This document shows, piece after piece, positions 1 through 52,067 of a stretch of DNA of 52,067 bases (position 1 is its first letter; each line of letters begins with the position of its first letter). The notes under the pieces are model-generated. The model saw only the letters and a program-made list of their open reading frames with translations, was not told the DNA's origin and ran no database searches. The stretch comes from Gammaproteobacteria bacterium (lineage in GTDB: Bacteria > Pseudomonadota > Gammaproteobacteria > SZUA-229). Both the position numbers and the translations under genes were made by a program. The stretch is taken from positions 1 through 52,067 of the forward strand of contig JAPHRO010000016.1 in NCBI GenBank assembly GCA_026195895.1. The letters are read 5' to 3'.

Positions 1-231
1 ACCGGCAATAATACCGGAATAAAAAATGCCGGTTTTTATCAAAATATTTTCTGAGTTTTCTGACATATTATTTATGGTGAGCTGTACAGGTTTGTCACTC
101 ACGTAGCTACTCTGGGATAAGCCCTGTTGCAAAGGCAGCAGATGGGTATCGAGTTGTGCCACTTCCTGTTTTAACACGGCTGTAAAATCTGGAGTATCCC
201 AGGCATTCAGGGATCGCGATAGCTTAATCAT
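1..231 (-). CDS. conserved hypothetical protein, N-terminal part (cut by window edge)
   Basis: The reading frame opens with an ATG at 231 and runs 77 codons without a stop to the left edge, so only the N-terminus is present. The visible part is soluble: an acidic, Gln-rich helix around residues 17-38 (QEVAQLD, LPLQQGLSQ) and then a beta-rich stretch ending TGIFYSGIIAG. No signal peptide or membrane helix is seen. I have no function for it. It reads away from the porin gene on the same strand, 67 bp downstream of the porin stop, so the two may be co-transcribed. Confidence 0.6.
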   Translation of the reverse strand, partial: MIKLSRSLNAWDTPDFTAVLKQEVAQLDTHLLPLQQGLSQSSYVSDKPVQLTINNMSENSENILIKTGIFYSGIIAG

Positions 232-298
232 ATATTTTATATAGTTTAGTCAGATAAATTAAATTATATAATTGTCACACCATTCTGCACATAAAACA

Positions 299-1657
299 TC
301 AATACATCCAGAATAACTGAATACTGTAGCGGTTACCGATACTGTTCGCTACATTCTGTACTACCGCATGATTTTCATTCGGCGCACTCACATGACGATC
401 GATAAAATTAACAGCCAGTTTCATTTTTGGCGAAAAATGATGCTGTATGCCATAGGTCATGGTACTGATGTTGCGAGCATCACCCTCCGTCCATACCACA
501 TCATCGGCTTCATATAACAGCTCGTGACGATCCCATCTAAGCATCGCTTCCCACCTGGGCGTTATAAAATATCCGTAATCAACACTCAATGCGCGTGATC
601 GATTACCTTCTTCAGCGGCATACATTAAATTGCCACCTTTTACCGCACCTGCCGGACTGACAAAGATCATGCCGTCGGCAAACATCAACGCTAAATCCAC
701 CCGCTGGCGTGCATCCAGTCCAAACAGGGCTCCCTGACTGCGCAGGCCGATGCCATAACGTAGGCGATCATATTCCTGCTGCAAGGGGTCGGATGCAAAC
801 ACCCTGACCCCCTTCTGTAACCAGGCATAATATTTCGTACCGTGTTTGCGTGGCCCTCTGCCACCTGGCAAATCCTGTTCTGCAGAAAAATAATAATACT
901 GCTCCAGTGGATCCTGCGCTCGACCGGATTCATGAATACCGGCACCTCGGCCGAGCATAAACGCATAACTAAAATCCCAGTCGTCACGTTTAAAACTGTC
1001 GAAAACTTGCCCACCCCAATCCCGAACACCACTGAAGCCTTCACTCTCAGTAACCGGAATACCCGTATCACCATTGGTACCGCCACTGGGCGAGGCTCGC
1101 GTATTGCCGGTAGCAAATCGTTCCAGTACTTCACGGGCGGTAAAATCAGTGAATTCAATATAGTCCTGTGTCATCACCCCCTGAAATATTTCCTCAACCA
1201 CCGGTATTTTAAACAAACCGAATCGTAATCGAGCGCCCTGGATATGATTGGCCGTTATGCTGAAATGGTCTACTGCAACTTTGCGTGTCTCGTCTCCTAA
1301 AAAATCATAAGTAAAGAGATTGGGTGCAAATTCAGCCAGGATGAAATAATTCATTTTATCGGTGAATTCATTTTTCATCATCCCGGTAAAGTTTCCCCGC
1401 ACCCCTGCTCGCGCCCTTCTAAAATGGAATCTGGAATCATCTTCAAACCAGGGTGCCACCGTGGTGGGCACCGCCCGTTTACCCGCATTCGGCCCGGCAC
1501 TGATTTCATTGCTCAAATCTCTGGTATAACTGGGTTGAATGAATATCACCGGTCGATGCGTAACCGTGTCCGGCTCGGTACCCTGCAACATCAACCAGTT
1601 GACTGCATTAGCATCTAAGGGATACATGCAGAAGATTACAGCTATCTGCAGAAACAT
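299..1657 (-). CDS. outer-membrane porin, phosphate-selective O/P type
   Basis: A 452-residue beta-barrel protein. Residues 1-18 form a signal peptide (hydrophobic IAVIFCMYPL, probable cleavage after DANA). The mature part has the arrangement of the Porin_O_P family: an early FHFRRARAGVRGNF strand, a MNYFILAEFAP strand, then repeated alternating aromatic/polar strands such as RWEAMLRWDRHELLYEADD, and a terminal strand RYSIQLFWMY rich in aromatics as expected for BAM recognition. The family forms anion-selective channels (phosphate or polyphosphate in Pseudomonas), but substrate cannot be read from sequence here. The ATG at 1657 has only a weak ribosome site. No Pho-type genes are adjacent. 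Confidence 0.82.
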   Translation of the reverse strand: MFLQIAVIFCMYPLDANAVNWLMLQGTEPDTVTHRPVIFIQPSYTRDLSNEISAGPNAGKRAVPTTVAPWFEDDSRFHFRRARAGVRGNFTGMMKNEFTDKMNYFILAEFAPNLFTYDFLGDETRKVAVDHFSITANHIQGARLRFGLFKIPVVEEIFQGVMTQDYIEFTDFTAREVLERFATGNTRASPSGGTNGDTGIPVTESEGFSGVRDWGGQVFDSFKRDDWDFSYAFMLGRGAGIHESGRAQDPLEQYYYFSAEQDLPGGRGPRKHGTKYYAWLQKGVRVFASDPLQQEYDRLRYGIGLRSQGALFGLDARQRVDLALMFADGMIFVSPAGAVKGGNLMYAAEEGNRSRALSVDYGYFITPRWEAMLRWDRHELLYEADDVVWTEGDARNISTMTYGIQHHFSPKMKLAVNFIDRHVSAPNENHAVVQNVANSIGNRYSIQLFWMY

Positions 1658-1828
1658 TATTATTTTCTGATAGTTGATATTTTCGCTTCCTTAGTTATCT
1701 TTATTCATTTAGTGTAGTACAGATAACACCAGCTACATAACAGGCAACTTATATTCTGACAGCTCGCCTAATCACATCTATACTCTGCATCATAAAGAAC
1801 TATTAAAATGCACGGAGCCGGGACTCGA

Positions 1829-2548
1829 ATGAATATAAATTCAATCATCTACTCCGCTTTATTATGGGTCATCACCGGCCTATCCTGCATGGCAGAAACT
1901 CAACTTCACATTTCATCAGGCTTTACCCCCCCTGTCTCTGACTTCTTCAACAGTGTATTAACAGAAGCTGATAAACGCATGAAAGATGTATCGATCAGTT
2001 TTGAAATATTGCCTGCAGAACGCTCATTAATACTCGTCAATCAGGGTATCAATGATGCCGATTGTTGTCGGATACCCGCCTTACTGGCACAGGAGTACAA
2101 AAACATCATTCCTGTCGATATTAGTTTTTTTTCTGCCCGTTTTAGTGCTTTCAGCAAAAAAAATGATGTGCCAATAAAAAGCTTTACAGATCTTAAGCCT
2201 TTTTCCGTTGGCTCCGTTGAAGGCTGGAAGATTGCAGTAAATAAAATCAAAGAAATTAATCCCGCAGTAACTCATATTGTTACTACACCAGAACAACTAT
2301 TTCTTATGCTTGAACAGGATCGACTGGATTATGGTGTTGTTGGCTACCTCAGCGGCCTGAAAACTATTGCTGATTTAAAATTGAATAACATTCATGCTTT
2401 AGAACCCCCACTAGAGGAAAAACAACTCTATCTAGTGGTTCATAACAAGCATAAAAATCTTATACCCCTGTTTAATGAGGTGTTAAATGAGATGAAGAAT
2501 GATGGTACGATAAATAGCTTATATAGTGAATTAATCAGTTCACTATAA
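1829..2548 (+). CDS. periplasmic substrate-binding protein (SBP_bac_3-like)
   Basis: About 239 residues from the ATG at 1829, which follows GGAG at 1814-1817; an in-frame ATG at 1808 would add seven residues. A signal peptide (SIIYSALLWVITGLSCMAE) is followed by a two-lobed binding-protein fold with the usual family phrasing: LPAERSLILVNQGINDADCCR in lobe one, a KSFTDLKPFSVGSVEGWK hinge region, and LEQDRLDYGVVGYLSG in the return. The ligand is unknown. There are no ABC permease or ATPase genes nearby. The next gene, 21 bp downstream on the same strand, is a membrane histidine kinase, so this protein more likely presents a ligand to a sensor than to a transporter. Confidence 0.78.
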   Translation: MNINSIIYSALLWVITGLSCMAETQLHISSGFTPPVSDFFNSVLTEADKRMKDVSISFEILPAERSLILVNQGINDADCCRIPALLAQEYKNIIPVDISFFSARFSAFSKKNDVPIKSFTDLKPFSVGSVEGWKIAVNKIKEINPAVTHIVTTPEQLFLMLEQDRLDYGVVGYLSGLKTIADLKLNNIHALEPPLEEKQLYLVVHNKHKNLIPLFNEVLNEMKNDGTINSLYSELISSL

Positions 2549-2569
2549 CTACTCTATCGAGCAATTCTA

Positions 2570-4834
2570 TTGAAACAATTAAAAAGTAAAATCTCAGGAA
2601 CATTGGTGCTTTACATAGTACTTTTCAGTTCTATAGTAACCCTTATACTTACCGCCATTCAGTTACGCATAGATTACAATGAAGGCATTAATGTCATTCA
2701 TCAGCGTATAAAGCAAATAGAATTAACCAATCTTGATTCAATCAGACAATCACTATGGACCATAGACACTTCTTCCATTCAGATTCAGGCTGATGGTTTA
2801 AGTCGAATTAATGATATTATTTTCGTTGAAATTACCGATGAAAATAATCGTCTGGTTGCCAGCGCCGGCAAAGTCGACACAAAAAACACGATTAGAAAAA
2901 ATATAGAACTTGTTCAGGAATACCGTGGCAAAAAAACCGCTCTTGGCACATTAACTATCGTTGCCACAAAAGAAAATGTCTACCAGAAGCTGATTGATAC
3001 TGTGGTCGTTATTCTGATTTCTCAGGCTATAAAAACATTCCTGGTCAGTTTGTTTGTATTAATTATTTTTTACTATCTGGTTACACGACATTTAGAAAAA
3101 ATTTCCCAACATTTTGAAAAACTGGAATTAACTTCCAGGCCTGTATCATTAAGCCTGAACCGACATAACTCAGACAATGTTGATGATGAATTATCTCGTG
3201 TCGTAAAATCTATAAATAAAATGTCAAACCATATTTATCAATCATATACAGAAATATTGGGCAATCAACATGATCTGGCAGAACGTGAAGCTAAGTTCAG
3301 TGCCATTTTTAATTCCATAACTGATGCTATCGTTATCGTAGATAACGATAGAAAAATCATACAAACAAACCCTGCATTTCATACGACATTTGGCTATAGC
3401 AAGGAAGATATTAAAGACAAAACAACACTCATGTTATATGACAATTCTGATGAATATTTCAACCAGGGAGAAAAACGCTATAATCCTCAGGCAAAAACCA
3501 CTCCTGGCACCTATGAAATCAATTATAAACGAAAAGACGGCAGCCTTTTACCCAGTGAAACCCTGGGTGGCCCGATAAACTTACCCGATGGCACACAACT
3601 GGGATATATTGGTATCATTAGAGATATTTCTGCTCGCAAAACAGCAGAAAAAGAAAAAGCACGGCTGCAGAAACAATTACAGCAGTCGCAAAAAATGCAC
3701 GCAATAGGTCAATTGACTGGCGGTATTGCTCATGACTTCAATAATATTCTGGCCAGCATTCTGGGATATTCCGAACTGGCACAACAAATAACCAAAAATT
3801 CTGGAGATTCAAAACTCGTCCAATATATTGAACGCATCAACATTGCAGGTGAGCGAGCACGGAAACTTGTCGCACAACTGCTCGCTTTCAGCCGCGGCGC
3901 ACCTGCCGACCTGCAATCGATAAAACTACCCGTTCTAATCGACGATGTTATTTCACTGATTCGACCCACTATCCCTTCCAGCATCTTGTTACGTACCGAA
4001 ATCGATGATCAGATACCGGCTGTACTCATGGACAATACCCAGATGCATCAAATGCTAATGAATTTATGTATAAACGCGCGAGATGCTATGACAGGTAATG
4101 GCATTATGACAATTAAGCTCAGTCATGAAACCAGTGTAGACAAGATATGCAATTCCTGTAATGGCCAGATCCAGGGTGAATATGTTCAATTGACAGTTGA
4201 GGATACCGGCAGCGGCATATTACCCGAAATTCTTGATAGTATTTTCGATCCATTTTTGACCACCAAAGATGTGGGAAAAGGAACAGGCATGGGATTGTCT
4301 GTGGTACATGGCATACTGCACAAACACCACTCTCATATTGTCGTTGAAACAAAACCAGGTTCTGGCACTCACTTTCATTTATTAATTCCTCCCTTCTATG
4401 AAGATAAAGCGTCGCCAATAACGGAACAACCAGTAGTGAATTTTTCCCATGATATTGGTAATGGCAAACATTTATTAATTGTAGATGATGAAGAAACCCT
4501 GGCCACTTTCCTGCAGGATTTCTTACAAACTTATGGCTACAGGGTAACCATAAGCACTAGCAGCAAACATGCTATTGAGCTTATCAGGCATCCATCTGCT
4601 GACTTTGACCTGATCATCACAGATCAGACCATGCCAGAGATGACTGGAACAGAGATGATAAAAGAAATTCTTCAGATTAATTCTGACCTACCTGTCATAT
4701 TATGTAGCGGCTATAGTGAGCTGATTGACAAAGATAAGGCATTAAAACTGGGCTGTTCTAAATATCTGGACAAGCCCATCCAAAACCGGGTGCTTATTCA
4801 ATCTGTATACGACATACTGACTACTAAAAATTAA
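2570..4834 (+). CDS. hybrid sensor histidine kinase with PAS and C-terminal receiver
   Basis: 754 residues from a TTG start at 2570. Order: a TM helix (about 8-30), a periplasmic sensor of about 120 residues, a second TM (about 145-170), a linker, a PAS domain (about 240-355, [20 protein letters not shown]), HisKA with phospho-acceptor His388 in GGIAHDFNN, HATPase_c ([28 protein letters not shown]) and a receiver (about 635-754) with the VDDEE acid pocket, Asp685 in TDQTMP and Lys in KYLDKP. The HDFNN box is the type found in many hybrid kinases. No output domain follows the receiver and no partner response regulator is adjacent. The upstream binding protein is a plausible ligand-sensing partner. 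Confidence 0.93.
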
Positions 4835-4917
4835 AACTTACACATCATTTTTTGATGAGCATATATTTGAATTCTATTAGTCTGTAAAAAACAACTGACG
4901 AATTAACTGAAAACCTG

Positions 4918-5304
4918 CTATTTTCCTCCTCGATAACGATAATGCCTATGTTTTCGAAGACGTTTATTTAAAGCTTCAATCATTTCGCCCTCGGTTAATT
5001 GATTATCTTTATTCAAGTCGATTTCATCGAATTCTAAAAGATTTGAAAACCGTCGCATTGGACGCCCTGATGATTTACGCCGATTTTCCATTTTCTCCAC
5101 AAAATGTCGATACTCTTCGCGACTCAGAAAACCATTGTTATCCGTATCATAAATAGAAAATGCTCGGAATTCAGACTTATTTATGGCCCGATTTTTATAT
5201 TTTTCCTGTGGCATAGAAGTCACGACATCGTCAGCAATAACTGTATCGGAAAACATTAACAATAATGTCAGGATTTGAATGAATAAGCTGCGATGTGTTT
5301 TCAC
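4918..5304 (-). CDS. secreted EF-hand protein
   Basis: 128 residues from a GTG start at 5304, 10 bp after the stop of the hydrogenase small subunit, so almost certainly in the same transcript. A signal peptide (LFIQILTLLLMFSDTVIA) is followed by two calcium-binding loops: DTDNNGFLSREE and DLNKDNQLTEGE, each with acidic residues at positions 1, 3 and 12 (Asn at 3 in the second). The C-terminus is basic and His/Tyr/Arg-rich. Export and calcium loops point to a periplasmic role, perhaps binding or stabilising the hydrogenase small subunit next door. That link is inferred from position only. Confidence 0.8.
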   Translation of the reverse strand: MKTHRSLFIQILTLLLMFSDTVIADDVVTSMPQEKYKNRAINKSEFRAFSIYDTDNNGFLSREEYRHFVEKMENRRKSSGRPMRRFSNLLEFDEIDLNKDNQLTEGEMIEALNKRLRKHRHYRYRGGK

Positions 5305-5314
5305 ATTACCACCA

Positions 5315-6508
5315 TTACTTTGTTGAATTCAGATATTTTTCCAGCATATCAAGCTGTTCTTGAGTAAAGTCCAGTCGTCGATGCGAGCGTATATCCCCGG
5401 AGCGTAATAATTCAGCAATCTGGTCCGCTTCTGTTTTAAAATCAGCAGGATTTTCTGAATGACAATAGACACAACTGTCTTCATACAGCAGTTGGCCATC
5501 GTCTACCGTACCAGCAGCGGTCTCAGTTTTTGATTTAGCGATTACAGGGCTGTCATCCAGACTAGAATAAAAACTGCCTTTATCCCAGAAATCGGGTTCC
5601 GAACAGCCCAGACATGGGTGCCCCGACTCGATGGGAAAACTGGTTCCCTGATTCCATTTGTGCACCGCACACGCATTGTAGGTAACTGGCCCCTTGCATC
5701 CCAATTTGTACAGGCACCAGCCTTTCCTCGCACCTTCATCATCAAAGCTTTCTGCAAATTTTTCCTGCTCATAAAAATGATAGCGTGAGCAACGATCATG
5801 TACAGTCTCACCATAATAACTAAGTGGACGGTTCAATTTATCCAGCGCGGGAAACTTATCAAAAGCCAGAAAATGTGCCAGCACACCACTGATAGCAATG
5901 GGAATGGGCGGGCAACCCGGTATATTGACCAGTGTCTTTTTTGCTATGAAGCCATTATCCATAAGATGCCCAACACCTGTGGCTCCTGTTGGATTTGGCG
6001 CTGCGGCAGGCAAGCCACCAAAGGCAGCACAACTTCCAATGGCAATGATCGCCGCTGCACCGGCTGCACACTCTTTTAATAATTCAAGATTTGTCTTACC
6101 CGCAATAGTCGAGTAGACACCACCGTTGGCTAGCGGAATGGAACCATCGACAATAAGAATATATTTTCCAAAGCTGTTCTTCATTGCTTCGGAGCGCGCT
6201 ATTTCTGCTGCCTCTCCCGAAGCTGCCTGTAAGGTATGGTGATAATCAAGGGAAATATAATCGAATATTAGCTCTTCAATAGTCGGCGCATGGGAACGTG
6301 TTAATGATTCCGTACAACCGGTACATTCCTGAAATGACAGCCAGACAACTGAAGGTCGACTGGCCTGGCGAAGCCTGTCTGAAAATACAGGAATCGCACT
6401 CGCGGGCAGCGCCAGCAAGGAAGCCATTGCTGTACAGTATTTTAAAAATGACCGTCGGCTGATACCATATTCGATCAAATGAGATTCGACAGTTCGTTGC
6501 CTGGTCAT
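5315..6508 (-). CDS. [NiFe]-hydrogenase small subunit with C-terminal c-type heme motif
   Basis: About 397 residues from the ATG at 6508; a TTG at 6523 would add five. A Tat signal is present (SRRSFLK, twin Arg 18-19). All iron-sulfur ligands of the family are visible: proximal CTGC (Cys62, Cys65), GSCAAFGG and PGCPP; distal HDRC, GWC and GCKGP; medial NACAVHKW and HPCLGC. The usual C-terminal membrane helix is absent. In its place is a roughly 70-residue tail with CVYCH (Cys346-His350) ending LDFTQEQLDMLEKYL, like the last helix of a small cytochrome c. No clear axial Met is seen. No large subunit or maturation gene lies in the window, so this is an orphan subunit of an electron-transferring periplasmic hydrogenase. 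Confidence 0.9.
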   Translation of the reverse strand: MTRQRTVESHLIEYGISRRSFLKYCTAMASLLALPASAIPVFSDRLRQASRPSVVWLSFQECTGCTESLTRSHAPTIEELIFDYISLDYHHTLQAASGEAAEIARSEAMKNSFGKYILIVDGSIPLANGGVYSTIAGKTNLELLKECAAGAAAIIAIGSCAAFGGLPAAAPNPTGATGVGHLMDNGFIAKKTLVNIPGCPPIPIAISGVLAHFLAFDKFPALDKLNRPLSYYGETVHDRCSRYHFYEQEKFAESFDDEGARKGWCLYKLGCKGPVTYNACAVHKWNQGTSFPIESGHPCLGCSEPDFWDKGSFYSSLDDSPVIAKSKTETAAGTVDDGQLLYEDSCVYCHSENPADFKTEADQIAELLRSGDIRSHRRLDFTQEQLDMLEKYLNSTK

Positions 6509-6547
6509 GGCGTATGATTCCAAATAGCAGTGCCTAAGGTTTCGCGC

Positions 6548-6607
6548 TTATACATAACAAAGATGAAGTTCATGAATAATATATTCTGGTTGTTTAATCA
6601 GACCCAT
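6548..6607 (-). CDS. possible 19-residue leader peptide upstream of the hydrogenase subunit
   Basis: A short frame starting ATG at 6607 is preceded by a very good ribosome site (AAGGAGATGG, on the minus strand just above 6608) and ends at a TAA at 6550-6548. It is in the same frame as the hydrogenase gene, with nine sense codons between its stop and the TTG at 6523. The hydrogenase start itself has no convincing ribosome site. Translation of this leader could therefore feed the hydrogenase start by re-initiation. It could also be a relic of an older N-terminus. I do not recognise the peptide. Confidence 0.35.
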   Translation of the reverse strand: MGLIKQPEYIIHELHLCYV

Positions 6608-7039
6608 ATCCATCTCCTTTATAGTAGATGCAAACAGTTAATAATATGACTTGTATCAACCATAAACGAACCAGGTAACTGACTGCTGAAAAATCAATGA
6701 ATCGAGTATACATAATGCGCATCATGACTGGTTATCCTGGTACCATGCAAAAGAACCCCCTGCTTCTACATCCCGCCATATCAGCCTGTTTGGCAGTTTC
6801 TATGAATAGTCGAAACATTCTCAGAATAAACTGAAATTTCATAGCCAGATCAAGATCATATAAAATATCAATCATTTCTTATTTCAAGTCCATTTTATAA
6901 TTCCAGATATCGCTACCTGGTATATCAGCCACAGCACAGCTGTAATATTTCTATTCACTTATAAAACCAGGTCACAGAAATACAATAAATAAGGTGGGAT
7001 ATTTCTCTTCCCTCTAGCAAACACCTCCATGGTGCAATA
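6608..7039. other. intergenic region between divergent genes; no gene seen
   Basis: This 432-bp AT-rich stretch must carry the promoters for the hydrogenase transcript (minus) and for the TatT-like gene (plus). I looked on both strands for remnants of a hydrogenase large subunit (RxCGxC or DPCxxC motifs) and found none. TTGTATCAA at about 6652 contains an FNR-like half site but has no second half. Confidence 0.5.
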
Positions 7040-7890
7040 ATGTCTATGAAGGTTCTACTGCAGGTTCTATTTACTGGCATAGCAGTGCTGACCTTATCGG
7101 CATGCTCATTACGCCTGTCTTCTGTTTTTATTGAATACAAAATGGAAACCTTGAACAGGGAAACAGATTTAAAAAAAGTTCAGACACTCATGCCAGAATC
7201 TATTGCCCAACTTGAATCCATGCTGGCGAGTGACTGGCGCAATAAAGATTTGCATATTTATGCTGCCCAGGCTTATTACAGCTATGCATTTTCCTTTATC
7301 GAGACAGAAATAAAAAACAGGCCAGAACTTTGTATTATCAGGCATATAAACATGCCACAGCAGCACTGGCATCACATGGTATTTCTGCAATAGATTTACA
7401 GGGGCGCTCGCTACAGTTAAAACAAAAAATAAGTCAATTACCGGAATTTGCTGTTGATGCCCTGTACTGGACAGCGGTAAGCTGGGCAAAACTTATTGAA
7501 ATACAACAGCCAAATCCACTACTGTTTATTCAGCTACATAAAACCGTATTACTCATGGAACAGGTAATAAAACTTGATGATGCGTACTATCTAAGTAGCG
7601 GCTATTTATTTCTAGCCGTGTATTATGCCGGGCTGCCTGTTTATCTGGGAGGTAATGACTTTTTGGCAAGACAATATTTTGAGCATGTTCGCAGCCTCAA
7701 TAATAATCGTCTGCTGATGATAGATTTTCTACAGGCAAAATATCTTAATGGGCGTAATAAAGGAAAAGCAGTATTAAAACGACGCCTGAAAAATATTATT
7801 AAAGCGCCCCCTGATCTTTACCCTGAACAGGCGTTGATGAATGCGGTAGCCAGACAAAAAGCCAAAGAGCTACTAAAACATTATCCGTAG
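7040..7890 (+). pseudogene. TRAP-type TatT-like lipoprotein gene with an internal frameshift
   Basis: Two overlapping frames give one protein of the TatT (TRAP T-component) type. The first (7040-7393) has a lipoprotein signal with Cys22 in LSAC and the family N-terminus ending AAQAYYSYAFSFIETEIKN. The second (open from before 7318, ends at 7890) continues with LYYQAYKHA and the helical repeats ALYWTAVSWAKLIE and YLFLAVYYAGLP. The switch is from codon phase 2 to phase 1, and the only obvious place is A AAA AAC at 7312-7318, in zero frame a canonical -1 slippery heptamer. A -1 slip there gives ETEIKN-QART-LYYQAY with no stop. Explanations are a one-base sequencing or assembly error, a real inactivating deletion, or programmed frameshifting. 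No TRAP membrane subunits are nearby. Confidence 0.72.
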
Positions 7891-7962
7891 TTCCAGAACA
7901 TCAGTTTTTCTCTGCTTATGCAGTCATTAATTACTTATCTGTTAAAGCCAGAATACCGAACT

Positions 7963-8763
7963 TTAATTTTTATTTCCCCATTGCTTAAGGGGCGTCCTGG
8001 TTGCTGCATTATCAGATTCCTGAACATGATCATCCTGTCGATCATAAGCAATATAAACGCGTCGTAAGCAGTCCCGACTTTGCGGATACTGCTCACAATA
8101 ATTTCTAAATTCCCTGCCGCAATGTTTGATTTTCAAGTTCTGCGCATAGGTATCGGTTTCAGGATAATACTGTAAATCGTGTGCATCGATGCAGGTCTGA
8201 TATTGATCTGCTACTTTCTTTTTTAAAGCCTGCTGACCTGACATTAATTTATCAAAAAAATCACTGATTTTATGCTCGATTCTATTATCATAGTTTCCGA
8301 AGTTGATCGATTCAAACCGATTGAAATCAACAAACAGCTTGTTAAACCTGTTGTAAGCATAAAGCGTTTCCATACCATCACATTGAATAGAAATTACATA
8401 AGCCCGGTAATCAGGTATCGATGATTCTGCCAGTACATTTTCCTTATGAATTAATTTCAAATACCAGGGCATATCTCGATACAACACATTCCATACACAA
8501 TGATGCTCATCCACTAGCGCATTTTTTTTGGCAAACAGTTGAATTTCGGCAGAATAACCCTGCTGCGAGGCCTGTTGTTGAATTGACCATGCACCGGTCA
8601 GATAGTGGGGACCGTCAAGATTATCGATAATTTTCACGGCGTCATTCCAGATGCTCTGTACTTCCGATAGTGATTTATTAACTTCTTCCTTCCAGTCGTT
8701 TGCCGCAAAACTTTGCGTATGCAGACTCGCCAGACAGATTACCGCTATTAGAAATCGCTTCAT
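7963..8763 (-). CDS. hypothetical secreted protein
   Basis: 266 residues with a clear signal peptide (RFLIAVICLASLHTQSFA). The ATG at 8763 follows AGAAG. The mature protein has Trp- and Tyr-rich segments (GAWSIQQQASQQGYSAEIQLF, DMPWYLKLI), a charged helical middle (DFFDKLMSGQQALKKKVADQY) and six Cys after the signal region, four of them in the C-terminal third (QTCIDAH, KHCGREFRNYCEQ, RDCLRRV), suggesting disulfides in the periplasm. I do not recognise the family. It converges with the TatT-like gene, with 72 bp between the stops. Confidence 0.72.
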   Translation of the reverse strand: MKRFLIAVICLASLHTQSFAANDWKEEVNKSLSEVQSIWNDAVKIIDNLDGPHYLTGAWSIQQQASQQGYSAEIQLFAKKNALVDEHHCVWNVLYRDMPWYLKLIHKENVLAESSIPDYRAYVISIQCDGMETLYAYNRFNKLFVDFNRFESINFGNYDNRIEHKISDFFDKLMSGQQALKKKVADQYQTCIDAHDLQYYPETDTYAQNLKIKHCGREFRNYCEQYPQSRDCLRRVYIAYDRQDDHVQESDNAATRTPLKQWGNKN

Positions 8764-9028
8764 TCTTCTATATTCCTGTTGTTTTCATCACTCAAACCGA
8801 CATTGATGCTTCAGTTATGTTAGATAGTTTTGCCAGGCTGAATTATCATTTCAATAATATGCGGTTATCTAATCATTAACACCCCGCTAAATAAAGCCAT
8901 TTAGCCAAAAACGATTTTGCTATTTTGATTTTCCTATTTTCCTAGGATCGAGGATTAAATCCAGATAAACTGTAATTTTTTAATCCAGTCAAAATGATAG
9001 ATAATTATTTAACTGTATTCCCCCCGAG

Positions 9029-9856
9029 ATGAAAAGCAAGATGATCCAGGCCAAAGCACTCAAACCCGAAGAACATTTTATCGACGAAGAACCCTATTAC
9101 GAAGCCATTGGCGAAGAAATTGAGGTCTTTCTGGCAGCCTATCAACAGCAGATTCCAATTCTGCTCAAAGGCCCCACGGGCTGCGGCAAAACCCGCTTTA
9201 TGGAACACATGGCCTGGCGCCTGAAAAAACCGCTGATTACCGTCTCCTGTCACGATGATCTGACTGCCTCTGATCTGGTCGGCCGTTTTCTGGTCTCTGG
9301 CGGTGAAACCCAGTGGGTGGATGGGCCGCTGGCCCGTGCTGTACGCCATGGCGCCATCTGCTATCTCGACGAAATAGTCGAAGCTCGTAAAGACACCACG
9401 GTGGTCATCCATCCCCTGGCCGACGATCGCCGTGTGCTACCGATGGAAAAAGTTGGTGAGCTGCTGGAAGCCACCAACGATTTCTGTCTGGCCATTTCCT
9501 ACAATCCGGGCTACCAGAGTGTGCTCAAAGATTTAAAACAAAGCACTCGCCAGCGCTTCGTGGCACTGGAATTCGACTATCCCAGCTCCGAGCTGGAAAC
9601 CAGAATCATCAGCAATGAAACCGGAATTGATGAAGACATGGCCAGCCGTCTGGTGAAATTCGCCCACATGACTCGCAATCTGAAAGGCTCCGGCCTGGAA
9701 GAAGGAGCCAGTACCCGCTTGCTGGTGCACGCGGCGAAACTCATTAAAGCGGGTATTTCGCCAGTAACTGCCTGCCATACCGCCATCTCCCAGGCGCTGA
9801 CCGATGATGCTGAAATGCTGAGTGCGGTAAACGAACTTAGCTCATCCCTGTTTTAG
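9029..9856 (+). CDS. cbbQ: CbbQ/NirQ/NorQ-family AAA+ ATPase
   Basis: 275 residues matching the CbbQ/NorQ MoxR-type AAA+ ATPases across their length. Visible motifs are Walker A GPTGCGKT (48-55), Walker B CYLDEI (Asp114-Glu115), sensor 1 in AISYNPGYQ, and an Arg finger in STRQRFVALEFDYP. In autotrophs CbbQ works with the VWA protein CbbO as a RuBisCO activase; NorQ/NirQ homologues help assemble nitric oxide reductase. The partner gene starts 14 bp downstream. No cbbLS, cbbM or norCB gene is present, so the client enzyme is encoded elsewhere. The ATG at 9029 lacks a clear ribosome site; an alternative ATG lies at 9041. Confidence 0.9.
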   Translation: MKSKMIQAKALKPEEHFIDEEPYYEAIGEEIEVFLAAYQQQIPILLKGPTGCGKTRFMEHMAWRLKKPLITVSCHDDLTASDLVGRFLVSGGETQWVDGPLARAVRHGAICYLDEIVEARKDTTVVIHPLADDRRVLPMEKVGELLEATNDFCLAISYNPGYQSVLKDLKQSTRQRFVALEFDYPSSELETRIISNETGIDEDMASRLVKFAHMTRNLKGSGLEEGASTRLLVHAAKLIKAGISPVTACHTAISQALTDDAEMLSAVNELSSSLF

Positions 9857-9870
9857 CAGACACTGGCATC

Positions 9871-11976
9871 ATGAGCCTCCCTCCCTTTAGCTACGCTGAG
9901 ATCGAAGAACGGCTTGAAGACATGTTCGTCGAACTCATGCCCGAGGTTATTCAGCACCTCACCGAGTTTGATATCCAGACGCAGGATGCACTGCTGGTGC
10001 TGGTGGAAAATGCAGCCGCAACCAGCCACGGTCTGGCCTTCCAGTTTGGTGAACGCCTGCCGCGCGCATTTGAGATCATGGATCTCGACACCATTGAACT
10101 GTGGCTCAACCAGGCGATTGATGTATTCGATAGCAAAGGTCTGTATGGTGCAATTGAAAAACTCGATGAGCTGGAAAGTGTCGCCAAACACGCCCAGGAA
10201 AAACTTACCGGTATCGCCTTTGAAGATGTCGCTGGTATTCTGGAACATTTTGTCATCGGCCTGAATGGACGCAAATTAAAAATTGAAACCGACAGGGAGT
10301 GCTACACCGATACCGAAACATTATTTCTGCCATCGATGGTCAACCAGTTTACTGAAAAGGAAGACAATTTCAGTTTATATAAATGCATGACCGTGCATCT
10401 CTGGGCACAAACCTGGTTTGGTACCTGGCGCCACGATTTATTTGAAACACTCGAACAATTCGAAAACCAGCGACGCTCATTGCAGTGGCTGCATACCTTA
10501 GAAGCGATTCGACTGGACGCCTGCATCCAGCGAGAACTGCCCGGCATCCATCGGGAAATGATTCGCCTGTGTAAACTGGCGAATATTAAACCGCTATCGG
10601 CACTTGATATTCCCCATACTGAAAAACTCAAATCAACCGGCAGTAGCGTGGAACACAGCCTGGATATTCTGCAGAAAGTTTATGCTCTAGAGCATCCCGA
10701 AAACATACATTTTCTGGGCCGCCTGAAACCCGAACTGGTTGAACATAGACGCAATATCCGACTGGCCAAAGAAAAAGATCTGTTCCGTAAAGCCATCGCC
10801 CATATACTGGAAGAAAAAACCAGTAAAAAAATATCCTCCTTAAGCGATGAAGAAAAAAAATCCATAAAAGCCGAAGCTGTACCCAACCCCGATGTGCCCG
10901 AAGGCTTCAGTTATAAACTGGAACTGGATGGCGAGTCCATCGAACCACCGGAAGGTGTCAGCAGTTTAATGGATTCGATCATTCAGGATTTAGGTTTAAT
11001 CCCAGACGACTACCTGGTTGCCGCTGGTGATGGCGGTTATCACTTCGAAAAAGACGACGATAAACCCGACAGCAAAAATGTCTGGAGCGGCACCTACCAT
11101 GAGGAAGGCGCGTTTCTGCATAAGGAATGGGATTTTAAACGCCAGCGTTATAAGAAAAACTGGTGTGCCGTTCGCGAACTCGATGTACACACAGCAAAAA
11201 GCAGCTTCGTCAATGAAACCGCACAGAAATATTCAGGTTTGATTAAAAACCTGCGTCGTACTTTTGAGGTACTACGCGGTGAAGACAAGATTTTAAAGAA
11301 ACAACCCTACGGTGATGACATCGATATCGACGCACTGGTTGAGACCTGGGCCGATGTGCAAAGCGGCATGGAAATGTCAGAAAACATTTTCACCAAAATG
11401 CATAAGGAAGAACGCAACATTGCCGTTATTTTTATGGTCGACATGAGCGGCTCCACCAAAGGCTGGATCAATGATGCGGAACGCGAGTCACTGGTATTAT
11501 TGTGTGAAGCACTGGAAACTCTGGGTGATCGATATGCCATTTATGGCTTTACTGGCAACACCCGTAAACGCTGTGAAATTTATCGCGTGAAAAGCTTTGA
11601 TGATTTGTACGATGACGCCACCAGGGCACGTATCAGCAACATCAAACCACAGGATTACACGCGGCTGGGCGTTTTCATTCGTCACTTCACCCAGGTGTTT
11701 GCCGATGTCGAAGCCAAAACCAAATTACTCATTACCCTGTCCGACGGCAAACCGGAAGACTACGATGGCTATCGTGGTGAATATGGCATAGAGGATACGC
11801 GCATGGCACTGGTCGAAGCCCGGCGTGAAGGTGTGCATCCTTTCTGCATTACCATTGACCGGGAAGCACGCGACTATTTACCGCATATGTATGGTAAAAC
11901 CAGTTATGTGGTTATTGACGAAGTCAGCCAGCTACCATTAAAAGTCGCCGACATTTACCGCCATATCACCAGCTAG
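9871..11976 (+). CDS. cbbO: CbbO/NorD-family von Willebrand factor A protein
   Basis: 701 residues, cytoplasmic, with a long helical N-terminal part, an acidic linker around 390-400 (EKDDDKPDSKN) and a C-terminal VWA domain from about 515. The metal-dependent adhesion site is intact: D524-M-S-G-S528, a Thr in PQDYTRLG, and an acidic loop LSDGKPEDYDG. Family members pair with a CbbQ-type ATPase. In the RuBisCO activase complex the VWA domain contacts the large subunit of the client. The 14-bp gap to cbbQ implies one transcript. The length fits CbbO better than the shorter NorD. Confidence 0.9.
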   Translation: MSLPPFSYAEIEERLEDMFVELMPEVIQHLTEFDIQTQDALLVLVENAAATSHGLAFQFGERLPRAFEIMDLDTIELWLNQAIDVFDSKGLYGAIEKLDELESVAKHAQEKLTGIAFEDVAGILEHFVIGLNGRKLKIETDRECYTDTETLFLPSMVNQFTEKEDNFSLYKCMTVHLWAQTWFGTWRHDLFETLEQFENQRRSLQWLHTLEAIRLDACIQRELPGIHREMIRLCKLANIKPLSALDIPHTEKLKSTGSSVEHSLDILQKVYALEHPENIHFLGRLKPELVEHRRNIRLAKEKDLFRKAIAHILEEKTSKKISSLSDEEKKSIKAEAVPNPDVPEGFSYKLELDGESIEPPEGVSSLMDSIIQDLGLIPDDYLVAAGDGGYHFEKDDDKPDSKNVWSGTYHEEGAFLHKEWDFKRQRYKKNWCAVRELDVHTAKSSFVNETAQKYSGLIKNLRRTFEVLRGEDKILKKQPYGDDIDIDALVETWADVQSGMEMSENIFTKMHKEERNIAVIFMVDMSGSTKGWINDAERESLVLLCEALETLGDRYAIYGFTGNTRKRCEIYRVKSFDDLYDDATRARISNIKPQDYTRLGVFIRHFTQVFADVEAKTKLLITLSDGKPEDYDGYRGEYGIEDTRMALVEARREGVHPFCITIDREARDYLPHMYGKTSYVVIDEVSQLPLKVADIYRHITS

Positions 11977-12058
11977 TTCACAGGTCGACACTTAGCCATG
12001 GCAATGCAGCTTTGATTGCTATATGCTCAATCAAACAAAAAATTACACGGGTGTTCAC

Positions 12059-13513
12059 ATGGGCAAGCAGCCATCTTTATACTGGCATGATTATGAAACC
12101 TTTGGCACAAATCCCAGAAAAGATCGCATCGCCCAGTTCGCTGGTATTCGTACCGATGAAGAACTGAATATTATTGATGATCCTCTGGTGATTTACTGCA
12201 AAGCGGCCGATGATGTTTTGCCACAACCGGAAGCCTGTCTGGTCACTGGTATCACACCACAGAAAACCCATCAGGATGGTTTGATCGAAGCTGAATTTAT
12301 CGCCGCCATTCACCAGGAATTTGCCACACCCCAGACCTGTGTTGTCGGGTTTAACAATATTCGTTTCGATGACGAGTTTACCCGCTATTCTCTATATCGG
12401 AATTTTTTTGACCCCTATGCGCGTGAATGGCAAAACGGCTGTTCCCGCTGGGATATTATCGACATGGTACGCATTACCCGTGCACTACGCCCGGAAGGTA
12501 TCGAATGGCCAGTCGATGAGAATGGCATCGCCACTAATCGTCTGGAACTGATCACCCAGGCTAATGGCATTAGCCATGAAGCGGCACATGATGCTTTATC
12601 CGATGTATACGCAACGATTGCCGTGGCTAAATTAATCAAAGACAAACAACCTCGGCTGTATGATTATATTTATCAGCATAAAACCAAACAAAAAGTCAGC
12701 CAGTTACTCAACCTGGCCAAACCCACTCCGGTACTCCATGCATCCGGCATGTACCCGGGTGATGTTTGTAATACTGCGATGGTTATTCCTCTGGCACAAC
12801 ATCCAGTCAATAAAAATGGCATTATTGTTTATGATCTACGCTACAACCCTCAGGCTTTAATTGATCTTGACGCAGAAGAAATCAAAACAAGAATTTATAC
12901 ACCCCGGGATGAATTGCCTGAAGGTGTCGAACGTATCGCCATAAAAACCATACACATCAACAAATGCCCTGTGGTAGTGCCATTGAATACGCTCAATGAT
13001 GAATCGGCCAGAAGATTAAATATTGATCGCGATGCACACATGCAGCATCTTGACATGCTGAACAGGACAAAAGGCCTCACGCAAAAACTTCATGCCGTAT
13101 TTAAGGACAATCCTTTCGAACCGATTGATGATCCGGATCAGAGTTTATACAGCGGTGGATTTTTCAGCGACAATGATCGTGAACGCATGGTGACTATTCG
13201 TTCGACACCTGCCACACAACTTGCCGCTCTGGATTTTAATTTTGATGACGGACGTCTGCCGGAAATGCTGTTTCGATATCGCGCACGCAATTACCCCGAC
13301 AGCCTGACAGAAAAAGAACAACAGGACTGGAACGAATACAAACGACAACGTTTTACCGATACCGATGGCGGCGCCAGCATAACCATTGCTGAGTACATGG
13401 AAAAACTTAAGGCCTTACTTGCTGAAGCTGATCGATCAGAACAACAAAAACAGATGCTGGTTGAATTACAGGACTATGGCAATGATATCCTCACCTGGTT
13501 AAACAAAAAATAA
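12059..13513 (+). CDS. sbcB: exodeoxyribonuclease I
   Basis: 484 residues from the ATG at 12059; an ATG at 12023 would add 12, and neither start has a strong ribosome site. The DEDDh exonuclease motifs are visible: HDYETFG near the start, FNNIRFDDEFTRYSLYRNF, and HDALSDVYATIAVAKL with the catalytic His and Asp. The SH3-like and C-terminal helical parts follow (YSGGFFSDNDRERM; LDFNFDDGRLPEMLFRYRARNYP). The enzyme degrades single-stranded DNA 3' to 5' in recombination and mismatch repair. Length is close to the E. coli enzyme (475 residues). The gene stands alone and ends at a strong bidirectional hairpin. Confidence 0.95.
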   Translation: MGKQPSLYWHDYETFGTNPRKDRIAQFAGIRTDEELNIIDDPLVIYCKAADDVLPQPEACLVTGITPQKTHQDGLIEAEFIAAIHQEFATPQTCVVGFNNIRFDDEFTRYSLYRNFFDPYAREWQNGCSRWDIIDMVRITRALRPEGIEWPVDENGIATNRLELITQANGISHEAAHDALSDVYATIAVAKLIKDKQPRLYDYIYQHKTKQKVSQLLNLAKPTPVLHASGMYPGDVCNTAMVIPLAQHPVNKNGIIVYDLRYNPQALIDLDAEEIKTRIYTPRDELPEGVERIAIKTIHINKCPVVVPLNTLNDESARRLNIDRDAHMQHLDMLNRTKGLTQKLHAVFKDNPFEPIDDPDQSLYSGGFFSDNDRERMVTIRSTPATQLAALDFNFDDGRLPEMLFRYRARNYPDSLTEKEQQDWNEYKRQRFTDTDGGASITIAEYMEKLKALLAEADRSEQQKQMLVELQDYGNDILTWLNKK

Positions 13514-13548
13514 TTCTGTTCTCAAAATAGCTGGGCTACCAGACCTTA

Positions 13549-13578
13549 AAAGTCAGGCCAGTAAACTGGCCTGACTTT
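13549..13578. terminator. bidirectional transcription terminator between sbcB and the cytochrome gene
   Basis: A perfect 12-bp inverted repeat, AAAGTCAGGCCA pairing with TGGCCTGACTTT around a six-base loop, lies between convergent genes. A-rich and T-rich flanks occur on both sides, though without a long uninterrupted U tract. Confidence 0.75.
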
Positions 13579-13613
13579 ACTTTAGCATTTAAAAAATTAC
13601 ATGCCCGGTACTA

Positions 13614-14099
13614 TCACCTGCCGGCACTAAAGACATGGGGCGCATGACAACTATAGCAATTGTCACCTGATTTCCTGCCACCACCAGTGTGCTCGTTGTT
13701 ATGACAGACCTTACAACGATCAGTATCTACCCTGTAACCCGTTGCCCCGATGCCCGGGTAATAACCGGTAAGATTGGGTTTTTCCAGTCCTACCGTAGCT
13801 GCGGTATGGGTACCATGACAGGCGTTACACTTGACCATGGTATGGGTCATTTTTGATTCCGCATACTCGTTTACCAGATTCTGATCCGTTTCATGACAGC
13901 CACCACCTAAACAGGAGTAGCTGAATTCCACGGCAAAACTGGTATCAAAAACCTGCGCTGGTGCAGTGCCGCCACCGCCCCCAGAACCACCGGGGCCCCC
14001 CGGACCGTTTCCAGCAAAAGACAGGGATGAAGCCAGCGCCAAAATCATCAGGCTGGCCAGCATAGATTTAATGGATTTGTTTATGTATTTCATTTTCAT
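13614..14099 (-). CDS. periplasmic tetraheme cytochrome c with one CX4CH site
   Basis: 161 residues from an ATG at 14099 behind a strong GGAGGAGA site. A signal peptide (residues about 10-29) leads into a Gly/Pro-rich linker and then four heme-attachment motifs: CLGGGCH (four residues between the Cys, as in some cytochromes c3), CNACH, CKVCH and CYSCH. Extra His residues (TMTHT, HGTHT, NNEHTGG) could be distal ligands. It starts only nine bases after the stop of the molybdoenzyme gene on the same strand, so the two are one operon. It is the obvious electron carrier for that enzyme, standing where NapB would be in a nap operon, although it is not NapB-like. Confidence 0.88.
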   Translation of the reverse strand: MKMKYINKSIKSMLASLMILALASSLSFAGNGPGGPGGSGGGGGTAPAQVFDTSFAVEFSYSCLGGGCHETDQNLVNEYAESKMTHTMVKCNACHGTHTAATVGLEKPNLTGYYPGIGATGYRVDTDRCKVCHNNEHTGGGRKSGDNCYSCHAPHVFSAGR

Positions 14100-14108
14100 T
14101 CTCCTCCA

Positions 14109-16583
14109 TTAAGCCTTAGCCAGACTAACGGCACAGTGTTTATAGATAGGTTGTTTACAATCCGGATCGACCCAGTTCATGGTGAGTCGATTGGTTGCAG
14201 TTAACCGGCCGCCATTTTGTGCGATATCCTGTGGATCGAGATCAGCAAAATGCATGGGCACAAATACCTGTCCCTGCTGCACTGTACCGACCACCAGTGC
14301 CTTGATGACAATTTCACCGCGGCGCGTGGTTAAACGCACCAGATCACCGGAAACCACATTTAGTGATGCGGCATCATCAGGATGCAGTTCGACATAATTT
14401 TCCGGCACCATTTCATGCAGTTGGGGTACGCGCTTGGTTTTGGTTCGACTGTGGAAATGCTCAATAACACGACCGGTAATAAGCCAGAACGGGTATTCAT
14501 TGTCGGGTATTTCAGGCGCTTCAATATAATCTTTGGCCCAGAGATAGGCGCGGCTTAGATTGTCCGGATCGACCCAGGGTTTGTCCTGCGTGCCCCCCTG
14601 AGTATCCGCCCAGTTGGTATTGAAACGTCCATCGGTGTACATACGTGTACCGCCATAAATATTAGCGGGTGTCGATGGCCACTGGATACCCTGATTGGCT
14701 TCGATACGATCATAGCTCATGCCACTCATGTCACAGATGGTGCCTTCGGTGCAGGCTTTCCATTCTTCGAAAGCTTCTTCTGAGGTATTGAAACCTATCA
14801 GTGAATTGCCATCTTTGTCGGCAAAGCGCGCATCCATAGACGCAATCTTATCCGCCACCATGCGAGTGATATCCAGATCAGAATAGGCACCGTAGCCATC
14901 ACCGCGTAAATCATAACCCGCAGGTTGTACTGCCTGACGGCCCAGATTAACTTTACGTTCAGAACAGGTGTAGACTCCGGTTTTTTCACCCCACATGGCG
15001 GCGGGCAAAAACATATCGGCAAAGTGGGTACATTCCATCGGCTGATAAATATCCTGCACTACGATGTAGGGGCGATTAGGATTACTGAAGTCCATATAGG
15101 AATACAGTTTGTTCAAATCGGGCAGCGTTACCGCCGGATTGGTGCACTGAATCCAGAACAGACTGAGTTCACCATGACGCATCATTTCCACCTGGCTGTT
15201 GATGTCCTGGTAATCTTTATTGGAGGTAATCACAGTCGGTTTGTGCGGTGGTATTTTTCCTCGCTCCACATTCCAGAAATCTTCCAGCGCACCCACATGA
15301 TCCGGGTTGTAACAGTTGCGATAACCGGCCAGAGCAGACGAAGCACCGGCTTCACGATTGCTCATGGCAGTGGCCTGCCCGGTGATACTGAATGGCGCTG
15401 AACCAGGACGGCCAATCTTGCCCATGATCAGATGCATGGCACAAATCATACGCACGGTATCGGTGGCCCCCATGGATTGATACACGCCCTGAATAAATAA
15501 CGACAACACTTCTGGAGACTCACCAATCCATTTAGCCGCCAGCGTAATATCCGCAGCGGGACAACCGGTAATATTTGACACATACTCGGGCGTGTATTTG
15601 GCTACTGTTGCAGCCATGGCAGCGTAGTTACGCGTGTGTGCGTTGATGTAAGCATTATCCGTCCAGTTGTTGGCAATAATTTGCTGAATCAGACCATTCA
15701 TTAATGCCAGGTTGGTTCCGGGTTTGAGTGCCAGATGTAAGTCGGCGCTGCGGGCCGTTTGGGTGCGGCGTGGATCTACCACAATCAGTTTTGGTGCGCG
15801 GGTGGTACGGCGCGCTTTAGCAATACGCCGCCAGAGCTGTGGATGCATTTCCGCCGGATTCATACCAATGACAAAAAAGCAGTCGGTATTTTCTATATCA
15901 TCATAACAACCGGGCGGCCCATCAGAGCCAAATGTTGTCAGATAACCAACAACTGCAGCGGCCATACACAAACGGGTATTGGAATCCATGGTGCCGGTAC
16001 CAATGGCACCTTTGGCCAGCTTGCCAAACGCGTAATATTCTTCCAGCGTCCACTGACCGGTATTGTAGGTGGCGATGGAATCCGCACCTTTTGCATTAAC
16101 CCCGTCAATTATTTTCTGACTCAAAATAGTCGTGGCTTCATCCCAGGTGATTTTTTTCCAGTCACCATTGGCATCTCTGATTAATGGCCATTTACCACGG
16201 TCAGGTGCTTTCAGGATTTTATGCTCATATACACCCTTAACGCAGACCCGCCCATTATTAGTTGGGTGATTCTCATTACCACGCACGGCAACGGCCTCGC
16301 CTGCCGCATTAACACCAATATTAAGACCACAACCAAAAGAGCAATAACCGCATACCGAATAAACCCACTCGGTTACATTATTAAAAGTATCATCGGCTTT
16401 TACATTACTACTGGCCAACAAGTTGACAATACCGCCCCCAATCACCGCCTGTGATGAAACTATTGCGCTCCATTTCAAAAAGCTACGTCGACTATGGTTG
16501 GCAATATTGGGGTCTTTTTTCAAGTCCTCAATTTCTTCTTTACTGAATACCTTGATGGTGCTTTCATTTTCATTTGATGCCAT
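14109..16583 (-). CDS. Tat-exported NapA-like molybdopterin oxidoreductase
   Basis: 824 residues from the ATG at 16583, which follows GTGGAGTGTT; a longer frame from 16610 is unlikely. An N-terminal extension precedes the Tat motif SRRSFLKW. A [4Fe-4S] motif CGYCSFGC...RVCVKG follows, with the Lys seen in Nap/Nas enzymes. The molybdenum region reads NTRLCMAAAVVGY, a Cys ligand as in NapA and NasA, then GPPGCYDDIENTDCFFVIG and PAEMHPQLWRRI. The C-terminal cofactor domain includes TGRVIEHFHSRTKTKRVP. Length fits NapA (about 830) and there is no extra [2Fe-2S] tail as in NasA. No napB, C, D, F, G or H gene is present. Nitrate is the default substrate guess, but the separate lineage and tetraheme partner leave it open. 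Confidence 0.88.
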   Translation of the reverse strand: MASNENESTIKVFSKEEIEDLKKDPNIANHSRRSFLKWSAIVSSQAVIGGGIVNLLASSNVKADDTFNNVTEWVYSVCGYCSFGCGLNIGVNAAGEAVAVRGNENHPTNNGRVCVKGVYEHKILKAPDRGKWPLIRDANGDWKKITWDEATTILSQKIIDGVNAKGADSIATYNTGQWTLEEYYAFGKLAKGAIGTGTMDSNTRLCMAAAVVGYLTTFGSDGPPGCYDDIENTDCFFVIGMNPAEMHPQLWRRIAKARRTTRAPKLIVVDPRRTQTARSADLHLALKPGTNLALMNGLIQQIIANNWTDNAYINAHTRNYAAMAATVAKYTPEYVSNITGCPAADITLAAKWIGESPEVLSLFIQGVYQSMGATDTVRMICAMHLIMGKIGRPGSAPFSITGQATAMSNREAGASSALAGYRNCYNPDHVGALEDFWNVERGKIPPHKPTVITSNKDYQDINSQVEMMRHGELSLFWIQCTNPAVTLPDLNKLYSYMDFSNPNRPYIVVQDIYQPMECTHFADMFLPAAMWGEKTGVYTCSERKVNLGRQAVQPAGYDLRGDGYGAYSDLDITRMVADKIASMDARFADKDGNSLIGFNTSEEAFEEWKACTEGTICDMSGMSYDRIEANQGIQWPSTPANIYGGTRMYTDGRFNTNWADTQGGTQDKPWVDPDNLSRAYLWAKDYIEAPEIPDNEYPFWLITGRVIEHFHSRTKTKRVPQLHEMVPENYVELHPDDAASLNVVSGDLVRLTTRRGEIVIKALVVGTVQQGQVFVPMHFADLDPQDIAQNGGRLTATNRLTMNWVDPDCKQPIYKHCAVSLAKA

Positions 16584-16982
16584 AACACTCCACCCGTTCT
16601 TAATTAACAATGCAAAAACAAATACATCCTTATATAACCAGGATAAACCTCGAGCCGAAGGAAGCGGGTTTAATATTCCAGTTAGAAATTATATTTGCGT
16701 AGAGACAGGTATATGAGCAATGAAAAATGTCACTTGTTTGAAAAAATATAAAAGAAATTACTTATCTGTGGAAATAACACTAAAATACTATTTTAGTAGG
16801 AATATAAAATGATCTAGTGGAAGATAAATGTGGCTATGCCAACGCAATATGGGGCATTTTTTGAATTCGATTAAGAAATTGATTTATATATAACACTCTT
16901 TATGTGCTTTATATTTATTGAACAGGTGTACAAATCTGCGCTTATATAAAATAGACTTTTATCAAGTTTTGAAACTAATTAT
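16584..16982. other. promoter region of the molybdoenzyme operon
   Basis: This 399-bp AT-rich gap lies between the FNR-like regulator and the molybdoenzyme gene, both on the minus strand. It holds a perfect palindrome, listed separately, and no coding frame that I would support. No full TTGATNNNNATCAA site was found. Confidence 0.5.
16779..16797. promoter_or_regulatory. perfect inverted repeat, candidate operator
   Basis: ACTAAAAT-ACT-ATTTTAGT is an exact 8-bp inverted repeat with a three-base centre, about 195 bp upstream of the molybdoenzyme start. It differs from an FNR box. Its position next to a gene for an FNR-like protein with a changed recognition helix makes it a candidate site for that protein. 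The AT-rich setting raises the chance of coincidence. Confidence 0.4.
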
Positions 16983-17747
16983 TTAACTGCCAGAGCTAAT
17001 TTCGTCCAGCGTTTTCAAATCAAGAATAAGAAATCCTTCCCTGTTGGTACTAATACAGCTATTGGACTCCAGTTGCTTGATACTTCTAATCAGAGTTCTC
17101 TGGGTAACACCCAGCATATCGGCCAGTTCAATGCGGGATAAAGAATCCTGCAGATACGCATTGTTTAGATGTCGCTCATGATGAGTATCGTGTAAATAAA
17201 CCAGATAGGATGCCAGCCGCTCCAGGGCATTTTTCTGCCCTAGGTTAGCAATATGCCGAATATAGGAATTCAGATTACGTGACATGGCCTGCATCAGAGT
17301 ACTGGTAATTTCCTGGTGCTGCTCTGAGCTACTACGTAAGTCTTCGCATTTCAGCTGACAGACGCTGACATCATTCAATGCTTCCGCTGAACTGCCATGA
17401 ATATCCAGAAACAAATCCTCACAGGCAATCAGATCGCCGGGGATCTGGACCAGTTTATGAATCTGCTGTTTGCCATTAGGCAGCGTTTTATACACTTTGA
17501 CTTCACCTGACAATAGAATATACAGGTGACTGCAGGTTTCTCCCTCTTTATACAGGGCCTCTTTTTTATTGAAACGTTTTAGATGTAAACTCAGTTGCAA
17601 ATTTCGCTTAGCTTCTATACTCAGTTCCCTTAAATAGTATGAAGTATCCATGATGCAGGAAGCACATCGAACATTTTCAGCTTTATGAAGGCATGGGCCC
17701 GCAATATTATTTTTCGATATGTGATAATTTAATATTTCTGCACTCAT
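16983..17747 (-). CDS. CRP/FNR-family transcription regulator with atypical cysteines
   Basis: 254 residues: an N-terminal Cys region, a cyclic-nucleotide-like beta-roll (about 50-140: LYILLSGEVKVYKTLPNG), a dimer helix and a C-terminal helix-turn-helix (SRIELADMLGVTQRTLIRSIKQLE). FNR ligands correspond to Cys28 and Cys31 (VRCASC) and Cys130 (DVSVCQL). The third N-terminal FNR cysteine is missing, while Cys19 lies nine residues upstream of Cys28. The recognition helix reads TQRTLIR where E. coli FNR has TVETISR, so the Glu and Ser that read TTGAT are absent. An oxygen- or NO-sensing role is plausible but the target site should differ. It lies upstream of the molybdoenzyme operon on the same strand and is its likely regulator. 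Confidence 0.87.
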   Translation of the reverse strand: MSAEILNYHISKNNIAGPCLHKAENVRCASCIMDTSYYLRELSIEAKRNLQLSLHLKRFNKKEALYKEGETCSHLYILLSGEVKVYKTLPNGKQQIHKLVQIPGDLIACEDLFLDIHGSSAEALNDVSVCQLKCEDLRSSSEQHQEITSTLMQAMSRNLNSYIRHIANLGQKNALERLASYLVYLHDTHHERHLNNAYLQDSLSRIELADMLGVTQRTLIRSIKQLESNSCISTNREGFLILDLKTLDEISSGS

Positions 17748-17967
17748 ATCATATTATTCTTACGCCAGCAAAACCCAGCAACGTCAACTGACCTTGCCAC
17801 CAGAATATCAACATCTCCTGTCATGAAAGCTATCAACTCGAGATGAAATAATCCAGTCTGCTGTTCGTCTGCTTTTGTTCATTTGAAATAATATAATTTT
17901 TCTTTTTATATCAACAAGCTACAAAAACAGAATAATATTTTTAACGAAAATTAACGAAACCCATATA

Positions 17968-18378
17968 TTACTTCTGATGACCTCGAAGACGCTGCCAGGC
18001 AAAAGCTGCAATCGCAATCCATACCCCTGAACGCAGAGTCATGGCCATCACCGTTCGCGTCTCATACTCGCCACCATTGAGTATGTGCAAACCAAAAGCT
18101 GCAAAGATGATGAGCGTAGCAGCGGCAAGAAACAGGGACAACCAGGCTGACCAGGGACGCATCAACCATAGAGCAATACCCGCAATCACATAAACGAAGC
18201 CGGCAGAGAAATTAAACCAGAGCACAAAAGGCACAAAATGACCGGCTGCCTGACGGGCTTCACCATCAAAAAACAATACAGAACCACCGGATTTAATCGT
18301 CAATAGGCCAAATATACCGGCCAATAATGAAAAAAACCAGATGCCCAGACTACGTTGTGACAGCGCTGCTGGTATCAT
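17968..18378 (-). CDS. four-helix inner-membrane protein of unknown function
   Basis: 136 residues from an ATG at 18378 with AGGAAG upstream. Four hydrophobic helices are visible: about 10-30 (LGIWFFSLLAGIFGLLTI), 47-70 (FVPFVLWFNFSAGFVYVIAGIALWL), 75-97 and 108-128. The loops are short and the C-terminus is basic (WQRLRGHQK). The layout resembles small DoxX-like membrane proteins, but I do not see a diagnostic motif. The 220-bp gap to the FNR-like gene makes it a separate unit. Confidence 0.7.
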   Translation of the reverse strand: MIPAALSQRSLGIWFFSLLAGIFGLLTIKSGGSVLFFDGEARQAAGHFVPFVLWFNFSAGFVYVIAGIALWLMRPWSAWLSLFLAAATLIIFAAFGLHILNGGEYETRTVMAMTLRSGVWIAIAAFAWQRLRGHQK

Positions 18379-18435
18379 GTAGTTACTTCCTGATCAATTT
18401 TTATCATATAAGCTTTTATCATATAATAATGACAG

Positions 18436-18471
18436 TGCCGAAGACCATTTAATATTCACTGGTCTCCGGCA
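18436..18471 (-). terminator. hairpin downstream of the small secreted protein gene
   Basis: TGCCG-A-AGACCA pairs with TGGTCT-C-CGGCA around a 12-base loop, just past the stop at 18490. The stem has one mismatch and only a weak U-rich tail on the minus strand. Confidence 0.5.
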
Positions 18472-18489
18472 TGGTGTCAGTTTTTATCT

Positions 18490-18816
18490 TTAATGTCGGC
18501 CGCCACCACGACTGCCACCATATTGGCCGCCACCGGAACCGTCACGCACACGACTGCGGGTCATACTGCCCTGACCCGATTCAGCACCATACATGCTACG
18601 CGTGGCCTGGCGGTCACTGCTATCCATTGATTGCATACGAGTTTGCATCTCGCTACGGTAGGCGCTACGTTCGCTGTCGCTCGCGCCCTGCATCTGGCTA
18701 CGCATTTGCATCATTTGTTCATTGCTGTACTGAGAATAATCCTCAGCATAAGCAAGCGAACTGGTCAGACCTAATACGGTAGCCATCAGCGCTGCATGCA
18801 GGTTTGTTTTTATCAT
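18490..18816 (-). CDS. small secreted Met/Ser/Gly-rich protein
   Basis: 108 residues from an ATG at 18816 behind AAAAGGATC. A signal peptide ends at AYA. The mature part is low complexity: a Met/Gln/Ser-rich, probably helical segment (NEQMMQMRSQMQG, MQTRMQSMDSSDRQ) and then a Gly/Arg/Ser tail (GSGGGQYGGSRGGGRH). There are no Cys residues. The Met-rich helix could bind copper or act in periplasmic stress, but this is a guess. It has its own ribosome site and a downstream hairpin, which supports a real gene. Confidence 0.7.
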   Translation of the reverse strand: MIKTNLHAALMATVLGLTSSLAYAEDYSQYSNEQMMQMRSQMQGASDSERSAYRSEMQTRMQSMDSSDRQATRSMYGAESGQGSMTRSRVRDGSGGGQYGGSRGGGRH

Positions 18817-18910
18817 CGGTTTGATCCTTTTCTGGTGATTGAGGTATTAATGATATAACGCTGGATGACAATAAAAGGTTCCTTTTAATTACAGCCAGAT
18901 GAAAGAAAAA

Positions 18911-18952
18911 TAAAAAAGCCGCGGTCACATAAAATGCAATCGCGGCCTTTTT
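18911..18952 (-). terminator. rho-independent terminator after the cytochrome c'-like gene
   Basis: Read on the minus strand, a GGCCGCG stem pairs with CGCGGC around a loop of about 18 bases and is followed by TTTTTT. It lies 24 bp past the stop codon at 18976. Confidence 0.75.
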
Positions 18953-18975
18953 CGCCTGTTTCCTTTCACGTCTGT

Positions 18976-19443
18976 TTACTGGACTGGCATTGCATCAATC
19001 CGGTAACCAGCATGACAACCGATGCAATTTTGCATCAATGTACTCAACTGTTTCAGACTCACCGTAGTATCTCCAAACTCCTCTGCATCCAGTGCAAGCT
19101 GATCGAATTTAGTATGGGTATCGAAGCCCAGAGTTTTAAATTCCAGTGGCAGTTTTTTCATCAGTGATCCAGGCACAGCCTCCTGGGCAGCACGACCAAC
19201 GATTCTTGCCGCCTTTGCCACGCCTGCAGCATCATCTTCATTGGCAGCCTGAATAATGGCCTGTACCGAGGTCAGGAACATTCTCATTTCAGCTAACACC
19301 AGATTCCTTTCACCGGGTTCTAGTAATAACGCCTGCCGACCATCACTAGCTGTTATTGTCTCACCAGAAATAATGAACTTATAGACCATGGCACTAACTG
19401 CAAGACAGGCGATTATCAATAATGTCCAACATAATTTACACAT
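18976..19443 (-). CDS. cytochrome c'-like monoheme protein
   Basis: 155 residues from ATG at 19443 after AGGGAAAA. An N-terminal hydrophobic segment (LCWTLLIIACLAVSAMVYKFII) acts as signal or anchor. The remainder is predicted helical and ends with the heme site NCIGCHAGYRI close to the C-terminus, as in the four-helix-bundle cytochromes c' (class II). EMRMFLTSVQAIIQAAN gives Met residues in helix one where the axial Met or Leu of this class lies. The class binds NO or carries electrons in the periplasm. A related protein with the same architecture is at 21125-21769. The gene has its own terminator. Confidence 0.82.
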   Translation of the reverse strand: MCKLCWTLLIIACLAVSAMVYKFIISGETITASDGRQALLLEPGERNLVLAEMRMFLTSVQAIIQAANEDDAAGVAKAARIVGRAAQEAVPGSLMKKLPLEFKTLGFDTHTKFDQLALDAEEFGDTTVSLKQLSTLMQNCIGCHAGYRIDAMPVQ

Positions 19444-19489
19444 GTATTTTCCCTAATCAATTTAGTTCTCTGGATTTGACTTTAATTCC

Positions 19490-19573
19490 CTATTCACTCA
19501 TCAGATAAACCACAATAAGTGCTGTCACAAACCAGAGAACTAAAGCCATCCACTTCAGTTTATTTCCCAACAT
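19490..19573 (-). CDS. very small single-helix membrane protein
   Basis: A 27-residue frame from ATG at 19573 to TAG at 19490. The sequence is MLGNKLKW followed by an uninterrupted hydrophobic helix (MALVLWFVTALIVVYLM) and SE, the form of a genuine bitopic small protein with positive residues on the inside. GAGGA lies about 12 bp upstream, a little far. It starts 28 bp after the stop of the DUF2892 gene and is probably co-transcribed with it. Function is unknown. Confidence 0.5.
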   Translation of the reverse strand: MLGNKLKWMALVLWFVTALIVVYLMSE

Positions 19574-19601
19574 GAATCAGGAAGATTCCTCTATTAATTG
19601 A

Positions 19602-19802
19602 TTAACAACAATTGCTTTCCTTAACACCTGACTTCTTCAGGATGCTGGATAGCGGACAAAAGTTTGTGATACCACTCTGCGCCAGATTTAGCCCAACAAA
19701 TGCGGCCAGACCAATCCAGTAAGGATGCACAAAATGCGCCAGCGCGATGCTGATCAGCACCATGATTCCAGCGATTAAATGAACGATTCTATCGACAGTC
19801 AT
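19602..19802 (-). CDS. DUF2892 (YgaP-type transmembrane) protein
   Basis: 66 residues from ATG at 19802 behind CAGGAGAA. Two hydrophobic helices (IVHLIAGIMVLISIALAHFV and WIGLAAFVGLNLAQSGI) are followed by NFCPLSSILKKSGVKES and a terminal CC. This is the DUF2892 layout, in which the Cys after the second helix is conserved. Such proteins are often fused to or encoded beside rhodaneses and sulfur-handling enzymes, so a role in sulfur or thiol chemistry at the membrane is possible. No rhodanese is in the window. It lies 14 bp after the FadL-type gene stop, so it is in that operon. Confidence 0.85.
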   Translation of the reverse strand: MTVDRIVHLIAGIMVLISIALAHFVHPYWIGLAAFVGLNLAQSGITNFCPLSSILKKSGVKESNCC

Positions 19803-19816
19803 ATTATTCTCCTGAC

Positions 19817-20959
19817 TTAAATTTTATAGGAAATTTGAACGTTAATTATATTCTGTTCCAGTTCAATTGTGGTTGGCGTCGTATTAGAAGTAACTTCATT
19901 ATTGAAGGCATGTACATAAGACACTGTGCCTTCGATACGTTTTCCTAACTTACGAGTTGCACCCAGTGACAAATGGGTCTCGGTAATAGCCAGCGAACCA
20001 ATATTATTATTTACATCTTCTGCGCCTATGGGGGATTCACCATAGTTCAGGCCAGCGCGTATGGTGGTTTTTTCATTAAGCTGCTTCTGTACACCCAGTG
20101 CAAATACCACCTGGTCATCCCAGCCAAATGCCATCGGCATATCGCCACCAGGTGTTGATAAAGTTACAACATCCAGTACATCGGAAAAACCAATATATTT
20201 AATATCCGCTTCAATCAGCAAACCATTACCCGGCTGATAAGCAAGTCCCAGAGCCAGAGTTTGTGGCGCATCCATGGTCATTGAGTAGGCACCAGCAGTT
20301 GTATTCCAGTCAAACGAACTCATCGATTGTTTACTAATATAGGATGCACCGAATTGCATGGTGTCATTGATCTTGTAAATTGCGCCCAGTGAAAGACCAA
20401 AACCGTAAACCTGATTTTGCGGCAAGTGCATCATGGAGTTATCCATTGCCAGACTCTGGTAGTCGATGTTTAAGGCCGCACCGAGGGCCAGTTTGTCATC
20501 CACCTGATACGAGAAACCCGGTGCAATTTTATAGAACTGCTTGGTAGTCACTACATTCTGATTTCCAGGTAAAGGTGCAATGTCTGCAAAATCCACACCC
20601 ATGCCAGACAAACCGGCCATACCCATACCAAAGGTCAATTGATCGTTGATTTTAAAAGCAACCGCACCCGATGGAATCAGGTATAAATTGGAATCACTTT
20701 CTGTTCCATTGGCTTTACGCGGCGGATTCAGAAAACCGAAACCCATATCAAAACGCACTTCTTCTATATTCAACAGCGACAGACCGGCTGGATTAGTCAG
20801 TACGGTGCCGGCATCCTGGGGTGCCGCGACAATAGCGCCCGCCATGCCCCACTGGGTTGCTGTAACGCCGAGCATCTGATCACCATTGGTCGCATTGGAA
20901 ACAGAACTAAAACTTGCAAGGGCGGTCACTACGGCCGCCTTGATCAGTTGATTATTCAT
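19817..20959 (-). CDS. FadL/OmpP1-family outer-membrane transporter
   Basis: 380 residues from ATG at 20959 behind ACGAGGAATAAA; a TTG one codon earlier is less likely. A signal peptide ends at SNA and the mature N-terminus TNGDQMLGVTATQWGMAGAIVAAPQDAGTVLTNPAGLS is the hatch-type start of the family, with the NPAG signature. Fourteen or so beta strands follow (KPxGLSLG-type turns, FGMGMAGLSGMGVDF, GFGLSLGAIYKINDTMQFGASYIS), and the protein ends on a strand QNIINVQISYKI. The family imports long-chain fatty acids or aromatic hydrocarbons through lateral diffusion. Substrate here is not determinable. Confidence 0.88.
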   Translation of the reverse strand: MNNQLIKAAVVTALASFSSVSNATNGDQMLGVTATQWGMAGAIVAAPQDAGTVLTNPAGLSLLNIEEVRFDMGFGFLNPPRKANGTESDSNLYLIPSGAVAFKINDQLTFGMGMAGLSGMGVDFADIAPLPGNQNVVTTKQFYKIAPGFSYQVDDKLALGAALNIDYQSLAMDNSMMHLPQNQVYGFGLSLGAIYKINDTMQFGASYISKQSMSSFDWNTTAGAYSMTMDAPQTLALGLAYQPGNGLLIEADIKYIGFSDVLDVVTLSTPGGDMPMAFGWDDQVVFALGVQKQLNEKTTIRAGLNYGESPIGAEDVNNNIGSLAITETHLSLGATRKLGKRIEGTVSYVHAFNNEVTSNTTPTTIELEQNIINVQISYKI

Positions 20960-21124
20960 CAATTTATTCCTCGTTTGGTTAGGTATTTCTAATATTATGG
21001 TTATTATTTAATCTCAAACTCTATCCGTGAATTCCTGTACAAATGAAAACTGTGTGGGGGAGCCATCAAACGAATACAGATTTCTATAGCCGTTCAATTT
21101 TTCCGCCTGTTTACATTATTGTTA

Positions 21125-21769
21125 TTAACGAAGTCGACTTGATTTACCTGGCTGCCCTCTGAATACCTGATGACAGGCAACGCAACCCTCTGCAATTGGA
21201 CCAAGATAACCGGCCGCTTCGCTGGCATTACCTTTATCGGCAGCCGCTGCCAGACGCAAGGCATTACCTTCAACCAGATCATTAAAACCAACAAGGCTGG
21301 CTAACCTGTCATCGTTCACATCTGATTTAGCCATGTATGGAATAAGTCCACCAACCGGCAGCCTGTGGTTAGCCAGACGTCGTGCTGAATCAGCAGCCTG
21401 TTCAGTATTATCCGTTGCCAGACCTGAAACAATACTCTGGTAATCCGACAATACTTCATGCATGACCTGGCGTAATGTCAGATTTTTGCTGCGGCGGCTA
21501 TGCCCCGAAAGGATCTTCATCAACTCCATTTTGGTTTGTTTAGACAAGCCTTTTACCTGCTTCTGTAAATCAGGTTTCATTAATGCCATATCAGATTGCA
21601 TAACTTTCTGCATCGCCATCATAGTGGCTTTGTCCATACCTGGTGGCCGCATATTTTCATTAGCATATACTGAACCCGCAGTTGTAATTAGCACCGCACC
21701 TAAAGCAGCTTTGCGCAGAGCAAGGGATAATGATTTAATCGTAAAATGGTTATTTGAAGTCGATGACAT
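21125..21769 (-). CDS. class II (cytochrome c'-like) monoheme protein
   Basis: 214 residues from ATG at 21769 after GGAAG. An N-terminal signal with a long basic lead (SLALRKAALGAVLITTAGSVYA) precedes a helical mature part beginning NENMRPPGMDKATMMAMQKVMQSDM. The heme site EGCVACHQVFRG lies 15 residues from the C-terminus, as in four-helix-bundle cytochromes. The Met-rich first helices could supply an axial ligand or bind metal. It is divergent from the OmpR/EnvZ-type operon across 143 bp, so the palindrome at 21884 may control both. Confidence 0.82.
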   Translation of the reverse strand: MSSTSNNHFTIKSLSLALRKAALGAVLITTAGSVYANENMRPPGMDKATMMAMQKVMQSDMALMKPDLQKQVKGLSKQTKMELMKILSGHSRRSKNLTLRQVMHEVLSDYQSIVSGLATDNTEQAADSARRLANHRLPVGGLIPYMAKSDVNDDRLASLVGFNDLVEGNALRLAAAADKGNASEAAGYLGPIAEGCVACHQVFRGQPGKSSRLR

Positions 21770-21883
21770 AGGTTTTTCTTCCAGTTTAGTATCAGGAGGT
21801 TATATGCTACCTTTCATAAAAAAGGCCTATGATCAAAGAATGAACCAGATCTGTTTCCCTGTTATTTCACAAATACGGGAAAA

Positions 21884-21900
21884 TGTAACAAATTGTTACA
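21884..21900. promoter_or_regulatory. perfect palindrome, candidate OmpR-family operator
   Basis: TGTAACAAATTGTTACA is an exact 8-bp inverted repeat around one central base, 12 bp before the response-regulator ATG. GTTACA-type half sites are characteristic of the OmpR/RstA subfamily. An autoregulatory site for the adjacent response regulator is the simplest reading, possibly also acting on the divergent cytochrome gene. Confidence 0.6.
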
Positions 21901-21912
21901 AGAGCAAAATTA

Positions 21913-22638
21913 ATGAGTGATCCTGATATAAAAGCAGAAAAAATACTTATAGTCGATGACGACAAGGCCCTGCGTGACCTGCTTGAGCGTTATTTATCCG
22001 ATAATGGATATACAGCAGTGACTGTAAAAGACGGCGTCGAAATGATGCAGCAACTGGAACAGATCACACCTGACCTTATTATCCTTGATTTAATGCTGCC
22101 GGGCGAAGATGGACTGACACTGGCAAAACAGATTCGAAGCCATGGCAATACGCCAATAATCATTCTATCAGCACGCGGTGATGAAGTTGACCGCATTGTC
22201 GGACTGGAAGTGGGCGCCGATGACTATTTGCCCAAACCGTTTAACCCAAGGGAACTGCTTGCTCGAATCCGCTCGGTATTAAGACGCAGCCACGCGCCAC
22301 AGGAAAAATCTAAGGCCAGTGAAAATGCCAAAACATTTGGCAGTTTTCGTATGCTGCCTCAAAGTCGCCAGCTATTTCTGCACAATGAGGAAGTCGTATT
22401 AACCAGCGGAGAATTTACTTTATTAGAAGTCTTTGTTAACAATCCAAATCGAGTTTTAAACCGAGATTCACTTTTGCAATTACTCAAAGGATATGAACAC
22501 CAGCCTTATGACCGTAGCATCGATGTACGGGTCACACGGCTGCGACGAAAAATAGAATCTGATCCGGCCAGCCCGGTGTTTATTCGCACAGTCTGGGGTG
22601 AAGGATATATTTTTACACCCGTTCCAGAAGACAACTGA
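21913..22638 (+). CDS. OmpR-family response regulator
   Basis: 241 residues. The receiver (about 10-125) has the acid pocket VDDDKALRDLLERYL, phospho-acceptor Asp59 in LDLMLPGEDGL, a Ser switch (ILSARGDEVDRIVG) and Lys in PKPFNPRELLARI. A winged-helix DNA-binding domain (about 140-236) contains LTSGEFTLLEVF, the recognition helix DRSIDVRVTRLRRKIE and IRTVWGEGYIF. Sequence phrasing is close to E. coli OmpR over the whole length, but orthology cannot be proven here and no porin target is adjacent. The kinase gene starts five bases after the stop. Confidence 0.94.
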   Translation: MSDPDIKAEKILIVDDDKALRDLLERYLSDNGYTAVTVKDGVEMMQQLEQITPDLIILDLMLPGEDGLTLAKQIRSHGNTPIIILSARGDEVDRIVGLEVGADDYLPKPFNPRELLARIRSVLRRSHAPQEKSKASENAKTFGSFRMLPQSRQLFLHNEEVVLTSGEFTLLEVFVNNPNRVLNRDSLLQLLKGYEHQPYDRSIDVRVTRLRRKIESDPASPVFIRTVWGEGYIFTPVPEDN

Positions 22639-22643
22639 TTTTT

Positions 22644-23966
22644 ATGATATTACCCAAAACGCTATTCGCCAGAACAGTCACCATGATTGCGGCTGTCTCT
22701 ATTGCGTTTTTATTATTTGCTGTCAGTGTGATCGGTTATTTCATGCTAGTACCCGTGGGTAAACAATCCGCAGATGACCTGGCCGCCCTGATGATCTTTA
22801 GCGCACAAACCTGGTCAGCTGCATCGGTCGAGACAAGAACAGAACTTGAGCAGGAATTACTAAATAATTACCGGCTTATGATTGCCAGTAGCCCGCAATT
22901 AAAGCCGGTAAAATTCAAACCCCTGCCTTATTATTACTTTCTGGAATCTTCGCTAAAACAGCGCACCGGACAGGACATGCTGCTTAAAATTTCTCAGGAT
23001 AAAAAAGGTGAAAACTGGTACTGGGTAAATTTACCGGTTAACAATAATACTGTTTCTATAGGCTTTCCAGGCTCACATGTCAACGCACAACCACCACTGG
23101 TATTAGTTCTGTTGCTGGTGGTTGGCGGCCTTGCCACACTGGTCACGGCAGCCGCACTGGTACGACATCTGACAACACCCCTGGAACGATTATCACAAAA
23201 TGCCCTGCGTATTGGTAGCGGTGAAGAACCTGAGCTGATTCCTGAATCCGGCCCGGAAGAAATGCTTAATCTGGCCAGAAGTTTTAATAAAATGGCGGTA
23301 CAGGTCAAGGAACTGTTAACCAATCGCACGACCCTGCTGGCCGGTATATCCCATGACCTTAGAACGCCTCTGGCACGCATTCAATTGGCGCTGGAAATGC
23401 TGCCTGCGGAAACTGACAAAACCCTGGTCGATGGCATACGCGGTGATGTGGAACAGATGAATTGTCTGATTGGACAATTTCTTGAATTAAGCCGTTTACT
23501 TGAAAAGGGTGAGCAACAAATTATTCAGCTACCTGAAATTCTGGAAGATCTGGTTAACTGCGGCAGACGGGGGGGTGCCAATATTCAGTGGCAACCCGCC
23601 GAACCCTGCCAGGTATTCAGTAACCCATTAGCCTTGCGACGTATTATTGTAAATTTGCTGGAAAATGCCGTGCGTTATAGCGAAGGTCAAACGGTCAATG
23701 TTGTTTACGCATGTGAAACCAATAAAGCGATAATAGAGATTATGGATCGCGGTCCAGGCATTCCCGAACATGAGCTGGAAGCGGTTTTCAGACCATTTTA
23801 TCGGCTTGATCAGTCTCGCAATCCGGAAACCGGTGGTACTGGTCTTGGCCTGAGCATCGCCCTGCAACTGGCTGAATTAAATAAGATAACAATACAACTT
23901 TCAGCAAGAGATGGCGGCGGTACGATAGCAACAATATGTATTCCTGGCTCCAGGCAATTACATTAA
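22644..23966 (+). CDS. EnvZ-like sensor histidine kinase
   Basis: 440 residues. TM1 (about 10-33), a periplasmic domain of about 120 residues, and TM2 (about 152-172) are followed by HAMP (RHLTTPLERLSQNALRIGSG), HisKA with His237 in GISHDLRTPLARIQLALEML, and HATPase_c with N box NLLENAVRYS, G1 DRGPGIP and G2 GGTGLGLSIA. The H-box region is very like EnvZ. The pair is co-transcribed with the regulator (5-bp gap). The periplasmic domain differs from EnvZ, so the stimulus need not be osmolarity. Confidence 0.94.
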   Translation: MILPKTLFARTVTMIAAVSIAFLLFAVSVIGYFMLVPVGKQSADDLAALMIFSAQTWSAASVETRTELEQELLNNYRLMIASSPQLKPVKFKPLPYYYFLESSLKQRTGQDMLLKISQDKKGENWYWVNLPVNNNTVSIGFPGSHVNAQPPLVLVLLLVVGGLATLVTAAALVRHLTTPLERLSQNALRIGSGEEPELIPESGPEEMLNLARSFNKMAVQVKELLTNRTTLLAGISHDLRTPLARIQLALEMLPAETDKTLVDGIRGDVEQMNCLIGQFLELSRLLEKGEQQIIQLPEILEDLVNCGRRGGANIQWQPAEPCQVFSNPLALRRIIVNLLENAVRYSEGQTVNVVYACETNKAIIEIMDRGPGIPEHELEAVFRPFYRLDQSRNPETGGTGLGLSIALQLAELNKITIQLSARDGGGTIATICIPGSRQLH

Positions 23967-24049
23967 TATAAAAACCATCAACCAGCAGCTTCTTGTACAA
24001 AACAAACCCCACTGCTATGATCATAAACCTCAACAACAAAACCAGTTTT

Positions 24050-24145
24050 GGAGGGTATAGATGATTGCTGTAACAACCTCCCGGGCATTAAGCGCATAGG
24101 CTTAAAAACTTTCCGCCCGGTTTCCAAACCGGGGCACATCGCCCC
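24050..24145 (+). ncRNA. structured leader RNA with a 12-codon ORF upstream of rsgA
   Basis: Several well-paired elements occur in under 100 bp: GGAGG (24050-24054) with CCTCC (24077-24081); CCGGGC (24081-24086) with GCCCGG (24115-24120), enclosing TTAAGC-gcatag-GCTTAA (24088-24105); GGTT with AACC (24119-24130); and GGGGC-acatc-GCCCC (24131-24145). The first and second stems share bases and could be alternatives. GGAGG is also the ribosome site of a 12-codon ORF (24061-24099, ATG to TAG), so its translation would open the first stem. No U tract directly follows. It could be an attenuator or riboswitch-like leader for rsgA, or a 3' element of the kinase transcript. I do not recognise a known RNA family. 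Confidence 0.4.
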
Positions 24146-24190
24146 TGATGAATAAATCTACCAGACGCATTTTTGGCGCCAGGGGTTCTT

Positions 24191-25231
24191 ATGACTAATT
24201 TTTATTCTTTATCCCAACTGGGATGGCAGGCATTTTTTCAACAACAACTCTCACTCGAAGAATGGGAAGACTGTCCTGCGGCTCGAATTATAGGGCAGGA
24301 AAAATCGACCATTACCGTGTTAACAACTGACGGTAAACAATCCATCGACTTAACACCCGGTATGCCCGTGTTGACCGTAGGCGACTGGATCTTACTCGAC
24401 AAAACCAGACGATTTCATCGCATGTTAGACCGGCTATCTCTATTTTCTCGCAAAGCGGCGGGCACTAAAGTTGCAACTCAGCTGATTGCAGCCAATATCG
24501 ATACCGTATTTGTGGTCTGCTCTCTCAATCAGGACTTTAATCTCAATCGTATTGAGCGATATCTGGCATTGGTCAACGAAGCCAAAGTAGAACCAGTCAT
24601 CATACTCACCAAACTGGATTGCTGTGAAAATCCCGATGATTTCATACAACAGGTTCAGACAATTAACCCGCACCTAATGGTGGCCACTGTTAACAGCCTC
24701 GATCCTGAAAGCGTCAGCAAACTTGAGCCCTGGTGCGTTACCGGTAAAACCGTGGCCTTTCTTGGCTCTTCGGGAGTCGGCAAATCCACGTTAATCAATA
24801 CCCTACTGGGACACGCAGTACAACAAACCAGTGCCATTCGTGAAGACGATGCTAAAGGTCGCCACACCACCACTGGTCGCACGCTACACATGTTACCCTC
24901 GGGCGGTTTATTGCTCGACACACCCGGTATGCGAGAACTACAACTGGCCGATTGCGAACAGGGCATTGGAGATACCTTCTCTGAAATCAGCGAACTGGCT
25001 CGCCAGTGTAAATTCTCAGACTGCCAGCACAAACAGGAACCGGGCTGCGCGGTAAGAGCTGCCATCAACAACGGTACACTGGATGAAAGACGATTGCTGA
25101 ACTATCAGAAACTGCTACGTGAACAGGCTATAAACCGCGAAACACTGGCGGAGAAACGAGCCCGTGACCGTAACCTGGGGAAATTTTATCGTTCTGTGCA
25201 AGAAGCGTCTCAACGCATGAAGAATGAATAA
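24191..25231 (+). CDS. rsgA: ribosome small-subunit biogenesis GTPase RsgA
   Basis: 346 residues from ATG at 24191, preceded by AGGGG; a TTG at 24173 would add six. An OB-fold N-terminal domain is followed by a circularly permuted GTPase: G4 (TKLD) comes before G1 GSSGVGKST (192-200), then G2 (GRHTTTGR) and G3 (DTPGMREL). The zinc knuckle CKFSDCQHKQEPGC has the C-x4-C-x-H-x5-C spacing. RsgA helps mature the decoding centre of the 30S subunit and answers to GTP/ppGpp. The gene stands alone behind the structured leader and ends at a terminator hairpin. Confidence 0.95.
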   Translation: MTNFYSLSQLGWQAFFQQQLSLEEWEDCPAARIIGQEKSTITVLTTDGKQSIDLTPGMPVLTVGDWILLDKTRRFHRMLDRLSLFSRKAAGTKVATQLIAANIDTVFVVCSLNQDFNLNRIERYLALVNEAKVEPVIILTKLDCCENPDDFIQQVQTINPHLMVATVNSLDPESVSKLEPWCVTGKTVAFLGSSGVGKSTLINTLLGHAVQQTSAIREDDAKGRHTTTGRTLHMLPSGGLLLDTPGMRELQLADCEQGIGDTFSEISELARQCKFSDCQHKQEPGCAVRAAINNGTLDERRLLNYQKLLREQAINRETLAEKRARDRNLGKFYRSVQEASQRMKNE

Positions 25232-25335
25232 GGCACTGATTGGTTCAGCCCTGACCGATTAAAGGGCAGCCTCCCCTTTATCATCGGCCTCCCGTATAAA
25301 ATGGCTTATCAGTTTTCACTGGAATTAATAACTAA

Positions 25336-25367
25336 AAATGCCCTGCATTTAAAAATACAGGGCATTT
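25336..25367. terminator. bidirectional terminator between rsgA and the Csp1-like gene
   Basis: AAATGCCCTG pairs perfectly with CAGGGCATTT over 10 bp around a 12-base AT-rich loop, with A and T tracts outside the stem on both sides. It lies between two convergent genes. Confidence 0.8.
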
Positions 25368-25417
25368 ATTTAACTAGCCCGATGAATTATGCAAGCATTA
25401 TTCATGACTGAAATTGA

Positions 25418-25909
25418 TCAGGCCACATACTCCTTGCATGCCTTGATGCAGTCTGCACAGGATTCTGCACAGGCTTTACAGGCCGCATGTTTATCGGCAT
25501 GTTTATCACAGGATTTTTTGCAGTCTTTACAGACATTAATGCAGACTTTCGCAAAATCTTTCAGATGCCTTGAATCATAGGACGCAAGTTGTGATAAAGC
25601 CGTGCAGGTTGCCAGCATTTCCTGAACGGAATCTGCACATTCCGCCATGGATGTATCCTGCATTTTAAACATGTCAATACAATGCTGAATGCAGGTCTGC
25701 CCCGCTTTGACACAGCCAAGTGATGCATCAATAACCCGCTGACGATCAGCAGGCACAGCATGCATATGGTGGTGATCCATGGCCGCGTCAGCCTTATTTG
25801 AAAAGCCAAGACCCGCGGCAGTCGCCATTACCGTGGCGCCCAGTAAAACGTTACGCCGACTTTCAGAAAAATCGGCTTCAGGCTTAAGGTTATTTTTATT
25901 GTCCTGCAT
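25418..25909 (-). CDS. Tat-exported four-helix-bundle copper-storage protein (Csp1-like)
   Basis: 163 residues from ATG at 25909 with AGAGGA five bases upstream. Twin Arg 18-19 in SESRRNVLLG mark a Tat signal, followed by a His-rich mature start (MDHHHMHA). The rest is a predicted four-helix bundle carrying 14 Cys in the spacings of the Csp/DUF326 family (KAGQTCIQHC, KVCINVCKDCKKSC, AACKACAESCADC). In methanotroph Csp1 such cysteines line the bundle core and store many Cu(I) ions. Tat export means folding, and possibly copper loading, may begin in the cytoplasm. It is not next to the copper island at 43-52 kb. Confidence 0.9.
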   Translation of the reverse strand: MQDNKNNLKPEADFSESRRNVLLGATVMATAAGLGFSNKADAAMDHHHMHAVPADRQRVIDASLGCVKAGQTCIQHCIDMFKMQDTSMAECADSVQEMLATCTALSQLASYDSRHLKDFAKVCINVCKDCKKSCDKHADKHAACKACAESCADCIKACKEYVA

Positions 25910-26071
25910 ACTATCCTCTTTATTGTTCAATTATGTTACGAACAAACAAGCCTAGCAGAAATATCTCAATCTACTAATAATCAAAGCAGACGGATGTTCT
26001 ATATGAGATAAAGAAATTCGAATTTTATTTTTTACTGATGGTTTAAGCTATTGCGCTTTTACGCGGAATAC

Positions 26072-26389
26072 TCAGGCATCCCGCAAATCATTAATGATTT
26101 CATTCAGTGTATAAAAACAGCCATTGCGCATGAATCCAGCGATAACACCGGATTTGAGTGATACAGCTTTGCCCAGCTCGTCCCTTTCGGAAATCCAGTA
26201 ATCAGGCAGGCCATCCAGAATATGCACAACTGAGGGCATACCATCTTCATAGGCTGCCAGGTGGGTTTCTTTATTGTGGAGATCCATGAAGGCAGGCATG
26301 AAGCCAAAGCCGGCAGCGCCAAAGATAGTGCTGCTCATTTGATCGTAGGCGCCCTGTTGCTCGGCTAACTGGGACTGTGACATGTACAT
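26072..26389 (-). CDS. hypothetical protein
   Basis: 105 residues from ATG at 26389, with GAAGG upstream. The protein is soluble with no signal. It has a Gln-rich start (SQSQLAEQQGAYDQ), a Gly/Phe-rich hydrophobic stretch (IFGAAGFGFMPAFMDLHN) and a C-terminal part with ILDGLPDYWISERDELGKAVSLKSGVIAGFMRNGCFYTLNEI. I do not recognise the family. It follows the lipoprotein gene of the Mla-type cluster by 64 bp on the same strand, so it may be the last gene of that transcript. Confidence 0.65.
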   Translation of the reverse strand: MYMSQSQLAEQQGAYDQMSSTIFGAAGFGFMPAFMDLHNKETHLAAYEDGMPSVVHILDGLPDYWISERDELGKAVSLKSGVIAGFMRNGCFYTLNEIINDLRDA

Positions 26390-26453
26390 ATAAACCCGCC
26401 TTCATGTTCTTGCATATTAACTATGGCGGTAGGTTTACTGAATTCTTTAGTGA

Positions 26454-27095
26454 CTATTTGTTATTTATTGCTAAATCGCTAAAAAAGGCAGCCAGCACCT
26501 GATCCAGCGCCCTGCCAAAAGTAGCCACGGTGTCGTGCATGCTCTGAGATGGCACTGCCAGCCGAGCCAGATACTGCCGAGACCAGTCTTTATCTGGATT
26601 TGAGCCATAGCGGACACCCAGCTTCAGTTTCACTAACACCTCACTGTCGCTACCATTAACCAGCCGCTCGAAGCCGAGTATGCGGCTGGTCAGGCTGACG
26701 TCCATCTTGCTCGGCGACACTGTGTTAGCGTTGGCTGAATTTATACCCAGCCCTTCTAATGCCGAGTGAATATGTTTTCTAATCAATATAGCCGGCGGCT
26801 CGACCCAGTAATGATAATGGTAGCGTCCGAGTTCCAGCGGAGTCGCCGACTCCACGTAAAGTATGCTGCGCTCATGGTACAAGCCATCAGCCTGCACCGG
26901 TTCAACCAGCAAGCTGGCGATATTATTTTTAAGCTTACCAGCAATCGCAGTATTTATGCCTGCCACGGGTAACCGATAATAATGATCGGCGGGTATTTCG
27001 CCGCCAGAGAAACTGCATGCTGACAGCAACAAACTGCTTAACAGGGTCACGCCCTTTATCAGACGGGTTAGCTTTTTATTTAGTATTAATTTCAT
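26454..27095 (-). CDS. ABC-transport auxiliary lipoprotein (PqiC/ABC_trans_aux type)
   Basis: 213 residues. The lipoprotein signal has its lipobox at LLSAC (about residue 27), followed by the family start DHYYRLPV and the core ERSILYVESATPLELGRYHYHYWVEPPAILIRKHIHSAL. These proteins accompany MCE/Mla-type lipid transporters and link the inner-membrane complex to the outer membrane. The ATG overlaps the MlaD-like stop (ATGA, 27092-27095), so the two are translationally coupled. It replaces the soluble MlaC of the E. coli system. Confidence 0.88.
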   Translation of the reverse strand: MKLILNKKLTRLIKGVTLLSSLLLSACSFSGGEIPADHYYRLPVAGINTAIAGKLKNNIASLLVEPVQADGLYHERSILYVESATPLELGRYHYHYWVEPPAILIRKHIHSALEGLGINSANANTVSPSKMDVSLTSRILGFERLVNGSDSEVLVKLKLGVRYGSNPDKDWSRQYLARLAVPSQSMHDTVATFGRALDQVLAAFFSDLAINNK

Positions 27096-27961
27096 TTTGC
27101 TGGCACCGCATTGTCAACTGGAGGCTTGCTACCCAGGATGGCTCCCGGATTATCTCTTAACTGTCGGCTCAATTCGTTCATGTTACGACTGGAAGCATCC
27201 AGGTTATAAACTATAGAATTGATGTGCGATGAAATCACATCCATGGATTTTTTTAAGGCAAGCACGCTGTGTCGAATATCTTCATCATTATCAGCCACCA
27301 GGGCACTGGAACGTTTTAATAATTCATCCAGTTGATGATTGACCTTATCAAATCCACTGGCCAGTTTGGCCAGGCTCTTGCTGGCATCGTCGGCATTTAA
27401 AAACATATTGTCGATATGCTGGATATTTTCATCATCCAGCATGGTTTCGATCTGGCTGGCGCTATGATTCAATTTTTTTAATAAATTAGAAATATCGCCG
27501 GCCATGTTAGGCACAAAGTTATCCAGTTCGTTACCAATGGAACTGGCCAGCGCCATCATATCCACCGCTTCGCGACTGGCAATTAAGTCACCGGGCTGCA
27601 GTCTATTTTTAGATTGTCCTTCGGTAATTTCGATTTGTTTATCGGCAATAATGCCGGGCATGGCAATTTCAGCAATACTGTCTGCAGGAATGGGCCAGCC
27701 GCCTTTTATGGACAATTGCATTTTGTAGCGCGTTCTACTGCCACCAAATACCGGTTCGACACTATTGACCTGTCCAATTTGATAACCTTCATAAGTTACT
27801 GCTGCGCCATCTTTAATGCCAGTTATTTTATCAAACTCAACGTAGTACACTTCGGCCCCGGACTGCTGACCGGTAATTCTGTACAACATGGCAAATAACA
27901 ACAGCAATGTTGCTATCACAAACACGCCAACCATCAGGTAATTGATATTATCTTTTTTCAT
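27092..27961 (-). CDS. MlaD-like MCE-domain protein
   Basis: 289 residues. One TM helix (about 8-28, YLMVGVFVIATLLLLFAML) anchors a periplasmic MCE domain (about 38-115: VEFDKITGIKDGAAVTYEGYQIGQVNSVEP ... IAEIAMPGIIADKQIEITEG). A long helical tail follows (LLKKLNHSASQIETMLDD, LDELLKRSSALVADNDE), ending in a Pro-containing linker. MCE proteins form hexameric rings that guide lipids between membranes. The tail is longer than in E. coli MlaD (183 residues) and could span part of the periplasm, which fits the absence of an MlaC gene. Confidence 0.92.
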   Translation of the reverse strand: MKKDNINYLMVGVFVIATLLLLFAMLYRITGQQSGAEVYYVEFDKITGIKDGAAVTYEGYQIGQVNSVEPVFGGSRTRYKMQLSIKGGWPIPADSIAEIAMPGIIADKQIEITEGQSKNRLQPGDLIASREAVDMMALASSIGNELDNFVPNMAGDISNLLKKLNHSASQIETMLDDENIQHIDNMFLNADDASKSLAKLASGFDKVNHQLDELLKRSSALVADNDEDIRHSVLALKKSMDVISSHINSIVYNLDASSRNMNELSRQLRDNPGAILGSKPPVDNAVPAK

Positions 27962-27985
27962 ATATATTTATTATCCTGCATTTCT

Positions 27986-28843
27986 TTAATCGGGCAGACT
28001 GCCTTTAATATTGCGCCCGGTTAACCGGCCCATATATTCATCCACATCGACCGCATCCTGGCGGGGTTTTCGATTAAGTAAATTATGGATGCGTTCGTTG
28101 CCACTATTGCGCACTTCATCAACCGTACCACACATTAGAATTTTTCCTCGGTCCAGCACTGTAATTCGGTCGGCAATTTTAAATGCGCTATCCAGTTCAT
28201 GGGTAACTACAACGATGGACATATTCATCGCATCACGTAAACGTAAAATCAATTCATCCAGTTCTGCTGCAACAACGGGATCAAGCCCCGCTGAAGGCTC
28301 ATCAAAAAACAATAATTTTGGATCCATAATAATGGCCCTTGCCAGAGCGGCGCGCTTTATCATACCGCCGGATAACTGGGCTGGCATCAAATCTTCAAAG
28401 CCTGCCAGATTGACCACTTCCAGTTTCATGCGGCTCATAATGCGCATGGTGTTTTCATCCAGCCTGGTATGTTCTCGTAATGGCAATTGCGTATTTTCCG
28501 CTACTGTCATCGAGCCAAACAATGCGCCGCCCTGGAATGCCACCCCCATTTGTTTGCGCATTTCATACATTTCCTGCGCACTCATCTGAGTAATATCTTT
28601 ACCCAGCAAACTGACCGTGCCTGATGTCGGTGTATTTAATCCCAGCAGAAAACGTAACAGGGTACTTTTTCCTGAACCACTGCCACCCATGATCACCATG
28701 ATTTCACCTTTGTTTACGGTGAAATTAATATCATCCAGGATCAGCTTATCATCGTAGTGAGTAACCAGATTTTTTACATCAATCACAACATCGGGCGCTA
28801 CCTGGTGTGGCAAATTATTTTCGACCTGAGCTGCTGTATTCAT
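27986..28843 (-). CDS. MlaF-like ABC transporter ATPase
   Basis: 285 residues with the complete ABC set: Walker A GGSGSGKST, a Q loop (MGVAFQGGALFGSMTV), signature LSGGMIKRAALARA, Walker B LLFFDEPSAGLDP and an H-loop His in VVVTHELDSAF. The phrasing, especially FQGGALF and LSGGM, is that of MlaF/Ttg2A lipid-transport ATPases. The C-terminal extension (HNLLNRKPRQDAVDVDEYMGRL) is longer than usual; in E. coli the MlaF C-terminus handshakes with a second MlaF and contacts MlaB. It lies between the permease and MCE genes with short gaps of 13 and 24 bp. Confidence 0.94.
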   Translation of the reverse strand: MNTAAQVENNLPHQVAPDVVIDVKNLVTHYDDKLILDDINFTVNKGEIMVIMGGSGSGKSTLLRFLLGLNTPTSGTVSLLGKDITQMSAQEMYEMRKQMGVAFQGGALFGSMTVAENTQLPLREHTRLDENTMRIMSRMKLEVVNLAGFEDLMPAQLSGGMIKRAALARAIIMDPKLLFFDEPSAGLDPVVAAELDELILRLRDAMNMSIVVVTHELDSAFKIADRITVLDRGKILMCGTVDEVRNSGNERIHNLLNRKPRQDAVDVDEYMGRLTGRNIKGSLPD

Positions 28844-28856
28844 GATGCTGTATTGA

Positions 28857-29645
28857 TTACCGGGTTAGAAAAAAAGTAAAAATCATATCCGCCACAATAA
28901 TATAGCTGATGGACAGAACAACGGAACGGGTTGTTGAACGACCAACCCCCTCGGAACCACCGGTAACTTTAAACCCGTTACTCACCGAAACCAGTACAAT
29001 AATAATGGCAAATACGATGCTTTTAGAAACTCCCTGTGCCACATCATTAATACTGAGCACTTCAAAGCTTCTGTTCATATAAGTGGCAACCGTCATATTG
29101 AGTTCGAATGAGGTATAAACAGCACCGCCTAGCATCCCCAGGAAATCACCAATCACCGTTAATAAAGGTAAAACCAGCATCATGGCAATTAATATGGGGG
29201 CCGCCAGATAACGTACCGGATTAATACCAATCACACGCAGGGCATCGATTTCCTGCGACTCTTTCATGGTGCCGATTCTTGCGGTGATAGCAGAACCGGA
29301 ACGTCCAGCGACAATGATGCCAATAATCAATGCAGAAAACTCACGCGTGACGGATACAGCAATACCGGTAACCACCTGCGATTGCGCACCATAGGGCTTC
29401 AGCGTTTCCAGCCCCTGCAGGGCCAGCATCATACCAACGGAAAAACATAAAATACTGGCGATGGGCACGGCCTTCACCCCAATGCTCATCGCCTCATGAA
29501 AAATATGCGCCAGACGTACCGATTGATTCCGAAATTTTCCCAGAAAAAACCATTCCAGTGATTCAACCAGCAACATGAAAGCATAGCCAACTTCCTCAAT
29601 GGCATTAAGAGATAGTTTGCCGACATGTGAAATAGCTTTCTTCAT
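28857..29645 (-). CDS. MlaE-like lipid ABC transporter permease
   Basis: 262 residues with five or six hydrophobic helices and the MlaE family core: an interfacial N-terminal helix, then GMMLALQGLETLKPYGAQSQVVTGIAVSVTREFSALIIGIIVAGRSGSAITARIGTMKESQEIDALRVIGINPVRYLAAP. This EIDAL segment is the coupling helix for the ATPase. The final helices include SIVFAIIIVLVSVSNGFKVTGGSEGVGRSTTRSVVLSIS. It transports phospholipids together with the MlaF and MlaD homologues. Its ATG overlaps the STAS gene stop by one base, tying it closely to the regulatory genes upstream. Confidence 0.94.
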   Translation of the reverse strand: MKKAISHVGKLSLNAIEEVGYAFMLLVESLEWFFLGKFRNQSVRLAHIFHEAMSIGVKAVPIASILCFSVGMMLALQGLETLKPYGAQSQVVTGIAVSVTREFSALIIGIIVAGRSGSAITARIGTMKESQEIDALRVIGINPVRYLAAPILIAMMLVLPLLTVIGDFLGMLGGAVYTSFELNMTVATYMNRSFEVLSINDVAQGVSKSIVFAIIIVLVSVSNGFKVTGGSEGVGRSTTRSVVLSISYIIVADMIFTFFLTR

Positions 29646-29968
29646 TACAGATCGACATCATCAATTGAGGCATATATTGGAAACACCTTATCCAGCCTGG
29701 CCAGTTGTAAAACCTGCAGGGCTGCTTTGCTAACACCTAATAATGCAAACTGCAGCTGTTGGCCACGCGCGGTCTGAAAACCTTCAACCAGACTGGCCAC
29801 ACCTGAACTATCAATATATTCAACGGCGGACAAATCAATCAGCAAGTGATTATTTTTTTTCAAACATTTTAAAATCTGCTCCCGCGCCTGGGGTGAACAA
29901 TTCAGATCCACCTCCCCGGTTAACGAAATGACAGAAAATTTCCCGTGTTCATGTACCGGATATTTCAT
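29645..29968 (-). CDS. STAS-domain protein (anti-sigma antagonist / MlaB-like)
   Basis: 107 residues, a single STAS domain: SVISLTGEVDLNCSPQAREQILKCL, LIDLSAVEYIDSSGVASLVEGF and ALLGVSKAALQVLQLARLDKVFPIY. The DSSG motif holds the Ser that RsbW-type kinases phosphorylate in SpoIIAA/RsbV proteins. In E. coli, MlaB is also a single STAS domain and binds MlaF to enable transport. This gene lies exactly between an RsbW-like kinase (zero-base gap) and the MlaE permease (one-base overlap), so it could be both the kinase substrate and the transporter subunit. Confidence 0.9.
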   Translation of the reverse strand: MKYPVHEHGKFSVISLTGEVDLNCSPQAREQILKCLKKNNHLLIDLSAVEYIDSSGVASLVEGFQTARGQQLQFALLGVSKAALQVLQLARLDKVFPIYASIDDVDL

Positions 29969-30433
29969 TTATTCGTAATCCTTAGTATTGATACTGTCGC
30001 AAACGATGCCGCAGTCAGTATCAGTTTCAATATTCTTACGCATTTCCAGCAAATTACCCTCACCATCCAGGCCGTCTTTATATTCAACCTGATCCATCAC
30101 CTGGTGAATAAGATGCACGCCCAGTCCTCCGGGTCGGATATCATCCAGATCTCGCGACTTTATGCTTGATCTGTCTACCTGAATGCCAAAATCATAAATC
30201 CGGATAATTAACTCCTGCTTATCTTTCCAGAATTCTAAAATGACTTCGCCGTCATCATTATTCTGATACGCATGCTGAATCACATTCATACAGGCCTCGT
30301 TGATTGACATCACCAGGCAGTCAAGATTGCTCTGATTACAGCCTTGCTCAATGGCTAACTGACGCACGAGTCTGCGAACGGCTTTTAGCTTATCGGCACG
30401 TGATAAAAAATGTATGCGTTCAAGTTGTTCCAT
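29969..30433 (-). CDS. RsbW/SpoIIAB-like serine kinase (HATPase_c_2)
   Basis: 154 residues, a stand-alone GHKL ATPase of the anti-sigma type: N box SINEACMNVIQHAY, G1 around RIYDFGIQVD, G2 RPGGLGVHLIHQVMDQVEY. RsbW proteins phosphorylate a STAS partner on Ser and, when the partner is phosphorylated, bind another target, classically a sigma factor. No sigma factor gene is in the cluster. The gene is flanked by the phosphatase (two-base gap) and the STAS protein (no gap), which makes a complete partner-switch cassette. Confidence 0.9.
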   Translation of the reverse strand: MEQLERIHFLSRADKLKAVRRLVRQLAIEQGCNQSNLDCLVMSINEACMNVIQHAYQNNDDGEVILEFWKDKQELIIRIYDFGIQVDRSSIKSRDLDDIRPGGLGVHLIHQVMDQVEYKDGLDGEGNLLEMRKNIETDTDCGIVCDSINTKDYE

Positions 30434-30435
30434 AG

Positions 30436-32139
30436 TTACTGTTTTTCCAGCAACAACAAAGTAACATCATCCCGAAACGGAACGGTGGAATCGTTAAATC
30501 GATCCACAATTTTTTCAATGCGTTGCAGCGGCGTTAAACCCGCTTCCATGGTGGCGATGGTTTTGAATAAGCCACTCATTTCCAGCATTTCATTTTCAGC
30601 AACATATCCCTCGGTAACACCATCGGAAAACATATATAAACTCTGGTCAGCAAGATCCAGTTCAAACTCGGGAAATTCCGCTTCACTCAATACGCCTAGC
30701 GGCGGTGCCTGCGCATCCAGTTCTCGCGCCAGTCCATCAGGAGAAAATAATAATGCTGGCGGATTACCTGCATTCACCATTCTTAGCATGCCTGACTTTG
30801 GACAATAAAGACCCGCGATCATAGTAACAAACATGCCATGAATAGACGTTTCACACAATTCTATATTTATTTGCGACATCAGTTCACCGGGATCATGGAT
30901 GCGTTTACCCAGGCAACGAAACAGACTGCTGGTTTTTGCCATTAATAAAGCAGCATTAACACCCTTCCCCGAAACGTCACCCAGATTAAAATATATTCGA
31001 CCGTCGGGTAAACTAAAGTAATCATAAAAATCACCGGACAAATCCCTGGCAGAAATATTGATGCCAACAATGGGAAATTTTTTATCCATCAGCGGGGGCA
31101 ATAAACTTTTCTGAATTTCTCTGGCCAATCCCAGATCGCGATTTAATTCAGCGGCCAGTCGATCTCTCTCATCCAGCGCCTGCTCAAGCCGCATGGTAAG
31201 TTCCTGAAAGTTGATATTATCTTCATTCAGTTTGATATTGGCCTGGAACAATATCTGCGAAAACTCAATATGGCCTTTGACTTTTATGCCCAGCACCAGA
31301 GCCGTTAAATCAACTTCATCGGGAATCGCGGCCAGTAATTCTTCGGTGCGATAGGGTTCCATTTCAAAATTTTCAGTCAGGATCTGGCGACAGCGATTGA
31401 TAACAAAACTTTTATCCAGTGCGGTGTACACGGCTGACATCCAGTCAGCGCAGTGTAAGACTTTGCACAGTTGCTCATCGAAGAATTCAAGCTGAGCGGT
31501 ATTACAAGAGTGGTGATTGCAGATAGGCCTGGCAATTTCATCGAGCATGCCCCAGCGTTCGCAAAACAGCTCGCTGGCCTGATCATGGGTCATATTAAAT
31601 ACGTTACGTTCCATACTGTAACGCGCTTCCGGCTCACGCTTTCTAAACTCGGCCCATAAGGCGCCCTTATTTGGGCTGAGTAAAAACAGCAGTAAAAACC
31701 CAATGTCCTGCATTAAGCCTGCGGTAAAGCATCGGCTACCATCAAGACCAATAGTTTCCCCGATCATGCGCGCACTCACCGCACGGCGTAATGAATCTTC
31801 CCAGAATTCCTGTTGATCAAGACCGCGAATTTTATATTGGCCAAAAGTTTTATAAATCACCAGACAAATCATTAACAAACAGATGCGCTCGAATCCGGCC
31901 AGCTGAACGGCCTGATAAATCGAAGATACTTTGCTGGTCAGGTTGAAATGATCGGAATTAATAACGTTCAGCAGCGATTCAAAGAACTGAGGATAATCCG
32001 CCTCAATAGATAATACGTCCTGTTCATCAATCGTCTCCAGGCCATGCAACTCAAGAAACCGGCGCGCAAGCTCTGGAATCAGCGGGATATTGGCAGCATT
32101 AATATGGTCGTCAAGATTGATGTAAGACACGTTTCGCAT
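30436..32139 (-). CDS. HDOD - PP2C (SpoIIE/RsbU-type) phosphatase
   Basis: 567 residues. An HDOD domain (about 10-215) is visible from IPLIPELARRFLELHG, IYQAVQLAGFERICLLMICLVIY and the GLMQDIGFLLLFLL helix; its HD metal residues are not preserved, as is normal for HDOD. A coiled linker (about 300-345, LTMRLEQALDERDRLAAELNRDLGLAREIQKSLLP) leads to the SpoIIE phosphatase domain (about 350-567) with the metal-binding Asp residues in SGDFYDYF, LGDVSGKG, FSDGVTEG and RDDVTLL. It should dephosphorylate the phospho-STAS protein made by the kinase next door, with HDOD as the signal input. It is the first gene of the lipid-transport run. Confidence 0.92.
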   Translation of the reverse strand: MRNVSYINLDDHINAANIPLIPELARRFLELHGLETIDEQDVLSIEADYPQFFESLLNVINSDHFNLTSKVSSIYQAVQLAGFERICLLMICLVIYKTFGQYKIRGLDQQEFWEDSLRRAVSARMIGETIGLDGSRCFTAGLMQDIGFLLLFLLSPNKGALWAEFRKREPEARYSMERNVFNMTHDQASELFCERWGMLDEIARPICNHHSCNTAQLEFFDEQLCKVLHCADWMSAVYTALDKSFVINRCRQILTENFEMEPYRTEELLAAIPDEVDLTALVLGIKVKGHIEFSQILFQANIKLNEDNINFQELTMRLEQALDERDRLAAELNRDLGLAREIQKSLLPPLMDKKFPIVGINISARDLSGDFYDYFSLPDGRIYFNLGDVSGKGVNAALLMAKTSSLFRCLGKRIHDPGELMSQINIELCETSIHGMFVTMIAGLYCPKSGMLRMVNAGNPPALLFSPDGLARELDAQAPPLGVLSEAEFPEFELDLADQSLYMFSDGVTEGYVAENEMLEMSGLFKTIATMEAGLTPLQRIEKIVDRFNDSTVPFRDDVTLLLLEKQ

Positions 32140-32260
32140 TCAATTTATTGAGGAGTATCAGAAACTCCGTAAACAGGTTTAGCTATGCCCAAATTAAGCC
32201 TGAAATATTTTTATCTATTGAGTATAGTCTCAAGCTACGTAGTTAGCCTGAAATTTCCTG

Positions 32261-33175
32261 ATGATTCACACACTTATGCAGATGTTTGCGCTGATCGGTC
32301 TGGGCTTGCTATGGTCCTGGTTCAATCCTGGTCGAATGGACAGCGCACTGATCAGGAAAGTATTGACTGACACGGTATATTTTATATTCCTGCCGGCGCT
32401 GGTGTTTAATGTACTCTGGCAGGCTGATCTGGGACTGGATTCCGCGAAAATTGCTTTCAGTGCTGCCGTCGGCGTGCTGAGCGCACTGTTTTTAAGCTGG
32501 TTTATCTGTAAACGCTGTCGTACCCACGGCCCAGTCACCGGAGCCGTGCTGCTTGCCGCCAGCTTTCCCAATGCCACCTATCTCGGTTATCCGCTACTAA
32601 TTCATACTTTAGGCGACTGGGCCGGGCCGGTCGCCATTCAATATGACCTGTTTGCCTGCACCCCGATTCTACTCACTGTCGGCATCATGCTGGCGGCACA
32701 TTTTGGTGGCAAACAGGCAGCCCGCCACAATCCCTTCATTGAACTACTGAAAGTACCACCACTGATAGCGGCTGTGATAGCGACCAGCCTGAATTTACTG
32801 GGTGTACAACCTGTTGAAGGCATCACCGGCTTACTGGCCATAATGGGCTCGGCGGTGGTGCCCATTATGCTATTTGCCATTGGCCTGGCGCTGAAACAGG
32901 GGTTTTCTGAAACGCGCCATCTACCAACTGTTATTCCGGTGAGCATTATTCAATTGATACTGATGCCGTTGATTGTACTGGGCACCAGTATTTTAATCGG
33001 CCTCGATGGTAATTTGCGTACGGCAGTGGTACTTGAGGCAGCCATGCCCAGTATGGCACTGGGTGTCGTGCTGTGTGATCGCTACGGGCTGAATACCGGT
33101 ATCTATGCCTCGGCAGTGACACTGACGACCCTGCTTAGTCTGATCACACTTCCCCTCTGGTATGGCTGGCTATAG
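32261..33175 (+). CDS. AEC-family (auxin efflux carrier-like) membrane transporter
   Basis: 304 residues, with two halves of four to five TM helices each. Conserved family features are the early FALIGLGLLWSWFNP segment, the SFPNATYLGYPL motif in the first repeat, and AMPSMALGVVLCDRYGLNTGIYASAVTLTTLLSLITLPLWY in the second. Bacterial members export or import organic acids such as malate or malonate. It is divergent from the HDOD phosphatase gene across 121 bp, with no sign of a shared function. The ribosome site before ATG 32261 is weak. Confidence 0.9.
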   Translation: MIHTLMQMFALIGLGLLWSWFNPGRMDSALIRKVLTDTVYFIFLPALVFNVLWQADLGLDSAKIAFSAAVGVLSALFLSWFICKRCRTHGPVTGAVLLAASFPNATYLGYPLLIHTLGDWAGPVAIQYDLFACTPILLTVGIMLAAHFGGKQAARHNPFIELLKVPPLIAAVIATSLNLLGVQPVEGITGLLAIMGSAVVPIMLFAIGLALKQGFSETRHLPTVIPVSIIQLILMPLIVLGTSILIGLDGNLRTAVVLEAAMPSMALGVVLCDRYGLNTGIYASAVTLTTLLSLITLPLWYGWL

Positions 33176-33558
33176 CGCAAAAAAATCAGCTCAATGTAAT
33201 GTTTGGTTACGGTTGATTTAGCACTGGTTGTCTTACTAGCAAGCCATATTCACTGCAAATTTTTCTGTTATAACTACACTGAAAATTAACGCTATTCAGC
33301 ACGCAACACCAATATAAATGATCATCATGCCCAGACAGTGCTGTCCAGACAAAATCCTGGCGCTATGCCGCAGCCAGAGTTAAAGAAAAACCCATCCAGA
33401 ATGATCTGCTAAAACAGAGCACAAAAGCCAGCATTTCATTGTTTGCGATCCTGTGTAATTGTGCTTTCTGCAATAGCCTGCTGCAATAGAGCCACTGAAC
33501 TACAGATCGTACGACATACTCTATACTTTGACTGTTTAAATAACCAAAAAGAGTATCT
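33176..33558. other. intergenic region; no gene seen
   Basis: This 383-bp stretch lies between the AEC transporter and the MoxR gene, both on the plus strand. I found no coding frame, clear terminator hairpin or strong palindrome. The promoter of the MoxR-DUF58-transglutaminase operon should be here. Confidence 0.5.
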
Positions 33559-34506
33559 ATGCAAAAGCAGACTCATTTGCCTGTTGAGCTTATTCAGCAA
33601 TCCCTGCAGCAGGCGGTAAAAAATATTTCCCATATTATTCTTGGTAAACAACGCCAGATTCAACTGGCTCTGACCTGTTTACTGGCCAATGGACATTTGC
33701 TAATCGAAGACATGCCGGGTGTTGGCAAGACGACCCTGGCACTGGCCATAGCAAAAACCTTCGGGCTGGATTTTCAACGCGTGCAGTTTACCAGCGATTT
33801 GTTACCCGCCGATGTGCTGGGTATATCGATTTACGATATCGAATCACGGCAGTTTAATTTTCATTCGGGCCCGGTATTTACTCAGGTACTGCTCGCCGAT
33901 GAAATCAATCGTTCGACGCCGAAAACACAAAGTGCTCTGCTGGAAGCGATGGAAGAACATCAGGTGACTCAGGATGGTACGACACGGCCACTACCCAAAC
34001 CTTTTTTTGTCATTGCCACCCAGAACCCAACAGAGCAGGTGGGCACGTTTCCGTTACCCGAGTCGCAACTCGATCGTTTCCTGATGCGCATTGAGATCGG
34101 CTATCCTGACCAGAATGCTGAACGTGAATTACTCAAGGGCACGGATCGACGCCAGGCAATCAGGCAAATAGCATCGGTACTGGACGCCAGTGAACTGATT
34201 GAGCTACAGCGCGCGGTCGACGAGGTGCATGTTTCTAAAGCCATTGTAGATTATTTACTGGCCCTGATTCGCAGTAGCCGACTGTCACCCTGGTTTTCTT
34301 CCGGCCTGTCACCCCGAGCAGGTCTGGCCTTACAAAAATGTGCCCAGGCCTGGGCGCTGCTGCATGGCCGCGACCATGTGTTACCCGAAGATGTACAGCA
34401 GGTTATTCCATCCGTGGCGGCACATCGTCTACAAATTAATCCAGATAATCAGCACGAATCCATTGACGAACTCATTATCAAACTCATTAAGCAGGTACCG
34501 GTTTAG
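33559..34506 (+). CDS. MoxR-family AAA+ ATPase
   Basis: 315 residues with ATG after AAAAAGAG. Walker A is MPGVGKTT (52-59), Walker B LLADEINRSTPKTQSALLEAMEE, sensor 1 IATQNPTEQVGTFPLPESQLDRF, followed by the MoxR lid (LSPRAGLALQKCAQAWALLHGRDHVLPEDVQQV). MoxR proteins are chaperone-like ATPases that work with DUF58/VWA proteins. The next two genes are DUF58 and a transglutaminase, a three-gene unit widely seen in bacteria and linked to envelope or exopolysaccharide stress functions. The stop overlaps the possible GTG start of the next gene. Confidence 0.93.
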   Translation: MQKQTHLPVELIQQSLQQAVKNISHIILGKQRQIQLALTCLLANGHLLIEDMPGVGKTTLALAIAKTFGLDFQRVQFTSDLLPADVLGISIYDIESRQFNFHSGPVFTQVLLADEINRSTPKTQSALLEAMEEHQVTQDGTTRPLPKPFFVIATQNPTEQVGTFPLPESQLDRFLMRIEIGYPDQNAERELLKGTDRRQAIRQIASVLDASELIELQRAVDEVHVSKAIVDYLLALIRSSRLSPWFSSGLSPRAGLALQKCAQAWALLHGRDHVLPEDVQQVIPSVAAHRLQINPDNQHESIDELIIKLIKQVPV

Positions 34507-34508
34507 TG

Positions 34509-35489
34509 ATGCAGGAGCTGCCTCTTATCCCGGGATTTCTGGCTCGCTATATCGAACGCTGGGCAGTAAAAAGATTACCTGACACAGACTATCAGGCCAC
34601 TATCGTTCGCCAGCGGCTGTATATACTCCCCACCCGGCAAGGCCTGCTGTTCACTACAGTGTTAGGCACTATTTTGTTAGGCGCCATTAATTATGAAAAC
34701 AGCCTGACTTATATGCTGTGTTTTCTGTTTGCTTCGATTGGTTTTCTGGGCATGATTTATACCCATCAAAATCTTAATCATTTACGACTGGGCGCCGCCA
34801 GTGCCAAAGCTGTTTTTGCCGGACAGGCAGCGCAATTCCCACTAAGCATCAGCAGTGTAAAACAACATTCGCATTACAATATCCGCATCCAGTGTAAAGC
34901 AACAGATGCTATTTGTGCGCATCTTGAAGACACTGAGACAGAATCACTGCTAATGCTTCCTGTCACTACTAAAAGACGTGGTTACATTCAGCTGGGGAGA
35001 ATAAAAATTTATACTGAATTTCCCTTCGGGTTATTTCATGCATGGTGCTGGGTCGAATTGAATGCACAGGCAGTTGTCTATCCAGAACCCGATGCTCATC
35101 CACCCCAATATACCCATGGCGGACGACAACACGGCCATCAGATGACGCAACAGGAAGGCTATGATGATTTTGCCGGCATTCGCAAATATCGAAAAGGCGA
35201 TGCGCCAAATCATCTTGCCTGGAAAGCCATTGCCAGAACGGGTGACTTACAAACAAAACAGTTCTATGCAGAAGCGGCTGACGAGATATGGCTTGACTGG
35301 CACCAGTTAGCTGACGACATGGACGTAGAAAAACGCCTGTCGGTTCTTTGTCGCTGGATTCTGGATGCCGATAAACAGGGGATTAAATTCGGACTCATAA
35401 TACCCGGCAAAAATATTTCTCCTGGTACTGGCCGGCAACATCGTCATGTGTGTCTCAAAGCACTGGCCTTATTCGGCATCGAAGCATGA
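34509..35489 (+). CDS. DUF58-domain membrane protein
   Basis: 326 residues from ATG at 34509; a GTG at 34506 is also possible. Two TM helices (about 35-80) are followed by a cytoplasmic or periplasmic DUF58/VWA-like part with the family motif GYDDFAGIRKYRKGDAPNHLAWKAIARTGDLQTKQF. The family partners MoxR ATPases. The C-terminal VWA-like fold is visible in DEIWLDWHQL but the full metal site is not. The stop overlaps the next start by four bases (ATGA), indicating translational coupling. Confidence 0.9.
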   Translation: MQELPLIPGFLARYIERWAVKRLPDTDYQATIVRQRLYILPTRQGLLFTTVLGTILLGAINYENSLTYMLCFLFASIGFLGMIYTHQNLNHLRLGAASAKAVFAGQAAQFPLSISSVKQHSHYNIRIQCKATDAICAHLEDTETESLLMLPVTTKRRGYIQLGRIKIYTEFPFGLFHAWCWVELNAQAVVYPEPDAHPPQYTHGGRQHGHQMTQQEGYDDFAGIRKYRKGDAPNHLAWKAIARTGDLQTKQFYAEAADEIWLDWHQLADDMDVEKRLSVLCRWILDADKQGIKFGLIIPGKNISPGTGRQHRHVCLKALALFGIEA

Positions 35490-37444
35490 CTCGATTCGAT
35501 TATATAGCTAAAGATCCTGTTTCCTGGGTCATCCTATCGCTGGCACTGGTGCTTATGCCGCATGCCCCTCGCTTACCCGCCTGGACGCTATTTGTCATTC
35601 CGCTGCTTTTTTTATGGCGTCTGGCTGCAATAAAAAAACCACAACGTCTACCGCGAAAATGGCTGCTGTTTATCATTGTCATTCTGTCGTCGTTTGCAAT
35701 GCTAGTGCATTACGGAACACTGTTTGGAAAAACAGCGGGTACCGCTATTCTTGCCGTGCTGCTGGCAGTGAAATTACTGGAAAGTCGTAAGCGTAGAGAT
35801 TACATGCTGTTAATTGCATTGAGCTTCTTCATCATAGTAACCAACTTTTTATTTTCCCAGGATATCCCGACGCTTGCTTTTATGCTGATTACCGTGGTCA
35901 TTCTGGTGATGAGCCTGATATACATTAATCAGGAATCTGCGCCATTAAAACTGCGCCAACGTTTCAAAATGTCGCTAACCATCGTGTTGCAGGCTTTACC
36001 CATGATGTTAGTTATGTTTATTTTATTTCCACGTATTTCGGGACCACTCTGGCAATTACCCGATGATGCCCATACTGCTCGCAGTGGCTTGAGTGATACA
36101 ATGTCGCCCGGCAATATCGCCCAGTTAATAAACTCGAATGACATAGCATTCAGGGTCAAATTTGAAAATCAGCAGCCATCTCAAAATCAACTTTACTGGC
36201 GTGCCCATGTATTGTGGTATTTTGATGGCCGTAGTTGGGAGCAGGGAAAATTAAATCCGAATCCTGATCCGGTGCTGGAAACTTTTAATGCGCCTGTCGA
36301 ATACACAGTGACCCTGGAACCGCATTTCAAAAAATGGCTGTTTGCCCTGGATATGCCTGGCGAGGCACCCGTAAAAAGTCACTACAACAATAATTATTTA
36401 CTCCGTGCCGATAAAAAAATTACTTCTCTGTATCAATATCAGGCAACATCATTTCTAAATTACCGGGCAGGTAATATTTTATCGCCCTGGGAAGAAAGCG
36501 CTGGATTAAAATTGCCAGTGCATCAAAATCCACGAACAGTTGCATTAGGCAGGCAATGGCGAAAACAATTTAATCAGCCGGTCGACATCGTTGCCCACGC
36601 GCTTAAACAGTTTAATCAACAAAACTATGTGTATACCCTGCGTCCCCCATTGACGCCTGGGCACGATTCAGTCGATCAGTTTTTATTCAACACTCGACGG
36701 GGGTTTTGTGAACACTATGCCGGCAGCTTCGCGGTATTGATGCGTGCTGCCGGTATCCCCACGCGGATTATTTTGGGCTATCAGGGTGGCGCATTTAATC
36801 CATTGAATGATGTGCTCACTGTCAGGCAATCCGATGCCCATGCCTGGACCGAGGTCTGGCTAGAAAACCAGGGCTGGGTACGCATAGATCCAACAGCCGC
36901 TATTGCACCGAGCCGTATTGAACAAAATTTGAATGCAGCCCTGCCGAAAAATGAAACGCGGCCACTGCACATGCATCTCGATATGGGCGTTTTGAAACAA
37001 CTTAGATTTTACTGGGAGTTGATGGATAATAACTGGAACCAATGGGTCATTGCTTATGATCCCGAGTTACAACAGGAATTTTTATCATCATTGTTGAATA
37101 AAAAAATTAATTTCGCCGATATCGTTTATCTGCTGGTGTTTACCCTCACTATAGTTACTCTTGCTATCGCGGTTATGATATTGAAACCATTTCAACGAAC
37201 AACATCTGATCCGACCCAGCTCGCCTATGAACAATTTTGCCGCAAACTGGCCCGTAGTGGCATCTGTAGAGAACCCTGTGAAGGTCCTGTGGATTTTTCA
37301 CTGCGTGCAATGCAGGCCCATCCTCAGCAAAAAGACAGCATAAAATTAATCAGCCGTATTTATATAAATTTAAGATTTAGATCCAGCAATAATAAAAAAC
37401 AGCTTGAAAAATTAAGACACTTAATTAGAAAACTGAAGCTATAG
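35486..37444 (+). CDS. TgpA-like membrane transglutaminase
   Basis: 652 residues from ATG at 35486, overlapping the DUF58 stop. Five or six TM helices (about 15-180) are followed by a periplasmic transglutaminase-like domain with the catalytic triad in canonical spacing: Cys408 in RGFCEHYAGSFAVLMRAAG, His452 in SDAHAWTEVW, Asp468 in RIDPTAA. One more TM (about 545-570) precedes a cytoplasmic helical tail (QLAYEQFCRKLARSGI). The layout matches P. aeruginosa TgpA, an essential enzyme. Substrate is unknown. A bidirectional terminator follows. Confidence 0.93.
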   Translation: MTRFDYIAKDPVSWVILSLALVLMPHAPRLPAWTLFVIPLLFLWRLAAIKKPQRLPRKWLLFIIVILSSFAMLVHYGTLFGKTAGTAILAVLLAVKLLESRKRRDYMLLIALSFFIIVTNFLFSQDIPTLAFMLITVVILVMSLIYINQESAPLKLRQRFKMSLTIVLQALPMMLVMFILFPRISGPLWQLPDDAHTARSGLSDTMSPGNIAQLINSNDIAFRVKFENQQPSQNQLYWRAHVLWYFDGRSWEQGKLNPNPDPVLETFNAPVEYTVTLEPHFKKWLFALDMPGEAPVKSHYNNNYLLRADKKITSLYQYQATSFLNYRAGNILSPWEESAGLKLPVHQNPRTVALGRQWRKQFNQPVDIVAHALKQFNQQNYVYTLRPPLTPGHDSVDQFLFNTRRGFCEHYAGSFAVLMRAAGIPTRIILGYQGGAFNPLNDVLTVRQSDAHAWTEVWLENQGWVRIDPTAAIAPSRIEQNLNAALPKNETRPLHMHLDMGVLKQLRFYWELMDNNWNQWVIAYDPELQQEFLSSLLNKKINFADIVYLLVFTLTIVTLAIAVMILKPFQRTTSDPTQLAYEQFCRKLARSGICREPCEGPVDFSLRAMQAHPQQKDSIKLISRIYINLRFRSSNNKKQLEKLRHLIRKLKL

Positions 37445-37513
37445 GTTTGTAGCTAACTAGCATATAACATCTGGTACTTTTTCCTGTATACCACACATAA
37501 TCCCTGTCACAAT

Positions 37514-37544
37514 AAAAAAGGCAGACCCATGGCCTGCCTTTTTT
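37514..37544. terminator. bidirectional rho-independent terminator
   Basis: AAAAAAGGCAG pairs with CTGCCTTTTTT around a nine-base loop, giving an 11-bp stem with A and T tracts that work on both strands. It lies between the convergent transglutaminase and SCP2-like genes. Confidence 0.88.
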
Positions 37545-37567
37545 AATATCTTAAAATAAATACTAAT

Positions 37568-37966
37568 TTATATAGCTTTACCCATTAACGCGAAACATTT
37601 TACAAATGCGGCTGACAGCCCCGGATCCTTGATCATGACCGCATAATCACCTTTTTTGAATTTTAGCTTACGCGACGTATATGCCAGACCGAGCTTCATC
37701 AATCCTGGTGGTTTTTCGAGCAATTTAGACCATTCTTCCGCTGACGCCCTTAAATCCCATTTAACAGCTTCACCCCTGGGAGGCCCTGCAGACAGCACCT
37801 GGCCATTAGAAATAGTTAATACACAGCGAGGATCTTCTTCGCCGTCAATACCAAATGCAACCACCGAATTAAAACCCGATTGACTCAGCTCGTCAGCAAT
37901 ACCTTCGGCGCTATTCCATATTTCACGATATTTCTGAGCCCAGTCGTTAGAAAACAGTTCAGACAT
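37568..37966 (-). CDS. SCP2 sterol-binding-like protein
   Basis: 132 residues, soluble, no signal. The sequence matches the SCP2-like fold: an amphipathic N-terminal helix, a beta sheet around DPRCVLTISNGQVLSAG and KWDLRASAEEWSKLLEKPPGLMKLGLAYTSRKLKFKKGD, and a C-terminal helix with AVMIKDPGLSAAFVKCFALMG. The KWDLRASAEEW stretch and the KLKFKKGDY turn are typical of the family. These proteins bind lipids or hydrophobic ligands in a tunnel. No neighbour indicates the ligand. Confidence 0.82.
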   Translation of the reverse strand: MSELFSNDWAQKYREIWNSAEGIADELSQSGFNSVVAFGIDGEEDPRCVLTISNGQVLSAGPPRGEAVKWDLRASAEEWSKLLEKPPGLMKLGLAYTSRKLKFKKGDYAVMIKDPGLSAAFVKCFALMGKAI

Positions 37967-38528
37967 GAACCTTTAACTCCAGATAAATTATTTTTTCATA
38001 TAGTTTTTTTCTGACAGCGAAATTAACAAAAAAAGGGGGTGATTGCCAGATTATATTTTCTGATCTTGGCTAACAGCAGTAGTTTATCAAAAAATATATC
38101 CACAAAATAACCATTAAAACATACAAAAACAACTATAAATCATTGTTTTTAATGGAATTATCAAGACGTGCCAGTTTCTAAACAAACATATCATCATCTA
38201 ATCAAACAATAGGTTATAGCGGCTATAATTTATCAAATTAGTACAAAATTAACTAAAACGGATAAGGTGTATTTTTTCCACCGCTTTCATGCAATTGCTT
38301 TATATTCCTGGGCTTTAATTAATTAGTCAGCACTTTCTTTTGCCGGTACGAATCAACCATTTAATTATTCTTTATGACTTCCGTACTTTTTGAAACGCCC
38401 TTGCGCCGATTGCCTTTATGTTTCATTGTTCATGTTATGTGATACATATCCATTTATTGTCAATAATTAGGTTTAAAATCATCCCTAACTGATTAATTCT
38501 TCTTTCCTTATCGAATTTATATTTGCCC
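37967..38528. other. long AT-rich intergenic region; no gene seen
   Basis: About 560 bp between divergent genes, noticeably A/T-rich with many short homopolymer runs. No frame, tRNA-like fold or strong inverted repeat was found. Promoters for both flanking genes must lie here, but I cannot place them. Confidence 0.5.
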
Positions 38529-39425
38529 ATGTATAACCGCTTCCCTACCTGTGCGCTTGGCATTCTTTCCCTGTTTGTTATGGTCAGTTGCGTCACTATT
38601 CCTTCTCAAACACAGTTAATTAACGGTAAAACTCAAAACTCGGAGAACCTGGTTTCAGCTAACTGCAGCGTAGAAAAAATTCGGCAATCACTAAATAATG
38701 CCCAGGAACCTGACCTGCAACTTGATTCCACTAATATCTCCCTGCTTAACTGGAATATTTACAAGGCACAGAGAGATAACTGGCCCGAAGATTTTAAAGC
38801 GTTTATTGCAGCCCAGGATCTGGTACTCATACAGGAAGCGCTGAACAGTCCCCAGGTAACCAGCTTGCTCGACCGCCACCACCCACACTGGAATCTGAAT
38901 ACCGCATTTTTTTATGATGGGTATGAAACAGGGGTTTTAACGGCATCAAAGACACCATCACTATTTAGCTGCGGGCTACGAGCGACGGAACCCTTAATAC
39001 GCCTGCCCAAGACTGTGCTGATCAATCTCTATCCACTAACCGACAGCGATGAAAAACTCCTGGTCGCCAATTTGCACGGCATTAATTTTACTTTGGGCAT
39101 CGACGCCTATACAGAACAAATACGCCACATGGTCGAAATTATTGAGCAACATAACGGCCCCGTCATTGTTGCCGGCGACTTCAATACCTGGAGCAATCAG
39201 CGTATGAATATCGTCGATGCTATGGCACAGCAACTGTCATTACAGGCCGTTAGCTATAGCAGCCACGACAGAGTGAAAATTTTTGATTATGCCCTCGACC
39301 ACATTTTTTACCGCGGACTCGAGGCCATCCAGGAAGATACGCTGCAAGTCAGCTCCTCGGACCATAACCCAATAAAAGTAAGCTTTCGCCTTGCTAATCA
39401 GGCTATAGCACTCTCACAGAAATGA
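38529..39425 (+). CDS. endonuclease/exonuclease/phosphatase-family lipoprotein
   Basis: 298 residues from ATG at 38529; a TTG at 38523 is less likely. A lipoprotein signal has its lipobox at MVSC (about residue 21). The EEP catalytic set is present: SLLNWNIYK, LVLIQEAL with the metal-binding Glu, VVAGDFNTWS with Asp and Asn, and VSSSDHNPI with the catalytic Asp-His. Family members cleave phosphodiesters in nucleic acids or lipids. The lipid anchor puts this one in the envelope, so a sphingomyelinase-like or extracellular nuclease role is possible. The stop overlaps the next gene by four bases. Confidence 0.9.
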   Translation: MYNRFPTCALGILSLFVMVSCVTIPSQTQLINGKTQNSENLVSANCSVEKIRQSLNNAQEPDLQLDSTNISLLNWNIYKAQRDNWPEDFKAFIAAQDLVLIQEALNSPQVTSLLDRHHPHWNLNTAFFYDGYETGVLTASKTPSLFSCGLRATEPLIRLPKTVLINLYPLTDSDEKLLVANLHGINFTLGIDAYTEQIRHMVEIIEQHNGPVIVAGDFNTWSNQRMNIVDAMAQQLSLQAVSYSSHDRVKIFDYALDHIFYRGLEAIQEDTLQVSSSDHNPIKVSFRLANQAIALSQK

Positions 39426-39808
39426 AATCCATCTACCAAACTGTGTTCACAGTTTTGTTTCTTTTTTACCAGATCCCCAGTGAAGCGGTTCCCGGCAGTC
39501 AAAGCCAGGCTGAAATCCAGCATCTGTTGAATTTCATTTCCAGCAGCGATTGCAGCTTTACTCGAAATGGTTCCGAACATTCTGCGCTTGATGCACGAAA
39601 ACATATTGAAAAGAAATTTAATTATGTGAAAAGCAGAGTGAATAGCGCGGAAGATTTTATTCAATATGCGGCCACCAGAAGCAGCATGTCTGGGGAGATC
39701 TATAGAGTGAATTGCGATGGTGTTTCTCTGACGACGGGGGAATGGCTTTTGCGGGAGTTGAACAGGTTTCGTGAACACGGTGTTCCTGCTTCCTTACCTC
39801 CGGAATAA
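39422..39808 (+). CDS. DUF5329-like secreted protein
   Basis: 128 residues. A signal peptide (SIYQTVFTVLFLFYQIPSEA) precedes a compact domain with EIQHLLNFISSSDCSFTRNGSEHSALDARKHIEKKFNYV, AEDFIQYAATRSSMSGEIYRVNC and LTTGEWLLRELNRFRE. This is the DUF5329 pattern: a Cys pair (SDC, VNC), RNG, and SxxSGxxYRV. Function is unknown. Its ATG overlaps the nuclease-like gene's stop, so it is translationally coupled and may be a partner or inhibitor of the EEP enzyme. Confidence 0.8.
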   Translation: MKSIYQTVFTVLFLFYQIPSEAVPGSQSQAEIQHLLNFISSSDCSFTRNGSEHSALDARKHIEKKFNYVKSRVNSAEDFIQYAATRSSMSGEIYRVNCDGVSLTTGEWLLRELNRFREHGVPASLPPE

Positions 39809-40068
39809 TTTACATAAACTAATCGTAGCACCTTAATCGCCAAACCGATTAGTGGATTTATCCGGCCCATCCATGGACCTCTTCCCGGCGGGGCGTGGTG
39901 AAAAACAACCACATCAAAATCGGCAATCCTGAGAAGATAAGCCATTGTTTATAAGAGATTTTCTTCGTACACCTTCGCAAAATATAACATCACGGAGTAG
40001 TACCCACAGCAATATTTAATATAAACAGTTATTGTTGACACAATCAATGCATGAAAAAAATGATGTTG

Positions 40069-40776
40069 TTATCTATGTATAATTTCTTTACCTGAAATTT
40101 CATGGTCCACTAATTCAATACAGGATGGGTTATTAAATTTCGGCGAGTTCATTTTTTTAGATACCGGATAAATATCAAAATCTTCTTCAGGATAATATTG
40201 CATCAATGAAAAAATATGCTGTTTACTGGTCATGCGATTATCCAGCCAGACGATGGCATTTTCTGGCTTCATAAATACCGGCATTCGATTATGGATTTGA
40301 CCGGGTTTTCCGCTGGCATCCTGCGTTAACAGGGTAAAGCTTGTTAGTGGTTCGCTCGTTTCAGGGTTTATCCAGTTGTCCCATAAACCAGCCAGCCAGG
40401 TCACCTGTCGACCGTGATGATAATACGGTTGTTTGTTGTTGCCATCGCGTGTCCATTCATACCAGCCATCAACGGGAACCAGGCAACGCTGTTGTTTAAA
40501 AGCGTGTCTGAATGAGGGTTTATCGGCGGCTGTTTCAGATCGCGCATTACTGGTTTTAAAGCCTGTACTGGCATCCTTTGACCAGGAAGGAATGAGCCCC
40601 CAGTGCAACAAATCACATCGCAGCGCATTTTTCTGATTTCGATACAGGACGGGTAAGTGCTGGGTTGGAAAAGCATTGTAATTTTCTACGGCCTCACAGG
40701 GCGATACAGATTCATCCAGTACCAGCATCTCAAGGTAATCGGCAGGTCTGGAAAAAATGGCAAAGCGTCCACACAT
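40069..40776 (-). CDS. SOS-response-associated peptidase (SRAP, YedK/HMCES family)
   Basis: 235 residues beginning MCGRF, with the catalytic Cys2 that forms a thiazolidine crosslink to abasic sites in single-stranded DNA. Other family motifs are visible: NARSETAADKPSFRHAF, RCLVPVDGWYEWTRDG, TLLTQDASGKPGQIHNRMPVF with the catalytic His, and ENAIVWLD. The protein shields abasic sites at replication forks. It is divergent from umuDC, fitting a damage-response block, although no LexA box is obvious in the 100-bp intergenic region. Confidence 0.93.
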   Translation of the reverse strand: MCGRFAIFSRPADYLEMLVLDESVSPCEAVENYNAFPTQHLPVLYRNQKNALRCDLLHWGLIPSWSKDASTGFKTSNARSETAADKPSFRHAFKQQRCLVPVDGWYEWTRDGNNKQPYYHHGRQVTWLAGLWDNWINPETSEPLTSFTLLTQDASGKPGQIHNRMPVFMKPENAIVWLDNRMTSKQHIFSLMQYYPEEDFDIYPVSKKMNSPKFNNPSCIELVDHEISGKEIIHR

Positions 40777-40876
40777 GGCTCAAGTATAGGTGGTTTGATC
40801 GCCGGGAGGTATCTTGCATTGTTGACGGCAAGTGGATTACACTAAAGATTCTCTATTTGTTCTCTTCTGGATTATC

Positions 40877-41299
40877 ATGCTTTTCTTTTTTACCCCTCAC
40901 TGGCAAACAGCCATTCCGCTACCCTTAGTAGGAACCCGCGTCAGAGCGGGCTTTCCCAGTCCCGCCGATGATTACATCGAAGAGCGGCTTGATCTGAATG
41001 AGCACCTGGTCGCTCACCCCAATGCAACCTTTTATGTGCGTGTGGCGGGTGAATCGATGCATAACGCCGGTATCCAGGATGGGGATACGCTGGTGGTGGA
41101 TCGGTCGCTGGAAGCGAGGAACGATGACATTGTGGTTGCCGCACTCAATGGCGAATTTACAGTTAAACGACTGGTTTATCGGGCATCTCAACCCTGGTTG
41201 ATACCGTGCAATCCCGTTTTTCCAGAAATTCGCCTTACCGAAGACATGGACACGGTTATCTGGGGCGTGGTGACGTCGGTCATACATAAGTTTCGATAA
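40877..41299 (+). CDS. umuD: UmuD-like autoproteolytic subunit of DNA polymerase V
   Basis: 140 residues from ATG at 40877; a GTG at 40832 would add 15 that do not look like UmuD. The cleavage site is Ala24-Gly25 (RVRA/GFPSPADDYIEE), with Ser60 in GESMHNAGI and Lys97 in TVKRL as the catalytic dyad, at the same numbers as in E. coli UmuD. RecA-stimulated self-cleavage gives UmuD', which activates UmuC. The umuC gene starts three bases after its stop. E. coli has Cys at the cleavage position where this protein has Ala. Confidence 0.93.
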   Translation: MLFFFTPHWQTAIPLPLVGTRVRAGFPSPADDYIEERLDLNEHLVAHPNATFYVRVAGESMHNAGIQDGDTLVVDRSLEARNDDIVVAALNGEFTVKRLVYRASQPWLIPCNPVFPEIRLTEDMDTVIWGVVTSVIHKFR

Positions 41300-41302
41300 C
41301 AC

Positions 41303-42592
41303 ATGTTTGCCCTGGTCGATGGCAACTCATTTTATGCTTCCTGTGAGGCGGTATTTCGCCCTGATCTGGAAGGTCGCCCCATTGTTGTACTGAGCAATAA
41401 TGACGGCTGTATTGTTGCCGCAAACCAGCAGGCAAAATCCTTCGGGAACATCATGTACCAGCCCTATTTCCAGTTGGCCAAAATGCTTGAGAAACAGGAC
41501 ACGGCGGTTTTCAGTTCCAATTATGAGTTGTACGGCGACTTATCCTGTCGTATGCATGCTTTGCTAGGCACATTTGCACCCAGGCAGGAAATATATTCTA
41601 TTGATGAAAGTTTTCTGGATTTTCGGGGTATGCATCACTGGGACTTCATGGCCTACGGCCAGGAAATTAAACAGACTATGCTTAAGCAACTGGGTTTACC
41701 GGTTGCCGTAGGTATAGGCTCCAGCAAAACCCTGGCCAAGGCCGCTAATAATCGGGCTAAAAAAATCAAAGTATTCGATGGCGTGCTGGCGCTATCTGAT
41801 TTGTCAGAAGCTGAACAGAATAAACTGTTATCCGGTATGGACGTGGCCGATGTCTGGGGTGTGGGGCGTCAATGGACGAAACGTTTGAATTCCATGGGCA
41901 TAACCACCGCACTACATTTAAAACAGATGCCCGCAAAAAAAGTACGCGCTCAATTTGGCATTGTTTTAGAACGAACCGTTCATGAACTCAATGGTATTCC
42001 CTGCCAGGATATGGAATTAATTGCGCCGGACAAACAGGAGATCGTCTCCAGTCGCGCCTTCAGCCAACCCGTCACCCATTATAAAAATATGCAGCAGGCT
42101 GTTGCCCGATATATCGCTCGGGCGGCTGAAAAATTACGCAACCAAAAGGGTAGCTGTAAACGGGTATCCGTTGGCATTACCACCAATCCATTTAAATCCA
42201 GCACGGCGCAATATCATAACTGGGCAACGACCTCACTCATCTATCCCAGTTCACACACCGGGCACCTGATTGAGCGTGGAAAACATTGTCTGGATCGTAT
42301 ATGGGAAGAGGGTTTTGAATATAAAAAAGCATTTGTCATGCTATCCGACATCAGTGACGCAGACATTATTCAATATGATTTGTTTGCCAGACAACCTAAA
42401 TATAGCGACAGCATTAAAGCCAGCGCATTGATGCATGTGCTGGATAAAATAAATACTCGAATGGGAAAAGGTGTGTGTCGCCTGGCATCAGAGGGACTGG
42501 ATGGGCAAATTAGCTGGCCGATGAAACGACATAAACAGTCACCGCGATATAGTACTTGCTGGAAAGAGTTACCTGTTGTATTTATCAAATAG
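41303..42592 (+). CDS. umuC: UmuC-like Y-family DNA polymerase V catalytic subunit
   Basis: 429 residues. The palm has ALVDGNSFYASCE (catalytic Asp), IVVLSNNDGCIVAANQQAK, and YSIDESFLDF with the catalytic Asp-Glu. Further motifs are PVAVGIGSSKTLAKAANNRAKK, DVWGVGRQWTKRL (helix-hairpin-helix thumb) and the little-finger region. Length is close to the E. coli protein (422). It copies damaged templates when bound to UmuD' and RecA. The operon umuD-umuC is complete; the right end borders an apparent integration boundary. Confidence 0.94.
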   Translation: MFALVDGNSFYASCEAVFRPDLEGRPIVVLSNNDGCIVAANQQAKSFGNIMYQPYFQLAKMLEKQDTAVFSSNYELYGDLSCRMHALLGTFAPRQEIYSIDESFLDFRGMHHWDFMAYGQEIKQTMLKQLGLPVAVGIGSSKTLAKAANNRAKKIKVFDGVLALSDLSEAEQNKLLSGMDVADVWGVGRQWTKRLNSMGITTALHLKQMPAKKVRAQFGIVLERTVHELNGIPCQDMELIAPDKQEIVSSRAFSQPVTHYKNMQQAVARYIARAAEKLRNQKGSCKRVSVGITTNPFKSSTAQYHNWATTSLIYPSSHTGHLIERGKHCLDRIWEEGFEYKKAFVMLSDISDADIIQYDLFARQPKYSDSIKASALMHVLDKINTRMGKGVCRLASEGLDGQISWPMKRHKQSPRYSTCWKELPVVFIK

Positions 42593-42701
42593 GTTGTTAA
42601 TTTGCATTTAAATCTGATCCACTTTTCCATGATTTTGCATCGATTACGTGACCCATCTTGAGACTAAATTCAAAAACAATCAGTATCATAAATTTATCGT
42701 A

Positions 42702-42752
42702 GTGGCTCAAAATTAAACGTCAATAGTGGTTCAATATTCGATGCAACTCAAC
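42702..42752 (+). repeat. 51-bp imperfect direct repeat, copy 1 (transposon-end-like)
   Basis: It begins GTGGCTCAAAATTAAACG and ends CGATGCAACTCAAC, and aligns without gaps to 43157-43207, with roughly 70 percent identity counted by eye. The tandem TGG-TCA phrasing resembles the multiple terminal repeats of IS21-family elements. No istA or istB gene is present, so at best this is a vestige. Confidence 0.45.
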
Positions 42753-42938
42753 ACTCTGCCGGATAAGGCCGCCATAGTGCGCAACCAGGGTTTTCGGAAC
42801 TCGAATCTGGAACCAGAAAGCGCCATGATGAAAAATAAGATAAGACATTACAGCATCTCCATAAAAGTGGGTTAGATGCTGCGGGTATTACTCTGATATA
42901 TCACCGGAATGTAACACCACAGACCGACTTGCAGACAC

Positions 42939-42969
42939 AAAAAACCCCAAGTAATTGAATCACTTAGGG
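42939..42969 (-). terminator. rho-independent terminator beyond the tRNA-Ser 3' end
   Basis: On the minus strand CCCTAAGT pairs with ACTTGGGG (one T-G pair) around a nine-base loop and is followed by TTTTTT. It lies 14 bp beyond the CCA of the tRNA fragment, exactly where a tRNA gene's own terminator would sit. Confidence 0.75.
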
Positions 42970-42983
42970 TATTTGGGTGTTAA

Positions 42984-43004
42984 TGGCGGAGAGGCAGGGA
43001 ATCG
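42984..43004 (-). other. tRNA-Ser 3'-end fragment, probable attachment site (att)
   Basis: On the minus strand the 21 bases start CGATTCCC (T loop and T stem) and end CTCTCCGCCA, the acceptor strand with G discriminator and encoded CCA typical of tRNA-Ser. To the right of 43004 the sequence no longer matches a tRNA, so no gene body is present. Tyrosine-recombinase elements that integrate into tRNA genes leave this: a duplicated 3' end next to the native terminator at one end and the restored full tRNA at the other. Confidence 0.6.
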
Positions 43005-43156
43005 TGTCTTTCGCCTAATTATTCTTTTAAATCAACAAGTTACAACTATACAATTATCGACTGGTGTACCAATGAGGTGTTTCAAAAGTTGAAATCAGTA
43101 TGCCATCCCAGCCAAAGGCAAATCAAGTGTTAAATCACCCCAAGACTGGCCCCTAC

Positions 43157-43207
43157 CTGGGTCAGTTTTAAGCGCAAATAGTCATCCAATAATCGATGTT
43201 ACTCAAC
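43157..43207 (+). repeat. 51-bp imperfect direct repeat, copy 2
   Basis: It begins CTGGGTCAGTTTTAAGCG and ends CGATGTTACTCAAC, and aligns without gaps to 42702-42752. The two copies lie on either side of the tRNA fragment, 404 bp apart. Confidence 0.45.
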
Positions 43208-43266
43208 TACTATGCCAGGTAAAACATACAGCATCTAATACTGGTATCGCGCGCAAGACCCTGCTA

Positions 43267-43293
43267 TGCTATACATGTAATACACGTATAGCA
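43267..43293. promoter_or_regulatory. near-perfect 27-bp palindrome, toxin-antitoxin operator
   Basis: The outer arms TGCTATAC and GTATAGCA are exact inverted repeats, and the inner GTAATAC is also nearly symmetrical. It ends 12 bp before the antitoxin ATG and overlaps the ribosome-site region (CTGGAG). RHH antitoxins repress their own promoter through such sites. Confidence 0.7.
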
Positions 43294-43305
43294 CTGGAGT
43301 TCATC

Positions 43306-43518
43306 ATGCTGGCCATTAGACTACCTGAAGACATCGAGAAGCGTCTGACCGACTTGGCCAACAAGACTGGTCGCACTAAGACTTTCTATGCTAAAGAAGC
43401 CATCCTGAAGCACATGGACGAGATCGAAGACAAGTACCTGGCCATCAGCCGTTTAGAGAACCCTGGCAAACGCTGGACACTGGACGAACTGGAGCAAGAA
43501 CTTGACCTGGAACGTTGA
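43306..43518 (+). CDS. RelB-like ribbon-helix-helix antitoxin
   Basis: 70 residues from ATG at 43306 after TGGAG. The N-terminus MLAIRLPEDIEKRLTDLANKTGRTKTFYAKEAILKHMDE is a ribbon-helix-helix DNA-binding domain of the RelB/DUF6290 type. The acidic C-terminus (RWTLDELEQELDLER) is the toxin-neutralising part. It overlaps the toxin gene by 17 bases, so the two are coupled. It should repress the operon through the palindrome just upstream. Confidence 0.9.
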   Translation: MLAIRLPEDIEKRLTDLANKTGRTKTFYAKEAILKHMDEIEDKYLAISRLENPGKRWTLDELEQELDLER

Positions 43519-43768
43519 GTGGGATGACGCGGCAGTTAAAGAACTGCGCAAGCTGGATAAACAAGCCCAAAAGGATATTCTCAAATACTTCCGTGAACGC
43601 ATTGCCATCGATGGCGATCCCCGCCGTTTTGGTAAGCCACTGTCCCGCGACTTAGCGGGATTGTGGCGTTACCGTGTGCGAGACTTCCGCATGATCTGCA
43701 ACATTGAAGACGATAGCTTAATCGTTCTTGTATTGCGTGTTGGTCATCGTAAAGACGTGTACGAGTAA
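43502..43768 (+). CDS. RelE/ParE-superfamily toxin
   Basis: 88 residues from a TTG start at 43502, inside the end of the antitoxin gene. The fold is the standard short one: NVEWDDAAVKELRKLDKQAQKDILKYF, the SRDLAGLWRYRVRDFRMICNIED strand region with several Arg, and LVLRVGHRKDVYE at the end. The RVRDFR and HRKDVY residues match RelE-type ribosome-dependent mRNA interferases. It lies just inside a probable integrative element, where it may stabilise inheritance. Confidence 0.92.
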   Translation: MTWNVEWDDAAVKELRKLDKQAQKDILKYFRERIAIDGDPRRFGKPLSRDLAGLWRYRVRDFRMICNIEDDSLIVLVLRVGHRKDVYE

Positions 43769-43802
43769 TCTCGTTTTTCAGTAAGCAATCTGGCTTAGGC
43801 AT

Positions 43803-44387
43803 TCAGTGTGAATGCCCCGCTTCACCGTGCGGTATGTTAGGGGGCTTTACTTTTACATCCATAGCTTCTACCTCATGTTTTTCCTGGGTATTTTCTTCAC
43901 CATGACTATGCGCATGACCATCACCACCAGTGGTCTCTACTTGTGGCAGCGACATCACTCCTAATCCATAGCGATATACCACCTCCCCACCATGCCAAGC
44001 TGTAGCACCCAGCAATATCAGGGCTATTACTAAACCAGCTGTTAAAGCATGATTAACTATTACCTTTTTTCTGTACAACCAAATGGACCACACCGTTAAA
44101 AGGAAAAATACGGTAGCAGTGACCAAAGCCCAATTACGATGATTGGTCATGGCTAAATGAGATGGCTCATCATGCACCACGGTGTTGTAGGCGTACCAAC
44201 CGGTAAGTATTGTAAGTACGGTTACTGCAGAACCAATCCATAGATTCCAACGTGCAACGACACGGCATTGTGTTTTTAATTGTCCTTCTTTCATAAAGAC
44301 ACACATAACATAAAGCCCTACCGATACTGTTAACATTGCCACCGTAAAGTGAACAAAAATGGGATGCCAATTGGGTATTATTTCCAT
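43803..44387 (-). CDS. DUF2231 membrane protein with His-rich tail
   Basis: 194 residues. The start EIIPNWHPIFVHFTVAMLTVSVGLYV is the DUF2231 signature (HPIxVHF). Four TM helices follow at about 10-30, 48-70, 84-104 and 113-135, with WHGGEVVYRYGLGV after the last. The C-terminal tail from about residue 150 is acidic and His-rich (GDGHAHSHGEE, HGEAGHSH), probably metal-binding. It is the last gene of the copper block. DUF2231 proteins are common in copper and heavy-metal loci but their reaction is unknown. Confidence 0.88.
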   Translation of the reverse strand: MEIIPNWHPIFVHFTVAMLTVSVGLYVMCVFMKEGQLKTQCRVVARWNLWIGSAVTVLTILTGWYAYNTVVHDEPSHLAMTNHRNWALVTATVFFLLTVWSIWLYRKKVIVNHALTAGLVIALILLGATAWHGGEVVYRYGLGVMSLPQVETTGGDGHAHSHGEENTQEKHEVEAMDVKVKPPNIPHGEAGHSH

Positions 44388-44444
44388 TGTATTATCTCGT
44401 TTAATTTAAACCTGTTTAGTTTATTAGATGTTTTAATTTCAATA

Positions 44445-44921
44445 TTAGCGATTCGCAAATACTGAGGTTTTTCCATTTTCATCGAATGTTAGTATTTCAT
44501 ACGCATCTTTATGACGTCCTTCCATACCCGGAGATCCCATCGGCATACCTGGGACAGCCAATCCAAGCACATCTGACTTCTCTTCTATAAGACGCTCTAT
44601 TAGGTCTGCTGGAACGTGACCCTCTATGGTATATCCATCAATGCTTGCGGTATGACAGGACTGTAAGTGATCGGGCACCTGTAATTGTCTTTTAATCGAT
44701 CTCATATCTCTCTCATCATATGCTACGACATTAAAGTTATTCCGCTCTAAATGCGTAATCCATGCTTTGCAGCACCCACAGTTAGGATCTTTATAGACAA
44801 CGATGTCTTTTGCTTTAGTTGGTTGCGTGTTAAATGCGGCATATGATCCTATTGATACAATGACCGCCACCACAAACCATATAAGTGTTGTTTTTCTCTT
44901 CAGTATGTTTTTATTTTTCAT
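44445..44921 (-). CDS. copG: CopG-like DUF411 copper-binding protein
   Basis: 158 residues from ATG at 44921 with GGAG eight bases upstream. A signal/anchor (TLIWFVVAVIVSIGSYAAF) precedes a thioredoxin-like DUF411 domain: VVYKDPNCGCCKAWITHL with a CGCC metal site, SCHTASIDGYTIEGHVPADLI, and GLAVPGMPMGSPGME with Met ligands. In proteobacteria CopG binds copper in the periplasm and takes part in Cu(I)/Cu(II) handling. It sits between the cytochrome c and DUF2231 genes, all on one strand. Confidence 0.9.
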   Translation of the reverse strand: MKNKNILKRKTTLIWFVVAVIVSIGSYAAFNTQPTKAKDIVVYKDPNCGCCKAWITHLERNNFNVVAYDERDMRSIKRQLQVPDHLQSCHTASIDGYTIEGHVPADLIERLIEEKSDVLGLAVPGMPMGSPGMEGRHKDAYEILTFDENGKTSVFANR

Positions 44922-44968
44922 AATGTTCTCCAATATCCGTTAAGGCTAAATAGTCTTAAAAAGACTAC

Positions 44969-45445
44969 CTACTTTGACGTCTGATCATTTCGCTGGCTCC
45001 ACATGGAATATATTTCATCAGACCAATGTGACTGAACCCATGCCAATACATCTTCAATTTCTCGATCGTTCAATTTTTCTGAAAATGCTGGCATTGTTCC
45101 TCCAAGAAGTACGCCACCTGCTTGAACGGTCCTTTTTAAGGACCGCAAGGGATGATGCCAGGCATGCGCTGTTCCGTTGAGCGGTGGAGGTGGATAGTTA
45201 CCTGATACATCTTTCTCGCGCCAATTTTGTGTACCCGATGCATCTGCTTGATGACAACTGGCACAATGCGTCTGAAATATGTGTCGGCCTTTTTTGACTT
45301 GTCGATCACTGTACCATCGTGAAAATGCCGCAGGCTTGTTAACATCCACAGATTTTTCACCAATGTTGCTTGATGTATCTGTAGTTTCACTACAGGCCGT
45401 GATAACTAATAAACTCCCTGCCACTATTAATAATTTAGAAATCAT
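44969..45445 (-). CDS. monoheme cytochrome c lipoprotein
   Basis: 158 residues from ATG at 45445, after GGAGAG; a TTG two codons earlier is less likely. A lipoprotein signal ends at ITAC. The class I cytochrome domain has THCASCHQADASG for heme attachment and GGTMPAFSEKLNDREIEDVLAWVQSHW with the axial Met, as in small cbb3- or copper-linked cytochromes. It could carry electrons for the copper oxidase CopA or for CopG. A 7-bp hairpin (TAGTCTT-aaa-AAGACTA, 44951-44967) follows its stop. Confidence 0.88.
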   Translation of the reverse strand: MISKLLIVAGSLLVITACSETTDTSSNIGEKSVDVNKPAAFSRWYSDRQVKKGRHIFQTHCASCHQADASGTQNWREKDVSGNYPPPPLNGTAHAWHHPLRSLKRTVQAGGVLLGGTMPAFSEKLNDREIEDVLAWVQSHWSDEIYSMWSQRNDQTSK

Positions 45446-45463
45446 TGCCAACTCTCCATCACT

Positions 45464-45512
45464 CAGCTTGTGTAGCTAATAAACCGTTGTAGTCACTACG
45501 CCACACAAGCTG
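45464..45512. repeat. 10-bp inverted repeat with inner hairpin between copB and the cytochrome gene
   Basis: CAGCTTGTGT pairs exactly with ACACAAGCTG. The 29-base loop contains GTAGT-c-ACTAC, a second perfect hairpin. There is no U tract, so a transcript-stabilising or processing element is as likely as a terminator. Confidence 0.6.
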
Positions 45513-45530
45513 AATGCATATTGATTGATA

Positions 45531-46232
45531 TTAGAACCAGGCACGAATACCCATAACTAAACTAGTCTCAGAGCTATCGCCTCCTGATGCTTCAGTTATA
45601 TCAGCGGTATCGCCAAATTGCTTGTGCCAGTTAATACCAATATAAGGCGCAAACTCTCGGCGTATCTCATACCGTAGCCGTAAACCTGCTGACATATCAG
45701 CCAACCCGGACCCAATACCAACCGGGGCATCACCTTTACTGTATATATTCATTTCTATTTCAGGGGACAACACCCATTTTTGCGTAAACATATACTCGTA
45801 TTCTGCATCTAATCGCGCAGCTAGCCGACCTGATTCACCAATAAAGAATGCTGCATCGACCTCGAACATGTAAGGTGCTAGTCCTTGCAATCCTATGGCT
45901 AACCAATTTCGTTCAGGTTCAGGCTCAAAATCTCGACGCCATCCAATTTGAAAGTCCCAGAATGGATAAAGTGCTCGGCTGTACAATAACTGCAACTCCG
46001 CTTCTTCAGTCTCTCCACTCACTTTTTCTACTTCAGTTTTTATCCATAGCTTGTTCAGATCCTTGCCAATCCATGCATAGGCTTCCAGCACTACTGGATT
46101 ACTTTCATCATCAAGTACTTCAAACTTTTCTATGGTAACCATTGTTAACAAAGGGTCATCTTCCATTCCTGCCATCGATTTACCCGGAACAAGAAATAGT
46201 ATCGCGGTCATTATTAAATATTTTTTCATCAT
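45531..46232 (-). CDS. copB: CopB outer-membrane copper-resistance protein
   Basis: 233 residues from ATG at 46232 (a second ATG follows at 46229), after GAGGGTAGG and one base beyond the copA stop. A longer frame to 46424 only runs inside copA. A signal peptide (YLIMTAILFLVPGKSMA) leads to a beta-barrel of the CopB/PcoB type: YAWIGKDLNKLWIKTEVEK, ELQLLYSRALYPFWDFQIGWRRDF, RNWLAIGLQGLAPYMFEVDAAFFIG and a C-terminal strand ETSLVMGIRAWF. The Met-rich N-terminal segment found in many CopB is almost absent here. Confidence 0.93.
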   Translation of the reverse strand: MMKKYLIMTAILFLVPGKSMAGMEDDPLLTMVTIEKFEVLDDESNPVVLEAYAWIGKDLNKLWIKTEVEKVSGETEEAELQLLYSRALYPFWDFQIGWRRDFEPEPERNWLAIGLQGLAPYMFEVDAAFFIGESGRLAARLDAEYEYMFTQKWVLSPEIEMNIYSKGDAPVGIGSGLADMSAGLRLRYEIRREFAPYIGINWHKQFGDTADITEASGGDSSETSLVMGIRAWF

Positions 46233-46233
46233 C

Positions 46234-48132
46234 CTACCCTCTGCTAACTTCAACTTTGCGGAACATACCCAACATGTGATAGAGCAAATGACAGTGATAA
46301 GCCCAGCCACCTTCTGCATCGACAGTAACTCGATAGCTGATTCGAGAACCTGGCTGTACCACGACAGTATGTTTACGGGGAAGGTATTGGTTATCACCCG
46401 TTTCCAGATCACTCCACATACCATGTAAATGCATGGGGTGGTTCATCATGGTATCGTTAACAAAGGTAATGCGAATCAATTCACCAAGCTTCCATCGCAA
46501 TGGTTCAGCATCAGCAAACTTAACTCCATTTATTGACCACATGTAACGCACCATATTGCCGGTCAAATGAAGTTCGATTTCACGATCAGGATCACGCATA
46601 TCAAAACTTGTGCGTAGATTTTTAAGGTCTGCATAGGTCAAAACACGTCGGCCGTTATTACGTAAGCCGACACCTGGATCATCAAGCCGATATTGAGGAT
46701 TATCAGATCGCATATCGACATGGGGGCCGTATTCAGTAGCCGCATGCTTTACTGGTTTTAGTTGATCATTCATGTCCGATGCTTTGTTCATCGGCATTGC
46801 ATCCATCGACCCCATATTATGCTGACTGTGATCCATTTGATTCATATCCATATTGTGTTTGCTATGATCCATCATCGGATTACTGTCCGGCATATTATGT
46901 TGACTATGATCCATCTGCATTCCTTCTCCTGCGCCCATTGGCATATCATGATCCATGCTATGCCCCATTCCATGTGCCATTCCCATATCACCGTGTGTCA
47001 AATTTGGTACGGGATCCATTTCAGGTATTTCAGCTTTTAAGGCAGGGTCGGGTGTTAGCGTACCGCGCGCGTATCCTGAACGATCAATCGACTGCGCAAA
47101 TAGTGTGTAAGCGATATCATCTTTAGGCTCGACAATAACATCGTAGGTCTCAGCCACGCCAATACGGAATTCATCTACAGATACCGGCTGAACATTTTGT
47201 CCATCAGCGGAAACCACAGTCATTTTTAAGCCCGGTATACGCACATCAAAAAATGTCATTGCTGAACCATTGATAAAACGAAGGCGTATTTTTTCTCCAC
47301 GTTTAAATACCCCCATCCAACCATCGGCCGGTGTCTGTCCATTCATAAGATGGGTATATGTGTACCCGGTAACATCAGAAAGGTCGCGCTGACTCATGCG
47401 CATCTGATTCCACATCTTTCGATCTGACCAGGTTTTTGCAGCGCCTTTTTCACGGATCTCCGCCATCAAGTCACTATGTGTGCGCTCATTAAAGTTGTAA
47501 TAATGACTTAACTTTTTAAGTTTGGCATAGATGTTATTTGGATCTTCATCACTCCAGTCGGACAACATCACTACGTAATCTCGATCATAAGAAAAGGGTT
47601 CTGGCTCTTTAGGATCGATAACAATTGCACCGTATAGACCGGTTTGTTCCTGGAATCCTGAGTGACTGTGATACCAATATGTACCACTCTGAATTGCAGG
47701 GAATTTATACATAAATGTTTCCCCTGGTTTGATGCCATTGAATCCAGTAGCTATCCCCGGAACGCCATCCATAGCACTGGGTAAAATAATGCCATGCCAG
47801 TGTATAGAACTGGTTTCAAGTAACATATTCGTGACCCGAAGCGTAATATCTTCTCCTTCACGCCAGCGTAATATCGGCGCTGGTAACGATCCATTAACTG
47901 TGGTTGCTTTTCGCGAAACACCGGTAAAATTTACTGGCTGTTCGCCAAGTATTAAGTCAAATTGATTACCTCGCAGGACATTCTGCCCTTGCTGTCGAAG
48001 CGCAGCCGCTAACACCGAACTTGAACCAAGTCCTAGTGCAGCGATTGCGCTACCCATGGCCAATCCCTGTACAAATCGGCGACGTGGCACACATACATTT
48101 TCTGTATGATGAAAATCTAGTTTTGAAACCAT
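46234..48132 (-). CDS. copA: CopA multicopper oxidase, copper resistance
   Basis: 632 residues from ATG at 48132 after AGAGGA. A Tat signal (PRRRFVQGLAMG) is followed by three cupredoxin domains. Copper ligands are complete: SIHWHGI, GTYWYHSHSG, NHPMHLHGMW and YHCHLLYHMLGMF, covering the trinuclear and type 1 sites. Residues about 380-455 form a long Met/His-rich insert with repeats of MDHSQHNM and MDHSKHNM, the Cu(I)-binding segment of PcoA/CopA. The enzyme oxidises Cu(I) in the periplasm. It leads copB by one base. No copRS regulator pair is in the window. Confidence 0.96.
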   Translation of the reverse strand: MVSKLDFHHTENVCVPRRRFVQGLAMGSAIAALGLGSSSVLAAALRQQGQNVLRGNQFDLILGEQPVNFTGVSRKATTVNGSLPAPILRWREGEDITLRVTNMLLETSSIHWHGIILPSAMDGVPGIATGFNGIKPGETFMYKFPAIQSGTYWYHSHSGFQEQTGLYGAIVIDPKEPEPFSYDRDYVVMLSDWSDEDPNNIYAKLKKLSHYYNFNERTHSDLMAEIREKGAAKTWSDRKMWNQMRMSQRDLSDVTGYTYTHLMNGQTPADGWMGVFKRGEKIRLRFINGSAMTFFDVRIPGLKMTVVSADGQNVQPVSVDEFRIGVAETYDVIVEPKDDIAYTLFAQSIDRSGYARGTLTPDPALKAEIPEMDPVPNLTHGDMGMAHGMGHSMDHDMPMGAGEGMQMDHSQHNMPDSNPMMDHSKHNMDMNQMDHSQHNMGSMDAMPMNKASDMNDQLKPVKHAATEYGPHVDMRSDNPQYRLDDPGVGLRNNGRRVLTYADLKNLRTSFDMRDPDREIELHLTGNMVRYMWSINGVKFADAEPLRWKLGELIRITFVNDTMMNHPMHLHGMWSDLETGDNQYLPRKHTVVVQPGSRISYRVTVDAEGGWAYHCHLLYHMLGMFRKVEVSRG

Positions 48133-48184
48133 TTAATTTTCCTCTTTAACACAACAACCATAAATCAGTTGTTAGTTAATAATC

Positions 48185-48211
48185 CGAATAACAATTATTC
48201 GAATATTCGAA
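48185..48211. promoter_or_regulatory. overlapping palindromes upstream of copA, candidate metal-responsive operator
   Basis: CGAATAA-CAA-TTATTCG (48185-48201) and TTCGAATATTCGAA (48198-48211) are both exact palindromes sharing four bases, about 55-80 bp before copA. A related AATAATTATTCGTATT occurs at 48737-48752, before the next gene upstream. The size and AT content resemble ArsR/SmtB-type metal operators. No such regulator gene is in the window. Confidence 0.5.
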
Positions 48212-48256
48212 GAGATACCCTGAAAGATCAGAGCAAACTTGGATAAAAAAGAGGAA

Positions 48257-48643
48257 TTAAACCCTGGGTGGGCGGAATAATACTGAAGGCAAGAACACAA
48301 CTACACTGGACTGGTAGTTGGTAAGATCTGATTGGGCACAGAGTTTAATCTCAAAGTCATTATTTGATAACATCATGACGGAACTAGAAAAACATTGTCC
48401 ATTGTTGCAACTATGATTTTCACAGCAGCTATGTTGTTCACACTGATCGCACCCCTGAGTAGAGGCGCCTGAAACAGATTCTAGGCCTATTTGTATGGTT
48501 TCCTGATGCATTTTATCCATCGGCATCTCAACCATAGCCTGCATTGAAACCATATCCATAGCAGCAAACACGCCCTGCAGCGGCGCTATCGCCAACACAG
48601 GTAACAGTATCATCAAGACATATTTGTTTAACTGTTTACGCAT
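48257..48643 (-). CDS. secreted Cys/Met-rich protein of the copper locus
   Basis: 128 residues with a signal peptide (YVLMILLPVLAIAPLQGVFA). The mature start is Met-rich (MDMVSMQAMVEMPMDKMHQ). The centre has a Cys cluster CDQCEQHSCCENHSCNNGQC, and the end reads FLPSVLFRPPRV, a tail I have seen on small proteins encoded beside copper-resistance genes. The Met and Cys groups suggest periplasmic Cu(I) binding. It starts the copA-copB part of the block. Function beyond metal binding is unknown. Confidence 0.75.
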   Translation of the reverse strand: MRKQLNKYVLMILLPVLAIAPLQGVFAAMDMVSMQAMVEMPMDKMHQETIQIGLESVSGASTQGCDQCEQHSCCENHSCNNGQCFSSSVMMLSNNDFEIKLCAQSDLTNYQSSVVVFLPSVLFRPPRV

Positions 48644-48892
48644 ACAATATAAGCTGCCACTAATTTAATATGTTTTATTTAATGACGTTCAACCATTAGT
48701 ATAGCTACCAGGTCAATAAGTTCCATTCACTAACTAATAATTATTCGTATTTCTACCAACACCCTATCACCTTACTTTTTTTAGGTAATTACACATTTAT
48801 TTAGACGCTACTTTTACATTTATAGATGAATGTTGTATCCACAGATCATTTTTAACAAGCAACAACATACTAATCATTAGCCATGCCAGCCA

Positions 48893-49027
48893 CTATTCAT
48901 TATTTTCATGTTTGGATTTTTTTCTAATTCCTAAATAAAATCCGAGTATAGCTACGATAACAACAAGCCAAAGAAATCCACCGACAATCCAGTGTAGAGG
49001 ACCAAAACCAAGAAATGAATCGTTCAT
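48893..49027 (-). CDS. 44-residue single-helix membrane protein
   Basis: ATG at 49027 with a strong AAGGAG site nine bases upstream; stop TAG at 48893. The protein has a short N-terminus (MNDSFLGFGPLHW), one TM helix (about 14-33, IVGGFLWLVVIVAILGFYLG) and a basic, hydrophilic tail (IRKKSKHENNE). It sits between the YHS protein and the Cys/Met-rich protein on the same strand as the rest of the copper block. Similar small membrane proteins occur in copper loci; the function is unknown. Confidence 0.75.
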   Translation of the reverse strand: MNDSFLGFGPLHWIVGGFLWLVVIVAILGFYLGIRKKSKHENNE

Positions 49028-49080
49028 ATCGATCAACTCCTTACCAACAACTACCATAAATAATTATCACTTATCCACCA

Positions 49081-49584
49081 TCATGTATGCTGATGATCAT
49101 GACCATGACCCGATCGTTCTAGATTATCGAGCTCTGATTCTTCCAGATAATGAACTAAAGCCTGTTTTAGCTTTGTACCCAGCCCTAGTTGTAAAGCATT
49201 CCCGGTTTTCTCTATAGCTGTTTCAATCTGTTCAGCAGTTACCTGTAACAGATCGTAAATAATGGATAGACAATCAGACTCGATACGAATCGACTTAATA
49301 CCCATCATCCTTTTTATTTCCTCCTCAATAACAAAACATTGATCATCAGTAAGTGTCTCCGTCAGTTTAAGTTTTACTGTCTTGATGATCTCATGACCTT
49401 GTTGCTTAGGCGCAGGATGCCCGGGACGCCCGGTATATAGGTGAGGATTGGATTCAAAACGATCTCTGCATTGTTGCGAGCAAAATACGTAGACACGGGC
49501 CTGATATGTCGTCGCAAGATTATTTTCGTTTACCATCATATGGCATACTGGACACTGAACATTTTGTCTGTTTGCCTTAGTCAC
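49081..49584 (-). CDS. YHS-domain protein with HMA-like C-terminal domain
   Basis: 167 residues if it starts at GTG 49584, which has GGAAGGAAGG about five bases upstream and overlaps the methyltransferase stop by eight bases; an ATG at 49611 is the alternative. Residues 11-39 form a YHS-type metal site: CPVCHMMV and FCSQQC. A linker is followed by a ferredoxin-like domain, VKLKLTETLTDDQCFVIEEEIKRMMGIKSIRIESDCLSIIYDLLQVTAEQIETAIEKTG, like a heavy-metal-associated domain without the CxxC. The tail is His-rich (GHGHDHQHT). YHS domains occur on copper pumps and reductases. A copper chaperone or sensor role is inferred. Confidence 0.8.
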   Translation of the reverse strand: MTKANRQNVQCPVCHMMVNENNLATTYQARVYVFCSQQCRDRFESNPHLYTGRPGHPAPKQQGHEIIKTVKLKLTETLTDDQCFVIEEEIKRMMGIKSIRIESDCLSIIYDLLQVTAEQIETAIEKTGNALQLGLGTKLKQALVHYLEESELDNLERSGHGHDHQHT

Positions 49585-50272
49585 CACTACCTTCCTTCCC
49601 AATAATTGCATCTTTATTCTTTGATAACTTTGCCATGAAAAATCCCCGCCATTTACCTGCGGCAGGTACAAATGCCGGTACGCTTTTACTATAGCGTTCG
49701 TAGTTCTCTCCAAAACGCGCCTGCATAATCTGTTCTTCAGATCGAGCCAATCTGACATAGGCATACACTAATACGGGGGCCATTAACACGGTTAAAAACG
49801 TCGGCCACTGCACCAGAAACCCACCGATGACAAGAAATAGCCCTGTATACTGGGGATGACGCGCATAACTATAAACGCCATCGGTAACCATGTTGCCATG
49901 AGCACCATGCACCTGGCGCCAGCCTTTGGATAACAACACATAACCAGCTATCATTAAAAAAAGACTACTCACCATCACCAAAAACCACGCCAGATCCGAA
50001 CCACCAAAAACGACCACCCATAAATGGCCTAGCTTATGACTAAATGGCTGCAGCACTGGATACGCGTCACCTAACCACCCTGTCAGCAAATAGATAGTCA
50101 AAGGAAAACCATACATCTCACTGAACAGCGCAATTAAAAAAGCAGTAACCATTCCCATATTACGCCATTCTATTTTTCCTTTTGGGGGTAAGAAACTGAG
50201 AAAAAAGAATAGAAAAATACCCACATTGAATACTACGACTATCCACATACCATATGCGTATTCATCTGACAT
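49577..50272 (-). CDS. isoprenylcysteine carboxyl methyltransferase-like membrane protein
   Basis: 231 residues from ATG at 50272 behind GAAGGAGAG. Five or so TM helices are present, and the C-terminal catalytic region has the family motif: LLSKGWRQVHG, GVYSYARHPQYTGLFLVIGGFLVQWPT and RLARSEEQIMQARFGENYERYSKSVPAFVP. These features, particularly YxxxRHPxYxG and the EExxxxxxFGxxYxxY signature, define the ICMT/PEMT superfamily, which uses S-adenosylmethionine on lipophilic substrates. Its link with copper resistance is by position only: it overlaps the YHS gene and follows the antiporter by 64 bp. Confidence 0.88.
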   Translation of the reverse strand: MSDEYAYGMWIVVVFNVGIFLFFFLSFLPPKGKIEWRNMGMVTAFLIALFSEMYGFPLTIYLLTGWLGDAYPVLQPFSHKLGHLWVVVFGGSDLAWFLVMVSSLFLMIAGYVLLSKGWRQVHGAHGNMVTDGVYSYARHPQYTGLFLVIGGFLVQWPTFLTVLMAPVLVYAYVRLARSEEQIMQARFGENYERYSKSVPAFVPAAGKWRGFFMAKLSKNKDAIIGKEGSGD

Positions 50273-50336
50273 ACTGCTCTCCTTCTAAACTTTCTTAAAA
50301 TAGGAATCACGTGGGTCATTTGTAAATATGGTTACT

Positions 50337-51473
50337 TTAACCATATTTCAGTCTGGCCAATGGTGTAATCAGAGCTGGCCCCACCAGTGCTGCGGTTATC
50401 GCCATTAACATCAACGCAACCAGCACATGATGACTTATGTGCCCCTGCTGAAAGCCGATACTTGCGATGACTAATGCGACTTCTCCTCGAGGCGCCATAC
50501 TAATACCGATCAATAGCGGCCCATAAAACTCTCCTCTAGACCAGGCTCCTAAATAACCACCGACTGTTTTACCAATTAGCGCGATAGCTATAAGACCTAC
50601 TACTAGTATCGCCATACCTTCATCTGCCAGTACTTTCCAGTCTGCTTGACTGCCAACATGGACGAAGAAAAATGGCACTAGTATTAGAACTAGACTGTCG
50701 TATTGTTTAACAAGACTGTCTCTGTATCTGCCTTCCATTCCTTCGCCCATTCCTAATCCAGAGAAAAAACTACCAACCACAAGTGAATATCCAAGCGTCT
50801 GAGTAAGCCAGCCAAAGCTAATTATCGTCACAAGACTAAATAAAAGCAGAAAGTAAGATGACTTTAATCGATTCAATAAGAACTGGGTTAAGCATCGAGA
50901 TACAAGAAAAATCATCACGAATATCAAAGCTGCACCGAACACAGATATAACAAGCTCTTCTAGTATCAAGGAATCACTTAACGCACCATGTGCAATTGCT
51001 AATAAATACAATGCGATCACATCATCGATAATCGCTGCGGCTATTACAACCTGACCTACATCTTTGTCGATAAGATCAAATTGTTGTAACACCTGGGCAC
51101 TTATGCCAATACTCGTGGCTGTCAAGGCTACACCAATATACAACGCTTCTTCACCTGGCGACCCCCACCAGATAGCGAAAGCATAGCCACCCACAAAACA
51201 CAGAACCATGCCAAGAACGGCTACTCTAAATCCACGCCATCCAGCATGAATTAATTTCTCCATACCCAAATGTAAACCTACAAACCCAAGTAACAGCAAG
51301 ACACCCAGCTCGCCAAGTATTTGTACGTTTTCAGTAGATTTAATCCATCCCAGAAGCGGGGGACCAAATATAAGACCGACTAACACCTGAGCCACTGCCG
51401 CAGATTGCCCGACTCGTTTTGCAAGTAATCCCGCACCGACACCTAACAAAAGTATTAGTACTATTTCTTTCAT
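50337..51473 (-). CDS. CPA2-family cation:proton antiporter
   Basis: 378 residues, 11-13 TM helices, with the Na+/H+ exchanger fold: LILLLGVGAGLLAKRVGQSAAVAQVLVGLIFGPPLLGW in the first helices, ALTATSIGISAQVLQQFDLIDKDVGQVVIAAAIIDDVIALYLLAIAHG with the AxxIDD core, and SMAPRGEVALVIASIGF. There is no C-terminal TrkA/KTN regulatory domain, unlike KefB/KefC. Likely exchange is K+ or Na+ for H+. The next gene upstream on the same strand encodes a PII-like protein, a potential regulator. Confidence 0.93.
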   Translation of the reverse strand: MKEIVLILLLGVGAGLLAKRVGQSAAVAQVLVGLIFGPPLLGWIKSTENVQILGELGVLLLLGFVGLHLGMEKLIHAGWRGFRVAVLGMVLCFVGGYAFAIWWGSPGEEALYIGVALTATSIGISAQVLQQFDLIDKDVGQVVIAAAIIDDVIALYLLAIAHGALSDSLILEELVISVFGAALIFVMIFLVSRCLTQFLLNRLKSSYFLLLFSLVTIISFGWLTQTLGYSLVVGSFFSGLGMGEGMEGRYRDSLVKQYDSLVLILVPFFFVHVGSQADWKVLADEGMAILVVGLIAIALIGKTVGGYLGAWSRGEFYGPLLIGISMAPRGEVALVIASIGFQQGHISHHVLVALMLMAITAALVGPALITPLARLKYG

Positions 51474-51598
51474 ATCACATGCCTTCTAGCATGGTGCTGC
51501 TATTTATTTTATTTGTTTTTCATACTGCTCATATGCTTTACTATTTTTTTACATTACCAGGCACAGATAACACGTTACTAAGGTTTTCAACAATATTT

Positions 51599-51910
51599 TT
51601 ATAACGCTTCCTTCGTTCTTATTCTGTAAACAGCCTCTAGAGGAGCGACCATCACAATACCTCCACCCAATTTCCCTACGTATGCTGCATCCATAATTCC
51701 ATTTACTATTTCTTCTGCTCTTTCCGCTTCTATAATGACTTCAACTCGTGCGTGCTCACTCATACAGTCACCAAAATATGAATTACGTGTTTCTCCAAAC
51801 CCCTCAGTCGTAGATATACACATACCAGGAACATTCATATGCTTAAGTCTTTCTTCGACGTCTTCAACCTTAAGCACGCTAATAATGGCTGTAATCTTTT
51901 TATACTTCAT
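51599..51910 (-). CDS. PII-like signalling protein
   Basis: 103 residues from ATG at 51910 with GGAG seven bases upstream; a longer frame from 51940 is less likely. The ferredoxin-like PII fold is seen in KKITAIISVLKVEDVEERLKHMNVPGMCISTTEGFGETRN, a T loop (SYFGDCMSEHARVEVII) without the uridylylated Tyr context of GlnB, and DAAYVGKLGGGIVMVAPLEAVYRIRTKEAL matching the B and C loops. Divergent PII-like proteins bind adenine nucleotides and control transporters. It starts 125 bp upstream of the antiporter, its probable target. Confidence 0.9.
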   Translation of the reverse strand: MKYKKITAIISVLKVEDVEERLKHMNVPGMCISTTEGFGETRNSYFGDCMSEHARVEVIIEAERAEEIVNGIMDAAYVGKLGGGIVMVAPLEAVYRIRTKEAL

Positions 51911-52010
51911 GACAACTCCAATAGACAATACCGACACCAATAAACTCTAATAAATACAGAACCACTCATTAACAATCGTAATTCATTAATTATCAGGGCC
52001 GGAAAAATAT

Positions 52011-52036
52011 AAAGCGGGATATTTTCCCGCTTTATA
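52011..52036 (-). terminator. terminator hairpin at the right edge
   Basis: AAAGCGGGA pairs with TCCCGCTTT, extended by flanking TAT/ATA, around a five-base loop. At 52046-52067 on the minus strand the last codons read WEEYDQ and a TAG, which may be the end of a gene lying outside the window that this hairpin serves. Confidence 0.65.
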
Positions 52037-52067
52037 TTTATTTACCTATTGATCATATTCTTCCCAA

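Follow-up and report, generated by a model that had tools for sequence, protein, structure and literature searches.

Does a partner switch encoded in one operon with a lipid transporter act on that transporter? The locus lies in the 52,067-nt stretch analysed here (contig JAPHRO010000016.1, GCA_026195895.1, positions 1 to 52,067, forward strand), which we call the window. Its first three genes encode a SpoIIE (PP2C) phosphatase, an RsbW kinase and a STAS protein, together called the trio. The operon suggests that phosphorylation turns lipid traffic to the outer membrane on and off, an idea that had been proposed before without a known kinase. Here, we report gene content, distribution, conserved residues and predicted folds, from which action of the switch on the transporter appears well supported.

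Gene content of the operon

The operon comprises seven genes (Table 1), all on the minus strand and with intergenic gaps of −4 to 24 bp (2, 0, −1, 13, 24 and −4 bp from gene 1 to gene 7). This confirmed the initial annotation, including its statement that the STAS gene overlaps mlaE. Its report of no sigma factor at the locus also held among the eight window proteins scanned with Pfam and, by reading, among the other open reading frames at 22000 to 37000.

Table 1. Genes of the operon, in order of transcription
Product	Coordinates	Strand	Length and support
HDOD-SpoIIE (PP2C) phosphatase	30436..32139	-	567 aa; Pfam SpoIIE 8.6e-39, HDOD 2.8e-31
RsbW/SpoIIAB-like serine kinase	29969..30433	-	154 aa; Pfam HATPase_c_2 7.1e-27
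STAS protein	29645..29968	-	107 aa; Pfam STAS 2e-20
MlaE-family permease, Mpc-like subtype	28857..29645	-	Pfam MlaE 2.1e-67; MlaE tree
MlaF ATPase, trio-linked subtype	27986..28843	-	Pfam ABC_tran 7.1e-34
Long single-MCE-domain protein (MlaD/MpcD-like)	27092..27961	-	289 aa; Pfam MlaD 1.7e-13
PqiC-like lipoprotein (ABC_trans_aux)	26454..27095	-	Pfam ABC_trans_aux 7.9e-06; position conserved in relatives

Against NCBIfam models, the STAS protein passed the cut-off of the anti-anti-sigma superfamily (TIGR00377; 76.8 vs 53.45) and fell below that of mlaB_1 (NF033618; 28.4 vs 90). The RsbW-like kinase fell below both RsbW equivalog cut-offs (NF003144, 58.3 vs 145; TIGR01924, 53.6 vs 155.05), and was the sole short-frame match among three PF13581 matches over cut-off in the window genome. 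MlaC and MlaA were absent from the operon (Pfam), and a PqiC-like lipoprotein stands instead. It is the weakest family call, with 26.0 bits for ABC_trans_aux, exactly at the Pfam cut-off of 26, and a score below the NCBIfam pqiC cut-off (17.2 vs 200). Scans for promoters (10 sites vs 14.5 expected) and terminator-like sites (11 vs 6.5 expected, mostly within genes) were uninformative.

Distribution of the trio and its MlaF

Trio-linked operons were of two types: type-1, with an Mpc/Pqi-like permease, as in the window, and type-2, an Mla operon. We fetched 14 regions around RsbW relatives within the order, and 12 of them carried the trio followed by MlaE (two of the 12 end within MlaE at a contig end). 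Three of these 12, from two genomes, carried an RsbW only 29 to 32% identical and different flanking genes; since the order recurs even in such divergent regions, it is not due to chance. Among 369 genomes of the class, 52 had both RsbW (E<=1e-14) and trio-type MlaF (E<=1e-100; next group <=1e-79), 4 had MlaF only, 2 RsbW only and 311 neither (Fisher p 5.9e-56, not phylogeny-corrected), with both present in 29 families.

RsbW was followed directly by STAS in 52/52 assessable loci (54 in all, two of which end at contig ends), and in 48 of these the next gene was MlaE or MlaF. In three genomes from two families (L172, L177 and L184), and in L180 at a contig end, the fetched region contained HDOD-PP2C, RsbW, STAS and MlaF but neither MlaE nor MlaD. 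Among the four loci with neither MlaE nor MlaF after STAS, three genomes (G094, G166 and G378) had a trio-type MlaF operon elsewhere; so did the genomes of L051 and L055. G351 had RsbW and STAS with no trio-type MlaF, and G278 had trio-type MlaF with no RsbW at threshold. Type-1 operons of G117 and G341 had neither trio nor STAS adjoining MlaE, and these genomes had no RsbW at E<=1e-14, which indicates that STAS is not strictly obligate for the type-1 transporter subtype. The phosphatase was absent beside RsbW at L105, L185, L186, L067, L069, L070, L075 and L210. The cultured isolate Insolitispirillum peregrinum DSM 11589 also has the operon (L076), with kinase and phosphatase combined in a single protein. 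CHASE2-adenylate cyclase genes often lay downstream.

Outside the class, three genomes had a close MlaF, and in one (G435) the trio stood beside it; no RsbW or STAS was found within the regions fetched from G508 (MlaE-F-D-PqiC) and G468 (MlaF only). At least one case (L207) occurs in another class of the phylum.

Two permeases and the place of MlaB

The same four genes (PP2C, RsbW, STAS and MlaF) accompany two divergent MlaE-family permeases. Across 39 type-1 and 16 type-2 loci, between-type identity was 39.9% for PP2C, 37.6% for RsbW, 48.5% for STAS and 61.6% for MlaF, all near within-type identity, whereas MlaE was 32.0% identical between types vs 58 to 61% within type.

MlaB followed MlaC in 15/15 canonical loci reaching that far (12 of which were the training set of the HMM), in 0/16 trio-linked Mla-type operons (L181 offers only 295 bp past MlaC) and in 0/11 STAS-less operons with trio-type MlaF. 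Seven type-2 genomes had one MlaE each and, in frames of <169 aa, no STAS match besides the trio's own. In the Mla-type relatives, as distinct from the window, the trio STAS takes the place of MlaB (16/16 without another MlaB). A second dedicated MlaB, which the initial annotation had listed as evidence against its model, does exist in the window genome (G000:C34); because it belongs to a separate, canonical mlaFEDC operon with another MlaF type, a switch on the lipid transporter is not refuted.

The window MlaF has its own C-terminal tail (DVDEYMGRLTG), and canonical operons have an MlaF tail of the FHYP kind; the FHYP motif occurred in 0/96 trio-type MlaFs vs 17/34 others. A looser tail motif matched 96/96 trio-type but also 14/34 other MlaFs and is therefore not specific. 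A quick MlaF tree (84 rows) placed trio-linked MlaFs in one group (SH-aLRT 96), but was outscored by an alternative that joined type-2 with canonical MlaFs, so the search had been poor. A careful tree (57 rows, leaving out 4 long-branched fused-type, 5 canonical and 18 type-1 rows, 27/84 in all) gave 98/97 for the trio group with the bootstrap still unsettled. Grouping of MlaF by permease type was not rejected (AU test, p 0.28), and MlaE as a single trio group was (p 0.005, quick tree). A simple module-swap history for MlaF thus seems weakened; the identity values give the MlaF/MlaE contrast without any tree.

Conserved residues, sensor domains and predicted folds

STAS residues D53, S54 and S55 were invariant in 77/77, as were RsbW R20, E46, N50, D81, G102, G103 and G105, which include the N-box and glycine-box residues expected of a GHKL kinase; the RsbW G1 box read DxA in 73/77, DxG in 3 and DxS in 1. 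PP2C residues D370, D388, D506 and D557, presumably the metal ligands, were invariant in all 82 unique relatives kept. We equate STAS S54 with T52 of E. coli MlaB.

The DSSG serine that the initial annotation emphasized is present (D53-S54-S55-G56), but DSAG or DSGG is common at that position in canonical MlaBs, and the serine alone was rejected as proof of regulation. The N-terminal HDOD domain is the presumed input of the window phosphatase, which is predicted to dephosphorylate the STAS protein; HDOD was found in 17/33 phosphatase genes of the class regions fetched, with GAF in its place in both HDOD-less phosphatases scanned (Pfam), and was rejected as the defining sensor. The initial annotation is partly supported. 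Its core, action of the partner switch on the lipid transporter, is well supported, and on/off phosphorylation is the predicted step; its arguments from DSSG and from a second MlaB are weak, and HDOD is inessential.

Natural in-frame chains were modelled with AF2, giving pTM 0.86 for RsbW-STAS and 0.78 for STAS-MlaF of relative L066, both above a rough estimate for two domains of arbitrary mutual placement. By Foldseek, which compares folds only, the RsbW-like kinase resembled SpoIIAB (1th8) and the STAS protein resembled RsbV/SpoIIAA.

Proposed switch and alternatives

Action of the switch on the transporter is well supported by the co-occurrence and the minimal loci of trio and MlaF, by trio-type MlaF operons that lack MlaB, and by the pairing of trio and MlaF with two different permeases. 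The window STAS protein is the predicted switchable MlaB equivalent, and we think it probable that its unphosphorylated form supports MlaF and its phosphorylated form does not. As the MlaB subunit of the window transporter, unphosphorylated STAS would bind the helical face of trio-type MlaF and keep the ATPase assembled and active. RsbW would phosphorylate S54, and the phosphate would weaken MlaF binding and turn transport off; sequestration of unphosphorylated STAS by RsbW may occur as well. Transport would be turned on when the SpoIIE phosphatase, under the control of HDOD in the window or GAF in some relatives, removes the phosphate. The gene linkage, the co-occurrence, the invariant residues of enzymes and substrate and, among relatives, the replacement of MlaB are observations; we infer the phosphorylation, direction, binding and signal partly by analogy with E. 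coli MlaB, in which T52 is located at the interface with MlaF and T52E lowers MlaF pull-down (PMC7367683). T52A is reported as inactive though still bound (PMC5016091), so a model of pure bind and release may not suffice. Our confidence in a switchable MlaB is lowered by G508 and G468, whose close MlaFs had no trio in the regions fetched.

RsbW might instead bind and inhibit MlaF directly, as it would a sigma factor, with STAS as a classical antagonist that frees MlaF and is itself no MlaB. Gene linkage and co-occurrence fit this equally, the G117 and G341 transporters have no STAS at the locus, and Veillonella is described with MlaEFD and no MlaB (PMC10665443). We nevertheless consider it unlikely: in E. 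coli, MlaF assembly needs MlaB (PMC7367683), Mla-kind operons with trio-type MlaF and no MlaB would miss a STAS partner unless the trio's served, and, among the chains modelled (RsbW-STAS and STAS-MlaF), STAS-MlaF of L066 reached pTM 0.78. The trio could also be an independent partner switch, with a sigma factor, cyclase or other output, merely co-transcribed with an untouched transporter. Trios or RsbW-STAS pairs without an adjoining MCE gene (L051, L055, G094, G166, G351 and G378), the CHASE2-adenylate cyclase genes and the close MlaFs of G508 and G468 with no trio nearby would suit such a switch; this reading is improbable, since the trio co-occurs with one MlaF subtype across 29 families, in trans as well, accompanies two divergent permeases and has MlaE or MlaF after STAS in 48/52 assessable loci. 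That STAS is a constitutive structural MlaB while the kinase and phosphatase act on another target is very improbable, given RsbW directly before STAS in 52/52 loci, the invariance of D53-S54-S55 and of the kinase residues in 77/77 and the RsbW-STAS chain prediction, even though canonical MlaBs also often have a serine at the DSSG position.

If STAS is a switchable MlaB, one phosphorylatable STAS might serve in trans as a cell-wide switch for every trio-type MlaF, covering Mla operons without their own MlaB, so that a single kinase/phosphatase pair would set both Mpc-like and Mla-like traffic. We offer this extension tentatively, and rate it as somewhat doubtful. It derives from G330, G347, G289 and G167, where a trio-linked Mpc-like operon coexists with another operon, MlaFED-MlaC, whose MlaF is trio-type and which lacks a nearby STAS, and from G325/G087, with a second MlaE-MlaD-MlaA set and no MlaF seen adjoining.

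Comparison with known systems

Phosphoregulation of MlaB at T52 has been proposed for E. coli, with no kinase or phosphatase named in the sections of those papers considered here (PMC5016091, PMC7367683). Among the open-access papers listed, titles and abstracts showed no kinase or phosphatase that acts on MlaB or on an MCE transporter, and a term search of an MCE neighbourhood survey (PMC5561183) found zero words beginning kinase or phosphatase. In the operons described here, the ATPase gene is accompanied by genes for a dedicated kinase, a dedicated phosphatase and their substrate, which makes MlaB phosphoregulation directly testable. If the model is correct, partner switching would act post-translationally on the motor of an ABC transporter, and lipid traffic to the outer membrane would respond rapidly to signals in many Gammaproteobacteria.

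The window has the gene content of Mpc from Brucella abortus (EMBO J 2025, PMC12436622), a chimeric Mla-Pqi system with the same MlaE-like permease, MlaF-like ATPase, long single MCE protein and PqiC-like lipoprotein (the last in the window only at the Pfam cut-off). In Mpc, an MlaB-homologous STAS domain forms part of the permease polypeptide, and no kinase or phosphatase is mentioned in the sections of that paper considered; the window STAS is a separate gene adjoining RsbW and SpoIIE. E. coli MlaFEDB (eLife 2016/2020, PMC5016091, PMC7367683) likewise has a STAS subunit on the ABC ATPase, with T52 in the place of window S54. RsbU-RsbW-RsbV and SpoIIE-SpoIIAB-SpoIIAA use the same three enzyme and substrate families, with matching kinase and STAS folds, but the output of these classical switches is a sigma factor, whereas the gene linked in the window is an ABC ATPase. 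In SiaABC of Pseudomonas aeruginosa (PMC7647112), a PP2C/kinase pair likewise acts by partner switching on a STAS-like protein, SiaC, which is phosphorylated on threonine; that system is linked to the di-guanylate cyclase SiaD, and the window trio is linked to a transporter.

Operon and gene order

The partner-switch and lipid transport operon proposed in the initial annotation was recovered in full, with seven tightly packed genes and the claimed domains (open reading frames, Pfam and NCBIfam; Table); the lipoprotein, with a Pfam score equal to the cut-off, was the least secure assignment. The genome (G000; 84 contigs, 99% complete) had three MlaE genes, in the window, on contig C34 (canonical mlaFEDC operon plus MlaB) and on contig C52 (adjoining an ATPase-like gene). 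PF13581 matches over the cut-off numbered three, the window RsbW (165-aa frame) and frames of 563 and 342 aa. Further STAS matches were the C34 MlaB, four frames of 523 to 723 aa, which we take to be of SulP length, and one of 111 aa on C40. The last lies close to the 563-aa frame, which has an HATPase match; the two are presumably an HsbA/HsbR-like pair.

The window RsbW, used as query, matched 14 of 54 genomes of the order, and the gene order recurred: the trio (SpoIIE-type PP2C phosphatase, RsbW-like kinase and STAS protein) preceded MlaE in 12 of the 14 regions fetched. The operon was entire in 10 (in L039 the lipoprotein was an open reading frame in the right position with no BLAST hit) and ended at a contig edge in L032 and L035. 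No mla genes were present in L041 and L042, which carried another SpoIIE-RsbW pair. L038 to L040 had a different flank.

Table. Coordinates of the operon and of neighboring features
Locus	Position	Feature	Remarks
Window	26454-32139 (minus)	HDOD-SpoIIE, RsbW, STAS, MlaE, MlaF, MlaD, PqiC-like lipoprotein	
Window	26072-26389	105-aa gene after operon, same strand; no Pfam or NCBIfam match	Kept 3' of operon (47-66% identity) in close relatives L029-L031, L033, L034, L036, L037; no match in distant relatives L038-L040
Window	25418-25930	Small Cys-rich protein, N-terminal signal-like stretch	By eye like copper-storage four-helix protein
L031 (G027)	3564-4367	MlaF in two open reading frames	Frameshift or assembly error
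L038	3105-4522	Two extra genes upstream of operon	By eye FHA-domain and REC-HATPase proteins
L039	3504-4888	As L038	As L038
L040	8307-9706	As L038	As L038
L088	10176-12338	Second MlaE-MlaD-MlaA set after type-1 operon	No MlaF seen beside set
L089	30-800	As L088	As L088
L160		As L088	As L088

Linkage across genomes

The window MlaE matched 42 of 369 class genomes (E ≤ 1e-50), and RsbW and STAS lay directly 5' of MlaE in 35 of the 40 new regions fetched. Among the others, L125 met a contig end (L188 of the same genome has RsbW-STAS by the MlaE start), L127 had STAS fused to MlaE, in the genome of L126 the trio sat on a separate contig (L135), and L099 and L101, from one genus, had no RsbW-STAS upstream of MlaE. 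In the reverse test, the window RsbW matched 54 of the same genomes (E ≤ 1e-14; 2 loci cut); STAS followed in 52/52 uncut loci, and MlaE or MlaF followed STAS in 48, all but those of G094, G166, G351 and G378. In three genomes (G073, G216 and G345) the gene after the trio was MlaF and the region contained neither MlaE nor MlaD: phosphatase, kinase, STAS and ATPase make up the smallest module. G232 showed trio then MlaF as far as its contig reached.

MlaF is the common partner of the trio. Matches to the window MlaF fell into two groups with a gap between (E ≤ 1e-100 versus ≤ 1e-79), and the close group co-occurred with RsbW (both, 52 genomes, from 29 families; MlaF only, 4; RsbW only, 2; neither, 311; P = 5.9e-56, uncorrected for relatedness). 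Among the four genomes with MlaF alone, the trio of G118 (L121) fell short of the RsbW threshold, G062 had MlaF at a contig edge (L211), and no trio was found in G117 and G278. Where the trio or pair was unattached (G094, G166 and G378), a close MlaF headed a MlaFED operon with MlaC elsewhere, as it did in G230 (trio cut) and the genomes of L051 and L055; G351, also unattached, had no close MlaF. Among 397 genomes of the phylum, 8 had an MlaF match at E ≤ 1e-85, 3 of them from other classes. The trio stood within a window-type (type 1) operon in G435 (L207), while the fetched regions of G508 (L209; MlaE-F-D-PqiC) and G468 (L208; MlaF) had no RsbW or STAS; these two genomes count against a strict trio-MlaF link.

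Two operon types

The window STAS as query against genome contigs gave 38 loci (L050 and L056 duplicate L030 and L111; L063 and L064 have one STAS in common), nearly all from metagenome bins apart from the isolate Insolitispirillum peregrinum DSM 11589 (L076). RsbW lay directly 5' of STAS in 31 (L050 to L080), with MlaE or MlaF downstream in 29 of these (exceptions, L051 and L055). The seven weak matches (L081 to L087) were without mla genes; L082 had a weakly matching PP2C-STAS-RsbW set in a different gene order. Kinase and phosphatase were fused in L057, L062, L074 and L076 to L080. HDOD was present in 17/33 phosphatases of regions fetched across the class, and GAF in both HDOD-less phosphatases scanned with Pfam. 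Bins L054, L062 and L066 are labelled Klebsiella pneumoniae, doubtfully, because their operons group with uncultured Gammaproteobacteria.

Type 1 has the order trio-MlaE-MlaF-MlaD-PqiC-like, sometimes with a CHASE2-adenylate cyclase gene next (~748 aa, 3' of the operon in L054, L057, L059, L060, L063, L064, L093, L094, L097, L098, L100, L105, L122, L123 and L211; two confirmed with Pfam). In L055 this gene directly followed the trio, with no mla genes between. The neighbor suggests a link to cAMP. The second MlaE-MlaD-MlaA sets (Table) look as if one ATPase were common to two permeases. Type 2 has Mla pathway content, the trio with MlaF, MlaE, MlaD, MlaC and mostly MlaA (14/16 loci); the phosphatase was upstream in 12/16 (one fragmented, one weak), and MlaF was convergent, not in line, in four (L135, L176, L182 and L187).

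Mean between-type identities (PP2C, 39.9%; RsbW, 37.6%; STAS, 48.5%; MlaF, 61.6%) were close to within-type values, whereas MlaE averaged 32.0% between types versus 58.1 and 60.8% within. Type 2 joined canonical MlaE in the MlaE tree (SH-aLRT, 100), and a single trio clade was rejected (P = 0.005). Trio-type MlaFs formed one group (98/97, careful 57-row tree), although the alternative was not rejected (P = 0.28). Judged from these sequences, trio and MlaF go together and the permease does not, by swap or shared constraint.

STAS as a probable MlaB equivalent

MlaB was present in 15/15 canonical operons extending past MlaC (12 of which trained the MlaB model; 5 other canonical loci were too short). 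The 16 type-2 operons had no MlaB besides the trio STAS (L181 with only 295 bp after MlaC), and MlaB was found in the region of 0/11 STAS-less MlaFED-MlaC operons with close MlaF. The sole MlaE in each of seven type-2 genomes (G421 to G427) was the trio-linked one; their other STAS matches lay in frames of 511 to 628 aa, about 170 aa (in the four genomes from which it was fetched, G422, G424, G425 and G426, adjoining a gene with a PP2C match; by eye RssC/RssB-like), and 264 and 228 aa (G423 and G427).

STAS D53, S54 and S55 and RsbW R20, E46, N50, D81, G102, G103 and G105 were invariant in 77/77 unique trio proteins, the set left from 80 loci once 3 duplicates had been removed. Four PP2C aspartates were likewise invariant in 82/82 unique domains passing length and score filters. 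We take S54 to be the position phosphorylated in SpoIIAA/RsbV and the equivalent of MlaB T52. AF2 models of natural in-frame read-through chains (window RsbW-STAS: pLDDT, 91.5; pTM, 0.86; L066 STAS-MlaF: pLDDT, 87.9; pTM, 0.78) matched the folds of SpoIIAB/RsbW with SpoIIAA/RsbV and of E. coli MlaF, and suggest, by our own estimate, a fairly confident relative placement in both. In E. coli (PMC7367683, PMC5016091), MlaB keeps MlaF within the complex and T52 lies at the interface; less MlaF is pulled down with T52E, and T52A remains bound but ATPase activity is lost.

The simplest reading, by analogy, is the on/off phospho-switch of the initial annotation, because kinase and phosphatase are adjacent and because of the T52 data: phosphorylation of S54 would disable STAS as an MlaB equivalent, and dephosphorylation would restore it. 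We infer the direction and signal of this predicted switch. Counting against it are the STAS-less loci of G117, G341, G508 and G468, G351, and loci without a phosphatase beside RsbW.

No report combining a partner switch with a lipid transporter was found in the open-access papers searched. The switch part is like the Rsb/Spo and SiaABC modules, and the transporter is like Brucella Mpc, which differs in having STAS fused to the permease (PMC12436622).
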